NCBI GenBank assembly: GCA_945901045.1
Contig: CAMDKK010000018.1
Location: forward strand, 1-60,004
DNA from: Limnohabitans sp. Rim8
GTDB lineage: Bacteria > Pseudomonadota > Gammaproteobacteria > Burkholderiales > Burkholderiaceae_C
Direction: 5' to 3'
Length of the DNA stretch: 60,004 nucleotides
Both the position numbers and the translations under genes were made by a program. Positions 1 through 60,004 of this stretch are shown here, piece after piece (positions within the stretch are counted from its first letter, which is position 1; each line of letters begins with the position of its first letter). The notes below the pieces were generated by a model that saw only the letters and a program-made list of their open reading frames with translations, made no database searches and was not told the DNA's origin.

Positions 1-302
1 CGAAGAGCACCGGCAATTTGTCTTGGGCACCTGCCAGTGACAAGCGAATTCCCTCTCGTCCAGCCAGCATGGGGCGGTGGGGCAACTCATCCAGCACGGC
101 TTCAAGCTGTTGCTCGCCCAACCATTGCACGCCTGACTTTTCGGTGGTCCATGGCGTATTTTCCGCGGGTACAAAGGTAATAGCACCAGCACATTCGCCA
201 CCTATGGCCCTGAGTAATGCAAAGTCATTCTGACTGGATACCTGATAGTGCTGAGCGATCAAGCGACGCAGATGACCTTCAGGCAGAAGACCCGAAGAAA
301 TT
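1..302 (-). pseudogene. hipA: HipA-family kinase toxin remnant, N-terminus missing, runs off the window
   Basis: Reading the minus strand from about 302 down to base 1 gives about 99 residues of clear HipA sequence: SGLLPEGHLRRLIAQ, then NDFALLRAIGGECAGAI, then RLSLAGAQDKLPVLF at the edge. HipA is a Ser/Thr kinase toxin of type II toxin-antitoxin systems. In intact proteins the SGLLPEG segment lies some 70-80 residues from the start. Here that N-terminal part is absent, and the frame instead abuts the upstream hipB-like gene in a different frame, so the two genes look fused by a deletion. A short protein could still start at an internal TTG. The part beyond base 1 is not visible. Confidence 0.75.
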
Positions 303-459
303 GCGCCAGGCGAACTGTGCTCTTACCCCCCTCCAGATCGACGACGAAACGCAAACCCACGCCAGCAGCCAGCGCCAACTGAGCCTGTGTCAGACCTATT
401 TTTTTCCTCGCACTTCGCAGCGCCATCCCCAATTTTTGAGCAGAGTCGATGCTTATCAT
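259..459 (-). CDS. hipB: HipB-like XRE-family antitoxin/repressor, truncated at its C-terminus
   Basis: A 66-residue protein with an XRE helix-turn-helix (LRSARKKIGLTQAQLALAAGVG then FVVDLEGGKSTVRL). HipB antitoxins bind their own promoter and neutralise HipA. The fold is intact to about residue 50. After RLAQFLR the reading frame runs through bases that encode HipA in another frame and then stops, so the C-terminal tail used for HipA contact is probably lost. An inverted repeat just upstream (465-494) fits autoregulation. It could still act as a free-standing repressor. Confidence 0.6.
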   Translation of the reverse strand: MISIDSAQKLGMALRSARKKIGLTQAQLALAAGVGLRFVVDLEGGKSTVRLAQFLRVFCLKVICVA

Positions 460-464
460 GGAGA

Positions 465-494
465 GATGTCCTGAAAATTCCCGATCAGGACATC
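465..494. promoter_or_regulatory. Probable HipB operator, long inverted repeat
   Basis: Arms GATGTCCTG (465-473) and CAGGACATC (486-494) are perfect 9-bp inverted repeats with a 12-base spacer, 5 bases upstream of the hipB start on the minus strand. HipB operators in other bacteria are inverted repeats placed like this. The core TCCTG...CAGGA recurs at 527-538. Confidence 0.55.
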
Positions 495-526
495 ATGACT
501 TAAGCAAGGTGATGGGGTCAAAATAA

Positions 527-538
527 TCCTGAACAGGA
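527..538. promoter_or_regulatory. Second hip-type palindrome
   Basis: TCCTGAACAGGA has the same half-sites as the repeat at 465-494 but only a 2-base spacer. Paired operators upstream of hipB would allow cooperative repression. Its function is inferred from the shared half-site and position only. Confidence 0.35.
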
Positions 539-643
539 CTAATTTGATCAAAATTCAATTTAAGCCTTTTAAAAATACCGAACGGGAGCATTGACAGCCT
601 GGGCTGATCTGATCCAATGGCCTAAGGCATCAGCAGCACAATC

Positions 644-677
644 AAAAAAACCCACCGTGTTGCCACGGTGGGTTTTT
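644..677. terminator. Rho-independent terminator of the porin gene, probably bidirectional
   Basis: Perfect 9-bp stem CCCACCGTG (651-659) / CACGGTGGG (664-672) with a TTGC loop, flanked by seven A residues on the left (a U-tract for minus-strand transcripts) and five T residues on the right. It lies about 40 bases past the porin stop codon. Confidence 0.9.
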
Positions 678-714
678 GACTTTTAACCCTTCACTGGCTT
701 ACGCCAGCGTCAGA

Positions 715-1848
715 TTAGAAAGAGTGGTTGATACCAAGAGAAGCTTGCGACTTGGAAGAAGCTGTAGCGCTGGTCATGACGGCACCGTTGGAAACGTAGT
801 CAGCATACACAAATGTGCGCTTGCTCATCGCGTAACGCACGCCGACGTTGGACATCTTGGCATTGGTCACTGCACCCAAAGTGCCGCCAGAGTACTTGTG
901 CTCACCCATCTTGACGTAAGGTGTGAATGCGCCCAAAGGAATGGTGGCAGTCAAAGCAAAAGACTCACCCTTGGTGAAGGCTACGCCTGTACCAGCAGCT
1001 TTTTCTTGTTGCACACCAGCGCCCAATTTGGCCACGCCCAGGTTGTACGTAGCACCCAATGTGGTCAACTCGCCTGTCTGGTTTGCACCAGCAGTAGCTT
1101 CAGCCTTTTGGGTAGCAAACACCACAGCCAATGGGCCAGCAGCGTAAGTGATGTCAAGACCGGAGCTGTTACCAGCAGCTGCGGCTGTTGCAGAAGCAAC
1201 GGTACCGTAGGCCATGGTGGCGTTGACAGACAAACCAGTCACGAAAGCTGGCAAGCTGTAACGAACGGCACGGACGTAACGTGTGCCGTCAATACCGGCT
1301 GTAGCAGCCAAGGCACCTGCAGCGCCGTATTGAGCGTTGTTAGCTGTGGAAGGCGCTTGTGTGCCGCCGCGTGTGGGGTTGGCCAACATCCAGCCGCCGC
1401 CAGTGGAGCCAGGGCCCGACTGACCGGAGAACAAGATACCGCCGCCAGAAAAGCCAGAGTAGCAACCGTGTTGGTCGATGGTGCAGATAGCGCCGATGGT
1501 GTTGGTGCCTTGACGGCCCAAACGCAACTCACCCCAGCCGCCTTGCAGACCTACCCAAGCACCACGGTTGAACAAGTCAGCAGCAACAGAGCCGGTTTGT
1601 AGGTTAGGTTGCATTTCGAGCCAGAAGTTGGCTTTGTTGCCGCCGCCCATGTCTTCAGTGCCGATGAAACGCATGCGTGAAGCACCGTGGATACCGGTGT
1701 TCATGGTGGTCTGTGTGGATTTGGTAGCGCCGGAACCAGCTTCTACTGAGGTGATACCAGCGTCTATCTGACCAGAGATGGTGACGGACGATTGAGCGAA
1801 AGCTGTGGTGGCAGCCAAAGCAGCCAAAGCAATCAGTGATTTTTTCAT
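715..1848 (-). CDS. Gram-negative trimeric porin
   Basis: A 377-residue outer-membrane protein. It opens with a typical Sec signal peptide (MKKSLIALAALAATTAFAQ, cleaved after AFAQ), followed by SSVTISGQIDAGI, the first strand of Neisseria/Comamonas-type 16-stranded porins. It ends in NHSF, whose terminal Phe is the outer-membrane assembly signal. The ATG at 1848 is chosen over the one five codons upstream because GGAG sits 9 bases before it and the signal peptide starts there. It allows passive diffusion of small hydrophilic solutes across the outer membrane. A monocistronic unit is likely, given its own terminator. Ion selectivity cannot be read from the sequence. Confidence 0.93.
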   Translation of the reverse strand: MKKSLIALAALAATTAFAQSSVTISGQIDAGITSVEAGSGATKSTQTTMNTGIHGASRMRFIGTEDMGGGNKANFWLEMQPNLQTGSVAADLFNRGAWVGLQGGWGELRLGRQGTNTIGAICTIDQHGCYSGFSGGGILFSGQSGPGSTGGGWMLANPTRGGTQAPSTANNAQYGAAGALAATAGIDGTRYVRAVRYSLPAFVTGLSVNATMAYGTVASATAAAAGNSSGLDITYAAGPLAVVFATQKAEATAGANQTGELTTLGATYNLGVAKLGAGVQQEKAAGTGVAFTKGESFALTATIPLGAFTPYVKMGEHKYSGGTLGAVTNAKMSNVGVRYAMSKRTFVYADYVSNGAVMTSATASSKSQASLGINHSF

Positions 1849-2137
1849 TGCAAATTTCTCCAAGGTTTAACAAGGGCCCGAACTTAGAGTTGTGAATTTT
1901 TCGACAACCTCTAACCGCAAGCCAACCTCCGTTAGGGAAGTTGCTCTTATTTCACCAGAGCCAGCGCCCTCGCACAAAGGAAATCGTTGAAAACGTGTAT
2001 CTGACGGTTATTTTTGTTGTACACACGCAACAAGCGCATCTCAAACCAAGAGGATTTCCGCTGTACGAAAAAAATCCTCAAGAAATCTCCTTTTCCAGAA
2101 CAAATGCACCCTTCCCATGGCGCGCTAAAATCCGGTT
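1849..2137. other. Divergent intergenic region between porin and coq7
   Basis: About 290 bases of AT-richer DNA holding the 5' region of the porin (minus) and of coq7 (plus). A GGAG ribosome-binding site for the porin is at its left edge. I see no convincing conserved operator, hairpin or small gene in it. Confidence 0.5.
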
Positions 2138-2770
2138 ATGAATACTGATGCCCTCATTCACGCCTTCGACACTGCTTTGCGCACCTTGTTTGCCCCGGCG
2201 CGTTCTGCGCGTCCCACCCCGTTGGCGCGAGCGCAAGATGCTTGCGTACCTTTGACTGACGCAGAAAAGCGCCTGTCAGGCGCGCTGATGCGGGTCAACC
2301 ATGTGGGCGAGGTGTGCGCGCAAGCCCTCTACACCGGCCAGGCGCTGAGCTGCAAAGACCCCGCACTGCGCAGGCAACTGGACGCGGCCGGCAGAGAAGA
2401 AACCGACCATTTGGCTTGGACGTCTGAACGCTTGACCGAACTGGGGGACCGCAGCTCTTATTTGACGCCTGTTTGGTATGTCGGCTCCTTTGTCATTGGT
2501 TTTGCTGCTGGCAAATTAGGGGGAGATCGTGTCAGTCTGGGTTTTGTCGTGGAAACTGAACGCCAAGTCGAAGCCCATTTGGCCAGCCATCTGGACACCT
2601 TGCCCGCCAACGACCAAGCGTCTCGGGCCATCATTCAGCAAATGAAAACCGACGAAGCGGCCCATGCCCGGATGGCCGAAAAGGCAGGCGCGGTTGACTT
2701 GCCTTTGCCCGTCAGGGGACTGATGAAATTGGCCGCCAAGGTGATGACCACCGTGGCCTACCGGATTTAA
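2138..2770 (+). CDS. coq7: 2-polyprenyl-3-methyl-6-methoxy-1,4-benzoquinone monooxygenase (Coq7 family)
   Basis: 210 residues, the usual length for bacterial Coq7. This di-iron carboxylate enzyme carries out the last ring hydroxylation of ubiquinone biosynthesis at the membrane and replaces UbiF in many betaproteobacteria. The ferritin-like ligands are visible: Glu58 in NHVGEV, Glu88 and His91 in REETDH, Glu139 and Glu145 in the VVETERQVEAH stretch, and Glu173 and His176 in TDEAAH. It stands alone and is convergent with the ATPase pseudogene. The ATG at 2138 precedes the conserved N-terminal region directly. Confidence 0.95.
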   Translation: MNTDALIHAFDTALRTLFAPARSARPTPLARAQDACVPLTDAEKRLSGALMRVNHVGEVCAQALYTGQALSCKDPALRRQLDAAGREETDHLAWTSERLTELGDRSSYLTPVWYVGSFVIGFAAGKLGGDRVSLGFVVETERQVEAHLASHLDTLPANDQASRAIIQQMKTDEAAHARMAEKAGAVDLPLPVRGLMKLAAKVMTTVAYRI

Positions 2771-2797
2771 GTCGGGCTGAATCCGCCAAGGCTTTTA

Positions 2798-4016
2798 TCA
2801 CAAATAGGCCATTGGTATAGCCGTGACGCTGTCTGACAGCGGTACGTCTCGCGCCGTGAGGCAGAGCACGGCCCCGGAACCAACTTTTTTGCCTACATTT
2901 TGAGCAGCAAAAAACTGCCGACTGACTTGTGAAGATGGGGCCGCGGTTTTTTTGATCTCAACGGGGTAAACCACGTCGTCTGCTTCGATCAAAAGATCAA
3001 TCTCTTTCTGCTCGGTGTCCCTGTAAAAATACAAGGGAGCTTCTTTGCCGTTATGCCAATAACTCTTGAGAATTTCAGAGACAGCCCATGTCTCCAGCAT
3101 AGGCCCTGACATGCTGCCCGCTTCAAGGGCCTCGGGCGAGCCCCATTTGGTCAGGGACGCAGCCAAGCCCGTATCCAGAAAATACAACTTAGGCGACTTG
3201 ATCATCCGCTTGGTCACATTGCGGTGATAGGGTTGCAGTAAATACACCAGTCCCGACGCTTGCAGCACGGACAACCATGCTTTCACGGTTTTGTTGTCGA
3301 TATCGAGTTCATTGGCCATGTTGGCGTAGTTGAGCAATTGCCCGGTTCTGGCGGCTGTCACACTCAAAAATCGGTGAAAGTGCAATGGGTCTGAGACCTT
3401 GAGCAAGTTTTGAACATCTCGCTGCACATAAGTCTGGACATAGGATCTGTAATACATGTCACGACTTTGAGGCCCTTGTGCAACCAAGCGCGGATAGGCG
3501 CCTAACCAAATTTGTTCATACAAGGCTTTGAGGGGCATGGGTTTAGCAAGCTGCCGCGCCTTGCCAATCCAGTCAGACGTGGGCACGAACGGCCGCGATG
3601 CCAATGCGCGGTCTTGCTGCTCCGCTTGCGACAAGCCCATCAGATCCACGATGGCCACTCTCCGCCAAACTTTCGGTCAGACCGGTCATGAGCTCCAATT
3701 TTTGTGAAGCCGTCAGCCAGAAAAGACCGTTTCGTCCGTCCTTTTCCACGGCCATTTTGATCGCACTGAAAAGCTGCGGCGCTTATTGCACCTCATTGAT
3801 CGTCACCGGCACAGGCAATGTTTGCAAAAAAAGCGCGGGGTCTTGCTGCGCAAGACGTCGCATCTCCAGGTCATCGAGGCTGACATAGGCTCTATCACCC
3901 GCGCTGCACATTTCAAGCAAGGTGGTTTTTCCGACCTGTCGCGGCCCTGTGACCATCAACACTGGAAAGCTGCTGCTGACTTGACGAATGGTTTGGCTGA
4001 GTGTGCGAGGGATCAC
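2798..4016 (-). pseudogene. ATP-binding protein with DUF4143 domain, inactivated by a stop codon and a frameshift
   Basis: A minus-strand gene of about 406 codons. The first 77 codons encode an AAA ATPase start with Walker A GPRQVGKTT and VTINEVQ, where family members continue with an aromatic residue; here the next codon is TAA (3783-3785). The frame then continues through NGLFWLTASQKLELMTGLTESLA. Around 3667 it shifts by one base, after which AIVDLMGLSQAE and the C-terminal DUF4143 / PD-(D/E)XK-like part (EIDLLIEADDVVYPVEIKK) read through to 2798. Two independent lesions make this a decayed gene. Family members are poorly understood and often lie in accessory regions beside toxin-antitoxin genes. 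Confidence 0.88.
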
Positions 4017-4050
4017 GAATCCCGATTATGTGGAAATCAATTCCATATTT

Positions 4051-4506
4051 TCAAGAATCCACGTCCAGTAGCTCAAAACCGGTGGTGATCTCGGCCGTTT
4101 TGCCCAGCATGATGCTGGCTGAACAGTATTTCTCATGGCTCATGCCAATGGCCCGCTCCACGGCGCTGGCAGGGATGCCTTTGCCGGTCACCGTGAAGTG
4201 CATGTGGATCTTGGTGAATACTTTGGGGTCCACCTCGGCGCGTTCCGTGGTCAGCTTGACGCTGCAGCCGCGCACGTCGTGTCGGCCGCGCTTCAATATC
4301 AGCACCACGTCATAGGCGGTGCAGCCGCCGGTGCCGGCCAAGACGGTTTCCATGGGCCGAGGGGCGAGGTTTTGGCCACCGTTTTCGGGCTTAACCGTAT
4401 CGGGGGCGCCATCCATCGTCAAAACATGGCCGCTGCCGGTTTCGGCCACAAAACCCATGCCCGAACGGGTGCCCGAAGCGCCGGTCCAACTGACTGTGCA
4501 TTCCAT
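4051..4506 (-). CDS. OsmC-family peroxiredoxin-like protein
   Basis: 151 residues with the OsmC/Ohr fold. The two family cysteines are present: Cys62 in GTGGCTAYDVV and Cys128 in SHEKYCSAS. The protein most resembles the YhfA-type OsmC branch, whose members may reduce organic or lipid peroxides. Its physiological substrate is not settled. The start at 4506 (MECTVSW) is preferred to one seven codons upstream because an AGAAAG ribosome-binding site precedes it and homologues begin there. It is transcribed away from the sRNA/ilvA region. Confidence 0.85.
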   Translation of the reverse strand: MECTVSWTGASGTRSGMGFVAETGSGHVLTMDGAPDTVKPENGGQNLAPRPMETVLAGTGGCTAYDVVLILKRGRHDVRGCSVKLTTERAEVDPKVFTKIHMHFTVTGKGIPASAVERAIGMSHEKYCSASIMLGKTAEITTGFELLDVDS

Positions 4507-4609
4507 TGTGTTTCTTTCTGTGCGCAAAACCTTGATCGTATCGCCTCTTTGACACTTTGCTTGTGTGCAGAAACTTCACACTTCTTTGCAATGACCGGCA
4601 CGTAAACTG

Positions 4610-4637
4610 TTGCACTGCAGCAAAAAATCGCTACACT
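4610..4637 (+). promoter_or_regulatory. Sigma-70-like promoter upstream of the sRNA/ilvA leader
   Basis: TTGCAC (4610-4615), a 16-base spacer and TACACT (4632-4637) make a good match to a sigma-70 promoter. Transcription would begin near 4644, just ahead of the structured region that ends in a terminator at 4734. Confidence 0.55.
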
Positions 4638-4643
4638 TATGAA

Positions 4644-4734
4644 CAGGCGTGCTTTTTTGTGCGCATCGATTGTCTCCTCCACCCTCTGAAAAGGTGGATT
4701 TGCCTCCGGCCGCAAGGCCGGGGGCATTTTTTTT
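4644..4734 (+). ncRNA. Candidate anti-Shine-Dalgarno small RNA (betaproteobacterial toxic sRNA type) or ilvA leader
   Basis: About 90 bases between a sigma-70-like promoter and a strong terminator. The RNA carries TGTCTCCTCC (4671-4680), which contains the anti-Shine-Dalgarno core CUCCUCC. Next comes a small hairpin TCCACC (4678-4683) / GGTGGA (4693-4698), then the terminator hairpin. A pyrimidine-rich anti-SD segment followed by two hairpins matches my recollection of the Rfam family called Betaproteobacteria toxic small RNA; I could not run a covariance search. Because the terminator ends only about 20 bases before ilvA, the same transcript could be an attenuated ilvA leader. Confidence 0.55.
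4702..4734 (+). terminator. Rho-independent terminator directly upstream of ilvA
   Basis: A 10-bp stem GCCTCCGGCC (4702-4711) / GGCCGGGGGC (4716-4725), containing one G-U pair, with a GCAA tetraloop and eight T residues to 4734. It ends about 20 bases before the ilvA start, so there is no room for an ilvA promoter after it. Confidence 0.88.
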
Positions 4735-4754
4735 GGCCCGTTATCATGGGGCTT

Positions 4755-6302
4755 ATGCCGACCAAACACCTCACTCCTGCTGATTACCTCAAGCGCATCT
4801 TGAACGCCCGCGTCTACGACGTGGCCCGTGAATCCGCGCTCGACATTGCCCCCAACCTGTCTGCACGCTTGCACAACACGGTGTTGCTCAAGCGCGAGGA
4901 CCAGCAACCGGTGTTCAGCTTCAAGCTGCGCGGGGCGTACAACAAAATGGCGCATCTGACGCCTGCGCAACTCAAAAAGGGCGTGATTTGCGCCTCGGCA
5001 GGTAACCATGCGCAAGGCGTGGCGCTGGGCGCCAAAACCTTGGGGTGCACCGCCGTGATCGTGATGCCGACCACCACGCCGCAACTCAAGATCGATGCGG
5101 TCAAGGCGCTGGGCGGCGAGGTGGTGCTGTTTGGCGACAGCTATTCGGATGCTTATCAGCACGCCGCTGCGCTGGAAAAGAAAAAAGGCCTGACCTTTGT
5201 GCACCCTTATGACGATCCGGACGTGATCGCCGGTCAGGGCACGATTGCCATGGAAATGCTGCGCCAGCACCCCGGCCCGCTGGATGCGGTGTTTGTCGCC
5301 ATTGGCGGCGGTGGTCTGATCAGTGGCGTGGCCAATTACATCAAGGCGGTGCGCCCAGAGATCAAGGTCATAGGCGTACAGATGAACGACTCGCAGGCCA
5401 TGATTGCCTCGGTGACCGCCAAAAAGCGCATAACCCTGACCGATGTCGGTCTGTTCTCGGACGGTACCGCCGTGAAACTGGTGGGGGAAGAAACCTTTCG
5501 CATCACCCGCGGCTTGGTGGACGAGTTCATGACCGTTGACACTGACGCGGTGTGCGCCGCCATCAAAGATGTGTTTGTCGACACCCGCTCTATCGTCGAG
5601 CCGGCTGGGGCCTTGGCGGTGGCGGCCATCAAGCAGTATGTAGCCACTCACAATACCAAAGGCAAAACCTACGCGGCCATTTTGTGCGGCGCGAACATGA
5701 ACTTCGACCGCTTGCGCTTTGTCGCCGAACGGGCCGAGGTGGGAGAAGAGCGCGAGGCTTTATTTGCGGTCACGATTCCTGAAGAGCGCGGCAGCTTCAA
5801 GCGTTTTTGCGCGCTGATTGGTGACTTGCCGGGTGGCCCGCGCAATGTGACCGAGTTCAACTACCGCATGAACGACTCGGCCCAGGCCCATGTGTTTGTC
5901 GGCTTGACCACCCAAGGCAAGGGTGAGAGCGCCCGCATTGCCAAGAACTTCAGCCAACACGGTTTTGAGGCGCTGGATTTGTCGCACGACGAGTTGGCCA
6001 AAGAGCACATCCGCCACATGGTGGGGGGACATTCGGCGCTGTCGCAAGACGAACGCTTGATGCGTTTTGAGTTTCCAGAGCGGCCCGGCGCCTTGATGAA
6101 ATTTTTAAGCCTGATGCGGCCGGGCTGGAACATCAGCCTGTTCCACTACCGTAACCAAGGCGCCGATTACGGCCGCATTTTGGTGGGGCTGCAAGTGCCT
6201 GCCAAAGACAACAAGGCGTTCGAGAAATTTCTTGCCACTTTAGGCTTTCCGCATGTGGAAGAAACAGACAATCCGGTGTACCGCTTGTTCTTGCAAAAAT
6301 AA
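4755..6302 (+). CDS. ilvA: Biosynthetic threonine ammonia-lyase (threonine deaminase)
   Basis: 515 residues, the length of two-ACT-domain biosynthetic IlvA. This PLP enzyme converts threonine to 2-oxobutanoate, the first committed step to isoleucine. The PLP lysine is Lys57 in FSFKLRGAYNKM, and the glycine-rich phosphate loop is AIGGGGLISG. From about residue 335 the C-terminal part (ERGSFKRFCALIGD, ERPGALMKFLSLM) is the regulatory ACT pair that binds isoleucine and valine. A start at 4746 is also in frame; 4755 has GGGG just ahead and matches the usual N-terminus. Transcription must pass the terminator at 4702-4734, which suggests attenuation. Confidence 0.95.
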   Translation: MPTKHLTPADYLKRILNARVYDVARESALDIAPNLSARLHNTVLLKREDQQPVFSFKLRGAYNKMAHLTPAQLKKGVICASAGNHAQGVALGAKTLGCTAVIVMPTTTPQLKIDAVKALGGEVVLFGDSYSDAYQHAAALEKKKGLTFVHPYDDPDVIAGQGTIAMEMLRQHPGPLDAVFVAIGGGGLISGVANYIKAVRPEIKVIGVQMNDSQAMIASVTAKKRITLTDVGLFSDGTAVKLVGEETFRITRGLVDEFMTVDTDAVCAAIKDVFVDTRSIVEPAGALAVAAIKQYVATHNTKGKTYAAILCGANMNFDRLRFVAERAEVGEEREALFAVTIPEERGSFKRFCALIGDLPGGPRNVTEFNYRMNDSAQAHVFVGLTTQGKGESARIAKNFSQHGFEALDLSHDELAKEHIRHMVGGHSALSQDERLMRFEFPERPGALMKFLSLMRPGWNISLFHYRNQGADYGRILVGLQVPAKDNKAFEKFLATLGFPHVEETDNPVYRLFLQK

Positions 6303-6321
6303 TGATTCAGATTGGGGATGC

Positions 6322-6789
6322 TCAAGGCGGCGACAAAGGCGGCATGTCCAAGGTCAACGTCACGGGGCCTCGCGCGGTGGCCGACAAACGGGCCTGACGG
6401 GGCGCGAGTGAATGCAGCACCACCCCTTCTGCCACAGCCTGACCGGCCTTGAACGCTTTGGGCGCTTGACCATCCACAGCGATCAAGGCGGAGCCTCGGC
6501 CCGAGCTTGAAGCCACAACACCCGACAGCACAAACCTGGCGCCTGCATCAGCCGCCAAAGCCAGCTCAGGCGCAGCGGACACAGTCCCCAGCGCCCGTTG
6601 CAAATGGTTTTGCGCGGGCTCGGCAAGCGTTAATCGCAATGCCGTGGGTGTCTGCGTCGGCGGCCCCGAAACACCCGCAAACTGCAGCACCCAGTAAGCC
6701 ACCACAGCGGCTGCCAAAGCCCAAATCACGAGAGTGGTCAGCGCCGGTAACCAGCGGGCAATCCAGCTTGAAGGGGGAAAGTGCAACAT
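6322..6789 (-). CDS. gspC: Type II secretion system protein GspC, short form without PDZ domain
   Basis: 155 residues. One membrane segment lies near residues 15-37 (LPALTTLVIWALAAAVVAYW), followed by a periplasmic homology region (FVLSGVVASSSGRGSALIAVDGQAPKAFKAGQAVAEGVVLHSLAPRQARL) like the GspC HR domain. This domain links the inner-membrane platform to the secretin GspD. The usual C-terminal PDZ or coiled-coil part is absent, as in several betaproteobacterial systems. It is divergent from gspG, with start codons only about 22 bases apart, so the two transcripts must share or overlap their promoters. Confidence 0.8.
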   Translation of the reverse strand: MLHFPPSSWIARWLPALTTLVIWALAAAVVAYWVLQFAGVSGPPTQTPTALRLTLAEPAQNHLQRALGTVSAAPELALAADAGARFVLSGVVASSSGRGSALIAVDGQAPKAFKAGQAVAEGVVLHSLAPRQARLSATARGPVTLTLDMPPLSPP

Positions 6790-6811
6790 ACTGCGATTAT
6801 GATGGAAACAG

Positions 6812-7282
6812 ATGAATCAACACGCGATGGAAACAATGGCCATGATGAACGCCCCTCAGCCCTTGAGCGCTCGCCGCACCCGTGGCTTTACCCTGATCGA
6901 GCTGATGGTGGTGCTGGCCATCATTGGGGTGCTGGCCGCCTTGATCGTGCCCAATGTGCTGGGCCGTGCCGACGATGCCCGCGTGACCGCCGCCCGCACG
7001 GATGTGGGCAACCTGATGCAAGCGCTCAAACTCTACAAGCTCGACAACCAGCGCTACCCCTCAAGTGCACAAGGCCTGCAAGCCTTGGTCACCAAGCCGA
7101 CCACCGAGCCGGTCCCGGGCAACTGGAAGCCTTACCTTGAAAAGCTGCCGACGGATCCTTGGGGCCGTGCTTACTTGTTCATGAACCCCGGCCTGAAAGC
7201 CGAAGTGGATGTGCTGTCTTTTGGTGCCGACGGCCAAACCGGTGGTGAAGGCAACAATGCCGACATTGGCAGCTGGCAATAA
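6812..7282 (+). CDS. gspG: Type II secretion major pseudopilin GspG
   Basis: 156 residues. A short positively charged leader ending in RRTRG precedes FTLIELMVVLAIIGVLAALIVP, the type IV prepilin N-terminus cleaved and methylated by GspO, with Glu at position 5 of the mature protein. The C-terminal part carries the GspG hallmarks YKLDNQRYPSSAQGLQALV and DPWGRAYLF plus the acidic calcium-loop region near the end. It is the main subunit of the pseudopilus that pushes substrates through the secretin. Several in-frame ATGs (6812, 6827, 6842, 6845) are possible, and GGAAAC precedes more than one. First gene of the gspG-E run. Confidence 0.94.
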   Translation: MNQHAMETMAMMNAPQPLSARRTRGFTLIELMVVLAIIGVLAALIVPNVLGRADDARVTAARTDVGNLMQALKLYKLDNQRYPSSAQGLQALVTKPTTEPVPGNWKPYLEKLPTDPWGRAYLFMNPGLKAEVDVLSFGADGQTGGEGNNADIGSWQ

Positions 7283-7715
7283 GGGTTTCACGCTGATCGA
7301 AATGCTGGTGGTGTTGGCGGTCATCGCCATCGGCACCGCCGGGGTTAGCCTGTCTCTGCGCGATTCGGCGCAAAGCGCTTTGGAGCGAGATGCCCAAAGG
7401 CTGGCGGCGCTGCTCGATTCGGCCCGCGCCAAATCCAGAGCCACGGGCGTGCCTGTGGTTTGGCGGGCACAAGCCGAAGGGTTTGTGTTTGATGGCTTGG
7501 CGCGCAACAATCTGCCGCAGTCGTGGCTGAATACGCAAACCTTCAGCCTGACGGCCCAGCCCGTGCTGCTGGGGCCGGAGCCGATCATCGGCGCGCAATC
7601 GGTCGCGCTGAGTTCTTCAGCCAGGTCACATGCCGTTTTATGGGTCACTACAGACGGGCTGCGTCCGTTCACGGTGCAGTCAACACCGCCCATGGCCTCG
7701 TTGAGCCGCCCATGA
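7257..7715 (+). CDS. gspH: Type II secretion minor pseudopilin GspH
   Basis: 152 residues starting at MPTLAAGNKG, followed by the prepilin motif FTLIEMLVVLAVIAIGTAGV. It is a minor pseudopilin incorporated into the type II pseudopilus. The gene overlaps the end of gspG by 26 bases and its own stop overlaps the gspI start (ATGA), which indicates translational coupling. The pseudopilin region and gene order support GspH; the C-terminal beta-domain is poorly conserved, as usual. Confidence 0.88.
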   Translation: MPTLAAGNKGFTLIEMLVVLAVIAIGTAGVSLSLRDSAQSALERDAQRLAALLDSARAKSRATGVPVVWRAQAEGFVFDGLARNNLPQSWLNTQTFSLTAQPVLLGPEPIIGAQSVALSSSARSHAVLWVTTDGLRPFTVQSTPPMASLSRP

Positions 7716-8074
7716 GCCGGCCTGGGGCAAGGGGCTTTACCCTGATCGAAGTTTTGGTGGCCCTGGGCATTGTGGCCATTGCCTTGATGGCTGGGCTCAA
7801 AGCCACTGCCGCCTTGTCGCGCAACGCAGACCGTCAGACTTTGGCGATCCTCGCCCAGGTGTGTGCAGAAAACGAACTCGGGCGTCTGAAGTTGCAACGC
7901 CAAATGCCCAACACCGGTGACACCGCCATCGTTTGTGAACAAGCTGGACGCACTCTGATGGTGAACTTGTCGGTGCAAACCACGCCCAACCCCAACTTCA
8001 GAAGAGTGGATGCCCAAGTCAGCGAAGCGGATGTGAAAGTGCTCACCCTTTCGACCGTGATGGGGCGCAATTGA
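7712..8074 (+). CDS. gspI: Type II secretion minor pseudopilin GspI
   Basis: 120 residues. MSRPGARG precedes the cleavage site, then FTLIEVLVALGIVAIALMAGL with Glu5. The following region (NELGRLKLQRQMPNTGD) is typical of GspI, the pseudopilin that nucleates the I-J-K tip complex. The start is the ATG overlapping the gspH stop, and its TGA overlaps the gspJ start. A longer open frame upstream is only read-through of gspH in another frame. Confidence 0.9.
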   Translation: MSRPGARGFTLIEVLVALGIVAIALMAGLKATAALSRNADRQTLAILAQVCAENELGRLKLQRQMPNTGDTAIVCEQAGRTLMVNLSVQTTPNPNFRRVDAQVSEADVKVLTLSTVMGRN

Positions 8075-8754
8075 TGCACCGTCTGACCCGTGGCTTTACC
8101 CTGATCGAATTGCTTGTGGCGATTGCCGTGATGGCTTTGATGGCCATGCTCAGTTGGCGCGGGCTCGAAGGCATGAGCCGCGCCCAAAGCCAATTGCAAA
8201 TCCATGCCGATGACGCCCTGGCCCTGCAAGTCGGGCTGTCGCAATGGCGTTCGGATCTGGACGCCATGGCCGAAATGCGCGGCTCGACTGCGCTCGATTG
8301 GGATGGCCGCGTGCTGCGGATCACGCGCTCCCACCCCGTGCATGAACCGGCCAGCATGCAGGTGGTGGCCTGGACACTGAGAGGCGAAGGCGCCAACGGC
8401 AACTGGGTGCGTTGGCAGTCGGATGCGTTGACACTGCGCAGCGATTGGGCCAACGCCTGGTCGCGAGCGCAAACCTGGGGCCAAACCCCGACCGAAGCAG
8501 AGCGGCCCCATGAGGTGGTCGTGCGGCCCTTGTTGCAGTGGCAAATCTTTTTTTACCGCGGTGGCGCCTGGACCAACCCCTTGTCCAGCGAGGGCACACC
8601 CGCCACGCCAAATACCACCAGCCCGACGCCAGCAGGCACGTCCAGTGCCCCAGACGGCATTCGCCTGAGCCTTGACCTGCCTGCAGGCCAAAGTCTGCGG
8701 GGCAAGATCAACCTCGACTGGGTCAAACCCACTTTGACAGGGCAGGCACAATGA
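8074..8754 (+). CDS. gspJ: Type II secretion minor pseudopilin GspJ
   Basis: 226 residues from the ATG overlapping the gspI stop. MHRLTRG is followed by FTLIELLVAIAVMALMAMLSW, then WRGLEGM and the aromatic-rich GspJ core (VVWRPL-like segments and QWQIFFYRGGAWTNPL). It is part of the pseudopilus tip together with GspI and GspK. A Pro/Ser/Thr-rich insert lies near residues 175-192. The stop overlaps the gspK start. Confidence 0.9.
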   Translation: MHRLTRGFTLIELLVAIAVMALMAMLSWRGLEGMSRAQSQLQIHADDALALQVGLSQWRSDLDAMAEMRGSTALDWDGRVLRITRSHPVHEPASMQVVAWTLRGEGANGNWVRWQSDALTLRSDWANAWSRAQTWGQTPTEAERPHEVVVRPLLQWQIFFYRGGAWTNPLSSEGTPATPNTTSPTPAGTSSAPDGIRLSLDLPAGQSLRGKINLDWVKPTLTGQAQ

Positions 8755-9767
8755 CTTCGCCATGCACCCACCGGCCCCTGGTGCACCGCAGTCCTGCTGG
8801 CGCGCGCGGTGCAGCGCTCATCAGCGCCATGATCACAGTCACCTTGGTGGCCACACTGGCCACCACCGCTTTGTGGCAACAATGGCGCAACGTCGAGATT
8901 GAAACCGCCGAACGTTCACGCACCCAGACCACATGGCTTTTGACCGGCGCGCTCGACTTCACACGGCTGGTGTTGCGCGAAGACAAGGGGCCAGCCGATC
9001 ATTTGGCCGAGCCTTGGGCGCTGGGTTTGCAAGAATCCAAGTTGTCCACGTTTTTGTCGCAAGACAAACAAATGCGAGACGGTGATCCGGAGGTGTTTTT
9101 GTCGGGCCGCATCACCGACGCCCAATCGCGCCTGAATGTGATGAACTTGATCGACAACGGCAAGCTCTCTGCTGAAGCGATGGCCAGCTTTGCCAAGCTG
9201 TTCAATCTGCTGGGCTTGCCTGCCAGTGAGTTGGGCCTGATGGGCCAGCAATTGCTTGCGGCCCATCAGGCGGCAGCCCCAGGGGCTGCCCCGCAAGCCA
9301 CACTGTCCAATGCAGCTTTGTTGCCACAAACCACAGCGCAACTGGTCTGGCTGGGGGTCAGCGCGACGGCGGTCACCGCCTTGGCCCCTTTTGTGTCGGT
9401 CTTGCCCGAGGCCACGCCGCTGAACCTCAATACCGCCAGCGCAGAAGCCATTTACGCGAGCTTGCCGGGGCTGGACATTGCCGCTGCGCAGCAGTTTGTT
9501 CGTCAACGTGCGAGCCGGCCACCGCTTGAAACGATGGCCGACGCCAACAAAGTGCTGGGCGAACAAGTCACAGCTAAAACCCACAGCATAGGCACCAAGT
9601 ACTTTGAAATTCGGGGCCGCTTGCGAATCGACGATCTGGCCCAGGAAGATGTCATGCTGGTCGAGCGAATCGGCCGCCAGGTCAAAACCCTTTGGCGCTA
9701 CCGCGCCATACACAACCTCCTTGGCCCCGTGCCCGATGCCAGGCTCCTACAATCAGACAAGTCATGA
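8751..9767 (+). CDS. gspK: Type II secretion pseudopilin tip protein GspK
   Basis: 338 residues. The N-terminus has GARGAALISAMITVTLVATLATTALW, the GspK form of the prepilin motif that lacks Glu5. The large globular part contains SGRITDAQSRLNVMNLID (family hallmark: DxxxRxNxN) and a helix-hairpin-helix-like LNLNTASAEAIYASLPGLD segment. GspK caps the pseudopilus tip and blocks further addition. Its end overlaps the gspL start by 4 bases. Confidence 0.92.
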   Translation: MTSPCTHRPLVHRSPAGARGAALISAMITVTLVATLATTALWQQWRNVEIETAERSRTQTTWLLTGALDFTRLVLREDKGPADHLAEPWALGLQESKLSTFLSQDKQMRDGDPEVFLSGRITDAQSRLNVMNLIDNGKLSAEAMASFAKLFNLLGLPASELGLMGQQLLAAHQAAAPGAAPQATLSNAALLPQTTAQLVWLGVSATAVTALAPFVSVLPEATPLNLNTASAEAIYASLPGLDIAAAQQFVRQRASRPPLETMADANKVLGEQVTAKTHSIGTKYFEIRGRLRIDDLAQEDVMLVERIGRQVKTLWRYRAIHNLLGPVPDARLLQSDKS

Positions 9768-10975
9768 GCCCCTTGATAATTTCACTGCCCTTGTCGGCAG
9801 CCGCTCCCACCAACATGTATGCCTTTACCCAAGGGCAGGAAGGCGCGACCGCGCAACTGCGCAATGCTTCGGCCAGCTTGCTGCCTGATGTGGGTCGCAG
9901 CACCGATGTGGTGGCGGTGGTACCAGCGCAAGCCCTGTCCTGGCTGACGGTTGATTTGCCAGCGGGCAAAGCCTTGCGCGGCGCGTCCTTGCGTGCCGCC
10001 TTGGTGGGTTTACTGGAGGACCGGGTGTTGGACGAACCAGCGTCCTTGCACTTTGCCCTGCAACCCTTGTGGCAACCAGGCCGTAGCACCCGCGTGGCGG
10101 TGTGCAACAAGGCGTGGTTGCAAGGACATTTGCAAGCCTTGGAAACCGCCGGCCGACCGGTCAACCGGATCGTGCCGGCCCTGCAACCTGCACAGAGCGA
10201 AGAAGACGCTCAGTTGCGGGTCGTGGGCACGCCCCAAGACGCTTGGCTGTGGTCTTGCGAGCCCACCGGGGTATGGGGGCTGCCTTTAAGCCCTGCGCAC
10301 GCCGCTTGGACCGTCCCACTGCAAGCGACTTGGCCGCTGTCGGCCGAACCCGCCGTGGCCGAAATCGCAGCCCAAGCCTTGCAACGTCAACCGAGCTTGG
10401 TACAACCGACCCACATGCTGCTCCGGGCCGCGCAATCCGAATGGGATCTGGCGCAATTTGATTTGGCCGCCACGGGTTCAGCACGCTGGGTCAAGACCTG
10501 GGTTCGTACACAGCAAACCCTCTGGCAATCGCCCGCTTGGCGGCCTGCGCGCTGGGGCTTGGCGGTCTTGCTGATCAGCCAGGTACTGGGCCTGAATGCT
10601 TGGGCCTGGAAACTGCAAACCGACTTGCGCAACCGCCAATCCGGCTTGGCACAGCTCATGACGCAAACCTTTCCGGACATCCGGGTGGTGGTGGATGCGC
10701 CTGTGCAAATGGCCCGCGAAGTGCAAAACCTGCGCCAAGCTGCGGGGCAAACCTCTGCTGAGGGTCTGGAGCCCCTGCTCGCGGCACTGGGTCAAGCCCT
10801 GCCGACAGGTCAAGCCGTTCAGGCTCTTGATTTTCAGTCCGGACAACTTCGGGTCAAAGGCTTGAACTTGTCAGACGAAGAGAGAACGCAAATGCAAACC
10901 CGTCTGCAAGCACTGGGCGCCACGGCCCGTCGCGAGGGTGATCAGTGGTGGGTTACACGATTGGGAACGCCATGA
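9764..10975 (+). CDS. gspL: Type II secretion inner-membrane platform protein GspL
   Basis: 403 residues. An actin-like cytoplasmic domain at about residues 1-255 binds the ATPase GspE. A single membrane helix follows (GLAVLLISQVLGLNAWAW, near 265-285), and then a periplasmic ferredoxin-like domain (FPDIRVVVDAPVQMAREVQNLRQAAG). The ATG at 9764 overlaps the gspK stop. The 24-residue upstream extension in the same frame is part of gspK in another frame. Stop and start with gspM overlap as ATGA. Confidence 0.9.
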   Translation: MSPLIISLPLSAAAPTNMYAFTQGQEGATAQLRNASASLLPDVGRSTDVVAVVPAQALSWLTVDLPAGKALRGASLRAALVGLLEDRVLDEPASLHFALQPLWQPGRSTRVAVCNKAWLQGHLQALETAGRPVNRIVPALQPAQSEEDAQLRVVGTPQDAWLWSCEPTGVWGLPLSPAHAAWTVPLQATWPLSAEPAVAEIAAQALQRQPSLVQPTHMLLRAAQSEWDLAQFDLAATGSARWVKTWVRTQQTLWQSPAWRPARWGLAVLLISQVLGLNAWAWKLQTDLRNRQSGLAQLMTQTFPDIRVVVDAPVQMAREVQNLRQAAGQTSAEGLEPLLAALGQALPTGQAVQALDFQSGQLRVKGLNLSDEERTQMQTRLQALGATARREGDQWWVTRLGTP

Positions 10976-11550
10976 AGAACACCCAAGCACTTGGGCGGCC
11001 CACCTTGCGCCCCACAGTGCGCCACGCCTTGCGTCAACGCTGGACGGCTTTGAGCCTGCGCGAACAAAGACTGATCTTGCTGGCCACAGGGGTATTGTCG
11101 CTGGCCGGCTTGTGGTGGCTGGGGCTGGCTCCCGCACTGCGAACGCTGCAACAGGCACCGGCCCAACAAGCCCAATTGGATGCGCAATGGCAGCATTTGA
11201 CCGCGCTGCAAGCACAGGCCCAAACCTTGCAAAAACTGCCGCGCATGACACAGGCTGCGGCTTTAAAGGCTTTGCAAAACGTCACCACAGAGCGTTTGGG
11301 CACCCACGCCAAACTCAACACCACCGGGGATCGCTGCACAGTCACATTGACCCAAGTCGCCCCCGAAGCCTTGGCCCAATGGTTGACCCAAGCGCGGACG
11401 CAAGCGCGCGCTGTGCCCGTTGAGGCGAAGTTGCAGCGCGCCGCCCTGGCCAGCGAAGGCGCGCCCAGTCCTGCAAACACAACATCCACAACACCCACCA
11501 AGCCCCCCGTTTGGAGCGGGTCGGTGGTGTTGAGTTTGCCTGCTTCTTGA
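10972..11550 (+). CDS. gspM: Type II secretion protein GspM
   Basis: 192 residues. One N-terminal membrane helix (LILLATGVLSLAGLWWLGLAPAL) is preceded by a basic, arginine-rich cytoplasmic stretch and followed by a glutamine-rich periplasmic coiled-coil and ferredoxin-like domain. GspM partners GspL in the inner-membrane platform. The start at 10972 overlaps the gspL stop. Residues after 150 are Ala/Pro/Thr-rich and probably disordered. Confidence 0.87.
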   Translation: MKNTQALGRPTLRPTVRHALRQRWTALSLREQRLILLATGVLSLAGLWWLGLAPALRTLQQAPAQQAQLDAQWQHLTALQAQAQTLQKLPRMTQAAALKALQNVTTERLGTHAKLNTTGDRCTVTLTQVAPEALAQWLTQARTQARAVPVEAKLQRAALASEGAPSPANTTSTTPTKPPVWSGSVVLSLPAS

Positions 11551-11559
11551 GGCCAAGTG

Positions 11560-12399
11560 ATGGCCATGCAACCCGCTTTGTCAAAACCCAAACTGCAGCG
11601 AGCGACAGCGCCAGCGCGAGCCCCAGCGCCTTGGTCTTGGGCCCTGTTGGGGAGCTTTTGGGGTGGGCTTTTGATGGTGCTGGCGTTTGTCCCGGCGCAA
11701 TGGCTGGCGCAAGCGGTGGCCATGGCCACACAGGACCATCTTCAATTGCAAGAAGCCCGCGGCACCCTGTGGCAAGGTTCGGCGCGAGTGGTCTTGACCG
11801 GTGGGGCCGGCAGCCGGGATGCCCAAGCGCTGCCTGGACGCATTCACTGGACATTGGAAACCAAAGGCTTGGGCGGGCAATTAGGCTTGACCTCCAGCTG
11901 CTGCATGCCGCAAAGCCTGCTGCTGCACATCACACCAGAATGGGGCGGTGCAAGCCTGCACATGACAGACACACCGTCGACCTGGCCAGCCGCATTGCTG
12001 TCGGGACTCGGCGCACCCTGGAACACGCTGCAACCCGAGGGCGACTTGACCCTTGCCCCCAAGCAACTGCGCCTGCAGTGGCTCAGTGGGCGGCTGTTGG
12101 TGCAAGGTGGCCTGACCCTGACCGCCACAGACATGGCTTCCCGATTGACACCGCTCAAGCCCATGGGCACTTACCAACTGCAACTGGATGCGGGGGCCAC
12201 AGCCACAGCCACACCGGGCCTGAAATTGACCACCGTGTCGGGCAGCCTGTTATTGTCGGGACAAGGCCAATGGGTTGGTCAACGCTTGCGTTTTCAGGGT
12301 GAGGCCAGCGCCTTGCCCGAGCACGAAGCGGTTTTGAACAATTTACTCAGCATCATCGGCCGCCGCGAGGGTACGCGAAGCCTCCTTTCTTGGGGTTAA
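11560..12399 (+). CDS. gspN: Type II secretion protein GspN
   Basis: 279 residues. A long Ala/Pro/Lys-rich cytoplasmic N-terminus, one membrane segment (ALLGSFWGGLLMVLAFVPAQWLAQAV) and a periplasmic beta-rich domain with EARGTLWQGSARV, the GspN family hallmark. GspN is present in only some type II systems and its role in assembly is not well defined. GTG at 11557 and ATG at 11560 are both possible; I took the ATG. The C-terminus ends soon after a Ser/Leu-rich helix. Confidence 0.83.
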   Translation: MAMQPALSKPKLQRATAPARAPAPWSWALLGSFWGGLLMVLAFVPAQWLAQAVAMATQDHLQLQEARGTLWQGSARVVLTGGAGSRDAQALPGRIHWTLETKGLGGQLGLTSSCCMPQSLLLHITPEWGGASLHMTDTPSTWPAALLSGLGAPWNTLQPEGDLTLAPKQLRLQWLSGRLLVQGGLTLTATDMASRLTPLKPMGTYQLQLDAGATATATPGLKLTTVSGSLLLSGQGQWVGQRLRFQGEASALPEHEAVLNNLLSIIGRREGTRSLLSWG

Positions 12400-12405
12400 A
12401 ACCTT

Positions 12406-14496
12406 ATGCCAACACGAATACACTCTTTTTCACGCCCGCGCACAAACCCAGCTTGGCCTGCTCTGCCATTGGCATGGGGCTTGATGTGCCTGGCACTGGC
12501 CGGAGTGCAGCCCGCTTGGTCGCAAACTGACAAGCCGGCAAAAGCCACTTCAGGCAAATCCAACGAGAAGATCACGCTCAACTTTGCCAACGCCGAAATC
12601 GAGTCTGTTGCCCGCACCTTGGCCACCCTGTCGGGCCACAACGTGGTGGTAGACCCCCGGGTCAAAGGCACCATGAATTTGGTCAGCACGGTGCCCGTGG
12701 TACCGGCGCAGGCACTGCGTTTGTTTGCCTCTCAATTGCGTACCCAAGGCTTTGCGCTGGTCGAGTCGTCGGGTCTGTACACCGTGGTGCCTGAGGCCGA
12801 AGCCAAAATGCAAAGCGGTGCTGTCAATGCGGGCAACGCCCCTTTGGGCGGCGGCCAAATCGTGACCCAAATTTTCAAGCTCAACCACGAGTCGGCCAAC
12901 AACCTGGTGGCGGTGCTGCGGCCCTTGATCAGCCCGAACAACACCATCAACGTCAACCCCGGCACCAACGCGCTGGTGATCACCGATTACGCCGACAACC
13001 TGCAGCGCCTGGGCCGCATTGTGGCCGCGCTGGATGTGGCCAATGCCACGGGGGTCGAAGTCATCCGCCTGCAGCATTCCTTGGCCAGCGACATGGCGTC
13101 TTTGGTGCAAAAATTGATCGACTCGGGCGCGGCCAATGTCCCAGCCGCAGCAGGTCAAACCGACAACGGCTACAAAACCACCCTGGTCGCTGAACCGCGC
13201 ACGAACTCGCTGATCGTGCGCGCAGCCAATCCGGCCCGGGTTTCACTGGTCCGCACCTTGATTGAACAACTCGACCAACCCAGCGCCAACAACAACGGCA
13301 GTGCGGGCAATATTTATGTGGTGTACCTCAAGAATGCCGATGCCACCAAACTGGCGGGCACTTTGCGCGCCGCCATGGTGGCCGATGGCCGCAGCGGCGC
13401 CAGCACCCTGACCAGCGCACCCAACAGCCCGCCAGCGGCCATGTCCGGTGGGGCGAGCAGTTCCGCGCCTGCACAGGCTTCGACCGGCGGGCAAATTCAA
13501 GCCGACCCGGCCACCAACTCCTTGATCATTACCGCCCCTGAGCCGCAATACCGGCAGTTGCGCGCCGTGATCGACAAGCTCGACCAACGCCGCGCGCAAG
13601 TATTTGTGGAGAGCCTGATCGCTGAAGTCAGCGCCGACAAGGCCGCTGAATTTGGCGTGCAGTGGATGAGCGGCACCGGCACCGGCGGGAACACAGTGGG
13701 CTTGCTGGGCACCAATTTTTCGGTCGGCGGCACCAATTTACTGTCTCTGGCGGCTAATGCGGCGGCCGGCAAAGTGACGGCCTCCACGGGGTTCAATATT
13801 GGCATAGGTGAACGGCGCGATGGCGCTTTGGTGTTGGGCGCATTGGCCCGTTTCCTGCAAACCAATGGCGACGCCAACGTGCTGTCCACACCCAACTTGC
13901 TGACGCTGGACAACGAAGAAGCCAAGATCGTCATCGGCCAAAACGTGCCCTTTGTGACGGGGCAATACACCAACAACAACAGCTCAGGCGGCACGGTGAA
14001 CCCGTTTCAGACCATTGAGCGCAAAGACGTCGGTCTGACCTTGCGAGTCAAGCCCCAGATCAGCGAGAACGGCACCGTCAAGCTGCAGATTTACCAAGAG
14101 GTCAGCCGTCTGGACTCGGCGTCCCTCAGCTCGGCCACCGGCTTGATCACCAACAAACGTTCGATTGAATCGAGCGTGTTGGTGGAAGATGGCTCCATCG
14201 TGGTGCTGGGCGGTTTACTGCAAGACGACTTCGGCAACAGCCAAGAAAAAGTGCCCGGTCTGGGTGACCTTCCCTTTGTGGGCAACCTCTTCAAGTCGGA
14301 GTCAAGGACCCGCAAAAAAACCAACCTGATGGTGTTCTTGCGGCCTGTGGTCATGCGCGATGCGGCCGCCACTGACAGCTTGTCGAACAACCGCTACGAC
14401 CTCATGCGCGGCACACAGTCCGACAGCCAACCGCTGCCCAATGGCGCGGTGCCTGTGACTGGCGCCCCCGTGATGCCTGAGTTGCCGAAACGCTAA
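12406..14496 (+). CDS. gspD: Type II secretion secretin GspD
   Basis: 696 residues. A cleavable signal peptide of about 40 residues ends near VQPAWSQ. The N0 domain is INFANAEIE-like (ITLNFANAEIESVARTLATLSGHNVVVDPRVKGTMNLVS), followed by three N1-N3 repeats with Ser/Ala/Gly-rich linkers near residues 320-365. The C-terminal secretin domain includes VGLLGTNFS, NLLTLDNEEAKIVIGQNVPF, and ERKDVGLTLRVKPQI, and ends with VVLGGLLQDD and FLRPVVM. It forms the 15-meric outer-membrane channel. It starts only 6 bases after gspN, in the same operon. Confidence 0.95.
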   Translation: MPTRIHSFSRPRTNPAWPALPLAWGLMCLALAGVQPAWSQTDKPAKATSGKSNEKITLNFANAEIESVARTLATLSGHNVVVDPRVKGTMNLVSTVPVVPAQALRLFASQLRTQGFALVESSGLYTVVPEAEAKMQSGAVNAGNAPLGGGQIVTQIFKLNHESANNLVAVLRPLISPNNTINVNPGTNALVITDYADNLQRLGRIVAALDVANATGVEVIRLQHSLASDMASLVQKLIDSGAANVPAAAGQTDNGYKTTLVAEPRTNSLIVRAANPARVSLVRTLIEQLDQPSANNNGSAGNIYVVYLKNADATKLAGTLRAAMVADGRSGASTLTSAPNSPPAAMSGGASSSAPAQASTGGQIQADPATNSLIITAPEPQYRQLRAVIDKLDQRRAQVFVESLIAEVSADKAAEFGVQWMSGTGTGGNTVGLLGTNFSVGGTNLLSLAANAAAGKVTASTGFNIGIGERRDGALVLGALARFLQTNGDANVLSTPNLLTLDNEEAKIVIGQNVPFVTGQYTNNNSSGGTVNPFQTIERKDVGLTLRVKPQISENGTVKLQIYQEVSRLDSASLSSATGLITNKRSIESSVLVEDGSIVVLGGLLQDDFGNSQEKVPGLGDLPFVGNLFKSESRTRKKTNLMVFLRPVVMRDAAATDSLSNNRYDLMRGTQSDSQPLPNGAVPVTGAPVMPELPKR

Positions 14497-14511
14497 GAGA
14501 CCGGTTTCGCC

Positions 14512-15918
14512 ATGCGCTACCCCCTTCCCTATGCTTTCGCACGCAGCCACAAACTGCTGCTGGAAGAAGACGGCCCAGCCCTGAACTTGTGGCTGGCGCC
14601 CGGCAGCGACCGTGCAGCGGTGTCTGAAGTAGTGCGCCATTACGCCGCACAGGCACTGTCCGTGACGCACAGCGAGGAGGCAGAACTGGTGCAACGCATC
14701 AGCACGGCCTACTCAGCCCGCTACGGCCCGGGTGAATCGACCGCCGCTGCGGTGGTCTCTGAGGTCGAGTCGGAAGCCGACTTGTCACGCATGATGCAAG
14801 ACCTTCCGGCCATCGAAGATCTGCTCGAAACCAGTGACGATGCGCCGATCATCCGCATGCTCAACGCGCTGCTAACGCAAGCGGCACGTGACGGCGCGAG
14901 CGACATCCACATCGAGCCTTATGAACGGCATTCGAGCGTGCGCTTTCGGGTCGACGGCACGCTGCGCGAAGTGGTGCAACCCAACCGCGCGCTGCATGCG
15001 GCCTTGATCTCGCGCCTGAAAATCATGGCCGAGCTGGACATTGCCGAAAAACGGCTGCCGCAAGACGGTCGCATCAGCCTGCGCCTGGGCTCTCGGGCGG
15101 TCGATGTGCGCGTCTCTACCTTGCCCAGCGCCCATGGCGAGCGGGCCGTGCTGCGTTTGCTCGATAAAAGCGAAAGCCGCCTCACCCTGGAAGCCGTGGG
15201 CATGCAAGGCCAAGTTCTGCAGCACATTGAGCAGTTGGTGGCGCAACCGCACGGCATCATTTTGGTGACCGGCCCAACCGGCTCGGGCAAGACCACCACG
15301 CTCTATGCGGCCTTGCAACGGCTGGATGCGCACCGCCAAAACATCATGACGGTGGAAGACCCGATCGAGTACGAGCTGCCCGGGGTGGGCCAAACCCAGG
15401 TCAACGCTAAAATCGATTTGACTTTTGCCAAGGCCTTGCGCGCGATTTTGCGGCAAGATCCGGATGTGATCATGATCGGCGAAATCCGCGATTTTGAAAC
15501 CGCACAAATCGCCATTCAAGCCTCACTGACCGGCCACCTGGTGCTGGCCACACTGCACACCAACGACGCGGCCAGCGCGGTGACCCGCTTGACCGACATG
15601 GGCATCGAGCCCTTCTTGCTCAGCTCTTCTCTTTTGGGCGTTTTAGCCCAACGGCTGGTGCGCAAACTGTGCAACCACTGCCAAGGCAGCGGCTGCACAC
15701 ACTGCGCCCAAACCGGCTACGCAGGCCGCACCGGCATTTTTGAACTGCTGGTGACGAACGACGCGATACGCGCTCAGATCCACGCCCAAGCGGCCGAAGC
15801 CGACATCCGCGCCGCCGCACAAGCCAGCGGCATGGTGCTGATGCGCGAAGACGGCCAACGCTTGGTTGACCAGGGCATCACCAGCGCGCAGGAGTTGGTG
15901 CGGATCACCAGAGATTGA
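14512..15918 (+). CDS. gspE: Type II secretion ATPase GspE with a shortened zinc-binding loop
   Basis: 468 residues. Walker A is GPTGSGKTT (254-262), the Asp box is EDPIEYE, Walker B is [10 protein letters not shown], and the His box is [12 protein letters not shown]. This hexameric cytoplasmic motor powers pseudopilus assembly. The C-terminal tetracysteine site is present as Cys386, Cys389, Cys394 and Cys397 ([12 protein letters not shown]), but only four residues separate the two CxxC pairs, where GspE proteins usually carry a loop of about 20 or more. The N-terminus is also short. The start is 15 bases after gspD. Confidence 0.95.
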
Positions 15919-15932
15919 TGCAGATCACATAG

Positions 15933-16100
15933 TTCAGCGCGCGTCGGCATGACAGCTGGGGCCTGGGCTTGAACTACAAACACCGGCCGGCACGCCATTG
16001 GGCCTGGTTTGCCAACCTGCGTTTTTCGGGCGACTTGGGTCTTTGGGTACAACTGCCCGGCCTGCAAAGCGCTAGCGCGGGGCAGGTCGTTTTGCTGTAA
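15933..16100 (+). other. Orphan coding-like segment between gspE and gspF
   Basis: An open frame of 55 codons, bounded by TAG at 15930-15932 and TAA at 16098-16100, without an ATG start. It reads as structured protein (WGLGLNYKHRPARHWAWF, then FSGDLGLWVQLPG) rather than as random sequence. I do not recognise the family. It interrupts the otherwise tight gspE-gspF junction and could be the tail of a lost gene. The rest of the 232-base gap holds no other clear feature. Confidence 0.3.
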
Positions 16101-16150
16101 TTGCATCGCTGAGTTGGCCTGTCTTTGCCTGGCCATGTCCACTGGTCATA

Positions 16151-17389
16151 ATGTCGTCCATGCCCGCCTTTTCTTTTGAAGCCCTTCAAGCCGATGGTGT
16201 CACCCGCAAAGGGGTGATCGAGGCGGACAGCGTCAAATCTGCGCGCACCCAACTGCGTACGCAGCAGCTGGTGCCTTTGGCTGTCACACCACTCGCCGTA
16301 GACACACCACTCAGCGACACCCCTTGGTGGAACCGCTCCATCGGTGGTGGGCGTGCGTTCAGTGCCTCCGCGCTGACGGTGTGGACCCGACAACTGGCAG
16401 GGCTGGTCAGCAGTGGCCTGCCTTTGGAGCGGGCTTTGGCCTCGCTCAGCGAAGAGGCCGAAGAAGAAAAACAAGGCCATTTGGTGGCCAGCATCCGCGC
16501 CGAGGTGAACGCCGGCTCCAGCCTGGCCCGGGCACTGGCCTTGCATCCGCGCGAGTTCTCGCCCATCTACACCGCCGTGATCGGGGCGGGTGAGCAAGGC
16601 GGACATTTGAGTTTGGTGCTCGAACAACTGGCCGATGATCTGGAAGATCAGCAAAACCTGAAAGCCAAACTGATCGGTGCCTCGCTGTACCCGGCCATTG
16701 TTTCACTTGTGGCGCTGGCGATTGTGATTTTCTTGCTCACCTCGGTGGTCCCGCAAGTGGCCGGTGTATTTGCCGGCAGCAAGCAAAAATTGCCCTGGCT
16801 GACCTCCGCCATGTTGTCGTTCAGCGACTTTGTTCGTGCCTATGGATGGGCGATGCTGGCCCTGCTCGCCGCTTTCACTTTGGCCTTGCTCAAAGCGCTC
16901 AAGCAAGAAGCTTTCAGCCTGCGCTTTGACGCGGCTTGGCTGCGATTGCCCTTGATTGGCCGCTTGTCGGTTGGCTACAACGCCGCCCGTTTTGCGGGCA
17001 CCTTGGGCATGCTGGCCAACGCGGGGGTGCCGATTTTGCGCGCCTTGCAAACGGCTGCAGAGACCTTGTCCAACCGCGCCATGCGGGCCGATGCTCTGGA
17101 GGCACTGGTCCTGGTCCGCGAAGGCGCACCCCTGGCCATGGCGTTGTCGCAAAAGAAACGCTTTCCGGGCCTGCTGTCCATGTTTGCCCGGTTGGGTGAG
17201 CAAACCGGCCAGTTGCCGCTGATGCTGCAACGCGCGGCCAAGCAACTGTCGGGCGAGGTGCAACGTCGGGCCATGGCGCTGGCGACCATTTTGGAGCCGC
17301 TGCTGATTGTGGCCATGGGCGGCGTGGTGATGGTAATCGTGTTGGCCGTGCTGATGCCGATCATTCAACTCAACCAATGGGTGAAATAA
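16151..17389 (+). CDS. gspF: Type II secretion inner-membrane protein GspF
   Basis: 412 residues with the PilC/GspF architecture: an N-terminal segment (FSFEALQADGVTRKGVIEADS), two GspF domains of about 120 residues, and three membrane helices (near 175-200, 230-250 and 380-405, the last MGGVVMVIVLAVLMPIIQL). It is the polytopic core of the platform on which GspE acts. It begins 232 bases after gspE, an unusual gap in an otherwise overlapping operon, and may have its own promoter. Confidence 0.95.
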   Translation: MSSMPAFSFEALQADGVTRKGVIEADSVKSARTQLRTQQLVPLAVTPLAVDTPLSDTPWWNRSIGGGRAFSASALTVWTRQLAGLVSSGLPLERALASLSEEAEEEKQGHLVASIRAEVNAGSSLARALALHPREFSPIYTAVIGAGEQGGHLSLVLEQLADDLEDQQNLKAKLIGASLYPAIVSLVALAIVIFLLTSVVPQVAGVFAGSKQKLPWLTSAMLSFSDFVRAYGWAMLALLAAFTLALLKALKQEAFSLRFDAAWLRLPLIGRLSVGYNAARFAGTLGMLANAGVPILRALQTAAETLSNRAMRADALEALVLVREGAPLAMALSQKKRFPGLLSMFARLGEQTGQLPLMLQRAAKQLSGEVQRRAMALATILEPLLIVAMGGVVMVIVLAVLMPIIQLNQWVK

Positions 17390-17391
17390 AG

Positions 17392-18288
17392 ATGGCTGCG
17401 ACTTTGGAGGGGCAGTTGGTGGTGGCAATTTCGTCACGGGCTTTGTTCGACTTTGAGGAGGAAAACCAACTCTTCGAGCAAACAGACGACCGGGCCTACA
17501 TGAAGCTGCAACTTGAGCGCTTGGAGGTGCCGGCCAAGCCGGGCGTGGCGTTTTCGCTGGTGCGCAAGTTGTTGGCCTTCAATGATGCCCATACGCAACG
17601 GGTCGAGGTGGTGATCTTGTCGCGCAACGATCCGGTCTCTGGCATGCGGGTGTTCCGTTCGGCGCAACACTACGGCTTGTCCATTCAGCGCGGCAGCTTC
17701 ACGCGGGGTCAATCGCCTTGGCGGTATTTAAAACCGCTGAATGCCAATCTGTTTTTGTCCACCCATTTGGCCGACGTGCGGGCCGCATTGGCTGCTGGCG
17801 TGCCTGCAGCGCAGGTCTATCCGCACTCCGCCCATGCCTCTGAAGCCCATCCGCACGAAGTGCGTATCGCCTTCGACGGCGATGCGGTGTTGTTTTCTGA
17901 CGAAGCCGAGCGGGTCTTTCAGTCCGAGGGTTTGTCGGCCTTTCAGGCGCATGAAAAAGACAAAGCGGCCCAGCCTTTGCTGGCCGGGCCCTTCAAGCCG
18001 CTGCTGGCGGCCCTGCACCGTCTGCAAAAAGAGGGGACCCCCGAGATGCGCATCCGCACCGCCTTGGTCACCGCGCGCAGTGCACCTGCCCACGAACGGG
18101 CGATTCGCACCCTGATGGACTGGAACATTGAGGTGGACGAAGCCATGTTTTTGGGCGGCTTGCCCAAGGGTGAGTTTTTGAAAGAGTTTGAACCCGATTT
18201 TTTCTTTGACGACCAGACCGGTCACATCGAATCTGCGGCAAGGCATGTGCCTTCGGGCCATGTGGCCAGCGGGATCAGCAACGACTGA
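17392..18288 (+). CDS. 5'-nucleotidase (cytosolic NT5C1-like family)
   Basis: 298 residues. The sequence matches bacterial proteins annotated as 5'-nucleotidase of the cytosolic IA/IB type. FDFEEENQLFEQ stands where the nucleophile loop is expected, RIAFDGDAVLFSDEAERVF carries the HAD-like DGDAVLFSDE motif, TALVTARSAPAHERAIRTLMDW follows, and FFDDQTGH lies near the C-terminus. Such enzymes dephosphorylate nucleoside monophosphates in the cytoplasm. The start at 17392 lies 2 bases after the gspF stop; an alternative start at 17377 overlaps gspF. Its position behind gspF is probably transcriptional convenience. Confidence 0.82.
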   Translation: MAATLEGQLVVAISSRALFDFEEENQLFEQTDDRAYMKLQLERLEVPAKPGVAFSLVRKLLAFNDAHTQRVEVVILSRNDPVSGMRVFRSAQHYGLSIQRGSFTRGQSPWRYLKPLNANLFLSTHLADVRAALAAGVPAAQVYPHSAHASEAHPHEVRIAFDGDAVLFSDEAERVFQSEGLSAFQAHEKDKAAQPLLAGPFKPLLAALHRLQKEGTPEMRIRTALVTARSAPAHERAIRTLMDWNIEVDEAMFLGGLPKGEFLKEFEPDFFFDDQTGHIESAARHVPSGHVASGISND

Positions 18289-18292
18289 TGAC

Positions 18293-19246
18293 TCAATCGA
18301 CTTGGACAGCCCGCCTGCGCCCTTCGCGCCGGGCGATCCAAACAGTAGAGAACAAAATCACCAAAGCGCCCAGCCAAGTCGATTGACTGGGCACGTCGCT
18401 GAACACCCACCAGCCCAAGAGGGCGGCCCAAATCAAATCCAGAAAACGCAGCGACTGGGTGGCCGATATGTCGGCCGTCTGAAACGCGCGAGTCAGGCTG
18501 TAATGGCCTGCAGTGCCCAAAATACCCGCCACAAAGAAACCCGCCCATTGCCACAGCGTGGGGTTTTGCCAGTGCATCAAGGCCATGGGAATGCTGAAGA
18601 TAGAGACCGTGATCGATTGCCACATGACAATCACACTCGGCCTCTCGTAACGGGTGAGGGCCTTGGTCATTAAAAATGAGGCCGCGAAAACAGGCGACGA
18701 TGCAAGCATGACCAGGTTGTACCAACCCCCATCACCGGTCATTTTGGGCAGCACCACCACCAGCACACCGGCAAACCCAATCATGGCTGCAATCCATCGG
18801 TCGCGGCGCATGGGTTCGCCCAAAAACCAGGCCGCCCCCAACATGATGAAGATCGGGCCGGTAAAGCCAATCGCGGTCATGTCGGCCAAGGGGATTTTCG
18901 GCAAGGCCGTGAACCACATGACCAAACCGATGGTATGAACCCCACCGCGCCAGAATTGGCCTTTGATATCGACAGGTTTGTAGGCCAAAAAACCCTCTCG
19001 CCAGAGCAAGGGCAGCATGATGAGCAGGCCGCAAAAATAGCGCAGAAAAAGCGCTTCGTAAGGGTCCATCTCCATGGAAAACTGACGGGCAATGGTATTG
19101 AGCAGTGAGAAAAGCAAACCACCCAGCGCCATCCACAACATGCCCCTGACGGGTGCAGGCCAAGACATCAATCGACGGCGAATGCGCAGATGAATGAGCG
19201 TCCACAGACGCTGTGATGAAGGGGGTGTGGGCTTGCGCGTGCTCAT
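18293..19246 (-). CDS. DMT-family transporter with two EamA domains
   Basis: 317 residues with ten predicted membrane segments in two EamA repeats. The first starts at GMLWMALGGLLFSLLNTIARQ, the second at YNLVMLASSPVFAASFLMTKAL, and the family motifs DMTAIGFTGPIFIMLGAAWFLGE and ATQSLRFLDLIWAALLGWWVF are clear. These inner-membrane proteins export metabolites or amino acids; the substrate cannot be inferred. The charged N-terminal 28 residues are cytoplasmic. It is convergent with the nucleotidase gene, with stops 4 bases apart. Confidence 0.88.
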   Translation of the reverse strand: MSTRKPTPPSSQRLWTLIHLRIRRRLMSWPAPVRGMLWMALGGLLFSLLNTIARQFSMEMDPYEALFLRYFCGLLIMLPLLWREGFLAYKPVDIKGQFWRGGVHTIGLVMWFTALPKIPLADMTAIGFTGPIFIMLGAAWFLGEPMRRDRWIAAMIGFAGVLVVVLPKMTGDGGWYNLVMLASSPVFAASFLMTKALTRYERPSVIVMWQSITVSIFSIPMALMHWQNPTLWQWAGFFVAGILGTAGHYSLTRAFQTADISATQSLRFLDLIWAALLGWWVFSDVPSQSTWLGALVILFSTVWIARREGRRRAVQVD

Positions 19247-19360
19247 CAGCGCAAGGGAACGGGAGCGGCTCGGAAAAGGGGATCAAGGTCAAAATTCACA
19301 CCCTGAATTTAAGGCCCATCAGGGCCCTTGTCAGTCGCTTGGGTTACCCCCGCTCTGCCT

Positions 19361-19382
19361 GCGCACCCCCTCAAAGGTGCGC
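19361..19382. other. Small hairpin downstream of htpX
   Basis: GCGCACC (19361-19367) and GGTGCGC (19376-19382) form a 7-bp inverted repeat just past the htpX stop codon. There is no T-tract, so it is a weak terminator candidate at best. Confidence 0.25.
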
Positions 19383-19389
19383 CGTGCAC

Positions 19390-20259
19390 TCAGCTGTTTT
19401 GCAAAGCTGCAATCCGCTCTTCAATCGGAGGGTGCGTCGAAAAAAGTTGGCCGATGCCGCCAGCGATACCGAAGGCTGCCACGCCCTTGGGCAACTCGGC
19501 CGTGTGCAATCCGCCCAATCGGGCCAAGGCGTTCATCATGGGCTGCTTGCGGCCCATGAGTTGAGCGGCACCGGCGTCTGCACGAAACTCACGGTGACGG
19601 CTGAACCAAGCCACGACCATGGACGCTGCAAAGCCAAGAACGATGTCCAGCACAAAAGAGGTCACGTAATAGCCGATGCCCGGACCGCTGCTGTTTTCGT
19701 CATTTTTACGCAGAAAACTGTCAACCGCGTAGCCAATGACCCGCGACAAGAACACCACAAAGGTGTTCATCACGCCTTGGATCAAGGTCATGGTCACCAT
19801 GTCGCCATTGGCGATGTGGGCCACTTCATGGGCCAGTACGGCTTCAATTTCTTCGTGGGTCATGCTTTGCAGCAAGCCCGTGGACACAGCTACCAGCGCC
19901 GAATTTTTGAAAGCGCCGGTCGCAAAGGCATTGGGTTCGCCTTCAAAAATGCCCACTTCGGGCATGCCGATCTGTGCGGTGTGGGCCAATTTTTGGACAG
20001 TGTTGATCAGCCAAGCCTGATCGGCATTTTGCGCTTGCTCAATGACTTGTACGCCCGAGCTCCACTTGGCCACCGGTTTGCTGATGAGCAAGGAAATAAA
20101 GGCGCCACCAAAGCCCATGACCAGGGCAAAACCCAACAAGGCACCCAAGTTCAAGCCATTGGAAGTGAGAAAGCGGTTCACACCCAGCAAGCTGGCCACG
20201 GTCCCCAATACCAGCACCACGGCCAGATTGGTCAGGATAAACAAAACGATACGCTTCAT
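19390..20259 (-). CDS. htpX: Membrane zinc metalloprotease HtpX
   Basis: 289 residues, the normal HtpX length. Two N-terminal membrane helices ([42 protein letters not shown]) precede the zinc motif in [13 protein letters not shown] (HExxH), followed by two more helices and the third ligand region in [15 protein letters not shown]. It degrades misfolded inner-membrane proteins, acting with FtsH in envelope stress. Single gene, with HtpX-typical [12 protein letters not shown] (here [13 protein letters not shown]) at the C-terminus. Confidence 0.96.
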
Positions 20260-20390
20260 GGTATTTTCACAAATCGCCCGGCGAAGGCCAAGCTCATACG
20301 TGAAATATGCGGGTGATGGCCGGCAAAATCAAGTCACCCTTCTTTATTCCCCTGAAAATTCACGGGTAAATCACACTAAATAGACATCCT

Positions 20391-20441
20391 TGTGGGAGTT
20401 GCCTGCAGGCGATGACCCCTGCAGCACAATCGCTTACAGGC
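20391..20441. repeat. REP-like palindromic element
   Basis: TGTGGGAG (20391-20398) precedes an imperfect hairpin. GCCTG (20401-20405) pairs with CAGGC (20437-20441), and GCGAT (20409-20413) pairs with ATCGC (20429-20433), around a mismatched CAG/TTA. A GGAG-type tetranucleotide next to a mismatched palindrome is the layout of REP elements mobilised by RAYT transposases. Only one copy is visible here, so the family cannot be confirmed. Confidence 0.4.
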
Positions 20442-20464
20442 AGGCTTAAAAACCCATCCCTCGC

Positions 20465-21274
20465 TCACTGGGGCGTAACAGATGGAGGGTGGCGTGCCGG
20501 GCGAAACACACCATCGTCGGCATAAAAAGACGGTTCTTGGTTGGCAGGCCACCAACCCGGCACACCCAAAACAGGCATCGGGCAAAAGGGCTTGGATGCC
20601 AGTTTGCCAGCCAGCAGGTCGTGCGCCAGCCAAGCGTCAATGGCAGGTAAATCGGCCAATCCCTGTGGCACGCGCCACACGTGGACCGTGATTGATTTGT
20701 AGGGCTGAACCAGTTTCTCCAGTGCCGCATGGCCAAAAGTCAACCAACGGACTTCCTGCCAGAGGGGCCGCAACGCCACAAAGGCCTCGTGCCAGTGCCG
20801 CTCAGCCAGGGCCAGCCACAACGCATCAGGGGCCTGCAAGAGTGCCGCGTTTTCGTCGAATACGGTGGCCGCGTCGCGCAGTGGGCCGCGCACTGCGCCC
20901 ACGCCGGCCTGTGCAATGGCCTGGCCTTGCAACACGTTCAAGCGCAGCTTGGTCAGGGGAAAATGCATCCAACACAGGGCATTGAAAAAGTCATGCAGAC
21001 CTTCCCGCGTGGGCACGCAGCGATGGGTGAAAATGAATTCTTCGTAGGCTTGGCCTGCGGGCAACTCGGTTTGCGGCACAAAGCGCACCGGCGCACCGTT
21101 TTGCATGTTCAAGGCTTCGGCTTGCGGCATACCGCCCGCAATAAGTTGGGCCAATGGCTCACCCACCGCGCGCCAATCGGCCAGCCAAGGGGCTGACCAA
21201 TCGATGTCAGCCACACTTGGCGGCAGACCCCGCGTCAGACAGGTCGTCAGAGCTGACTTCAGACCAATCGCCAT
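20465..21274 (-). CDS. DUF3025 domain-containing protein
   Basis: 269 residues. The DUF3025 core is recognisable in [31 protein letters not shown] and in the C-terminal [31 protein letters not shown]. The family has no known biochemical role; it is widespread in beta- and gammaproteobacteria. No signal peptide or membrane segment is evident, so it is probably cytoplasmic. The start overlaps the last 16 bases of pyrC, so the two are probably translated from one mRNA. Confidence 0.88.
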
Positions 21275-22290
21275 GGCAAAGCTTCGCCAGAGCGCAGGGG
21301 TTTGAGTTCGGTTTGGCCAAAGGCAAACGACTCGGGCGGGGTCCAGCTTTCATGGCGCAAGGTGATGGTGCCGGTGTTGCGCGGCAAGCCATAAAAATCA
21401 GCGCCATTGAAACTGGCAAAGGCTTCGAGCTGGTGCAAGCCCCCGGCATTGTCAAAGGCTTCGGCGTACATCTCAATCGCCGCGTGTGCGGTGTAGCAAC
21501 CTGCGCAGCCGCTGGCGTGCTCTTTCAAGTGGGCCGAGTGCGGCGCGCTGTCGGTACCTAAAAAGAAACGTGGATTGCCGCTGATCGCCGCAGCCACCAA
21601 GGCTTGGCGGTGGGTTTCGCGCTTGAGCACCGGCAAGCAGTAGTAATGCGGGCGAATGCCACCCGTGAAAATAGCGTTGCGGTTGTACAGCAAATGGTGC
21701 GCCGTGAGGGTCGCGCCGATGAAGCGGTCGCCGCCAGCCACGTACTGGGCCGCCTCTTGCGTGGTGATGTGCTCGAAGACGATCTTCAGCTCGGGAAAGT
21801 CGCGTCGCAAAGGAATCAACTGCGTCTCGATGAAGACGGCTTCGCGGTCAAACAAATCAATGTCCGGCGAAGTCACTTCGCCATGCAGCAACAACAACAA
21901 GCCTTGGCGTTGCATGGCTTCGAGCACGGGGTAAATTTTGCGCAGGTCGGTCACGCCCGCGTCGCTGTTGGTGGTGGCACCCGCAGGATACAGTTTGCAG
22001 GCCACCGCCCCCGCCGCCTTGGCACGCACAATTTCTTCGGGTGGCAAATTGTCGGTCAGATACAAGGTCATCAAGGGCTCAAAACGCATGCCCGGTGGCA
22101 CGGCTTGGCGAATCCGCTCGGCATAAGCCAGCGCCTGCTCCGCGGTGGTGATCGGCGGCTTCAAGTTAGGCATGATGATGGCGCGGCCAAACTGGGCGGC
22201 CGTGTGCGGCACAACCGCTGCCAAGGCGTCGCCGTCGCGCACATGCAGATGCCAATCGTCGGGGCGGGTGATGGTGATTTCGGTGTTCAT
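21259..22290 (-). CDS. pyrC: Dihydroorotase (class II, PyrC)
   Basis: 343 residues. Zinc ligands are visible in [11 protein letters not shown] near the N-terminus, in LLLLHGEVT and in VFEHITT, and the carbamylated lysine lies in [17 protein letters not shown]. The C-terminal loop has [10 protein letters not shown]. It cyclises N-carbamoyl-aspartate to dihydroorotate in pyrimidine synthesis. It is the first gene of a two-gene unit with the DUF3025 gene and is divergent from the aap transporter. Confidence 0.96.
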
Positions 22291-22407
22291 GGCTGTATTG
22301 TCCCAAATCGGGCGACTGCTTGGGTAGCGAAGCTATTCACTTGGTGGTAACCCGTTGAAATGAAATCTGTTTTTCATGCAAAATGATTTTTTTTTGAAGA
22401 GCACACC

Positions 22408-23451
22408 ATGCAAACTGTTCAATCTCTGATTCACCGCCCTTGGCTTGCAGCCTCTCTGTTGGCCGCCATGACCACCTTGTCTTTGCCCGCTATGGCCGGC
22501 AAAACCCTGGACACCATCAAAACGCGCGGCAGCTTGAACTGCGGTGTGAACACCAGTTTGCCAGGTTTTTCTGCGGCTGACAGCCAAGGAAATTGGTCAG
22601 GCCTTGACGTGGATGTGTGCAAAGCGGTGGCCGCCACGCTTCTCAATGATGCGAGCAAAGTCAAATGGACCCCGCTGAATGCGTCCCAGCGTTTTGCCGT
22701 CTTGCAGGCCGGCGAGATTGACATCCTTTCGCGCAACACCACCTGGACCTTGAACCGCGATGCCTCGCTGGGCCTGCATTTTACGGGCACCACCTACTAT
22801 GACGGCCAAGGCTTCATGGTCACTAAAAAGTCCAAGATCACCAGCGCCAAGAGTTTGAAAGGTGCCACGGTGTGCGTGCAATCGGGCACCACCACCGAAA
22901 AGAACCTGAACGACTTTTCCAAAATGAACAAGCTGAACATCAAACCCGTGGTGTTTGACACACTGGAAGCGACCAACAAAGCCTACTTTTCAGGTCGTTG
23001 CCAGGCTTACACCACCGATGCTTCGGGCCTGGCCTCGGTGCGCAACAAGGAAGCCGGCAACCCGGATGACCACGTCATCTTGCCCGACCTGATCTCTAAA
23101 GAACCGCTTGGCCCCAGCGTACGGCGTGGCGATGACGAGTTTTTTGCGATTGTGAAATGGGTTGTTTTTGCCCTGATTGAAGCCGAAGAATATGGCATCA
23201 CACAAGCCAATGTAGACCAAATGAAGAGCAGCACCGACCCGGTGGTGCTGCGCATTCTGGGCGCCTCGGAAGATACGGGCAAGTTACTCGGCCTGGACAA
23301 AGAATGGGCCTACCGCGCCATCAAAGCTGTCGGCAACTATGGCGAAATGTTCGAACGCAATGTGGGCCCCAAGTCCACCCTTAAGTTACCACGCGGTCTG
23401 AACAACCAGTGGAACAAGGGCGGCTTGATGTATGCGCCGCCCGTTCGATAA
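22408..23451 (+). CDS. aapJ: General L-amino acid ABC transporter, periplasmic binding protein (AapJ type)
   Basis: 347 residues. A Sec signal peptide ends at LPAMAG, followed by a family 3 solute-binding domain starting KTLDTIKTRGSLNCGVNTSLPGFSAADSQGNWSGLDVDVCKAVAA, the AapJ/BztA hallmark. It captures polar amino acids in the periplasm and delivers them to the AapQM permease. First gene of the aapJQMP operon; the next start is 3 bases after its stop. The ATG follows a GAAGAG ribosome-binding site. Confidence 0.92.
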   Translation: MQTVQSLIHRPWLAASLLAAMTTLSLPAMAGKTLDTIKTRGSLNCGVNTSLPGFSAADSQGNWSGLDVDVCKAVAATLLNDASKVKWTPLNASQRFAVLQAGEIDILSRNTTWTLNRDASLGLHFTGTTYYDGQGFMVTKKSKITSAKSLKGATVCVQSGTTTEKNLNDFSKMNKLNIKPVVFDTLEATNKAYFSGRCQAYTTDASGLASVRNKEAGNPDDHVILPDLISKEPLGPSVRRGDDEFFAIVKWVVFALIEAEEYGITQANVDQMKSSTDPVVLRILGASEDTGKLLGLDKEWAYRAIKAVGNYGEMFERNVGPKSTLKLPRGLNNQWNKGGLMYAPPVR

Positions 23452-23454
23452 CTG

Positions 23455-24657
23455 GTGATCCCCCACATACCGCCCACACGGCCACCACCACCGCGCTCTC
23501 GCGCCTGGTCCTGGCGCAGCCAGGCCTTTCGAGGCCTGGTCTACCAGATTTTGACCCTGGTGCTGCTTGTGTTGGCCATCACTTACCTGATGTCCAACAC
23601 GTTCGCGAACATGCGCACGCGCGGGATTCAAAGTGGTTTCGATTTCTTTTTACAACCGGCAGGCTTTGCCATTGGCGAAAGCCTGTTCGAGTTTGACTCG
23701 GCACAAGGCTACTGGGTGGCTTACCTCGTGGGTTTGTCCAACACCTTGCGCGTGGCGCTGGTCGGCATTGTCTTGGCCACGCTGCTGGGCACGTTGATCG
23801 GCATTGGCCGGCTGTCCGACAACCTGCTGGTGCGCGGACTGTGCGCGGTGCACGTTGAAGTGACGCGCAACATTCCCTTGCTGTTGCAGTTGTTCATGTG
23901 GTATTTCGCCATGACCGAATTGCTGCCTTCGATCGAAGAACCGCTGCGGCCCATGGCCCATGTGTTCTTCAGCAAAAATGGTTTGCAATACCCGCTACCC
24001 GAGTGGTCTGCTGGACATTGGGGCACCGTGTTCGGTCTGCTGGCCGGTGTTTTTGCCTGGTGGGCTTGGGTCCGCAGGGCGGTCCACCAATTTGAAGCCA
24101 CTGGGCAATTCCGCCCTGCACGCACCCACCTGACAGGGGTGGCGATGTGGCTGGCGCTCACGTTTTTAGGCTGGTTGGCGGGCGGCGCGCCTGGCGAGCT
24201 CAGCATCCCTGAAGTCACCGAAATCAATCTGGTCGGTGGCGGCGCCGTCACACCCGAGTATTTGACTTTGCTGATCGGTTTGTCGATCTACACCTCGGGT
24301 TACATTGCCGAGGTGGTGCGCTCAGGCATCCAATCGGTGGCCTATGGCCAGCACGAAGCCGCGGTGGCGCTGGGCCTGTCGCGTTCGGCAGAATTGCGGC
24401 TGGTGCAATTGCCGCAGGCGCTGCGGGTGATCATTCCGCCACTGACCAGCCAGTACCTGAATCTGATCAAAAATTCTTCGCTGGCCGTGGCCGTCGGCTA
24501 CCCCGATCTGGTTTCCATTGGCTCGACAGCACTGAACCAAACAGGCCGCGCCATCGAATGCATTGCGGTCCTGATGCTGTGCTATCTGACACTCAGTTTG
24601 TTGACCTCAGCCGCCATGAACCTGTACAACCGCCGTGTGCGTATTCAGGACCGCTGA
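23455..24657 (+). CDS. aapQ: General L-amino acid ABC permease subunit (AapQ type)
   Basis: 400 residues with a GTG start at 23455. AapQ/BztB-type permeases are longer than usual: an extra N-terminal helix (LTLVLLVLAITYLMSNTFANM) and a long insert separate the helices. The EAA-like permease motif is GQHEAAVALGLSRSAELRLVQLPQALRVIIPPLTSQYLNLIKNSSLA. It forms the membrane channel with AapM. The stop overlaps the next ATG (TGATG). Confidence 0.9.
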   Translation: MIPHIPPTRPPPPRSRAWSWRSQAFRGLVYQILTLVLLVLAITYLMSNTFANMRTRGIQSGFDFFLQPAGFAIGESLFEFDSAQGYWVAYLVGLSNTLRVALVGIVLATLLGTLIGIGRLSDNLLVRGLCAVHVEVTRNIPLLLQLFMWYFAMTELLPSIEEPLRPMAHVFFSKNGLQYPLPEWSAGHWGTVFGLLAGVFAWWAWVRRAVHQFEATGQFRPARTHLTGVAMWLALTFLGWLAGGAPGELSIPEVTEINLVGGGAVTPEYLTLLIGLSIYTSGYIAEVVRSGIQSVAYGQHEAAVALGLSRSAELRLVQLPQALRVIIPPLTSQYLNLIKNSSLAVAVGYPDLVSIGSTALNQTGRAIECIAVLMLCYLTLSLLTSAAMNLYNRRVRIQDR

Positions 24658-25763
24658 TGACCCCCACTGTCTTTACCCCACTTGCTGCGCGACAGCCGCC
24701 ATCGGATGCAATCGGAGTTTGGCCCTGGTTACGCAGGCATTTTTTTGGCAGCGCCGCCAACAGCTTCTTGACTCTTTTGGTGTTGGCCTTGTTGTTGGTG
24801 GCCTTGCCCCCGCTCTTCAATTGGGCGATTTTGAATGCGGTGGTACAAGCCGACAATGCGGCTTGCCGCGCCGCCGAGGGCGTGGGTGCTTGCTGGGGTT
24901 TGGTGGCTGAAAAAGGACGTCTCATCCTGTTTGGTCGCTACCCTTATGAGGAACAGTGGCGGCCCTTGATCGCATCGGCGCTGCTGGTGCTGCTGCTGGT
25001 GATGAGTTGCCTTCGCTTTTTTTGGCGTCCCGCCTTGGTGTTGGCCTGGGTTGTGGTTTTCACGGTTTTTTATGGGCTCATGAAAGGCAGTGTTGCAGGC
25101 CTGCCCCCAGTCGACACCGATCGCTGGGGCGGTCTGCCCTTGACGCTGCTGCTGTCGAGCGTGAGTCTGGTGGTGGCGTTTCCGCTGGCGATTTTGCTGG
25201 CGCTGGGACGTCAGTCGCAACTGCCGGCCATCCGCACGCTGTGCGTGATTTTCATTGAGTTCGTTCGGGGTGTGCCGCTCATATCGGTACTCTTCATGGC
25301 CTCTTTCATCCTGCCGCTGCTGATGCCACAAGGCGCCAAGATCGACGTGTTGGTGCGGGTGCTGATTGGCATGACCTTGTTCACCGCGGCGTACCTGGCC
25401 GAGGTCATTCGGGGTGGCTTGCAAGCCCTGCCCAAAGGTCAGATTGAAGCGGCACATTCACTGGGACTGGGCTACTGGCAAATTCAACGCAAAATCGTTT
25501 TACCCCAAGCACTGCGCCTGGTGGTACCGGCCATCGTTAACACCTTCATTGGTGCCTTCAAGGACACGTCGCTGGTGACCATCGTGAGTTTGTACGACCT
25601 GACGGGTGCGGTTCAATTGGCACTGGGTGACGCCGATTGGCGCAAATTTTTCATGGAAGGCCAACTCTTTGTTGCGGCCATTTATTTCATCGCCTGTTTT
25701 GCCATGTCGCGCTACAGCCAGTGGCTTGAAGGCCACCTGAATACCGGAACCCGGAGACAGTAA
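24657..25763 (+). CDS. aapM: General L-amino acid ABC permease subunit (AapM type)
   Basis: 368 residues from the ATG overlapping the aapQ stop. The upstream in-frame stretch belongs to aapQ in another frame. Membrane helices flank a central domain, and the permease coupling motif is [47 protein letters not shown]. It is the second channel subunit of the importer. The next gene begins one base after its stop. Confidence 0.92.
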
Positions 25764-25764
25764 G

Positions 25765-26517
25765 ATGTCCACGACCACCCACACGCCCATCATCGAATTC
25801 TCTAAAGTCAACAAATGGTTTGGCAACTTCCATGTGCTGCGCGATATCGATTTATCAGTAGCCCGTGGGGAGCGCATCGTGGTCTGCGGACCCTCCGGCT
25901 CTGGCAAATCCACCTTGATCCGCTGCATCAACCGCCTTGAAGAACACCAGACAGGGCGTCTGACGGTGGAAGGCGTTGAGCTGAGCGACGACGTGCAAGC
26001 CATCGAATCTGTGCGCCGTCAGGTGGGCATGGTGTTTCAGCAATTCAACCTGTTCCCGCATCTGACGGTACTGGACAACCTGACCTTGGCCCCCATGTGG
26101 GTGGGCAAGGTGCCCAAGGCCCAAGCCGAAGAGCGGGCCATGCAGCAACTGCAGCGTGTGCGCATTGCCGAACAAGCGCACAAGTACCCGCTGCAGCTGT
26201 CGGGCGGTCAACAGCAACGCGTGGCGATTGCCCGTGCGCTGTGCCTGACGCCCAAGATCATGCTGTTTGACGAGCCGACTTCAGCACTCGACCCCGAAAT
26301 GATCAACGAAGTGCTGGACGTGATGGTTGAGCTGGCAAACCAAGGCATCACGATGGTTTGCGTCACCCACGAAATGGGCTTTGCTCGGCAAGTGGCTGAC
26401 CGTGTGATCTTCATGGACGAAGGGCAGATCGTCGAGCAAAACACGGCGGCGGCCTTCTTTGACCATCCGCAAAACGAACGCACGCAAGACTTTTTGTCAA
26501 AAATCCTGGCGCATTGA
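25765..26517 (+). CDS. aapP: General L-amino acid ABC transporter ATPase (AapP type)
   Basis: 250 residues. Walker [11 protein letters not shown]-loop [21 protein letters not shown], signature [15 protein letters not shown], Walker [15 protein letters not shown] and the H-loop VTHEMGFAR are all intact. It energises amino-acid uptake through AapQM. It is the last gene of the operon; the hairpin repeats downstream are the only candidates for 3' end formation. Confidence 0.95.
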
Positions 26518-26525
26518 AAACGCAA

Positions 26526-26640
26526 CGTCGGACCTGAAGATGCCGACCTACAAGACACAGGCACCAAGGGCCTTTTCAGCAGTCCAGCAGGTCGGAGCTT
26601 TAGCTCCGACATGCCTTGCGCTGGCAGCAAGGGCCTGTTC
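26526..26640. repeat. Diverged tandem duplication containing two hairpins, between convergent transporter operons
   Basis: Two successive units of about 65 bases line up. The first starts GTCGGACCTGAAGATGCCGAC (from 26527) and runs to CAAGGGCCTTTTCAG. The second starts GTCGGAGCTTTAGCTCCGAC (26591-26610) and runs to CAAGGGCCTGTTCAG. Each unit opens with an inverted repeat and ends with the same CAAGGGCCT-TTCAG segment. The second hairpin is a perfect 9-bp stem with a TT turn. The units lie between the 3' ends of aapP and gltL, where they may block transcription from both sides. Confidence 0.6.
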
Positions 26641-27376
26641 AGTGCTGCAAAATTTTGTTCAGAAAATCTTTGGTTCGGGGCTGGCGGTTTTCGGGGTGAT
26701 TGAAGAACTCGTCTTTGGAGCAGTCTTCTAGGATGCGGCCACCCACATCGATAAAAATCACGCGATTGGCCACTTTGCGGGCAAAGCCCATCTCGTGCGT
26801 GACCACCATCATGGTCATGCCTTCCTGGGCCAGCTGCACCATCACGTCCAGCACCTCGCCGACCATCTCGGGGTCGAGCGCCGAGGTGGGCTCGTCGAAC
26901 AGCATGACGATCGGGTCCATTGACAAAGCACGGGCAATCGCAACACGTTGCTGCTGACCGCCAGACAGTTGACCCGGAAATTTATCTTTGTGCGCCAGCA
27001 GACCGACGCGGTCCAGCATTTTCAGGCCGCGTTCTTGGGCCTCGGCTTCACTGCGCCCCAGCACTTTGATCTGCGCAATGGTCAAATTTTCTGTGACGGA
27101 CAGATGCGGGAACAACTCAAAGCTCTGAAACACCATGCCCACACGGGCGCGCAGTTTGGGCAAATCGGTTTGCGCATCGGTGATGGAGACGCCGTCAACA
27201 TGGATGCTGCCTTGCTGCACCGGCTCCAGGGCATTGACGGTTTTGATCAAGGTTGATTTACCCGAACCCGAAGGCCCGCACACCACGACCACATCGCCTT
27301 TTTTGATGTTCACCGAACAGTCGTTGAGCACTTGCACAGGGCCGTACCATTTAGATACATTTTTGATTTCAATCAT
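26639..27376 (-). CDS. gltL: Glutamate/aspartate ABC transporter ATPase (GltL type)
   Basis: 245 residues from [12 protein letters not shown] at 27376, which has an excellent GGAGAG ribosome-binding site; the longer frame upstream is not used. Walker [11 protein letters not shown]-loop [13 protein letters not shown], signature [15 protein letters not shown], Walker [16 protein letters not shown] and VTHEMGFAR are present. It energises acidic amino-acid uptake with GltJK. It is last in the gltIJKL order on the minus strand. Confidence 0.93.
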
Positions 27377-27408
27377 TTTTCTCTCCGAATTTGAGTCGAC
27401 CTGGGTCT

Positions 27409-28077
27409 TCAACGCACGATCGCAATCTTGGCTTGCAAGCGCTTGACCAGCCACGACAGGCCAAAGCAAATGACAAAGTACACCACTGCGGCCAACAAAT
27501 ACGCCTCTTCTGGGCGTCCATAAATTTTGCCCGCATTGGTAAAGCCCTTGAGCATGTCGTAGGCGCCAATGGCGTAGACCAGCGATGTGTCCTGGAACAA
27601 GATGATGGTCTGCGTGAGCAGCACCGGCAGCATGTTGCGAAAGGCTTGGGGCAACACCACCAGCCGCATGTTTTGGCCATACGTCATGCCCAGGGCCTGC
27701 CCGGCAAACACCTGGCCGCGCGGAATGGACTGAATACCGGCCCGCATGATTTCGCTGAAATAAGCGGCCTCAAAAACAATGAAGGTGATCACTGCAGAAA
27801 TTTCAGCGCCTATGGGTTTGCCAATCAAAAACGGAATCAGCAAGTAAAACCACAAGATCACCATCACCAACGGAATGGAGCGCATGCCGTTGACATACAC
27901 CATGGCTGGCCACATCAATATTTTTTTTCCAGACAGACGCATCAGCGCCAGCAAGGTGCCAAACACAATACCGCCAAAAGTCGCCACCACGGTGAGTTGC
28001 ACGCTGAAGATGAAACCTTGCAAGACGAACTTGCGCAGCATCTCCAGATCAAAAAAGGAAAGGTCGAGTCCCAACAT
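27409..28077 (-). CDS. gltK: Glutamate/aspartate ABC permease subunit (GltK type)
   Basis: 222 residues with a MetI-type fold. [37 protein letters not shown] is the first helical part, and the coupling motif is [49 protein letters not shown]. It pairs with GltJ in the inner membrane. It lies one base after the gltJ stop and 32 bases before gltL. Confidence 0.92.
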
Positions 28078-28078
28078 T

Positions 28079-28801
28079 TCAGTGCCCCCCGCCCGAGGCG
28101 CCAGCGACGATGAAGCCTGGAATTTGCACTCTCTTTTCGATCAAAGCAAACACACGGTTCACGGCAAAGGCCGACAAGGCGTACAAGGCTGTGACGGCCA
28201 TGTAGATTTCGATGCCGCGAGAGGTCTCTTCTTGGGCCTGCATGGCGAACATGGTCAACTCGGCAATCGACACCGCAAACGCGACGGATGAGTTTTTCAG
28301 CAGGTTCATTGACTCGCTCGTCAGTGGCGGCAAGATGATGCGAAACGCCATGGGCAAGATCACATAGCGGTACGATTGCGCCGTAGTGAAACCCATGGCC
28401 ATGGCCGCATAGCGCTGCCCTTGGGGCAAGGCTTGAATACCCGCACGGAACTGCTCTGCAATGCGCGCTGAAGTGAAAAACCCGAGTGCAAAAACCACCA
28501 GCACAAAGCCGGGCACTTGTTGGAAAGCCGGAAATATTTTGGGCACCACAAAGTACCACAAGAAAATTTGCACCAGCAGTGGAATGTTGCGAAACAACTC
28601 CACCCACACCGTGGCCAAGCGCGCCAGCCAGGGGCTGCTCTGCAAGGTGCGCAGTGTGCCCATCAAGGCGCCAATGCTGACGGCCACCACCCAGGATGTA
28701 CCCGCTACCGCCAGTGTCCAGCGCCAGGCTTCAAGCATCCATTCCAGGTACGTGCGACCCCCACCGTCATCGGCTAAAAAAACTTGCCAATCCAGATTCA
28801 T
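28079..28801 (-). CDS. gltJ: Glutamate/aspartate ABC permease subunit (GltJ type)
   Basis: 240 residues. RWTLAVAGTSWVVAVSIGALMGTL opens the permease domain, and the coupling motif is QGQRYAAMAMGFTTAQSYRYVILPMAFRIILPPLTSESMNLLKNSSVA. It is the channel partner of GltK. A hairpin terminator lies between this gene and gltI upstream, so it is expected to be transcribed less than the binding protein. Confidence 0.92.
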   Translation of the reverse strand: MNLDWQVFLADDGGGRTYLEWMLEAWRWTLAVAGTSWVVAVSIGALMGTLRTLQSSPWLARLATVWVELFRNIPLLVQIFLWYFVVPKIFPAFQQVPGFVLVVFALGFFTSARIAEQFRAGIQALPQGQRYAAMAMGFTTAQSYRYVILPMAFRIILPPLTSESMNLLKNSSVAFAVSIAELTMFAMQAQEETSRGIEIYMAVTALYALSAFAVNRVFALIEKRVQIPGFIVAGASGGGH

Positions 28802-28835
28802 TTTCTTTGACTCACTGTGAACGAATTGATTGGCC

Positions 28836-28872
28836 TAAAGAAAACCCCGCCTCAGTCATCCTTGGCGGGGTT
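28836..28872 (-). terminator. Intercistronic terminator between gltI and gltJKL
   Basis: A 9-bp stem AACCCCGCC (28843-28851) / GGCGGGGTT (28864-28872) with a 12-base loop. On the minus strand it is followed by TTTTCTTT. Partial termination here would give an excess of binding protein over membrane subunits, a common pattern in ABC importer operons. Confidence 0.8.
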
Positions 28873-28892
28873 GATTTCAAACACGAGACTGA

Positions 28893-29783
28893 TTACTTTT
28901 TGGCGTAATCTTCAGCCGGTTTGTCGTTCAGATTGGCCCATGCGGTCTTGGTGGCATCGCTGGCAGTCAAACCGACACGGGTATTCTTGGGTGGGATGGG
29001 TTGCACGAACCACTTGTCGTAAATCTTGGCCATATCGCCAGACTTCACCAAGTCACGCACGGTATCGTCTGCCAACTTTTTAAAAGCCACATCATCCTTG
29101 CGCATCATGATGGCGATGGGTTCCACACTCAGAACTTCTCCCACGATTCTGTAATCAGCAGGGGCTTTGGAGGTGGCAATGTTGCCCGCCAAAATCTGAC
29201 CGTCCATCACGAAAGCATCCGCACGGCCCGACTCGAGCAGCAAGAAGCTGTCGGCATGGTCTTTGCCAAATACTTCTTTGAAGTCCACGCCATTGGCACG
29301 CTCATGCTTGCGCAACAATTGCACAGAGGTTGTTCCGGTGGTGGTTGCCACGTTGCGGCCATTCAATTGGGCAATCGATGTGATGCCCGAGTTGGCCTTG
29401 GCTGCAATGCGCACTTCTTCAACGAAAGTGGTCAACACAAATGACACATCTTTTTGACGTGTTGCGTTGTTGGTCGTGGAGCCGCACTCAATGTCCACTG
29501 TGCCGTTTTGCACCAAGGGAATGCGGTTCTGCGAAGTCACGGCGAGGTTCTTGACTTCCAGTTTTTTACCCACTGCTTTTTCCAGGTTGGCCACAATGCG
29601 CTGGCAAATTTCGATGTGGAAACCGGCGTACTTACCTTCACCCAATGTGTAAGACAAAGCACCGGATGAATCGCGCACACCCATGGTGAGGGTCCCGGAA
29701 GACTTGACCTTTTCCAAGGTATCCGCCTGAGCAGACCAACCACCCAACAATGAAATGGCCAGAGCCAAAGCAATTTTCTTCAT
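28893..29783 (-). CDS. gltI: Glutamate/aspartate ABC transporter periplasmic binding protein (GltI type)
   Basis: 296 residues from the ATG at 29783, which has AAGGAG 8 bases upstream. The signal peptide is MKKIALALAISLLGGWSAQA. The mature part (DTLEKVKSSGTLTMGVRDSSGALSY, DIECGSTTNNATRQKDVSFVLTTF) is a family 3 solute-binding protein close to GltI/AatJ. It binds glutamate and aspartate in the periplasm. First gene of gltIJKL and set off from the rest by a hairpin terminator. Confidence 0.94.
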   Translation of the reverse strand: MKKIALALAISLLGGWSAQADTLEKVKSSGTLTMGVRDSSGALSYTLGEGKYAGFHIEICQRIVANLEKAVGKKLEVKNLAVTSQNRIPLVQNGTVDIECGSTTNNATRQKDVSFVLTTFVEEVRIAAKANSGITSIAQLNGRNVATTTGTTSVQLLRKHERANGVDFKEVFGKDHADSFLLLESGRADAFVMDGQILAGNIATSKAPADYRIVGEVLSVEPIAIMMRKDDVAFKKLADDTVRDLVKSGDMAKIYDKWFVQPIPPKNTRVGLTASDATKTAWANLNDKPAEDYAKK

Positions 29784-29874
29784 ACCAAACTCCTTAAATC
29801 GCGCAAGGCGACATGATTGAAAAGACAGCGTGAGCCGACCATGGATTAGAACCAAACCATGCGGCTGAAATCAT

Positions 29875-29888
29875 ACGGGTTAACCCGT
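29875..29888. promoter_or_regulatory. Palindrome upstream of gltI
   Basis: ACGGGTTAACCCGT is a perfect 14-bp palindrome about 95 bases upstream of the gltI start, between gltI and the LysR gene. It could be an operator, or the end of the LysR transcript, although there is no T-tract on the minus strand. No regulator can be assigned. Confidence 0.35.
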
Positions 29889-29952
29889 TTTCTTCTGCCA
29901 AACGCAAAAAATATTATGCAAGTTATTCATAGGCATGCTTTTTTTGGGTATT

Positions 29953-30894
29953 TCATGACGCCGAATCAATTCCTGTCGACCGAGTCAAAAAAGTCCATAA
30001 ATCTTTGGCACTTTTTTTGGGTAGCTGTTTGGCACTGGGTTTGCCGCGGTAAGCACGCACTTGCATGGTGATCTGCAAAGACGCCGCGTCAGGCCAACCA
30101 ATGGGCGCGAGCTTGTGCGCCGCCAACTCTTTGTGCACTGCGCTGTATGGCAAAAATGCAATGCCATGCCCTTCCAGTGCCATCACCTTCAGGCCCTCGG
30201 CCATGTCGGTTTCATAGACCCGGTCCAGGTAAATGGCAGTGCCTGCTTGCTTCAAAATCAAATCAGTCACCCGGCCCAAATACGCGCCGGGCGCGTAGCC
30301 TAAATAAGGCAGGGGCTTTTGCGCCGTGCCCGGCAAGGTCCACAGGGCTTGACCGTCTTCGCCCACTTTGACATAAGGGGCCAACACCTCTTGCCCCAGG
30401 GTGACCATGTCGTAATGGTCCGCGTCCAGCTGCAAGGGCTCAGACGCGTGGTGGTAAGAAATCAGCACATCGCAGCCGCCTTCGACCAAGCGCATGGCGG
30501 CGTCGTGCACATTCAGCGCAATCAGTCGGCTTTTGATCGGGCCAAAGGCGTCGCGCAAACCACTTACCCAGGCTGGGAAGAACGTGAAGGCCAAGGTGTG
30601 CGGCACGGCAAACTCGATCACGTCTTGCCCGGCCGAGGCATGGCCGCGCAGCATGGCGCGGGTGCTTTGCAAGGCCTGCAGTATTTCCAGTGCTTGGCCA
30701 TACAGCGTTTCACCGGCAGGCGTGAGCGAAGTTGGGTAGGCGCTGCGGTCCACCAGATCCGCGCCAGCCCAGGCTTCGAGCGACTGAATGCGCCGCGAGA
30801 AAGCCGGTTGCGTGACATGCCTCAGCATGGCTGAGCGGCTGAAACTTCGGGTCTCAGCCAAGCTCACAAAGTCTTCGAGCCATTTGGTTTCCAT
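29953..30894 (-). CDS. LysR-family transcriptional regulator
   Basis: 313 residues. The N-terminal winged helix is WLEDFVSLAETRSFSRSAMLRHVTQPAFSRRIQSLEAWAGADLVDRS, followed by an effector-binding domain from about residue 90. It lies just upstream of gltI in the same direction, so it may control amino-acid uptake; this is inferred only from position. The sequence resembles the YjiE/HypT-like branch, but I am not sure of that. The stop of the Atm1-type exporter gene is 7 bases upstream of its start. Confidence 0.85.
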   Translation of the reverse strand: METKWLEDFVSLAETRSFSRSAMLRHVTQPAFSRRIQSLEAWAGADLVDRSAYPTSLTPAGETLYGQALEILQALQSTRAMLRGHASAGQDVIEFAVPHTLAFTFFPAWVSGLRDAFGPIKSRLIALNVHDAAMRLVEGGCDVLISYHHASEPLQLDADHYDMVTLGQEVLAPYVKVGEDGQALWTLPGTAQKPLPYLGYAPGAYLGRVTDLILKQAGTAIYLDRVYETDMAEGLKVMALEGHGIAFLPYSAVHKELAAHKLAPIGWPDAASLQITMQVRAYRGKPSAKQLPKKSAKDLWTFLTRSTGIDSAS

Positions 30895-30901
30895 GGCGCA
30901 A

Positions 30902-32782
30902 TTATGCGTCGACGGCCTTGGCGCTGGCTTCGCAAGCCGCTTCGTTCATGTCGGCGGCGGGCTCAGCGCTTTGCTGCAAAGCCCACATCTGCGCATAGCG
31001 GCCTTGCGCGGCGAGCAATTGGGCGTGGGTGCCGCGCTCCACAATCTGGCCGGCGTCCATCACCAAAATCTCGTGTGCATCGACCACGGTCGACAGGCGG
31101 TGCGCAATCACCAAGGTGGTTTTGTTTTGCGCAGCGCTGGCCAATTCGGCTTGGATCGCCCGCTCGTTGGCAGAGTCCAATGCCGAGGTGGCTTCGTCAA
31201 ACACCAGCACCGGAGGGTTCTTCAGCAAGGTGCGGGCAATCGCCACGCGCTGCTTTTCACCCCCCGAGAGTTTGAGACCGCGCTCACCCACCGAGGTCGC
31301 ATAGCCTTGCGGCGTGGAGGCAATGAAGTCGTGAATGCGTGCCGCCTGCGCGGCCGCCTCAATCTCGGCTTGGGTAGAACCGGTTCGGCCATAGCCAATG
31401 TTGTAGGCCACGGTGTCGTTGAACAATACCGTGTCTTGCGGCACGATGCCCATCGCCTGACGCAGGCTGGCCTGGGTGACTTGCCGAATGTCTTGCCCGG
31501 CCAGGGTAATACGGCCTTGCTGCACATCGTAAAAACGGAACATCAAACGCGCCAAGGTGGACTTGCCCGAGCCTGAAGGACCGACCACCGCCACGGTTTT
31601 ACCGGCCGGAATTTCAAAGCTGATGTCGCGCAAAATCGGCCGGTCCGGCTCGTAGGCAAAGGACACAGATTCAAAACGCAAAGCCGGTGCATCGTTCAAT
31701 GCCAAAGGCTGCGCGCCGGTTACGTCGGCCACTTCGCGCTCTCGGTCCATCAAGACAAACATCTTGTTCAAGTCGGTCAGGCTTTGCTTGATCTCACGGT
31801 ACAACACCCCCAAGAAATTCAACGGAATGTACAACTGGATCATGAAGGCGTTGATCATCACCAAGTCACCCAAGGTCATGCGCCCTTCCACCACGCCTTG
31901 GGTGGCACGCCACAGCATGGCCACCAGCGCAGTGGCAATGATCAGTTGCTGACCGGCGTTGAGCAGCGACAGCGAGGTTTGCGCTTTCAGGCGCGCGCGG
32001 CGCAAACGCTCCAGACTCTCGTCATAACGGCTGGCCTCAAAAGCCTCGTTGCCAAAATATTTGACCGTCTCGTAATTGAGCAAGGAGTCGATGGCCTTGG
32101 TGTGCGCCGCCGAGTCGAACTCATTGGCTTGGCGGCGGTACTGGGTGCGCCATTCGGTCACTCTCACCGTGAAAAAAATATACAGCGTCAAGGCCGACAA
32201 GGTGATCCATGCGTACCAGGCGTCAAAGCGGACGGCCAGGATGGTCAGCACCAGCGTCACCTCGATCAAGGTCGGAACGATGCTGTACAGCGAATATGAA
32301 ATTAGCGACTCGATGCCGCGCACACCGCGCTCAATGTCGCGCGTCATACCGCCGGTCTGGCGGGCCAAATGAAAACGCAGGCTCAGCGCATGCAAATGCT
32401 CAAAGGTTTGCAAGGCAATGCTGCGCGCTGCGCCTTGCGTGGCTTTGGCAAACACCAGTTCACGCAATTCGGTGAAGGCCGAGGTGGTCAAACGCAAAGC
32501 ACCATAGGCCAAGAGCAAAGCCGCGGGCACAACCAAGACAGCCACAGGATCGCCGGGCTTTAAAGTCATGCTGTCGATCAGATCTTTCAACAACAGCGGC
32601 ACGCTGACATTGGCCAACTTGGCCCCCACCATGAAACCTAAAGCGAAGACGACACGCCATTTGTAGGCCCACAAATACGGCAGCAAACGTTGCAGGGTAC
32701 TGCTGTCTGAGCGTTCAGGCTCAGCCGTTGGGGAAGCTTTTTCAAAAGGCGTTGATGGCGCGGAATGGCCGTGTTGGCGCAT
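30902..32782 (-). CDS. ABC exporter of the Atm1/HMT1 type (membrane and ATPase domains fused)
   Basis: 626 residues. A six-helix ABC type-1 exporter domain at about residues 30-330 (WAYKWRVVFALGFMVGAKLANVSVPLLLKDLIDSM; the HMT1-like NYETVKYFGNEAFE motif) is followed by an ATPase with Walker [10 protein letters not shown], signature LSGGEKQRVAIARTLL, Walker B VLVFDEATSALD and H-loop IAHRLSTV. The YETVKYFGNE motif places it in the Atm1/HMT1 group, which exports glutathione-linked sulfur or metal species. The ATG at 32782 is chosen over a TTG three codons upstream. Divergent from the thioesterase gene. Confidence 0.92.
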   Translation of the reverse strand: MRQHGHSAPSTPFEKASPTAEPERSDSSTLQRLLPYLWAYKWRVVFALGFMVGAKLANVSVPLLLKDLIDSMTLKPGDPVAVLVVPAALLLAYGALRLTTSAFTELRELVFAKATQGAARSIALQTFEHLHALSLRFHLARQTGGMTRDIERGVRGIESLISYSLYSIVPTLIEVTLVLTILAVRFDAWYAWITLSALTLYIFFTVRVTEWRTQYRRQANEFDSAAHTKAIDSLLNYETVKYFGNEAFEASRYDESLERLRRARLKAQTSLSLLNAGQQLIIATALVAMLWRATQGVVEGRMTLGDLVMINAFMIQLYIPLNFLGVLYREIKQSLTDLNKMFVLMDREREVADVTGAQPLALNDAPALRFESVSFAYEPDRPILRDISFEIPAGKTVAVVGPSGSGKSTLARLMFRFYDVQQGRITLAGQDIRQVTQASLRQAMGIVPQDTVLFNDTVAYNIGYGRTGSTQAEIEAAAQAARIHDFIASTPQGYATSVGERGLKLSGGEKQRVAIARTLLKNPPVLVFDEATSALDSANERAIQAELASAAQNKTTLVIAHRLSTVVDAHEILVMDAGQIVERGTHAQLLAAQGRYAQMWALQQSAEPAADMNEAACEASAKAVDA

Positions 32783-32842
32783 GGTGGACAATCCCTGTTC
32801 ATGAAGCCCTGATTGTGGCCTGATTTAGAAAAGTAAACCCCC

Positions 32843-33268
32843 ATGTCCGAACACGACCGCAAACACGACCGCATTAACCCCGTGCCTTTGCCCACCGACC
32901 AGGAACTGGTGCTCAAGGTCATTCCCATGCCCGGCGACTGTAACGCGAATGGCGATATTTTTGGCGGATGGGTCATGGCCCAAGTGGACTTGGCCGGCTC
33001 GGTCTTGCCGGCGCGCCATGTGCGTGGGCGCATGGCCACCGTGGCGGTGAACCAGTTCATCTTCAAACAAGCGGTGCGGGTGGGCGATATCTTGTCGTTC
33101 TTCTCCTGCGTGGAGCGCATTGGCCGGACCTCGATCACGGTCAAAGTCGAAGTCTTTGCCGAGCGCTTTCGCTCCCAGGGCGAGTACTTTAAAGTAACAG
33201 AAGCGAGCCTGACCTATGTAGCCATTGACGACATGGGCAAGCCGACGCCGATTGCAGGACGGGCGTGA
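32843..33268 (+). CDS. Acyl-CoA thioesterase, YciA type
   Basis: 141 residues with a hotdog fold. The active-site region is IPMPGDCNANGDIFGGWVMAQVDLAGSVLP, closely matching YciA, with the catalytic Asp in DCNANGDIFGGW. VAVNQFIFKQAVRVGDILSFF follows. YciA hydrolyses a range of acyl-CoAs in the cytoplasm. It is a single gene; no terminator is evident after it. Confidence 0.92.
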   Translation: MSEHDRKHDRINPVPLPTDQELVLKVIPMPGDCNANGDIFGGWVMAQVDLAGSVLPARHVRGRMATVAVNQFIFKQAVRVGDILSFFSCVERIGRTSITVKVEVFAERFRSQGEYFKVTEASLTYVAIDDMGKPTPIAGRA

Positions 33269-33394
33269 AAAAGTGGGCTCTTTCAGCTTGGGCTAAAACA
33301 CCGTCTCAAAAGGGGAACGCGGTCACAGTCATTGACAGAAAACAGTACGATCCCGTCAATTAATCCACTCAGAAAAATGGCATTCAACTGCTGA

Positions 33395-33409
33395 TTGTCA
33401 ATTAGACAG
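33395..33409. promoter_or_regulatory. Candidate operator of the GntR/HutC regulator
   Basis: TTGTC-AATTA-GACAG is an inverted repeat in the 200-base gap upstream of the regulator gene. GntR-family sites commonly have TGTC...GACA-like half-sites, so autoregulation is plausible. A second small palindrome, ATCAG-A-CTGAT, is at 33442-33452, close to the gene start. Confidence 0.4.
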
Positions 33410-33469
33410 CCTCTGCCAGGCAACCACTGCCTACAATGCTTATCAGACTGATCAAGGGGTTTTTACGCC

Positions 33470-34207
33470 ATGCGGCAATCTGCACATTTCATTTTCCACG
33501 ACAGCCCCATGCCGCTGTATGCGCAGTTGTCCGATTTACTGCGGCAGCGCATAGCGCGTGGCTTATGGAAACCCGGTGACAAAGTCCCCACTCTGGAAGC
33601 CTTGGTGGAAGAATTTCAGGTCGCACGGGTGACCGTTCGGCAAGCGGTTGACATCCTCACCCGAGAGGGGTTGTTGTCTCCGCAACGGGGGCGTGGCACT
33701 TTTGTCACTGAAAAAGCCCCCACGGAAAGATCGCTCAAACTGGAAACTTCCCTGCAAGGCTTGGCAGAGGCTTACCGTCACGACAAACCCCAATTGAGTT
33801 TGATCGAAGAAACCGGCGTGGTGCCAGAATTGGAACCAGCCGATGGCCATGCAGCGCCAGCCTACCAACATTTAAGGCGTGTCCATTCCCGAGCGGGAGA
33901 GGCCTACTGCGTCGCCTCCATTTACTTGGACAAACGGGTCTTTCTGCTGGCACCTAAGCGTTTTCGCCAAGAAACCGTGGTCCCCGTGCTGATGGACATG
34001 CCCCAGGTGAAGATCGCCACCGCTCAGCAGACATTGCGCATTGGCACCGCCGATGTTGAGCTGGCAAGCTTGCTTCATATTCCCCTGAATTCGCCTGTGG
34101 CTGAAGTCAGACGCATCTTTGTCTCGCCGGATGGAACCGTGCTTTACCTGGGCAACATCACTTACCGCGGCGATTTCATTCAATTTGAAATGAAACTCAC
34201 CCTTTAA
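33470..34207 (+). CDS. GntR-family regulator, HutC/UTRA subfamily
   Basis: 245 residues. The winged helix (PLYAQLSDLLRQRIARGLWKPGDKVPTLEALVEEFQVARVTVRQAVDILTREGLLSPQRGRGTFV) is followed by a UTRA ligand-binding domain from about residue 95 (ending VRRIFVSPDGTVLYLGNITYRGDFIQFEM). HutC-type regulators are usually repressors relieved by a pathway intermediate. It leads into the sulfatase/dehydrogenase block and is its natural controller. Three AT-rich promoter regions of that block carry short palindromes it could bind. Confidence 0.92.
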   Translation: MRQSAHFIFHDSPMPLYAQLSDLLRQRIARGLWKPGDKVPTLEALVEEFQVARVTVRQAVDILTREGLLSPQRGRGTFVTEKAPTERSLKLETSLQGLAEAYRHDKPQLSLIEETGVVPELEPADGHAAPAYQHLRRVHSRAGEAYCVASIYLDKRVFLLAPKRFRQETVVPVLMDMPQVKIATAQQTLRIGTADVELASLLHIPLNSPVAEVRRIFVSPDGTVLYLGNITYRGDFIQFEMKLTL

Positions 34208-34293
34208 GCTCGCACGGCGCAAGCTTGTTTGAATCTGCTTTAATCGTTATTTTTCGACCGACCCAGCTTCACCCGACTTACAAAGAACTAACA

Positions 34294-34307
34294 TTCTATC
34301 AATAGAA
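34294..34307. promoter_or_regulatory. Palindrome upstream of the BetC-like sulfatase
   Basis: TTCTAT-CA-ATAGAA is a perfect 6-bp inverted repeat about 75 bases before the sulfatase start, in AT-rich promoter DNA. It is a candidate operator. AATAGAAC here resembles AATAGGAC near 42171 in another promoter of the same block. Confidence 0.35.
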
Positions 34308-34380
34308 CCTTTTGGGTTACACTCAGGTTTGAACTCTTTGCTACCCGGGGCACGCCCATTCACATCACTGAAAATGATCG

Positions 34381-35964
34381 ATGAACAAAACCACCCGACC
34401 TCAACCCAATATTATTTTGCTCATGGCCGATCAATTGGCCGTGTCTGCGCTGCCAGCGTATGGCAACGCGGTTGTGCAAGCACCTCACTTGAGCCAACTT
34501 GCTGCGCAGAGCGTGGTCTTTGACAGTGCTTACTGTAACTTTCCCATTTGCGCGCCTTCACGTTTTTCCATGCTGTCAGGGCGTTTACCGCACAGCATTG
34601 CGGCCTATGACAATGCCTCCGAATTTCCGGCGTCCATTCCCACCTTGGCGCATTACCTGCGGCATGCAGGCTACCGCACGATTTTGTGCGGCAAGATGCA
34701 CTTCATCGGCCCGGACCAATTGCATGGGTTTAACGAGCGTTTAACCACCGACATTTACCCGGCCGACTTCAGTTGGACACCTGACTGGCTCAAAGGGCCC
34801 GCCTTCCGTCCCACCGGCGTGAGCATGCGACCCGTATTGGAATCTGGCCCCTGCGTGCGCAGCATGCAAGTGGACTATGACGATGAAGTGGAATACCGCG
34901 GCGCACAATGTTTGTATGACTTGGCAAGATCGCCCAATCCAGAGCCCTTCTTCCTCACCGTTTCATTTACGCACCCCCATCCCCCGTTTGTATCGCCTCA
35001 AAAGCATTGGGATTTGTACCGAGAGGAAGATATCCCACCGCCCAAGGTGGCCCCTATTGCATTTGAAGATCTGGATCCGCACAGCCAATGGCTTTACACC
35101 GCGCACGCCCAAGACATTTACAGCGTCTCGCCAGAAGATGTGCAACGCGCACGCCATGCGTATTACGGCATGGTCAGCTATGTTGATGAAAAAATAGGCC
35201 GCATCTTGGCGGTTTTGAAAGAAACCCAACTGGACGACAACACGGTGGTCGTTTTTTGCGGAGACCACGGTGAGATGCTGGGCGAGCGGGGTATGTGGTT
35301 CAAACAAAGTTTTTACGAGTCCTCCGTGCGCGTTCCTTTGATGGTCTCGATGCCCAGCCGTTTTGCACCCGCTCGCGTTTCAGCGCACGTGTCTTTGGTG
35401 GATCTGCTGCCCACCTTCTTGGATTTGGCCTATGCGGGTGCCCCACCTGAACCTGTGGGGCCATTGGATGGTCACAGCCTGATTCCTCTGGCGGAAGGGT
35501 CTGAACCCCACAGCCAACGTGTGGTGATCTCTGAGTACAGTTCTGAAGGCGTTTGCGCCGCATCACGCATGCTGCGCGATGGCCCCTGGAAGTACATCTT
35601 CACCCACGGTCTGCCACCGATGCTCTTTAACCTGGACACAGATCCTGATGAACTCCACGACCTTGCCGGTCAAGCAGACTTTGCCCACATGGAGCAACAA
35701 TTGCACGCCCGTTTGATTGAAAACTGGGATCCGGCGCAAGTGCATGAACGTATTTTGGCAAGCCAACGTGAGCGTTTGTTCTTGGCAGAAGTGGCCAACA
35801 CTTCGAGTCAATCGCCCAACTGGGCTTTTCAGCCTTTTGTAGATGAAAGCAAGCGCTTCATTCGCGGCTCAGGCAGTGCGGGGCCGACCAGTGTGAAATC
35901 GCGCGCACGCTTTCCTTATGTCGAGCCAGTGCAGCCTGACAAACCCGCAGGCACGCCGAGCTGA
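34381..35964 (+). CDS. Sulfatase of the choline-sulfatase (BetC) family
   Basis: 527 residues. The sulfatase signature is complete, with formylglycine precursor Cys57 in CAPSRFSMLSGR (C-x-P-S-R...GR) and metal ligands in MADQ and FCGDHGEMLGERG. Beyond the general fold it carries BetC-specific stretches: GKMHFIGPDQLHGFNERL followed by TTDIYPADFSWTPDW, MQVDYDDEV, and the BetC C-terminal domain (RILASQRERLFLAE, WAFQPFVDESKRFIRG). BetC hydrolyses choline-O-sulfate to choline and sulfate in the cytoplasm. No signal peptide is seen. The nearby GMC and aldehyde dehydrogenases could oxidise the alcohol released; the true substrate is unproven. Confidence 0.87.
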   Translation: MNKTTRPQPNIILLMADQLAVSALPAYGNAVVQAPHLSQLAAQSVVFDSAYCNFPICAPSRFSMLSGRLPHSIAAYDNASEFPASIPTLAHYLRHAGYRTILCGKMHFIGPDQLHGFNERLTTDIYPADFSWTPDWLKGPAFRPTGVSMRPVLESGPCVRSMQVDYDDEVEYRGAQCLYDLARSPNPEPFFLTVSFTHPHPPFVSPQKHWDLYREEDIPPPKVAPIAFEDLDPHSQWLYTAHAQDIYSVSPEDVQRARHAYYGMVSYVDEKIGRILAVLKETQLDDNTVVVFCGDHGEMLGERGMWFKQSFYESSVRVPLMVSMPSRFAPARVSAHVSLVDLLPTFLDLAYAGAPPEPVGPLDGHSLIPLAEGSEPHSQRVVISEYSSEGVCAASRMLRDGPWKYIFTHGLPPMLFNLDTDPDELHDLAGQADFAHMEQQLHARLIENWDPAQVHERILASQRERLFLAEVANTSSQSPNWAFQPFVDESKRFIRGSGSAGPTSVKSRARFPYVEPVQPDKPAGTPS

Positions 35965-36043
35965 ATCGTCTGAAACGGATCCGATTCAGGTCGACTCCGT
36001 TTCAGCGATCACCCATGGCATCGTTGTCGAGCGACGCCATGTT

Positions 36044-37219
36044 TCAAGGACAGGCCCTTTGAATCACGGCCAGTTCGGGCACGACCCCCAGGCCGGGTTC
36101 ATCACCCAAATCGATCCAGCCGTCTTGCACTTTTTGAAATGGCGGGGCCAACAGACTGCGTAAAACGTTCTCGTTGCTATCGACTTCCAACATGCCATCA
36201 CCCCCTGCCGCAGCCAAGACATGCGCCGAAGCCATTAAACCCAAACCCGCCCCCAGAAAGTGCGGGCAAAAAAGCAGCCCCATTTCTCTGATGCGTTGAA
36301 TCACGGGCCAACAGCCTGAGATCCCGCCCCACTTGGCCACATCGGGTTGCACCACATCCAACGCTCGGTTGTGCAGGGCCGCCTCAAAGGCATCACGACC
36401 TAAGATGTTTTCGCCGGCGGCCAATGGAATTGCACAGTGGTCACGCAACTGCAGCCATTCATGCCAGGGGCGATCCGCGCGCAAGGGCTCTTCGAGCCAG
36501 CCCAGCTTCAGTGGCGTCAATGCGGCCAGCATTGCGGTGGCTTGTTCTAGATTCCAAGCCTGGTTGGCGTCCACCATCAAGGGAGCTTCAGGGCCCAACC
36601 ATTCGCGCAAGTCACATGCATTGCGTGCATCGAGCACAGGGTCAAATCCGATTTTGAGCTTGAAAGCGCGATAACCCTCACGGTGTTTGGCTTTTACAAC
36701 AGCCAAGGGACCGTCTGGGTTGATGCCACTGGCATACACGGGAACGCGTGATCGAACGCCGCCCAGGACTTGGTAAAGCGGCAACCCCGCTCGCCGTGCA
36801 CATAAATCCCAGAGTGCCAAATCCACGCCCGCAATGACTTGCGCCAAAGGCCCTGGCTCGCCAGATTGAATGGCCAATACAGCCGTTTGACGCGTTGCGG
36901 CCTGATACGCCTGCGCCGGATCGGCCCAATCTCGCTGTAACAGCAAAGGCGCCACAACAGTTTCCAAAAGCTTCGCCCGATGCTCTGCCCCGCAAGCAGG
37001 AAAGTTGCACCAAATTTCTCCCCAGCCCACCGCACCATCGCTGGTTTGAACACGCACAAACACAGCGGGCCGGTCTTTCATGATGCCAAAGGACGTGCGC
37101 ACGGGCACCGCACTGGGGCTTCTGAACACATAGGCCTGCACATCGGTGATGTGAAGCGACAACTGCTCAGCCAGCACAACACCGGGTGCTTCGGAAGTGG
37201 GTAAGTTTTGAATTTTCAT
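36044..37219 (-). CDS. Enolase-superfamily acid-sugar dehydratase, mandelate racemase subgroup
   Basis: 391 residues. The N-terminal capping domain is followed by a barrel with Lys187 and Lys189 in FKLKIGF, metal ligands Asp217 (VDANQAW), Glu243 (WLEEPL) and Glu270 (AAGENI), and the Asp293/His320 dyad (QPDVAKWGG; CPHF). The KxK motif plus the His-Asp dyad place it in the mandelate racemase subgroup, most of whose members dehydrate aldonic or uronic sugar acids. The substrate cannot be predicted. It is divergent from the GMC oxidoreductase, with a shared promoter region containing TATGGTA. Confidence 0.88.
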   Translation of the reverse strand: MKIQNLPTSEAPGVVLAEQLSLHITDVQAYVFRSPSAVPVRTSFGIMKDRPAVFVRVQTSDGAVGWGEIWCNFPACGAEHRAKLLETVVAPLLLQRDWADPAQAYQAATRQTAVLAIQSGEPGPLAQVIAGVDLALWDLCARRAGLPLYQVLGGVRSRVPVYASGINPDGPLAVVKAKHREGYRAFKLKIGFDPVLDARNACDLREWLGPEAPLMVDANQAWNLEQATAMLAALTPLKLGWLEEPLRADRPWHEWLQLRDHCAIPLAAGENILGRDAFEAALHNRALDVVQPDVAKWGGISGCWPVIQRIREMGLLFCPHFLGAGLGLMASAHVLAAAGGDGMLEVDSNENVLRSLLAPPFQKVQDGWIDLGDEPGLGVVPELAVIQRACP

Positions 37220-37230
37220 TATTAATCCTA

Positions 37231-37250
37231 TGGTATGGCTTATAATACCT
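37231..37250. promoter_or_regulatory. Candidate operator in the divergent dehydratase/GMC promoter
   Basis: TATGGTATGGCTTATAATACC contains GGTAT and ATACC as inverted half-sites about 8 bases apart. The 7-mer TATGGTA recurs in inverted form (TACCATA) at 42163-42169, in the promoter region between the second sulfatase and the Bug protein. Shared control by the HutC-type regulator is an inference. Confidence 0.35.
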
Positions 37251-37334
37251 TAAAATAATCCTACATTTTTTGACGCGCTGGTGTTTCGCCCCAACACCAG
37301 CGAATGCCCTAAGCCCACGCACATCGAAACTGAC

Positions 37335-38957
37335 ATGGACAAAACTATAAAATCCGGATACGACTACATCATTGTGGGCGCAGGTTCAGCTGGCTGTGTT
37401 GTGGCCAACCGCTTGAGTGAGGACCCGGCTTGCCGTGTACTGTTGTTAGAGGCAGGTCAGGCGTCACAAGGGTTTTGGGTTCGCTTACCCATAGGTTACT
37501 TTCGCACCATCAACGACCCACGCTACGCCCTCCATTTTCCATTACAAGCGCAAGCTGAGACCGACAACCGTCAAATGAGTTGGCCGCGAGGTCGGGTTCT
37601 GGGCGGCTCCAGTGCCATCAATGGCCTGTTGTATATACGCGGGCAACATCAAGACTTTGATGACTGGGCCAAGCTGGGTGCACACGGCTGGGGCTACCGC
37701 GACGTACTGCCCTATTTCAAACGCTCTGAAAAATACCAAGGTGGTGCCAGCGAATTTCACGGTGCGCAAGGTGAGTTGGGGGTGTCCAATCTGCGCAACA
37801 ACCATCCTTATTGCGAAGCCTGGTTGCAGGCCGCACAAGAGGCGGGTCATCCTGCCACCGATGACTTTAACGGCGCGCAATCGGATGGCGTGGGGCGTTA
37901 TCAGCTGACTCTGCGCGGTCACTGGCGCTGTGACGCTGCCACCGCATTTCTCTCATCTGCGCGTTCCAGGAAGAACCTGACCGTCATCACTGAGGCCCAT
38001 GTTCGCAGGATCATTTTGGAACAAGGTCGAGCCGTCGCAGTGGAGTGGGAAAAAGCCAGCGAAGTCCTGTCCGCACGTGCCGATGCCGAAGTGATTCTCT
38101 CAGCCGGTGCCTTGCAATCGCCTCACCTGCTGCAACTGTCAGGGATTGGACCGGCTGCCTTATTGCAGCAGCACGGCATCCAAGTGGTCGTGGATGCGCC
38201 AGAGGTTGGTGCGAATCTGCAAGACCATTACCAGGCCCGGGTGATTGTCAAATTAAAAAAACGTCACTCCCTGAATGACGACATTCGCAATCCTCTGAAA
38301 CTGGTGCAAATGGGGGCCCAATGGTTGTTCAAGCAAAGCGGTCCCTTGACGGTCGGCGCCGGACAGGTGGGCGGTTTGGCGCGCACACACTACGCCAGCA
38401 GTGAGCGTGCGGATGTCCTGTTCAACGTGATGCCCTTGTCTGTCGACAAACCCGGTGATGCTTTGCATCGCTTCTCGGGCTTTTCAGCCTCCGTAACCCA
38501 ATGTCGCCCCTTGTCGCGCGGTTCGGTGCAATTGCAATCGGCGGATCCTTTTGCCACACCGCGCATCGTGTCCAACTACTTGCAAGAACCCGAAGATGCC
38601 CGGGTTCTGGTCGCAGGCTTGCAGCAATTGCGCGACATTTACAACCAGCCGGCTTTCAAAGACCTCAAGACCAACGAAGAATACTTCCCAGGCAACGAGG
38701 TCATCACCGCGGCGCAACTGGAACAGTTTGCCCGCAAAAAAGGGGGCACCGTGTACCACCCCGTTGGCACCTGCCGGATGGGGGGCGATCCCAACGCCGT
38801 GGTCGATGCCCGCTTGAGGGTCCATGGGGTTCAGGGTCTGCGCGTTATCGATGCCTCCGTCATGCCCCGCATCGTCTCCACCAATACCAATGCAGCAGCC
38901 ATCATGATTGGCGAAAAAGGCGCAGCCCTGATTTGCGAAGACGCTGCTCGCGCCTGA
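37335..38957 (+). CDS. GMC-family FAD-dependent alcohol dehydrogenase (choline dehydrogenase-like)
   Basis: 540 residues from the ATG at 37335. The FAD-binding motif is [16 protein letters not shown], and the GMC signatures are [21 protein letters not shown] and [18 protein letters not shown]. The active-site His is in [10 protein letters not shown], and the Asn region is [11 protein letters not shown]. It oxidises a primary alcohol to the aldehyde and passes electrons to the respiratory chain. BetA (choline dehydrogenase) belongs to this branch, but so do AlkJ-type alcohol dehydrogenases. It is the likely next step after desulfation and is followed 59 bases later by an aldehyde dehydrogenase gene. 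Confidence 0.9.
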
Positions 38958-38972
38958 GCGACGTAGACTCCG

Positions 38973-39002
38973 TTCCTCTCCATTCCTCTCCATTCCTCTC
39001 CA
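38973..39002. repeat. Triplicated decamer between the GMC and aldehyde dehydrogenase genes
   Basis: TTCCTCTCCA occurs three times in direct tandem order, filling most of the 59-base gap before the aldehyde dehydrogenase start. Because the unit is 10 bases and lies outside coding sequence, copy-number changes would alter the spacing of the upstream region and not a reading frame. The C/T-rich run contains CCTCTCC, which is anti-Shine-Dalgarno-like. Confidence 0.8.
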
Positions 39003-39016
39003 TTAAAAGCACATCC

Positions 39017-40459
39017 ATGACCATCCCCTATCCCCGTACGCAGTTGTTCATTAACGGTCACTGGCGTGAGGGCGCGACGGAACGCGTATTGCCTGTTGAC
39101 AACCCGGCAACGGGCCACCCCATTGGCGAAGTGGCCTGTGCCGAAGTCCCTGACCTTGAAGAAGTTGCCGTAGCAGCAGCCAACGGCTTTCAGGTGTGGC
39201 GCCGCATGAGCGCATTCGAGCGTTACAAAATCATGCGCAAAGCGGCCACCTTGCTGCGCGACAGGATCGAATTGATTGCCCAGCTCATGACCCAAGAACA
39301 AGGTAAACCTTTGGCCGAAGCCCGCATTGAAATCAATGCAGGTGCCGACACCATCGACTGGTTTGCTGAAGAAGGCCGCAGAGCCTACGGCCGCGTGATA
39401 CCGGCTCGGCAAGAAGGGGTGTATCAACTGGTCGTTCAAGAACCCGTGGGGCCTGTCGCAGCGTTCACCCCTTGGAATTTCCCGATCGTGCAGATCGCAC
39501 GCAAGCTGTCTGCGGCATTGGCTGCGGGTTGTTCTATGGTCATTAAAGCCCCTGAGGAAACACCTGCCTCCCCCGCCGAATTGGTGCGTGCGTTTGCAGA
39601 TGCAGGTGTGCCGGCTGGTGTCGTGAACTTGGTTTTTGGCGACCCCGCTGAGATATCGACTTACCTGATTGCGCACCCAGCGATTCGGAAAATTTCATTC
39701 ACTGGCTCCACCGTGGTGGGCAAACAATTGGCGAGCTTGGCCGGCCAACACATGAAGCGCATGACGATGGAGCTAGGAGGTCACGCCCCGGTCATCATTT
39801 TTGACGATGCCGATGTGTCCTTGGCCGCCAAAACCATGGCCATGGCCAAGTTTCGCAACGCAGGGCAAGTCTGCATCTCCCCCACCCGATTTTTAGTGCA
39901 AGAGGGAATTTACAAAGAGTTTGTGCAAGCTTTCTGCCACCATGCAAGCGCCCTGCAAGTTGGCAATGGCTTGGACAGCACCAGCCAGATGGGGCCATTG
40001 GCCAACCCTCGCCGCTTGTCGGCCATGGAGGCCATGGTCGCCGATGCACGCGAACACCACAGTGCAGTGCAAGTGGGCGGTGATCGGGTGAAGCGCGAGG
40101 GTCATTTTTGGGCTCCCACCGTGGTGAGCGAAGTGCCATTGGACGCCCGTGCCATGCACGAAGAGCCTTTTGGCCCGCTGGCCATCATCAACCCGTTTGC
40201 CAGCTTCGATCAAGCCATCTCTGAGGCCAACCGCCTCCCCGTGGGTTTGGCAGCTTATGCCTGGACGCGGTCGGCGCAAACCGCGCAGCGAGTTGCTTCG
40301 GCGGTAGAAACCGGCATGATCACCATCAACCATTTGGGCCTGGGCATGCCAGAAACCCCATTCGGCGGGGTCAAAGACTCTGGCTATGGCTCCGAAGGTG
40401 GAAGTGAAGCGCTCACCGCGTATCTGAACCCGAAGTTTGTCTCTCAAGCTGGGCTGTAA
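39017..40459 (+). CDS. NAD(P)-dependent aldehyde dehydrogenase (succinate-semialdehyde dehydrogenase-like)
   Basis: 480 residues starting at [16 protein letters not shown]. Catalytic Glu252 is in MELGGHAP and Cys286 in [10 protein letters not shown]; the Rossmann motif is FTGSTVVG. The C-terminal [14 protein letters not shown] is typical of the GabD/SSADH group. It should oxidise the aldehyde produced by the GMC enzyme to a carboxylic acid. BetB-type betaine aldehyde dehydrogenases are related but lack some of these SSADH features. A much longer frame open upstream is a shadow of the GMC gene. Confidence 0.9.
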
Positions 40460-40548
40460 TCCGCTGCTTGTACTGACTGCGTGATGTCGCGCCCAAGGGC
40501 TCCGAATAGCGTTTGCGCTAACGGGCGGGCTTTCCACTGCTGAGCAGT

Positions 40549-42075
40549 TCAGGGCGCGGGCAGACCCAATCGCAAAAAGGCCTCTGGGGGTGCATCGTTC
40601 TTTCGCATCAAGGCGTCTATCTGAGCCATCAGCCGTGTCTCTGCCTGTGCATCGTGGACAGGATGGAGTTGATGCGGGTCAGCCTCCAGGTCGAACAGCA
40701 CGGTGGTCGTGTCCTCGTAGCCGCTTCCTTGACCGGTGTGGCCCACCGGTTGTCCTTTGGCATTGCGCCGAGCAGGTACTTTCAGTAACGGAACGCCTTG
40801 TGTGAAATTGAAGCCATGCGCCAATTCGGCCTGCGCCAAATCCGCAACTGCAAACATGGATTTCAGATGCATGGGCATCAAGGTGTATTCGTACAAGTCT
40901 TGCTTGGTCATGTCTTGCGGATAGCGAAAGTAGGTGTAGCGTCCGTCGGTGATGTTCGTCCCTGCACCGAACATCCCGTAAAGCGCGGCCTCACGCAACT
41001 GCGTGTCTTGCTCCAGCAGCGGCAAAAGGGAGTGCCCTTCGACCGTTCCAGGCACATCCACGCCATGAAGGTTCAGCAATGTGGGCATCAGGTCGGTTGT
41101 CTGAGTCAGGCTCTGGCGGCGCTCTCCGGCCTTGTGTGCAAAAGCCGGATGCGCAATCATCAAAGGGATGTGTGCAATTTCATTGAAGAAAGGCATGCGG
41201 TTCTTGCCCCACCAATCGTGCTCGGCCAGCAAAAAACCATGGTCGGTGGTCAGCACCACCGTGGTGTCTTTCCACATGGCATGTTGATCCATGTAGTCCA
41301 TCAAGCGACCAAAATACTCATCGCACATGCTCAGCAATGCCGCATAGTTGGCGCGCAACTCCTGCGCCTCAAAGGCGTTTTCTTCATTCCGCTTGTAACG
41401 CGGCCAATCCAGCGTTGGACCCACGTAGCCGCTGGGATAACGTTCACGAAACCGCGCTGGCGCAAAGAACGGTTCATGCGGGTCAAAGCATTCCAGGTGG
41501 AGCACCCAGTTGTCTGACTCGCGATTGATGTCCAGGAATTCCATCGCTGACTTGAAACTGCGCGGGCAACAGAAATCCGCTTCGTCCTTGATGAACTCGC
41601 GATTGACCATCGCTTGCAAGCGCCCATCGTTCGGGCCTTCAGCTTGCTGCATGGGGTGGTACATCTTCTTGAAACGTTCCAGCGGCGGCTGCACCATCGC
41701 CTTCCATTTATCCCACTCTTGGCCGCGGATGAATTCCCATGAGGAATACCGGTTGTGGTAAGTGGCACCACCATCTTCCCAGTAATGGTAGTGATCTGAA
41801 ATCAAATGCGTATAGGTACCTTTGGCGCGGAGCAACTCAGAGAACGACTGATCAAAGGGTTCCAGAGCACCCCAGCTGCGGTGCAGAAAATTGAGTCGCC
41901 CAGTGTGCAAATCGCGCCTCGCCGGCATGCACGGAAGACTGCCGACATAGTGGTTGTCAAAGGTGACGGCACGCTCAGCAAAGCGCTTGAATTGTGGCGT
42001 TGACACATGGGTTCCGCCGTAGCATTCCAGTGCATTGCGCACCAAGGAATCGAACAAAACGAAAATTGTTTTCAA
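40549..42075 (-). CDS. Second sulfatase family protein, distinct from the BetC-like one
   Basis: 508 residues. The full signature CMPARRDLHTGR supplies the formylglycine precursor Cys49 (C-x-P-x-R...TGR). Metal-site motifs are FDSLVRNALECYGG at the N-terminus and TTDHGFLLAEHDWWGKNRMPFF. No signal peptide is evident, so it is probably cytoplasmic. The overall sequence resembles the arylsulfatase/phosphonate monoester hydrolase type and not BetC. The start is TTG at 42075, since no ATG is in frame upstream; a weak GGAT precedes it. It is divergent from the Bug-type binding protein gene. Confidence 0.85.
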   Translation of the reverse strand: MKTIFVLFDSLVRNALECYGGTHVSTPQFKRFAERAVTFDNHYVGSLPCMPARRDLHTGRLNFLHRSWGALEPFDQSFSELLRAKGTYTHLISDHYHYWEDGGATYHNRYSSWEFIRGQEWDKWKAMVQPPLERFKKMYHPMQQAEGPNDGRLQAMVNREFIKDEADFCCPRSFKSAMEFLDINRESDNWVLHLECFDPHEPFFAPARFRERYPSGYVGPTLDWPRYKRNEENAFEAQELRANYAALLSMCDEYFGRLMDYMDQHAMWKDTTVVLTTDHGFLLAEHDWWGKNRMPFFNEIAHIPLMIAHPAFAHKAGERRQSLTQTTDLMPTLLNLHGVDVPGTVEGHSLLPLLEQDTQLREAALYGMFGAGTNITDGRYTYFRYPQDMTKQDLYEYTLMPMHLKSMFAVADLAQAELAHGFNFTQGVPLLKVPARRNAKGQPVGHTGQGSGYEDTTTVLFDLEADPHQLHPVHDAQAETRLMAQIDALMRKNDAPPEAFLRLGLPAP

Positions 42076-42097
42076 TTTTTTACATCCAAAATTTAAG

Positions 42098-42137
42098 TTT
42101 CATTGAGCCTGCTCTCATTGAACTGATCTCAATGAAA
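42098..42137. promoter_or_regulatory. Long inverted repeat with a middle half-site in a divergent promoter
   Basis: TTTCATTGAG (42098-42107) and CTCAATGAAA (42128-42137) are perfect 10-bp inverted repeats, and CTCATTGAA (42114-42122) between them repeats the half-site. The array lies 23 bases upstream of the sulfatase start and about 85 bases before the Bug gene, a good position for a repressor or activator of both. Confidence 0.5.
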
Positions 42138-42221
42138 AATTGGTCATTTTCAAGATATACGGTACCATAAATAGGACTATCGGTTTTTAATCTCGCCTGT
42201 CCCTTTGTCTGAAAGCCCTCA

Positions 42222-43214
42222 ATGAAAAAGATTGTTTTAAAAAGCACGCAGCGCACTCTTCAATGTGTCTTAGCGGCCGCAAGTTTGCTGTTGTCCCTGA
42301 CTGTCGGCGCGGAAACTTATCCGGCAAAGCCGATCCGCGTGGTGGTCCCTTGGCCTGCGGGTGGGTTGGTGGATGTGGCGGCACGTCAACTCGGCCAGCG
42401 GATGCAGATGGCATTGGGCCAACCCATGGTCATCGACAACAAGGTGGGTGCAGGCGGAAACCTCGGTGCAGAAATGGTTGCCAAGGCGCCCGCGGATGGT
42501 TACACCTTGTTGTTCACGACGAGCGCACTGACCATGAACGCCGCGATGCGTCCCAAGATGCCTTTCAATGCCGTGAAAGATCTGGATCGCATTGCCGTAG
42601 TGGCCTACGCGCCGGCCATTTTGGTGGTAAGTCCCAGCAGCAACATCAAGTCATTGCAAGACTTGATCCAAGTTGCGCGCAACCAGCCTGGTAAATTAAG
42701 TTACGCATCGGCAGGCATTGGCTCTCCGGCTCACCTGATGGGTGAACTGTTCAAGTCGCGTAACAACGTCAACGTTTTGCACGTGCCCTACACAGGCGCG
42801 CCGGCGGCCATGAACGACCAGATCGCTGGCCTCATCGACTATCAATTTGCCAACGCAGCCGTTGCGCTGCAGCAAATCAAGGCGGGCAAGGTACGCGCAT
42901 TGGCCGTGACCAGCACCCAACGCATGCCAGGCCTCCCCGAGGTGCCGACCATGAGCGAGGCCGGAATGGACAAGTTCGAAGTCCAACAATGGTTAGGGCT
43001 TCTGGCCCCCCAAGGGATGCCGCCCGCAGTGATGGAGCACTTGGTCAAAGAAGTCAATAAAGTGCTGGCGCTCAGTGATTACAGCCAATCCCTGCAGAGC
43101 TCAGGTGCAACCAGCGCCAAGCCCGGCAAGCCCGTTGAGTTTGAAACGTATTTCCAACAAGATCTGGCGCAATGGACGAGTGTGGTCAAGGCCGCCAACA
43201 TTCAGCCTGAGTAA
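42222..43214 (+). CDS. Tripartite tricarboxylate transporter substrate-binding protein (Bug/TctC family)
   Basis: 330 residues. A signal peptide ends near SLTVGAETYP. The Bug domain opens with YPAKPIRVVVPWPAGGLVDVAARQLGQRM and has MVIDNKVGAGGNLGAEMVAKAPADGYTLLF. Bug proteins are very abundant in Burkholderiales and bind carboxylates or other small solutes. The TctA/TctB membrane partners are not in this window, so this is an orphan gene, as is common. Its link with the sulfatases suggests it may bind the substrate or a related acid. Confidence 0.92.
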   Translation: MKKIVLKSTQRTLQCVLAAASLLLSLTVGAETYPAKPIRVVVPWPAGGLVDVAARQLGQRMQMALGQPMVIDNKVGAGGNLGAEMVAKAPADGYTLLFTTSALTMNAAMRPKMPFNAVKDLDRIAVVAYAPAILVVSPSSNIKSLQDLIQVARNQPGKLSYASAGIGSPAHLMGELFKSRNNVNVLHVPYTGAPAAMNDQIAGLIDYQFANAAVALQQIKAGKVRALAVTSTQRMPGLPEVPTMSEAGMDKFEVQQWLGLLAPQGMPPAVMEHLVKEVNKVLALSDYSQSLQSSGATSAKPGKPVEFETYFQQDLAQWTSVVKAANIQPE

Positions 43215-43308
43215 GGTTCATCCCCCCTGGTTTTTGATCCTCAAAGCCAAGCAAGCTCAATAGGCTGCAGCTTGAAACTGCTGATTCAGAGGGTGGCCCA
43301 CTGAACAC

Positions 43309-43791
43309 CTAAGACACGATGTAAGCCGCAGCCCCCGTCGACATCAAGCTGCCATCCGGCCCCATGAACTCCATGCGGGCCTGTCCAACACGCGAGCCCA
43401 CGCGCAGGCATTGGGCGTGGATGTCAAAATAGGCACCGATGCCGGGGCGCAGGTAGTCAATGCGTAAATCAATCGTGCCCATTTTGGCGAAGCGCTCCAA
43501 GCGTTTGAAGGGTGCCTCGTCCATGTGCTTGGCCGCCAAAGTCGCCAGCACGGCCGCACTGCCAAGGGTATCGAGCACCGCGCTGATGACGCCGCCATGA
43601 ATGCGGTTGTAGGCAAAGTGCCCCACTAACTCCGGCTTCATGGTGATTCGGGCAGTGACGCCTTCAGGCGTCACGCTGGTGAGTTTCAAACCCAGCGTTT
43701 GGTTAAACACCATTTTTTCTTCGTAAATTTGGCGCAAGCCTTCCAGGAACTCGGGCTCCAAAATGACCGGGGTCGCAGTACTTTGGAGCAT
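43309..43791 (-). CDS. PaaI-type hotdog thioesterase
   Basis: 160 residues. The hotdog core is GHFAYNRIHGGVISAVLDTLGSAAVLAT, where HGG and the following Asp are the expected catalytic region, followed by GTIDLRIDYLRPGIGAYFDIHA. It probably hydrolyses an aryl- or acyl-CoA. It lies 12 bases downstream of the enoyl-CoA hydratase gene in the same direction. Confidence 0.88.
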   Translation of the reverse strand: MLQSTATPVILEPEFLEGLRQIYEEKMVFNQTLGLKLTSVTPEGVTARITMKPELVGHFAYNRIHGGVISAVLDTLGSAAVLATLAAKHMDEAPFKRLERFAKMGTIDLRIDYLRPGIGAYFDIHAQCLRVGSRVGQARMEFMGPDGSLMSTGAAAYIVS

Positions 43792-43803
43792 GCCGTGGTT
43801 CTT

Positions 43804-44568
43804 TTAAATTTTCGAAAAATCAGGTTTGCGCTTGGCCATGAAGGCCCCAAACGCTTCTTGGGCAGCGGGTGCCTGAAGCATGCGTCCAAAACTGGCAATT
43901 TCCACATCCATTCGGTCCAACACCGTCTTGGATTGCACGCCTTTCATGAGTCGCTTGGTTTCGAGCACTGACGACAGGGGTTTGCCCGACAACTTGCGTG
44001 CCTGGGTCTGTACATAAGCGTTCACCTCGGTGGGTGGCAACACGCGATTGACCAAACCTACTTCCAAGGCGGCTTCCGCGTAAAAGGGCTCCCCGAGCAA
44101 CAGGGCTTCAGCAGCCCGGTGGTAACCGAACATTTGAGGCACCAATAAACTGGACGCGGCTTCCGGACACAAGCCCAGATTGACGAATGGCATAGAGAAC
44201 GCCGCATTGTCGCCTGCATAAACCAAATCACAGTGAAACAGCAAGGTCGTGCCAATGCCGACTGCGGGGCCTGCCACCGCTGCGAGCAAGGGCTTTTCGA
44301 GTTCAGCAATACCGCGCAGGAAACGAAATACGTTCGCCTGCGGTGTGGTGGGCGGATGCTGCAGAAAGTCTCCAATGTCATTGCCCGCGCTGAAGATCGA
44401 TTCGTGCCCTTGAATGACAACCACCCGCACAGCCGCATCAGTTTGCGCTTGCGCGATGGCATCGGCCATCTCGCCATACATGGCCGAAGTGATGGCGTTC
44501 TTTCTTTCCAATCGATTGAAAGTCAGGGTCATCACCCCCGCATCGATGTGCTTCAGTATGTCGGTCAT
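43804..44568 (-). CDS. Enoyl-CoA hydratase/isomerase family protein
   Basis: 254 residues from the ATG at 44568 (AAGG 7 bases upstream). The crotonase fold is clear: MTLTLNRLERKNAI-like start (VMTLTFNRLERKNAITSAMYGEM), the oxyanion-hole segment FSAGNDIGDF, and AAVAGPAVGIGTTLLFHCDLVYAG. The second catalytic Glu position (FVNLGLCPEAASS) is present. It acts on an enoyl-CoA or isomerises it. It is in a run with the PaaI thioesterase and a DUF2147 gene. Confidence 0.92.
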   Translation of the reverse strand: MTDILKHIDAGVMTLTFNRLERKNAITSAMYGEMADAIAQAQTDAAVRVVVIQGHESIFSAGNDIGDFLQHPPTTPQANVFRFLRGIAELEKPLLAAVAGPAVGIGTTLLFHCDLVYAGDNAAFSMPFVNLGLCPEAASSLLVPQMFGYHRAAEALLLGEPFYAEAALEVGLVNRVLPPTEVNAYVQTQARKLSGKPLSSVLETKRLMKGVQSKTVLDRMDVEIASFGRMLQAPAAQEAFGAFMAKRKPDFSKI

Positions 44569-44590
44569 TGTTCGCCTTACTTCCATGCAT

Positions 44591-45034
44591 TCAGTTGACG
44601 CGAATCCAAATTTGGCTTCGACCTATAAGGGGTGTGCCCATGTAGCCCCGCATTTCCATCTTCTTGCCACCTTCAATGGGGGTCAAACGGGCACTGTAGT
44701 TCTTGCCGTTTTCAGGGTCGAGGATTTTGCCGCCATCCCACACATCTTTGCCATCCACTTTTTGGCCACCGCGGATGATTTCCATACCGATTTTGGGTTT
44801 GCCTTTCCGGTCATCAGTGCACAGGTTGCAAAGAGGATCGACATCGGGCATGGGCATCAATGATTTTTCTACCACCCCCGACAAACCACCCGATGGACTC
44901 AAAGTAATGCGCACTTCGCCTTTTGGCTTTTTGGTTTCGTCATCGATCGTGTGCCAAGTCCCCAAGGGGGTCATTTGTGCCAGGGTATTCAAGCTGAACA
45001 GGGCTGCGCCCAGTGCCATTGAAAAATGTCTCAT
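44591..45034 (-). CDS. DUF2147 periplasmic protein
   Basis: 147 residues from the ATG at 45034, which has an AAAGG site. The signal peptide MRHFSMALGAALFSLNTLA precedes QMTPLGTWHTIDDETKKPKGEVRI, then DPLCNLCTDDRKGKPKIGMEIIRG and GKILDPENGKNYSARLTPIEGGKKMEMRGYMG, the whole DUF2147 pattern. The CNLC pair may form a disulfide. Members are small lipocalin-like exported proteins with no established function. It stands just downstream of the TetR gene. Confidence 0.9.
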   Translation of the reverse strand: MRHFSMALGAALFSLNTLAQMTPLGTWHTIDDETKKPKGEVRITLSPSGGLSGVVEKSLMPMPDVDPLCNLCTDDRKGKPKIGMEIIRGGQKVDGKDVWDGGKILDPENGKNYSARLTPIEGGKKMEMRGYMGTPLIGRSQIWIRVN

Positions 45035-45050
45035 CTGTTTCACCTTTCAG

Positions 45051-45713
45051 TCAAAGCGAAGCGGCTGGCGTATAGCGCTCGCAAATGTGGATAAATCCGC
45101 GGCGTGCGCGATCAGCAGCCCCGGGGTTGCGCAAAAAACGCGCTTCGTAATGCAAGGCCAAAATCAAACCGTGAATTTCAAAAGCAATTTGTTGAGGGTC
45201 GGCTTTGGCATCGAGTTGACCGTGGCTTTGTGCCATTTCTACCGAACGTCGCAAGGCCGTTTGCCACGCAGTGACCGTGCTGGCCAAGGCATCACGCACC
45301 GGGCCAGGCCGGTCATCAAACTCCACCGCACCGCTGATGTAAATGCAGCCCGAGTCGATTTCGGTTGAGGTTCGCAGCATCCAGTTATCGAACAAGGCCT
45401 TCAAACGGGGCAAGCCGCGTTCCAGGGCCAGTACCGGATAAAAAACCTCGTTCTCAAAGCGGTCATGGTATTCACGAATGACCGAGATTTGCAACTCCTC
45501 GCGAGAGCCGAAGTGGGCAAACACACCCGACTTGCTCATCCCGGTCACTTCTGCCAAGGCCCCTATGGACAAACCTTCCAAGCCAATTTGCGAAGCAAGA
45601 CCCAAGGCCGCCTCGACGATGGCCGCTTTGGTCTGACGACCTTTGTGCAACATTCGGGCTGCGCCTTCTTCACGAGGACGTGCGTTTGAAATGGGGGGTG
45701 GTGATGTGGCCAT
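45051..45713 (-). CDS. TetR/AcrR-family regulator
   Basis: 220 residues from MATSPPPISNARPREE at 45713. The helix-turn-helix is IVEAALGLASQIGLEGLSIGALAEVTGMSKSGVFAHFGSREELQISVI; the C-terminal domain is of the TetR_C_6 kind (LKALFDNWMLRTSTEIDSGCIYISGAVEFDDRPG). A GAACG-CGTTC palindrome sits 12 bases upstream. It is the first gene of a minus-strand run ending with the enoyl-CoA hydratase and thioesterase, which it may control. A start 14 codons upstream would overlap the palindrome, so I prefer 45713. Confidence 0.88.
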   Translation of the reverse strand: MATSPPPISNARPREEGAARMLHKGRQTKAAIVEAALGLASQIGLEGLSIGALAEVTGMSKSGVFAHFGSREELQISVIREYHDRFENEVFYPVLALERGLPRLKALFDNWMLRTSTEIDSGCIYISGAVEFDDRPGPVRDALASTVTAWQTALRRSVEMAQSHGQLDAKADPQQIAFEIHGLILALHYEARFLRNPGAADRARRGFIHICERYTPAASL

Positions 45714-45724
45714 GAATTCAAAAA

Positions 45725-45736
45725 GAACGAGCGTTC
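45725..45736. promoter_or_regulatory. TetR-type operator
   Basis: GAACG-AG-CGTTC is a perfect palindrome with a two-base centre, just upstream of the TetR gene. AACGNNCGTT sites of this kind are common for AcrR-like repressors that control their own gene. Confidence 0.5.
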
Positions 45737-45843
45737 GATTCTGCACCAAATCCAATGCCTTGGAATCTCAAAAAAATAAGGATTTGCCCTGAGGCAAACC
45801 CCAAATCGCCAGTGTGCACACGCGGCACACACTGGCAAACAGT

Positions 45844-46713
45844 TCAAGGCAGCAGTTTGAAGGGGATGACCTTTTGGGTTTGTTCGCCCAGCCCTTCGAT
45901 GCCCAAGGTCATTACATCGCCTTTTTTCAGGAAAACCGGCGCCGGTTGGCCGTCTTTCTTGATCCCACTGCCCACGCCGGGTGGCGTGCCCGTGGTGATG
46001 ATGTCACCGGGCTCGAGCGTCATGAACTGGCTCACATAGCTGACCAATTTGGCCACACCAAAAATCATGGTCTTGGTGTTGCCGGTCTGCATGCGCACGC
46101 CATTCAAATCGAGCCACATGGACAGGGCTTGCGGGTTGGGCACTTCGTCGCGCGTCACCAGACAAGGGCCGATGGGGCCGAAGGTGTCGCAACCCTTTCC
46201 CTTGTCCCAGGTACCGCCGCGTTCGAGTTGGTATTCACGCTCGCTCACATCGTTGATGGTGCAATAACCGGCCACATAACCCAGTGCGTCTTTCTGCGAA
46301 ACGTAGCGCGCGCGGGTGCCAATCACCACGCCGAGTTCAATTTCCCAATCGGTTTTCTTGGAGCCCTTGGGCAACATCACGTCGTCGTTGGGACCTTGAA
46401 TGCAGCTGATAGCCTTCATGAAGACGATCGGCTCTTTCGGGATCGGCATGCCCGACTCCGCAGCATGGTCGGCGTAGTTCAGACCGATGGCGATGAACTT
46501 ACCAGTTTGCGCCACAGGGCAGCCCATGCGGGGCTTGCCGCGAACCAAGGGCAGTTTGTCGATCTTGACTTTGGCCAGCTTGGCCAGCGCTTTGTCTGAC
46601 AACTGGTCGGGTGTCACGTCTTTGATCACGCTGCTCAGATCGCGCAATTTGCCTTGCGCGTCGATCAGACCCGGTTTTTCTTTGCCAACTTGGCCATATC
46701 GAACGAGTTTCAT
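45844..46713 (-). CDS. FAH-family hydrolase, likely 2,4-diketo-3-deoxy-L-fuconate/rhamnonate hydrolase
   Basis: 289 residues. The fumarylacetoacetate hydrolase core is visible: AIGLNYADHAAESGMPIPKEPIVFMKA, the metal-binding Glu pair in TDWEIELGVVIG, YCTINDVSEREYQ and the TTGTPPGVGSG loop. This subgroup (with GTWDKGKGCDTFGPIGP) includes hydrolases that split 2,4-diketo-3-deoxy sugar acids to pyruvate and lactate in non-phosphorylative L-fucose or L-rhamnose pathways. The two adjacent SDR genes support this. ATG at 46713 follows AAAGG. Confidence 0.85.
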   Translation of the reverse strand: MKLVRYGQVGKEKPGLIDAQGKLRDLSSVIKDVTPDQLSDKALAKLAKVKIDKLPLVRGKPRMGCPVAQTGKFIAIGLNYADHAAESGMPIPKEPIVFMKAISCIQGPNDDVMLPKGSKKTDWEIELGVVIGTRARYVSQKDALGYVAGYCTINDVSEREYQLERGGTWDKGKGCDTFGPIGPCLVTRDEVPNPQALSMWLDLNGVRMQTGNTKTMIFGVAKLVSYVSQFMTLEPGDIITTGTPPGVGSGIKKDGQPAPVFLKKGDVMTLGIEGLGEQTQKVIPFKLLP

Positions 46714-46760
46714 GCAGTGAGCCTTTCAAATAAAAAATAGATCTTAACGCGTCGACAACA

Positions 46761-47519
46761 TCAGTAGGTAGATCGACCTCCCGACAAATCAAACACCGCA
46801 CCCGTAGAGAACGAACAATCTTCTGTACATAACCAGGTGACCATGGCCGCAATTTCTTCGGGCTGTCCAAAACGTCCCATGGGGATTTTGGACAGCATGA
46901 ACTGAATGTGCTCCGCCGACATTTGGTCAAAGATCGCCGTTTTGACCGCGGCCGGAGTGACGCAATTGACCCGCACGCCGGTGTCCGCCAACTCTTTGCC
47001 AAGCGACTTGGTCAGGGCAATGACAGCCGCTTTGCTGGCACTGTAGGCGCTGGCATTGGGGTTGCCATCTTTGCCTGCCACCGAGGCGATGTTCACGATG
47101 CGGCCGAAGGCACGGCCACGCATGTGCGCCGAGATTTCACGGCAGCAATAGAACAGGCCATTTAAATTCACGTCCATGACCTGGCGCCAAGCGTCTACCG
47201 GGTAGTCCCACACTTTGACGTTGGGGCCGGTGATGCCCGCGCAATTGACCAAGGCGTCCACCGAGGCCAAGGCCACCGTGGTTTGCGTGGCGTGCACCAC
47301 TGAAGCGTGATCGGCCACATCCACACTTACGCAGTGCACCGCAGCACCAGGGTGCTCAGTCTGCAACTGCGCGCAGGCGGCTTGCATGCCTTGGGCATCG
47401 CGGTCCCACAGCGTGACCTGCGCACCTGAAGCCAGCATGCGCTGGGCAATGGCAAAGCCCAGGCCGGTGGCGCCGCCCGTGATCACGCCGTGACGGCCCT
47501 TCATGTCGAGTTGGTTCAT
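46761..47519 (-). CDS. SDR-family dehydrogenase (sugar or keto-deoxy acid dehydrogenase)
   Basis: 252 residues. The NAD-binding motif is GVITGGATGLGFAIA, NAG is in DALVNCAGITG, the catalytic Ser/Tyr/Lys set is in NIASVAGKDGNPNASAYSASKAAV, and the end is FDLSGGRSTY. Close relatives include 2-keto-3-deoxy-L-rhamnonate 4-dehydrogenase and sugar 1-dehydrogenases. Within this block it could oxidise the free sugar or the keto-deoxy acid. It is 13 bases after the second SDR gene and 47 bases before the FAH gene. Confidence 0.85.
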   Translation of the reverse strand: MNQLDMKGRHGVITGGATGLGFAIAQRMLASGAQVTLWDRDAQGMQAACAQLQTEHPGAAVHCVSVDVADHASVVHATQTTVALASVDALVNCAGITGPNVKVWDYPVDAWRQVMDVNLNGLFYCCREISAHMRGRAFGRIVNIASVAGKDGNPNASAYSASKAAVIALTKSLGKELADTGVRVNCVTPAAVKTAIFDQMSAEHIQFMLSKIPMGRFGQPEEIAAMVTWLCTEDCSFSTGAVFDLSGGRSTY

Positions 47520-47532
47520 TGCAGTGCTTTCG

Positions 47533-48282
47533 TTAAATGGTCATACCGCCATCAACCATGTAGGCGTTGCCGGTTGCGAAAATAGATTCGTCAGACGCCA
47601 AGAAGGTGATGATGGGCGAAATTTCATGGGCTTGCGCCAAACGACCCATGGGCTGGCGGTTGATGAAGTCCTTGCGGGCCTGCACCGGATCGTCGTAACT
47701 GTTGATCCGGTCTTGCAGCGAGGGGGTGTCAACGGTACCGGGGCAAATGCAATTGCAACGAATGCCTTGCTTGACGTAATCGGCCGCCACGCTCTTGGTC
47801 AGGCCGATCACGGCCGCTTTGCTTGCGCCATAAGCAAACCGATTGGGTAAACCGCGCACACTGGAGCAGACACTGGCCATGTTGATGATGCTGCTGCTTT
47901 GCCCCGTGGCCTGGAATTGCGCCAACATTTTGGGCAGCACCGATTGAATCATCCAAAATTGGGAGCGCACATTCAAGTTGAAAGCAAAGTCCCAGTCCTC
48001 GTCGGTGGCATCCAGAATCGGACCGTTATGCACATAGCCTGCGCAATTGAACACAATATCAATGTGGGGCAATGCCGCCACCTGCGCCTGGATTGCCCCC
48101 TTGTTCATGACATCCAGCACGGCGGTGTGGACATTCGCGACGCCTGCATAGTCTTTGAGCAGTTGTGCATTCAGATCGGTCGCATACACCGTGGCACCTT
48201 CGGCCGCCATGCCCAGCACGGCCGCTTTGCCAATGCCTTGCCCTGCCGCTGTGACCAGTGCGATTTTTCCTTGCAGTCTCAT
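47533..48282 (-). CDS. SDR-family dehydrogenase, probable 2-keto-3-deoxy-L-fuconate dehydrogenase
   Basis: 249 residues. TAAGQGIGKAAVLGMAAEGATVYATDLN binds NAD, and NMASVCSSVRGLPNRFAYGASKAAVIGLTKSVAADYVKQGIRCNCICPGTVDTPSLQDRI is the catalytic part. This pattern matches the DHRS6/BDH2-like group that includes 2-keto-3-deoxy-L-fuconate dehydrogenase of Xanthomonas. It would oxidise C4 of the keto-deoxy acid to the diketo acid that the neighbouring FAH-family enzyme cleaves. The AGGAG ribosome-binding site is strong. Divergent from the FadR-type regulator. Confidence 0.85.
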   Translation of the reverse strand: MRLQGKIALVTAAGQGIGKAAVLGMAAEGATVYATDLNAQLLKDYAGVANVHTAVLDVMNKGAIQAQVAALPHIDIVFNCAGYVHNGPILDATDEDWDFAFNLNVRSQFWMIQSVLPKMLAQFQATGQSSSIINMASVCSSVRGLPNRFAYGASKAAVIGLTKSVAADYVKQGIRCNCICPGTVDTPSLQDRINSYDDPVQARKDFINRQPMGRLAQAHEISPIITFLASDESIFATGNAYMVDGGMTI

Positions 48283-48389
48283 GGGGGTTCTCCTGAAATT
48301 TAGACCGATAGCGTCGAGCCTTCATGGATGGGGTTTATCCCGATCCTGCGAGCCTTGACGCCGCTGTAATAAGTATGCCACTATTGTGC

Positions 48390-48406
48390 AATTGGTCGGA
48401 CCAATT
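48390..48406. promoter_or_regulatory. Operator for the FadR-type GntR regulator
   Basis: AATTGGTC-G-GACCAATT is a perfect 17-base palindrome with one central base, located between the divergent SDR and GntR start codons. It fits the GntR/FadR half-site GGT...ACC and is close to known ExuR/UxuR-type sites. It can control both transcripts of the block. Confidence 0.8.
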
Positions 48407-48435
48407 TACCCATACGTGTATTCCCTGATCTTTGC

Positions 48436-49143
48436 ATGAAACTGCCTGTTCAAGAACCGCCGCGCCTTTACCGCCAAATTGCTGAGCAATTGCGCGAGTG
48501 GGTGCGTGCGAGCGGCTTCAAAGTGGGCACCCGTTTGCCCGCAGAACGTGAACTGGCTTTGCAATGGGGCGTAAGCCGCTCTTCTTTGCGTGAAGCCGTG
48601 ATAGCACTGGAGGTTGAAGGTGCTATTGAAGTTCGCATTGGCTCGGGCATCTATGTGACCGAAACAGCGCTGACCGCCCCCATCAACCCTGACCACCCCG
48701 ATGTCCGTGATTGGGGACCCCTCGAGGTGATGCAAGCCAGAGAACTGATCGAGTGCGAAATGGCCGCCTTGGCAGCGGCGCATGCCAAGCGCAGCGATTT
48801 GCGAGCCATGGCCAAAGCCCTGATGCAAATGAAAAAAGATGCCGGTCGGAATGAAGTGCCCAAGCAGGGTGATGAGGCCTTTCACATGGCTATCGCCAAG
48901 GCGTGTGGCAACAGCGTTCTGGTGGACACTTTGCAGGGCTACTGGCAGTCGCGCAATGGTGTGATATTTGAACGATTGAGTGATTATTTCGAAAGCCCGG
49001 ACGCATGGCAAGCGGCCATTGCAGAGCACGAAACCATTTACCAGGCCCTGTGTGAACACAAAGCCAGCGCGGCCAAACGGGCCATGAAGCATCACCTGAA
49101 GCAAACCCATAAACGCTACAACGCCCATTGGCGCAGCGTTTGA
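48436..49143 (+). CDS. GntR-family regulator, FadR subfamily
   Basis: 235 residues. The winged helix (RLYRQIAEQLREWVRASGFKVGTRLPAERELALQWGVSRSSLREAVIALEVEGAIEVRIGSGIYV) is followed by an FCD all-helical effector domain (LEVMQARELIECEMAALAAAHAKRSD, FHMAIAKACGNSVLVDTLQGYW, with His-Asp metal-site residues). FCD regulators sense sugar acids. It begins the divergent plus-strand transcript with the UxaA-family and Ldh2-type genes and most likely represses the whole block through the 17-base palindrome upstream. Confidence 0.93.
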   Translation: MKLPVQEPPRLYRQIAEQLREWVRASGFKVGTRLPAERELALQWGVSRSSLREAVIALEVEGAIEVRIGSGIYVTETALTAPINPDHPDVRDWGPLEVMQARELIECEMAALAAAHAKRSDLRAMAKALMQMKKDAGRNEVPKQGDEAFHMAIAKACGNSVLVDTLQGYWQSRNGVIFERLSDYFESPDAWQAAIAEHETIYQALCEHKASAAKRAMKHHLKQTHKRYNAHWRSV

Positions 49144-49157
49144 ACTTGAAAGAAACC

Positions 49158-50684
49158 ATGCAAACCTACATACGCCTGCACGCCGCTGACGACGTGGTTA
49201 TCGCCCGCAGCCAATTGATGAGCGGCAGCCAAGTCGAGGGCATTGCCGTGCGCGGATTGATCCCGCCTGGCCACAAAATCGCCACCCGTGCTATCTCAGT
49301 GGGCGAAGCGGTGCGGCGCTACGACCAGATCATTGGCTTTGCAAGCCAGGCGATCGGGCCGGGGGAACATGTGCACGTGCACAATCTGAACATGGGCGCC
49401 GAGAAAGGCAACTTCACAAGAGACTATGCCTTTTGCGCCGACTTGAAACCACCGGCACCCAGGCGCCACGCCACGTTCCAGGGCTTTGTGCGTGCCGATG
49501 GCCGCGTGGCCACGCGCAACTACATTGGCATTTTGTCCAGCGTGAACTGCTCGGCCACCGCAGCGCGCGCCATAGCGGACCATTTTTCAAAATTAACCAA
49601 CCCCTCGGCCTTGGCCGACTTTCCGAACGTCGATGGCGTGGTGGCATTGACCCATGGCACAGGATGCGGCATGGCCACTGAGGGTGCAGGCATGCAGATA
49701 CTGGAGCGCACGCTCGCAGGCTACGCCACCCATGCGAATTTTGCAGGTGCCGTCGTGGTCGGGCTGGGTTGCGAGGCGAACCAACTCCAAACCTGGCTGG
49801 CCCACAGCGGCTTGCAAGAAGGTTCAAGCTTGCACACCTTCAACATCCAAGACACTGGGGGCACAGCCAAAACGGTAGTCAAGGGCATTGAGTTCGTCAA
49901 ACAGATGCTGCCTCAAGCGAATGCAGTACAACGTGTGCCCTGCAGCGTGGAGCACATCGTGGTGGGCCTGCAATGCGGCGGCTCTGACGGCTATTCAGGC
50001 ATCAGCGCCAACCCTGCATTGGGCGCAGCAGTCGATATCTTGGTCGCCCACGGCGGCACGGCCATCTTGAGTGAAACCCCCGAAATTTACGGTGCCGAGC
50101 ATTTGCTCACACGCCGCGCTGTGCGCCGTGAAGTGGGCGAAAAACTGGTCGAGCGCATCCGCTGGTGGGAGCATTACACCGAGATCAACCAAGGCGAGAT
50201 GAACAACAACCCGTCCCCCGGCAACAAAGCCGGCGGCCTGACGACCATTCTTGAAAAGTCCTTGGGCGCAGTCGCCAAAGGCGGAACAACCAACCTTGAA
50301 GCGGTTTACGAGTACGCCGAGACGGTCAAAGCCCATGGCTTCGTTTACATGGACACCCCCGGCTACGACCCGGTCAGTGCCACAGGCCAGGTGGCAGGAG
50401 GGGCCAACTTGATTTGCTTCACCACCGGGCGTGGCTCGGCCTACGGATGTGCGCCCTCGCCTTCGCTGAAACTGTCGACCAACACAGCACTGTGGACCAA
50501 ACAGGAAGATGACATGGACATCAACTGCGGCGACATCGTGGATGGCAAGATATCGATCCAAGACATGGGTGAAAAAATCTTCCAACACATTCTGGACTGT
50601 GCCTCGGGCAAACCCAGCAAGAGCGAAACTCATGGCTATGGTCAAAACGAGTTCGTCCCTTGGCAAGTGGGTGCGGTGATGTAA
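49158..50684 (+). CDS. UxaA-family (altronate dehydratase) sugar-acid dehydratase
   Basis: 508 residues containing both halves of UxaA. The N-terminal SAF domain is at residues 1-95 (YIRLHAADDVVIARSQL, HKIATRAISVGEAVRRYDQIIG), and the C-terminal dehydratase domain has TRNYIGILSSVNCSATAA, ALTHGTGCGM, GLQCGGSDGYSGISANPALG and CFTTGRGSAYG. The family dehydrates D-altronate, galactarate and, in some non-phosphorylative pathways, deoxy-sugar acids such as L-fuconate. Here it would yield the 2-keto-3-deoxy acid for the SDR and FAH enzymes. The start at 49158 follows GAAAG; the gene follows the regulator directly. Confidence 0.9.
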   Translation: MQTYIRLHAADDVVIARSQLMSGSQVEGIAVRGLIPPGHKIATRAISVGEAVRRYDQIIGFASQAIGPGEHVHVHNLNMGAEKGNFTRDYAFCADLKPPAPRRHATFQGFVRADGRVATRNYIGILSSVNCSATAARAIADHFSKLTNPSALADFPNVDGVVALTHGTGCGMATEGAGMQILERTLAGYATHANFAGAVVVGLGCEANQLQTWLAHSGLQEGSSLHTFNIQDTGGTAKTVVKGIEFVKQMLPQANAVQRVPCSVEHIVVGLQCGGSDGYSGISANPALGAAVDILVAHGGTAILSETPEIYGAEHLLTRRAVRREVGEKLVERIRWWEHYTEINQGEMNNNPSPGNKAGGLTTILEKSLGAVAKGGTTNLEAVYEYAETVKAHGFVYMDTPGYDPVSATGQVAGGANLICFTTGRGSAYGCAPSPSLKLSTNTALWTKQEDDMDINCGDIVDGKISIQDMGEKIFQHILDCASGKPSKSETHGYGQNEFVPWQVGAVM

Positions 50685-50748
50685 GTGCCCACTAGGTATC
50701 CACCTGCGCTCTGTAGGACCCTTCCAACCCTTCTTTCAAATTAACGCC

Positions 50749-51816
50749 ATGAACCACCTTATCCCTTCGCAAGAACTCGAAAACAAAATCACCGCTTTGT
50801 TCATCAAAGCGGGCAGTGCGCCTTCAGAGGCACAGCAGGTCGCGGCCAATCTGATCATGGCCAACTTGAGTGGCCATGACTCACATGGCGTAGGCATGGC
50901 GCCTCGCTATGTGGATGCCATTCTGGAAGGAAATTTGTCCCCTAACACGGGCGTGGCAGTCAAGGTGGACACCGGCATGCTGCTGGGTCTCGACGGCCAA
51001 CATGGCTTTGGTCAAGTGGTGGGTGTGCAAGCCATGGAAATGGCTTTTGAAAGGGTGGCACAACATGGTGCTTGCATCATGTCCCTGTCCAGCGCACACC
51101 ACTTAGGACGGATTGGTCATTTGGCTGAAATGGCTGTGGCCAGGGGCTGGGTGTCCTTGCATTTTGTGAGTGTTTTCTCGCGCCCTGTGGTTGCGCCTTT
51201 TGGAGGCGGTGATGGTCGCTTTGGCACCAATCCTTGCTGCATCGGCATTCCATTGGGATTTGGCGCCAACGCACAAGAGCCTTTTGTGCTGGACTTTGCC
51301 ACCAGCCGCGTGGCGCAAGGCAAGATGCGTGTCGCGCACAACGAAGGTCGGCAAGTGAAACCGGGCACCTTGATCGATGAGCACGGCCACCCCACCAACG
51401 ACCCTGGCGTGGTGGTGGTACCTCAAAGCAATGGGCGCATGGGTGCGCTGATGCCTTTTGGCGAACACAAAGGGTTTGGCTTGGCCGTGGCTTGCGAGTT
51501 GCTGGGCGGGGCATTGAGTGGCGGCGGCACTTGGCACAAAGACCCAGACGGTCGCCGTGCTGTGCTCAACAGCATGTTGGTCATCGTCATTGACCCGGCA
51601 CGTTTGGGCACCCAAATGAGTTTTGCACAAGAATCACTGGCGTTTGTCGAATGGCTGCGTCAAAGCCCTGATGCCCCAGGCAGCGATGGTGTGGTGTTGG
51701 CCGGCGAGCCTGAGCGCGCGGCCCGCAAGGACCGTTTGCAAAACGGCATCACGGTCGACCATGCCACCTGGCAGGAGATCGAAGGCGCAGCCCAAAAACT
51801 GGGCATAACGCTCTAG
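50749..51816 (+). CDS. Ldh2-family malate/L-lactate-type dehydrogenase
   Basis: 355 residues. The Ldh2/MDH2 fold is recognisable: SGHDSHGVGMAPRYVDAILEG at residues 44-64 (the His-containing active-site segment), GFGQVVGVQAMEMAFERV, and NPCCIGIPLGFGANAQEPFVLDFATS. These NAD(P)-dependent enzymes oxidise malate, L-lactate or other 2-hydroxy acids. In this block it could handle the L-lactate formed by the FAH hydrolase, or a sugar acid. It is 64 bases downstream of the UxaA-family gene. Confidence 0.9.
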   Translation: MNHLIPSQELENKITALFIKAGSAPSEAQQVAANLIMANLSGHDSHGVGMAPRYVDAILEGNLSPNTGVAVKVDTGMLLGLDGQHGFGQVVGVQAMEMAFERVAQHGACIMSLSSAHHLGRIGHLAEMAVARGWVSLHFVSVFSRPVVAPFGGGDGRFGTNPCCIGIPLGFGANAQEPFVLDFATSRVAQGKMRVAHNEGRQVKPGTLIDEHGHPTNDPGVVVVPQSNGRMGALMPFGEHKGFGLAVACELLGGALSGGGTWHKDPDGRRAVLNSMLVIVIDPARLGTQMSFAQESLAFVEWLRQSPDAPGSDGVVLAGEPERAARKDRLQNGITVDHATWQEIEGAAQKLGITL

Positions 51817-51834
51817 CGCTCTAGGGCCTGGCGT

Positions 51835-52470
51835 TCAACTCAGCAAGGCCAGGCACGCATCCAGATGCGTCATCACAGATCGTTTGAAACCCGATCGAAC
51901 AAATTGCTGCAGCCGCCCCAAAGTAAAGGCCATCAGCAGTGATGCTTTGATTTGGGCATCCACGCTGGGGGGGTTTGTAGGCTTGTTTGTGTTGGCTGCG
52001 CCCTCCCTGAGGGTTTGCCGCAACAACGCTTCAACTTTGTCAAACAACAAATTCACGCGTTCTTGCAAACGCCCGTTCTCGAGCAGCAGCGCATCGCCGG
52101 TCATGACACGCGTCATGCCAGGGTTCTTTTCGGCAAATTGCAGCACCATCGTCACCATGCGAAGAGCTTGCGTGACGCCCACAGGCTCACGCTCTTGCAC
52201 TTGCCGGATCAGGGCCATCAGCGAGTGCTCCATAAAGTCAATCAAGCCTTCAAACATTTGGGCTTTACTGGCAAAGTGCCGGTACAGCGCCGCTTCACTC
52301 ACACCCAATCGGGCTGACAAAGCGGCTGTTGTCACGCGCTCTCCACCGGGCTGCTCGAGCATGGCGGCCAAGGTTTGCAAGATCTGTACTCGCCGCTCCC
52401 CAGGGCGAGGTCGCTTGCGCGCAGGCGGCTCGTTCGGATCCTCGAAAGGCAAGTTGGCGGCGTCAGACAT
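51835..52470 (-). CDS. slmA: Nucleoid occlusion factor SlmA (TetR family)
   Basis: 211 residues from MSDAANLPFEDP (52470). The helix-turn-helix is VTTAALSARLGVSEAALYRHFASKAQMFEGLIDFMEHSLM, followed by the SlmA-type dimer domain (VTMVLQFAEKNPGMTRVMTGDALLLENGRLQERVNLLFDKVE). SlmA binds sites around the chromosome and blocks FtsZ ring formation over DNA. Placement right after argB is typical of Burkholderiales. TTG two codons upstream was passed over for the ATG. Confidence 0.92.
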   Translation of the reverse strand: MSDAANLPFEDPNEPPARKRPRPGERRVQILQTLAAMLEQPGGERVTTAALSARLGVSEAALYRHFASKAQMFEGLIDFMEHSLMALIRQVQEREPVGVTQALRMVTMVLQFAEKNPGMTRVMTGDALLLENGRLQERVNLLFDKVEALLRQTLREGAANTNKPTNPPSVDAQIKASLLMAFTLGRLQQFVRSGFKRSVMTHLDACLALLS

Positions 52471-52482
52471 GGCCAAGTGTCT

Positions 52483-53379
52483 TTAACGACTGCGAATCAT
52501 GGTGCCAAAGGCTTGCTCAGTCAAAATCTCAAGCAGCATGGCATGCGGCACTCGCCCATCAATGATGTGCACTGCATTGACGCCGCTTTTGGCCGCATCC
52601 AGTGCGCCGGCAATTTTGGGAATCATGCCGCCGCTGATCGTGCCATCGGCGCACAACTCGTCAATCCGATTGGGCGTCAACTCGGTGAGCAGTTGCCCTT
52701 CTTTGTCCAAAACTCCTTTGATATTGGTGAGAATCAATAATTTTTCGGCCTGCAACACCGTGGCCAGTTTGGCCGCCACCACATCGGCATTGATGTTGTA
52801 ACTTTCGTTGTTTTCACCAAAACCAATGGGGCTGACCACAGGAATAAAGGCGTCGTCCTGCAAGGCTTTGAGCACGCTGGGGTCGATGGACACAATGTCG
52901 CCGACCTGCCCCACGTCATACTCCTTGCTGGCGTCTTTCGCGTCCACCATACGCAACTTCCGGGCACGGATCAGGCCGCCGTCACGACCTGTCAGGCCCA
53001 CGGCTTTGCCGCCTGCGCGGTTGATCATGCCCACAATGTCTTGTTGCACTTCACCGCCTAACACCCACTCCACCACTTCCATGGTCTCGGCATCGGTGAC
53101 GCGCATGCCTTGAATGAACTCGCCTTTTTTGCCCAAGCGGCTCAAGGCATTTTCAATTTGCGGCCCCCCCCCATGCACCACCACAGGGTTCATGCCGACC
53201 AGTTTGAGCAGCACCACATCTTCGGCAAAGGCTTGCTGCAAGGCGGGTTCGATCATGGCATTGCCACCGTATTTGATCACCAGAGTTTTGCCCTGGAATT
53301 TTCGAATATAGGGCAAGGCTTGCGCCAGGATTTCGGCTTTGATTTGCGGACTGATGAATGCATTAGGGGTATCGGTCAT
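52483..53379 (-). CDS. argB: Acetylglutamate kinase
   Basis: 298 residues. The nucleotide-binding start is [18 protein letters not shown], substrate binding is [19 protein letters not shown], and [11 protein letters not shown] and [36 protein letters not shown] complete the family pattern. It phosphorylates N-acetyl-L-glutamate in arginine synthesis and is feedback-regulated by arginine in many bacteria. It lies between rfbD and slmA in one direction with gaps of 23 and 12 bases. Confidence 0.97.
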
Positions 53380-53402
53380 GGTGATGTAGTTCTCAATAGC
53401 CT

Positions 53403-54317
53403 TCAGGAGGAGGACAAAATTTCAGCCAGCATGCGCTCAACGCCATCTTGCCATGTTGGCATGCGCAAACCGAAGCTCGCTTCGAGCCGCGCCGTGGCCA
53501 GACGCGAGTTGTGCGGCCTTTGGGCGGCCGTCACAAAGGCACTGCTGGGTACTGGCGCTACTTCTTGAACCCGCCATTCAGACTCCGGCCTTAAGCGTTT
53601 GGCGATCTCGATCACATGGCTGGCGTAACCATGCCAGCTGGTTTGACCCGCCGCCACCAAATGAAAGATGCCCGTATGCTGCAATTGCTCTGTCGCTGGC
53701 AAGGCAAGCACTTGCCGTAAGGCTTGTGCCGTCACATCGGCAATCAAATCTGCACCGGTCGGGGCACCAAATTGATCATCAATCACGGTCAAGCGTTCAC
53801 GCTCGCCTGCCAGACGCAGCATGGTTTTGGCAAAGTTAGCCCCCCTGCTCGCATAGACCCAACTGGTGCGGAAAATCAAGTGTTGGCATCCACTTTTCAA
53901 AATCGCCAACTCACCTTCCCGTTTGGTTTGGCCGTACACATTCAAAGGCGCGGTGGTATCGGATTCTTGCCAAGGCACTTGACCCTCGCCATTGAAGACG
54001 TAATCGGTCGAGTAATGCACAAACAATGCGCCGCACTGTTGCGCCGCCTCGGCCAAGGCGGCAGGCGCCGTGGCGTTCAGCAACCGGGCCATTTCAGGCT
54101 CAGCCTCAGCTTTATCGACCGCAGTGTGCGCGGCGGCATTGACAATCACGTCAGGCTTGTAATTGCGCACAGTGTGCATCAGCTCTTCAGGCCGAGACAA
54201 GTCACCACAGGCGTGTGTGCTGTGACGGTCCAGCGCCATCACTTCGCCCAAAGGCGCCAGGCTGCGCTGCAACTCCCATCCGACCTGGCCATTTTTGCCG
54301 AGCAGCAGAATTTTCAT
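53403..54317 (-). CDS. rfbD: dTDP-4-dehydrorhamnose reductase
   Basis: 304 residues from [20 protein letters not shown] (54317). The extended SDR active site is [17 protein letters not shown] (Tyr-x3-Lys) and the NADPH loop GKNGQVGWE. It catalyses the last step of dTDP-L-rhamnose synthesis for surface polysaccharides. The ATG overlaps the rfbB stop (ATGA). A longer frame running upstream to 54413 is part of rfbB in another frame. No rfbA or rfbC follows. Confidence 0.93.
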
Positions 54318-55390
54318 GGCACAAGTTCTGCGCCAGCGTATTGCTTTTGCACCCACTCGCGGTAAGCGCCGCTTTGCACATTGCGCACCCATTGCGGGTT
54401 GGCCAAATACCATTCGACCGTTTTGCGGATGCCGCTCTCAAAGGTTTCGGCCGGCTTCCAGCCCAGCTCTTGCTCGAGCTTGCGGGCATCGATGGCGTAG
54501 CGCCTGTCATGGCCTGGGCGATCGGTCACATAGGTGATCTGCTGGCTGTAGTTCGTCCCGTCGACCTGAGGTCGTAACTCGTCCAGCAACCGGCAGACAG
54601 TCTGCACGATCTCGATGTTGGGTTTTTCGTTCCAGCCACCCACGTTGTAGGTCTCGCCCAAACGGCCCGCTTCGAGCACCCGGCGAATGGCGCTGCAATG
54701 GTCTTTGACGTACAGCCAGTCGCGCACCTGCATGCCGTCGCCATACACCGGCAGAGGTTTGCCCGCAAGGGCATTGACGATCATCAGGGGAATGAGTTTT
54801 TCGGGGAAGTGGTAAGGGCCGTAGTTGTTGCTGCAGTTGGTGGTCAGCACTGGCAAGCCATAGGTGTGGTGCCAAGCACGCACCAGGTGGTCAGAGGCGG
54901 CTTTGCTGGCCGAATACGGGCTGTTGGGCTCATACCGATGGGTTTCGGTAAAGGCCGGATCTTTCTGGGCCAAAGAGCCATAGACCTCGTCGGTGGAGAC
55001 ATGCAGAAAACGAAAAGCAGCTTTGGGGCTGTCATGCAACGCCCCCCAATACCCCCTGACCGCCTCCAACAGCCGAAATGTTCCCATGATGTTGGTTTCA
55101 ATGAACTCGCCTGGCCCGTGAATCGAGCGGTCCACATGGCTTTCGGCGGCAAAGTTGAGCACCGCGCGAGGCTGGTGCGTTTGCAACAGCTTGTCGACCA
55201 AGGCACGGTCACCGATATCCCCCTGCACAAACACATGGTGGGCATTGTTTTGCAGACTGCCCAGCGTTTCCAGGTTGCCGGCATAGGTCAGTTTGTCAAG
55301 GTTCACAACTGATTCTGAGGAGGCCGCCAGCCAGTCCAGCACAAAATTGGCACCGATAAAGCCGGCACCGCCGGTCACAAGAATAGTCAT
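54314..55390 (-). CDS. rfbB: dTDP-glucose 4,6-dehydratase
   Basis: 358 residues. [19 protein letters not shown] binds [20 protein letters not shown] and [13 protein letters not shown] carry the Thr-Asp-Glu catalytic residues, and [15 protein letters not shown] the Tyr-x3-Lys. It converts dTDP-glucose to dTDP-4-keto-6-deoxyglucose, the entry to L-rhamnose and other deoxysugars of O-antigen. It is first in the rfbB-rfbD-argB-slmA run. Confidence 0.95.
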
Positions 55391-55539
55391 AGGGCAAACA
55401 GGTTGATTTGGCGCCATGCGAACTGCAAGGGACACCCAGCACTTTCAAGTGAAAGTAAGCTTGATTTTAGAAGCACTTGTGCTTTCCCATGCGTCAACTC
55501 TGCGGTTAAAGTATGAAATCGCATTGCAAGGAACACACC

Positions 55540-55995
55540 ATGCCCAAGAAAACAAGCCCTCCTGTCAGTCAATCCGCCTCCACCAAGCGGGTTGAGCCTT
55601 CGGAAGAGTCCTCGCAGCACATTTGGTTGGCCGGATTGGGCGCGATGGCCAAAGCCCAATCGCAAGGCACCAAGGCCTTTGAGGGCTTGATTGCCGATGG
55701 CCTGGCTTTTCAACGGCAAACCCAAGCGGCTGCGCAGGAAAAAATCAGCGAAGCGACACAACAGCTGAGCCATTTGGCCAAAGATTTCGGCCATCAAGCC
55801 AGCGGACGCGTTGACCGGTTGGAGCATGTGTTTGAAGACCGGGTTGCCCGGGCATTGACCCGCTTGGGCATCCCCTCAATGACCGATGTTGAGGCCTTGA
55901 CTCAACGGGTTGCCGCTCTTGAAACCCACATGGCACAGACGGCAAAAGCGCCAGCCAAGGCCGTGAAACGGCCCGCCGCAAAGAAGCCCCTCTGA
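55540..55995 (+). CDS. Phasin / polyhydroxyalkanoate granule-associated protein
   Basis: 151 residues from MPKKTSPPVSQS (AAGGA ribosome-binding site). The phasin-like core (IWLAGLGAMAKAQSQGTKAFEGLIADG) is followed by a long amphipathic heptad helix (QAAAQEKISEATQQLSHLAKDFGHQASGRVDRLEHVFEDRVARALTRLGIPS) and an Ala/Lys/Pro-rich tail resembling histone tails. These proteins coat and organise polyhydroxyalkanoate granules. It is 13 bases upstream of a TetR gene. Confidence 0.88.
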   Translation: MPKKTSPPVSQSASTKRVEPSEESSQHIWLAGLGAMAKAQSQGTKAFEGLIADGLAFQRQTQAAAQEKISEATQQLSHLAKDFGHQASGRVDRLEHVFEDRVARALTRLGIPSMTDVEALTQRVAALETHMAQTAKAPAKAVKRPAAKKPL

Positions 55996-56008
55996 GACGA
56001 CTCGCCGC

Positions 56009-56662
56009 ATGGTCAAAAAAGCCCCCCGCCGAACCGCTGAACGCATCGCGACGGTGTCGCTGGATCTTTTCAATCGGTTTGGCGAACCCAATGTATCGAC
56101 CACCCTGATCTCTTCTGAACTGAACATCAGCCCGGGTAATCTTTATTACCATTTCCCGGCCAAAGACAAACTGATCAGCCATTTGTTTGACAGCTATGAG
56201 TCCGCCGTCATGACCTTGATGGAGGCCAGCAGCGATGTGCAAGATGTCGAGGACGCTTGGTTCTTTCTGCATTCGCTGTTTGAATTGATTTGGGATTACC
56301 GTTTTCTTTACCGCGACCTGAACGATTTACTGTCGCGCAACCGCCACCTGGAAACCCATTTCAAAACCATTCTCGAGCGCAAAACGTCGGCGCTGCGGCA
56401 ACTTCTTGAATCGATGGTTCATGCCAAACGTTTGAAAATGGACCCGCAGACCATCGAAACTTTATCGGCCAGCATGGCAGTCGTGGTGACCTATTGGCTC
56501 AGTTACGAATACGTTCGCGACCCACGTCACGCGATGGAAGCGCACAGCGCTGGCTTGGCTCTGGCGCGCGGTGCGCGACATGTCCTTTCGCTGCTGATGC
56601 CCTATTTGGTGGATGGCTCACAACAAGCCCATTTGCAACAATTGACTGCCGCCTACCCCTGA
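56009..56662 (+). CDS. TetR/AcrR-family regulator, putative polyhydroxyalkanoate-linked regulator
   Basis: 217 residues. The helix-turn-helix is RIATVSLDLFNRFGEPNVSTTLISSELNISPGNLYYHFPAKDKLISHLFD, followed by the TetR_C_33-like all-helical domain (HSLFELIWDYRFLYRDLNDLLSRNRHLETHFKTIL). It is co-transcribed with the phasin gene, so regulation of storage-polymer genes is a reasonable guess from position. Convergent with coaX. Confidence 0.87.
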   Translation: MVKKAPRRTAERIATVSLDLFNRFGEPNVSTTLISSELNISPGNLYYHFPAKDKLISHLFDSYESAVMTLMEASSDVQDVEDAWFFLHSLFELIWDYRFLYRDLNDLLSRNRHLETHFKTILERKTSALRQLLESMVHAKRLKMDPQTIETLSASMAVVVTYWLSYEYVRDPRHAMEAHSAGLALARGARHVLSLLMPYLVDGSQQAHLQQLTAAYP

Positions 56663-56678
56663 ATTCACTCGCCCGTTT

Positions 56679-57452
56679 TCAAGCTCCCGCGCCGAAACGG
56701 TGCATGGCCATGGTCAATAGACCGTCAAAAATCAAACTGTCCACCAAATCAAAATGAATCTGCATGCTGGGCGCCATTTTCCAGCCGGCGCCGCCCGTCA
56801 TGAAGCACATCGGCTCTTGACCTGTTCGGTTGCGCAAATGTGCCACCATGCGCTCACACGCCCCTGCGATGGCAAACGTGCCGCCACTGGTCAAGGCATC
56901 GCTGGTGTTGGTGGGGAATTCCCTCACATCCCCCGTGGGCACATGCAAGCCAGCCGTACCCGATTCGAGGGCGCGCAACATGATGCCGTGACCCGGCAAA
57001 ATAATACCCCCCAGAAAACGCCCATCGGTGTCAATGGCTTCGACAGTGACAGCCGTTCCGACCATGACCACAATCAAGGGACGGGCGGGCCCTAGCGCCA
57101 GCATGCGTTGCCGCGCTCCAATCATGGCCACCCAACGGTCAGACCCCAAGCGTGTGGGATGGTCATAGCCATTTTGCAGTCCTGCCTCAGACACACTGGA
57201 GACGACCCATTGCGGCGCAAAGTCCCACAATTCCATTTGTTCCTGCACGCGCCGTTTGACGGCATCACCCGCCACCACACAACCGATCATCCGGGAGGGT
57301 ACAGGCAGGTTAGCCCAAGGCCCTTCAGAGAGTCTTTCGATGTTTTCCAGGAACTCCGCGCCATGGGCAATCACCTTGGCTTGGGGATGTGGGCGCTCAT
57401 ACAATGCCCACTTCAAACGGGTATTGCCAACGTCTAAAGCCAGTAAGTTCAT
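56679..57452 (-). CDS. coaX: Type III pantothenate kinase
   Basis: 257 residues. The ASKHA phosphate loop is [30 protein letters not shown] and [27 protein letters not shown] are the family motifs, and [16 protein letters not shown]-like [22 protein letters not shown] closes the active site. It phosphorylates pantothenate, the first step of coenzyme A synthesis, and is insensitive to CoA feedback. Divergent from the C45-type gene, with starts 12 bases apart. Confidence 0.94.
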
Positions 57453-57464
57453 TCAAGGACCATA

Positions 57465-58649
57465 ATGAATTTCATGTTCCCTATTATCACCTTACCTCAT
57501 AGCGCCGACGCATTCACGCGTGGGCAACTTTACGGACAGGCGGCAGCCTTGCGGATTCGGCATTCGGTATTGACCTACGCCAAACTGTTTGCCTGCTGCG
57601 GCATCGACTGGCAAGAAGCTTGTTTTCGCGCACGCAGTTACGCCCCCGTCATCACCGCCTTGGACGCTGACCTCATGGCAGAAATGCAAGGCATTGCCGA
57701 TGGGAGCGGCTGGCGATTGGATGACATCTTAGCGCTCAATTGCCGCACCGAAATACTGCCCTCGAATTTCCTCAGTGACGACACCTTTGAAGCCGCTGCA
57801 GCTTTGGAGGCGAACCGACAAGCCGGACTTGCCGACTGGGAAACCGGCTTGCCCATCGACCCGCATATTCAAGATGGTGAATGCACCGCCATGTGCGTTC
57901 AAGGCAGTACCAGCATCGACGGGCACACCTGGTTTGCACAGAACTGGGATTGGATTGGCCGACAACGGCAAGCCTTGGTTCTGCTCAAAACCCATAACGC
58001 GCAGGGCCGTGCCATGGTCACTCTGACCGAAGCGGGCATGCTGGCCAAAATTGGCATGAATGCGGCGGGGTTTGCACTTGGCTTGAACATTTTGCGTTCC
58101 ACCGGTGATGGCCATACGCCCGGTGTGCCTGTTCATATTGTGTTGCGGAATTTGCTCGACTCCGATTCGATTGCCGATGCGCGAGAACGTATGGCGCACA
58201 TGGCCACGCTGGGTTTTGGCGCCGCATCGAATGTCCCCTGCGCCGACGCCTCTGGTGAAGTGGCATGCTTCGAATTGGCGCCCGCAGGCTGGGCTGAACT
58301 CCAGCCCACAAACGGGGTGGTGTTGCACACAAACCACTTCCTGTGCGACGCATTACGCGCAAAGCAATCTCCCATGGGACCGGGCCTGTCCAGTCAACCG
58401 CGTCTGGATACCGCCGAAAAACACGCGGCACAGCAAGGCCTGGGGTTTGAAAAATTGCAGTCTTTTTTACGTGACGAATCGGATGGGTTTATGTCCATTT
58501 GCCGCAGTCCAGACCCGGCACTTGCGCCGCAAGGCCGCGTAGAAAGTGTGGCGGGCATTGTGATGAACACCCACACGCGTCAAATTTGGATCGCCCCCGA
58601 CGTGCCCAGCCGTGTTGGATTCGAAGAAATCAAAAACCTTTGGGTCTGA
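57465..58649 (+). CDS. C45-type acyltransferase/hydrolase (isopenicillin N acyltransferase-like)
   Basis: 394 residues. The N-terminal part (RGQLYGQAAALRIRHSVLTYAKLF) and the autoprocessing site GECTAMCVQ are typical of the C45/AAT family. Cys140 would become the N-terminal nucleophile after self-cleavage between Glu139 and Cys140. FAQNWDWIG, MLAKIGMNAAGFALGLNIL and CFELAPAGW match the Ntn-hydrolase fold. Family members hydrolyse or transfer acyl groups on amides; the substrate is unknown. ATG at 57465 was chosen over a second ATG three codons on. Confidence 0.87.
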   Translation: MNFMFPIITLPHSADAFTRGQLYGQAAALRIRHSVLTYAKLFACCGIDWQEACFRARSYAPVITALDADLMAEMQGIADGSGWRLDDILALNCRTEILPSNFLSDDTFEAAAALEANRQAGLADWETGLPIDPHIQDGECTAMCVQGSTSIDGHTWFAQNWDWIGRQRQALVLLKTHNAQGRAMVTLTEAGMLAKIGMNAAGFALGLNILRSTGDGHTPGVPVHIVLRNLLDSDSIADARERMAHMATLGFGAASNVPCADASGEVACFELAPAGWAELQPTNGVVLHTNHFLCDALRAKQSPMGPGLSSQPRLDTAEKHAAQQGLGFEKLQSFLRDESDGFMSICRSPDPALAPQGRVESVAGIVMNTHTRQIWIAPDVPSRVGFEEIKNLWV

Positions 58650-58650
58650 T

Positions 58651-59118
58651 TCAGTTGCTGCTGCCTGCAACATACTGGGCTTTGCGGATGGCATTTTGCG
58701 CATCGGAGTCGCCCAAATTCGGATTTGAAGCTTCGCTCACATGCAACAACAGGCCCATCACTTTGGCGCCATGCTCAATTGCAATGGAGCCGTACCTGAT
58801 GTCCCCTTGCACCACGCTGTCGGAATGCAACTCAATGCAGTCATGCGCGTGTAAATTGCCCGCAACTTTGCCTGCAATTACCACACGGTTTGCCACAATA
58901 TCACCCTGCACATCGCCTGATTCACCGATCACTACAGTGATCAGATCCTCTTTTGCAGACGCGACATTCCCGACCACTTTGCCATCGATACGGATACTTT
59001 CAAGCAGCATCAAATTGCCGTGAATGACCGTTTTCTTACCGATGATGGTGTCAAACTTTTCAGGCACCGACTGGAACGTGCTACTTTTATTTTTAGCAAA
59101 CTTGCTGAACATGAACAT
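58651..59118 (-). CDS. Bactofilin family cytoskeletal protein
   Basis: 155 residues. An N-terminal flexible segment of about 27 residues is followed by the beta-helical DUF583 domain (KKTVIHGNLMLLESIRIDGKVVGNVASAKEDLITVVIGESGDVQGDIVANRVVIAGKVAGNLHAHDCIELHSDSVVQGDIRYGSIAIEHGAKVMG). Bactofilins polymerise without nucleotide at the membrane and recruit cell-wall enzymes to set cell shape. It sits 22 bases after the M23 peptidase stop, as in other bacteria, where the two work together. Confidence 0.95.
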   Translation of the reverse strand: MFMFSKFAKNKSSTFQSVPEKFDTIIGKKTVIHGNLMLLESIRIDGKVVGNVASAKEDLITVVIGESGDVQGDIVANRVVIAGKVAGNLHAHDCIELHSDSVVQGDIRYGSIAIEHGAKVMGLLLHVSEASNPNLGDSDAQNAIRKAQYVAGSSN

Positions 59119-59140
59119 CTCCTGTTGTATAAAAAATAAA

Positions 59141-59866
59141 CTACTTTCGCAACACTGTCAAAACTTGGGTCGGATTGATGAGCACATCTTTGAACATGAT
59201 TTCATAATGCAAGTGCGGCCCTGTGGTACGGCCAGTGTTGCCCAAGGTGCCGATTTCTGATCCTCGTGTTATTTTGTCACCTTTTGCCACTTTTCGCAGA
59301 TTTAAATGCGCATAGCGTGAAATAAAACCCTGCGCATGGGCCACTTCGACCAAGTTCCCATAGGCGCCTGACCATTCCGATCGCATCACCACGCCGGGTC
59401 CCGAGGCCACCACAGGCGTCCCAATCAGGCCGACGAAGTCCAGCCCCTCATGGAGGCTGGGACGCTGGGTGAAAGGGTCAAAACGAACGCCAAAAGTGCT
59501 GCTGACGCGCGCCTGTGCAGTGATGGGCAAGCCTGTAGGCAAGGTTTTCAACCAGTCAATCTCTTGCCGCCACTTTTGATGAAGACTGCCCAAGGTCTCA
59601 TTCAAATCATCTGCGTCTTGCAGCGCAGCATCTATACCGGAGTCCAAAGTGGCTTGCTTGAAAGGGGCAAAAGAAACCGGTTTAAATGGCCCTCCCCGAC
59701 CGCCCATGACAGCGTCCCCCTCCCCATTGCTTTGATTTCGAAGGTTCTCAATTTTGTTCAGATCGGCGATTTCGTTCTTGTCGGTTTCAAGCCGCTGGAC
59801 ACTGATCAACAGGTTTTTGATCTGCGTATTCAAGGCTTCTAGCTTTTCACGGTAACCCGCTGTCAC
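59141..59866 (-). CDS. M23-family peptidoglycan metallopeptidase, N-terminus probably missing
   Basis: 241 residues from a GTG at 59866. The coiled-coil start (EALNTQIKNLLISVQRLETDKNEIADLNKIENLRN) is followed by a lytic LytM/M23 domain with SLHEGLDFVG and the HxH zinc motif in TGPHLHYEIMF. M23 enzymes cut peptidoglycan crosslinks. Bactofilin-linked M23 proteins normally begin with a membrane anchor, which is missing here: the sequence just upstream has stops in this frame and becomes AT-rich with repeated GGAGCCA motifs. I infer that the gene was cut by an insertion. Confidence 0.85.
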   Translation of the reverse strand: MTAGYREKLEALNTQIKNLLISVQRLETDKNEIADLNKIENLRNQSNGEGDAVMGGRGGPFKPVSFAPFKQATLDSGIDAALQDADDLNETLGSLHQKWRQEIDWLKTLPTGLPITAQARVSSTFGVRFDPFTQRPSLHEGLDFVGLIGTPVVASGPGVVMRSEWSGAYGNLVEVAHAQGFISRYAHLNLRKVAKGDKITRGSEIGTLGNTGRTTGPHLHYEIMFKDVLINPTQVLTVLRK

Positions 59867-59867
59867 G

Positions 59868-60004
59868 GATCGGCATTATGGAGCCAGGCATGATCGCCAT
59901 TTAGGAGCCACTTTTTTTGAGTAATTTAGGGCTTTTCGAATGGGTTAATTGACGGTTTATTTTGCCCTTTTTTGGGCCGTTTGTAATGTGAATTTTGGCG
60001 CCAC
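59868..60004. mobile_element. Possible terminal region of an insertion sequence (IS21-like end), runs off the window
   Basis: Coding sequence of the M23 gene ends abruptly at about 59866. Beyond it lies AT-richer DNA with repeated short motifs: GGAGCCA at 59880-59886, GGAGCCAC at 59904-59911, and GGCGCCAC at the window end. Multiple repeated motifs near the tip are typical of IS21-family ends, to which the transposase binds. No transposase gene is visible, so the call is tentative. Confidence 0.35.

Follow-up and report, generated by a model that had tools for sequence, protein, structure and literature searches.

We propose that the seven genes at positions 33470-43214 of the window, the whole stretch of 60,004 nucleotides from Limnohabitans sp. 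Rim8 that was analysed, form a conserved module for the breakdown of a small polyhydroxylated compound bearing sulfate (a sulfated sugar, sugar acid or polyol) rather than of choline-O-sulfate, a reading to which we assign a probability of about 0.6. Sulfate esters make up a large reservoir of organic carbon and sulfur that has been poorly traced. A broader claim, to which we give somewhat less than even odds, is that the module represents an undescribed mineralisation pathway of Comamonadaceae and marine-type SAR116 Alphaproteobacteria for an organic compound sulfated at two different positions or for a set of sulfated polyols, sugars or sugar acids. In that case, sulfatases would have been added to a pre-existing core of GMC, SsuABC and dehydratase genes, and some of the genes annotated as "choline sulfatase" would belong to the pathway. 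No description of the module was found among the titles, opening abstract lines and accessible passages of the open-licence papers surveyed.

Organization of the gene block

The seven-gene block described in the initial annotation was borne out by both the reading-frame positions and the family matches, with every frame located where it had been placed. The first gene (33470-34207, forward strand) encodes a transcriptional regulator of 245 residues with the Pfam domains GntR and UTRA. It had been called HutC-type, which holds for the GntR/UTRA architecture but not for the HutC equivalog, as the protein scores 81.9 bits versus a cut-off of 220 and lies under the cut-offs of all NCBIfam models listed. 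It is followed by the BetC-like formylglycine sulfatase (34381-35964, forward, 527 residues), a dehydratase candidate assigned by Pfam to the mandelate racemase subgroup (MR/MLE) of the enolase superfamily (36044-37219, reverse, 391 residues), and a GMC flavin oxidoreductase (37335-38957, forward). The reading frame of the latter opens at 37281, with the ATG at 37335 as the probable start of translation. The frame of the aldehyde dehydrogenase (ALDH; 39017-40459, forward) opens at 38501, and the probable start is the ATG at 39017, near which the family match begins. The last two genes encode SULF2, a second formylglycine-type sulfatase of 508 residues (40549-42075, reverse), and a Bug/TctC periplasmic solute-binding protein of 330 residues identified by Pfam (42222-43214, forward).

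Pfam and NCBIfam profiles revealed neither BetI nor a choline transporter among the seven genes, in agreement with the absence noted earlier. The block also contains no aldolase, kinase or lactonase, which counts against the module reading. Four intergenic regions share no word longer than 9 bases and contain no GTNTANAC-type site; a shared operator for the regulator was therefore dropped, and its absence from these regions likewise counts against the module reading. A common operon with the adjoining sugar-acid cluster at 45.8-51.8 kb was set aside, because this cluster gave only scattered weak matches in the SULF2 loci.

Co-occurrence across genomes

The neighbourhood comparison proposed in the initial annotation showed that the partners co-occur. 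The 79 SULF2 loci compared were the best of 500 candidate stretches encoding a relative, several of them short contigs, and partners were counted at identity thresholds of 33-50% chosen for the present analysis. Among the 35 loci with a SULF2 of at least 64% identity, two or more of the six partners are present in 32 and three or more in 27; a homolog of the GntR/UTRA regulator (at least 33% identity) is found in 28. The partner-bearing loci display several gene orders and belong to Burkholderiales and SAR116-type Alphaproteobacteria. SULF2 is followed by the BetC-like gene on the same strand in 13 loci (L031, L038, L040, L043, L045, L047, L049, L059, L076, L077, L083, L088 and L091). That several genes recur together, in varied orders, over two proteobacterial classes argues strongly for a real pathway maintained by selection. 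A chance neighbourhood was ruled out, as the partners recur in 32 of the 35 loci although relatives are rare: at the thresholds used, 399 genomes of the family, including the present one, yielded a SULF2 relative in 6, a BetC-like relative in 22 and a dehydratase relative in 33.

Against the module reading, 32 of the 44 loci with a SULF2 below 64% identity carry no partner at all, suggesting that the wider SULF2 family serves other settings. In the sister genome G785, the SULF2 and Bug genes lie on one contig and the regulator-BetC-dehydratase-GMC-ALDH genes on another, and both contigs end inside the block. Five further genomes of the genus yielded none of the BetC-like, SULF2 and dehydratase genes at the thresholds used.

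The BetC-like sulfatase and the choline clamp

Sinorhizobium meliloti BetC (6fny/6g60; betICBA operon; SulfAtlas S1_12) shares 42% identity with the BetC-like protein over 94% of the query. Similar to BetC, the window protein has equivalents of all 11 catalytic residues (D14, Q15, C54, R58, N75, K102, H104, H201, D296, H297 and K309), with those of C54 and R58 satisfying the C-x-P-x-R signature, as well as of Trp129, Tyr123 and Glu386. The 11 positions are intact in 38 of 38 block-linked copies, apart from a single copy in which one letter is unreadable (X); these 38, including the window protein, have an aligned stretch of more than 400 residues at 40% identity or higher, and copies that are truncated, for example L020 and L035, were excluded. 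Unlike BetC, however, the window protein lacks the His145/Asn146 hairpin, and the block lacks the betI/betA/betB context.

In BetC, Trp129 and His145 clamp the quaternary ammonium group (PMC9063841), and Glu386 has been tied to choline recognition (PMC5870055). From the clamp hairpin GW-X13-WYHN, the window protein retains the Trp alone, with PTGVS where the canonical protein has WWYHN. Neither His145 nor Asn146 occurs in any of the 38 block-linked copies, whereas both are present in 34 of the 34 canonical-type BetCs compared. The initial annotation was thus wrong in stating that the protein has all BetC-specific stretches, as the WYHN hairpin is gone from the window protein and all block-linked copies; yet this very loss strengthens its conclusion of a substrate other than choline sulfate. 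The 34 canonical-type sequences comprise four plasmid loci and the best 30 of 61 matches listed, leaving out matches of 45-51%, so the sample is biased towards near relatives of the S. meliloti enzyme. At least one Bet neighbour of 45% identity or more was present within the short fetched stretch in 22 of the 30 canonical genome loci. Six further BetC-like proteins that are not linked to the block (L101, L103 and L154-L157) lack WYHN as well; of these, L101 retains H145, and L154 and L155 retain N146. The Glu386 column of the 38 block copies contains Glu in 26, Ile in 9 and Asp in 3. At Asp500, the C-tail gate, in a region of uncertain alignment, the residue is Thr in the window protein, Asp in 9 of the 38 copies and Asp or Asn in the canonical enzymes.

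A tree was built from 44 fetched copies, the window protein and two outgroups on very long branches, the placement of which is unsure. The canonical BetC group is separate from the group of the window protein and forms one side of a branch with support of 81/97, below the star of the tool. Because four changes are needed on this tree, the block-linked copies represent several lineages and not one clade. As had been suspected, the clamp residues and the tree make the BetC-like enzyme unlikely to be a choline-O-sulfatase.

The block might nevertheless be an unusual choline-O-sulfate operon, in which BetC, a BetA-like GMC and a BetB-like ALDH yield glycine betaine and the other genes are passengers. 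The BetC-like protein passes the TIGR03417 equivalog (613.9 versus a cut-off of 433.45 bits) and retains both Trp129 and Glu386, points that count against the module reading, and the GMC falls into the choline dehydrogenase subfamily model, although below its cut-off (570 versus 605 bits). However, the WYHN clamp is missing from all 38 block-linked copies, the GMC falls far under the BetA model TIGR01810 (473.8 versus 732.1 bits), the ALDH falls under BADH (364.9 versus 668.6 bits), and profile matches revealed no BetA or BADH over the curated cut-off anywhere in the draft genome. In addition, the dehydratase and SULF2 are recurrent partners. The choline-O-sulfate operon was ruled out because of the altered clamp, the BetA and BADH scores below cut-off and the gene content of the genome, and we leave it a very slim chance. 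The TIGR03417 rule labels the enzyme a choline sulfatase despite the missing choline-gripping part; if the module reading is true, some "choline sulfatase" genes belong to the module, and choline-sulfate turnover would be overestimated in such genomes.

SULF2 and sulfatase activation

SULF2 contains the sequence C49-M-P-A-R53, which satisfies the C-x-P-x-R signature and in which C49, P51 and R53 are invariant in 26 of 26 aligned sequences. The genome encodes its own protein of the formylglycine-generating enzyme (FGE) family (PF03781, 236.6 bits) containing the stretch GGSFLCSPDYCMRYR, a motif that we take to be the mark of true FGEs, and FGE-family genes adjoin the block in L073 and L090. SULF2 shares 14-20% identity with the 50 solved folds listed. 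An AlphaFold model was made for SULF2 only, and the best Foldseek matches of this model include phosphonate monoester hydrolases (16-19% identity). Together with the promiscuity of the superfamily (PMC5870055), these matches would agree with SULF2 and/or the BetC-like protein cleaving phosphate diesters or phosphonate monoesters instead of sulfate esters. However, sulfatases match the SULF2 model about equally, and relatives cluster sulfatases, FGE and sugar transport; we regard this alternative as highly improbable.

Genes for sugar ABC transporters, an IlvD/Edd dehydratase, a sugar kinase, a lactonase-family protein or an L-rhamnose mutarotase adjoin the wider SULF2 relatives, and such sugar transporters or sugar catabolic genes lie alongside SULF2 in three annotated plasmid loci of its more distant relatives; near-identical copies were not found on plasmids. 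The sulfated sugar or polyol suggested earlier as the substrate is favoured in part, by the sugar genes of the three plasmid loci and by the improbability of choline-O-sulfatase activity.

The dehydratase candidate and the sulfatase-free core

Residues K187-x-K189, D217, E243, E270, D293 and H320 of the dehydratase, which we take to be the KxK base, three acidic metal ligands and the Asp-His dyad, do not vary in any of the 48 sequences aligned. Its best solved relative is 3ddm (473 bits), with the same catalytic motifs aligned; being named only a 'putative' mandelate racemase/muconate lactonizing enzyme, it gives no substrate. The protein reached the cut-off of no named acid-sugar dehydratase equivalog, the best being L-talarate/galactarate dehydratase (129.1 versus 500 bits).

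Of 14 Comamonadaceae-family loci, 12 possess a core of GMC, SsuABC-type transporter, regulator and dehydratase; SULF2 is present in one of these 12 and absent from the other 11. As the core mostly occurs without sulfatases, the latter look like an add-on, and the core points to a shared downstream route. SsuABC-type genes (at least 60% identity) also occur in 12 of the 79 SULF2 loci. The transporter is not decisive for the substrate, since relatives swap Bug, SsuABC and TRAP/TAXI systems.

The SsuABC-type genes would also suit import of a sulfonate or of a sugar acid carrying a sulfonate group. The mandelate-racemase-type enzyme would then dehydrate a sulfonated sugar acid, as SfcF does, or eliminate sulfite, the sulfatases being accessory. 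In the sulfofucose pathway of Paracoccus wurundjeri (SfcH/D/F/E), the dehydratase SfcF shares both Pfam families, PF13378 and PF02746, with the block dehydratase and acts on a sulfur-bearing sugar acid (PMC12421959), and TauE/TSUP-type genes adjoin the dehydratase relatives L158, L161, L165 and L166, with a SulP transporter in the L162 stretch. However, TauE, TSUP and SulP have no match listed (E ≤1e-15) in the window or the 79 SULF2 loci, several of which are short, and two SsuA-type proteins tested score 116.7 and 111.8, under the family cut-off of 163.5. The sulfofucose pathway itself differs in employing a sulfonate and not a sulfate ester, with a dehydrogenase, a lactonase and an aldolase, and no sulfatase is named in the available text (PMC12421959). 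The two sulfatases and FGE of the present system indicate sulfate esters, and we consider a sulfonate substrate improbable.

The aldehyde dehydrogenase and the order of steps

The ALDH also falls under the SSADH cut-off (458.7 versus 646.35 bits). Its closest PDB chains are 9zh8 (639.9 bits), named only 'aldehyde dehydrogenase', and the alpha-ketoglutaric semialdehyde dehydrogenase (KGSADH) of Azospirillum brasilense, 5x5t (639.7 bits), the closest characterised enzyme by sequence, which belongs to a sugar pathway that is not known to involve sulfatases. Most key pocket residues are retained, with equivalents of Q160, R163, R281 and C287. At the position of N159, the window protein has Val and the Comamonadaceae-type relatives have Asn, and the C-terminal pocket segment is different. 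In KGSADH, docking assigned Q160, R163 and R281 to substrate binding (PMC5385487).

This nearness to KGSADH allows another order of steps on the same substrate class. The sulfatases would free a pentose or pentonate, the GMC would oxidise C1 to a lactone, the dehydratase would form 2-keto-3-deoxypentonate, and the ALDH, as a true KGSADH, would produce 2-oxoglutarate. We regard this order as unlikely, though the foremost of the alternatives, as the block has no DHDPS-type second dehydratase, and the only match of this type listed (E ≤1e-15) among the 79 SULF2 loci is weak (28%, L033). The Val of the window ALDH also speaks against this order, and no Q160/R163 pattern was detected in the ALDHs of the alphaproteobacterial loci L077 and L083 or in those of L047 and L049, both truncated at contig ends. 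Nor has the ALDH any match listed (E ≤1e-15) in the sulfatase-free core stretches; this absence, together with the presence of the ALDH in just 16 of the 79 SULF2 loci, counts against the module reading too.

Proposed catabolic pathway

For the module reading, we propose the following pathway. The sulfate ester would be imported as an anion, by the Bug system here and by SsuABC-type ABC or TRAP/TAXI systems in relatives. Two class I sulfatases, presumably cytoplasmic and activated by the FGE of the genome, would strip the sulfate: the BetC-like enzyme, its pocket having a different loop (PTGVS in the window protein) in place of the choline clamp, would cleave an alkyl sulfate, and SULF2 may act at a second site of the molecule or on a related ester. 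The GMC flavoenzyme and ALDH would turn the liberated alcohol into a hydroxy acid, and the mandelate-racemase-type enzyme would dehydrate this acid to a 2-keto-3-deoxy acid, which would enter central metabolism. The GntR/UTRA regulator is predicted to control the module, in a direction that we can only infer. Under the broader claim of an undescribed pathway, aerosol-derived tetrol sulfates would conceivably be among the substrates.

The slf operon of the Psychrobacter plasmid pP62BP1 follows the same logic of desulfation, alcohol oxidation by a GMC enzyme and aldehyde oxidation (PMC3346939). It differs in that desulfation is assigned to a metallo-beta-lactamase-type enzyme (SdsA1-like), a CoA ligase follows, and the operon as described in the available text has no dehydratase (PMC3346939). 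Its pathway of alkyl sulfatase, GMC enzyme and aldehyde dehydrogenase is likewise a prediction in the original report (PMC3346939).

Conservation of the block

The block at 33470-43214 encodes a GntR/UTRA regulator, a BetC-like sulfatase, a candidate dehydratase of the enolase superfamily, a GMC oxidoreductase, an aldehyde dehydrogenase (ALDH), a second, unrelated formylglycine-type sulfatase (SULF2) and a Bug binding protein. All seven reading frames were found uninterrupted in a draft genome of 4.01 Mb (126 contigs, 94% complete). Scanning named genomes with SULF2, with the best 80 of 500 relatives retained, yielded 79 loci, the nearest copies being in Burkholderiales and Comamonadaceae MAGs. 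The carriers include the cultured Xenophilus azovorans DSM 13620 and Pollutimonas bauzanensis, with no BetC-like gene seen in the stretch retrieved from either. At identity thresholds of at least 40% for the BetC-like gene, 50% for GMC, 33% for the regulator and 45% for the dehydratase, Bug and ALDH, these loci held a BetC-like partner in 33 cases, the regulator in 31, GMC and Bug in 30 each, the dehydratase in 26 and ALDH in 16. The neighbourhood comparison called for by the initial annotation revealed that the block genes co-occur: with SULF2 at least 64% identical, two or more partners were present in 32 of 35 loci and three or more in 27. Each of the remaining three, namely L016 from the sister MAG G785 and short contigs of 7.2 kb and 3.5 kb, has a single partner. 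Below 64% (44 loci), at least two partners were present in seven loci, one in five and none in 32.

The gene order is dehydratase, GMC, ALDH, BetC, Bug, regulator, SULF2 in L017, L025 and L026, and GMC, regulator, dehydratase, SULF2, Bug, BetC in L032 and L036. In L047 it is ALDH, GMC, regulator, dehydratase, SULF2, TRAP transporter, SULF2, BetC, a phosphoesterase-family protein, a further sulfatase and BetC. A pathway is expected to give genes that are kept together though reshuffled, as in these loci. The Akkermansia and Planctomycetota "hosts" are probably binning errors, because their copies sit among Burkholderiales copies in the tree.

The enzyme kinds of the block are already known. The closest described systems are the slf operon of pP62BP1 (PMC3346939), the sulfofucose route (PMC12421959) and betICBA; in the accessible parts of the sources, none of them brings together GMC, ALDH, formylglycine sulfatases and an enolase-type dehydratase. 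The block is a real, conserved module, apparently uncharacterised as far as the open-licence literature shows.

The closest relative is MAG G785 (SULF2 96%), where SULF2 and Bug adjoin genes that in the window occupy 6.9-16.1 kb and read as type II secretion-like. Another G785 contig carries the truncated regulator gene together with second Bug, BetC-like, dehydratase, GMC and ALDH genes, and matches the window at 90.7% identity over 6.1 kb. Since one contig ends within the regulator and the other just beyond Bug, the two may adjoin across an assembly gap; in either case the arrangement is unlike that of the window. As SULF2 there adjoins the window's 6.9-16.1 kb genes, about 24 kb of the window (16.1-40.5 kb) is not at the G785 SULF2 site. 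The regulator-to-ALDH part is on the other contig, and this difference points to rearrangement or insertion. Presence within the genus is patchy, since the dehydratase, BetC-like and SULF2 genes were not found in five other same-genus genomes at the thresholds used.

The BetC-like sulfatase

In the accessible text on the S. meliloti BetC structures, Trp129 and His145 of the GW-X13-WYHN hairpin grip choline, with Asn146 and Asp500 as the gate (PMC9063841); Glu386 also has a role, as far as the available part of its source goes (PMC5870055). The BetC-like protein scores above the NCBI choline-sulfatase cut-off and had been credited with all BetC-specific stretches; its catalytic residues are indeed retained, but PTGVS stands where the WYHN hairpin is expected. 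Among 38 block-linked copies (the window's and 37 others), His145 and Asn146 are each found in none and Trp129 in all, and position 386 is Glu in 26, Ile in nine and Asp in three. WYHN is present in all 34 canonical-type BetCs, and betA, betB or betI (at least 45% identity, short fetched stretch) lies near 22 of the 30 canonical enzymes taken from genomes. Six BetC-like copies outside the block lack WYHN too. In the tree, a branch (81/97) divides the WYHN enzymes from the remainder, and another (100/98, 13 rows) holds the window's group. The block-linked copies need four changes on this tree and therefore represent several non-canonical lineages. Judged from its residues, the BetC-like enzyme is predicted not to be an ordinary choline sulfatase, and the choline-sulfatase name is a likely annotation error; Trp129 and Glu386, still present in the window protein, count against a non-choline reading.

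On a Mameliella plasmid (L103, 8995-18756), a BetC-like gene with FGVST in place of WYHN directly precedes DHDPS-family, FAD oxidoreductase, SDR, aldehyde dehydrogenase and proline-racemase-family genes. This set presumably resembles hydroxyproline breakdown, and the gene possibly has another non-choline BetC function. On an Azospirillum plasmid (L101, 6291-11458), a BetC-like gene with DWSHH and without WYHN lies between a tauABC-type transporter and tauD.

SULF2 and formylglycine activation

The C-M-P-A-R motif of SULF2 and conservation in 26 sequences are consistent with class I sulfatases. Its AlphaFold model (mean pLDDT 84.8, pTM 0.91) matches both phosphonate monoester hydrolases and sulfatases at no more than 20% identity among the 50 matches listed, and so points to no substrate. 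Neither sulfatase has a signal peptide visible at its start, and therefore both are probably cytoplasmic. In the window's genome the sulfatase Pfam family has 18 matches, among them two more SULF2 relatives (57% and 49%), and the FGE family has seven, one bearing GGSFLCSPDYCMRYR, a motif which we take to be the mark of true FGEs. A second sulfatase cluster in this genome (L174, contig C8, 4092-11456) has a SULF2 relative (48%), two more sulfatase-family matches and two Bug-type matches, all lying next to one another.

Among the more distant relatives of SULF2, three lie at annotated plasmid loci. The relative adjoins a sugar ABC transporter, an SMP-30/gluconolactonase-family protein, L-rhamnose mutarotase and an aldo/keto reductase in Paracoccus seriniphilus; Tct transporters, a sugar kinase, an IlvD/Edd dehydratase, an FGE-family protein and further sulfatases in Salipiger abyssi; and a sugar ABC transporter and a DUF4432 protein in Roseibium. 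Three SULF2 loci (L058, L061 and L089) have 39-42% matches to a chloride-channel-family protein that in L160 adjoins FGE and arylsulfatase genes. In L058 and L061 this match sits between an FGE-family match and SULF2, and so sulfatases may recurrently be accompanied by an anion channel.

The dehydratase, the ALDH and the proposed pathway

The residues presumed to serve as the KxK motif, three acidic ligands and Asp-His pair of the candidate dehydratase are present in 48 of 48 aligned sequences. The protein passed no named equivalog cut-off, and among solved structures its best relative is 3ddm, which is named 'putative' only. Matches occur in 33 of 399 genomes of the family sample, its own included. 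At 12 of the 14 best dehydratase sites outside the own genome (L140-L153; L150 and L152 are the exceptions), the gene is accompanied by GMC, an SsuABC-type ABC transporter and the regulator. Only one of the 12 core sites (L145) carries SULF2, and the same core is found on a Variovorax plasmid and on a Bradyrhizobium plasmid, where an arylsulfatase gene and one of the FGE family lie close by. The sulfatases therefore look like additions to this older core, a direction which we infer.

We propose, with a probability of roughly 0.6, that the block acts on a polyhydroxylated sulfate ester, from which the sulfatases would take off sulfate, the desulfated product then being oxidised and the oxidised product dehydrated. 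A sulfonate in place of the sulfate ester would accord with the TauE/TSUP neighbours of more distant dehydratases, but is improbable, such an exporter being in neither the window nor the 79 SULF2 loci among the matches listed. The nearest relatives of the ALDH are 9zh8 and the Azospirillum alpha-ketoglutaric semialdehyde dehydrogenase (5x5t); the main alternative to desulfation followed by oxidation and dehydration, another order of steps ending at 2-oxoglutarate, is rather unlikely. Equivalents of Q160, R163, R281 and C287 are retained, with Val at 159, and no Q160/R163 pattern was seen in the module's alphaproteobacterial ALDHs, two of which are cut. In the accessible part of its source, two arginines of sulfolactaldehyde dehydrogenase are proposed to bind the sulfonate (PMC10599462); R163 and R281 would be their counterparts, and the ALDH substrate is likely an anionic aldehyde.

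A sugar-acid cluster at 45844-51816 of the window comprises an FAH hydrolase (NF053535 score 473.3, cut-off 500), two SDRs, a regulator that reads as GntR-type, a UxaA/GarD-type dehydratase and a malate/lactate-dehydrogenase-family protein. FAH and UxaA/GarD members are also found in the non-phosphorylative pentose route, according to the available text (PMC6336799).

Relatives of the block's dehydratase adjoin a TSUP transporter, a sugar kinase, a tagatose-bisphosphate-aldolase-type protein and an SDR on a Rhizobium plasmid (L165, 4125-10923), and the same genes plus an ALDH on a Shinella plasmid (L166, 2666-10907). We take these neighbourhoods to resemble sulfoglycolysis gene sets, and they could hold an unrecognised step. 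In a Salaquimonas MAG (L184, 260-14481), a dehydratase relative adjoins SULF2-type and other sulfatase matches as well as UxaA-type pieces, so that the same parts are combined in yet another way.
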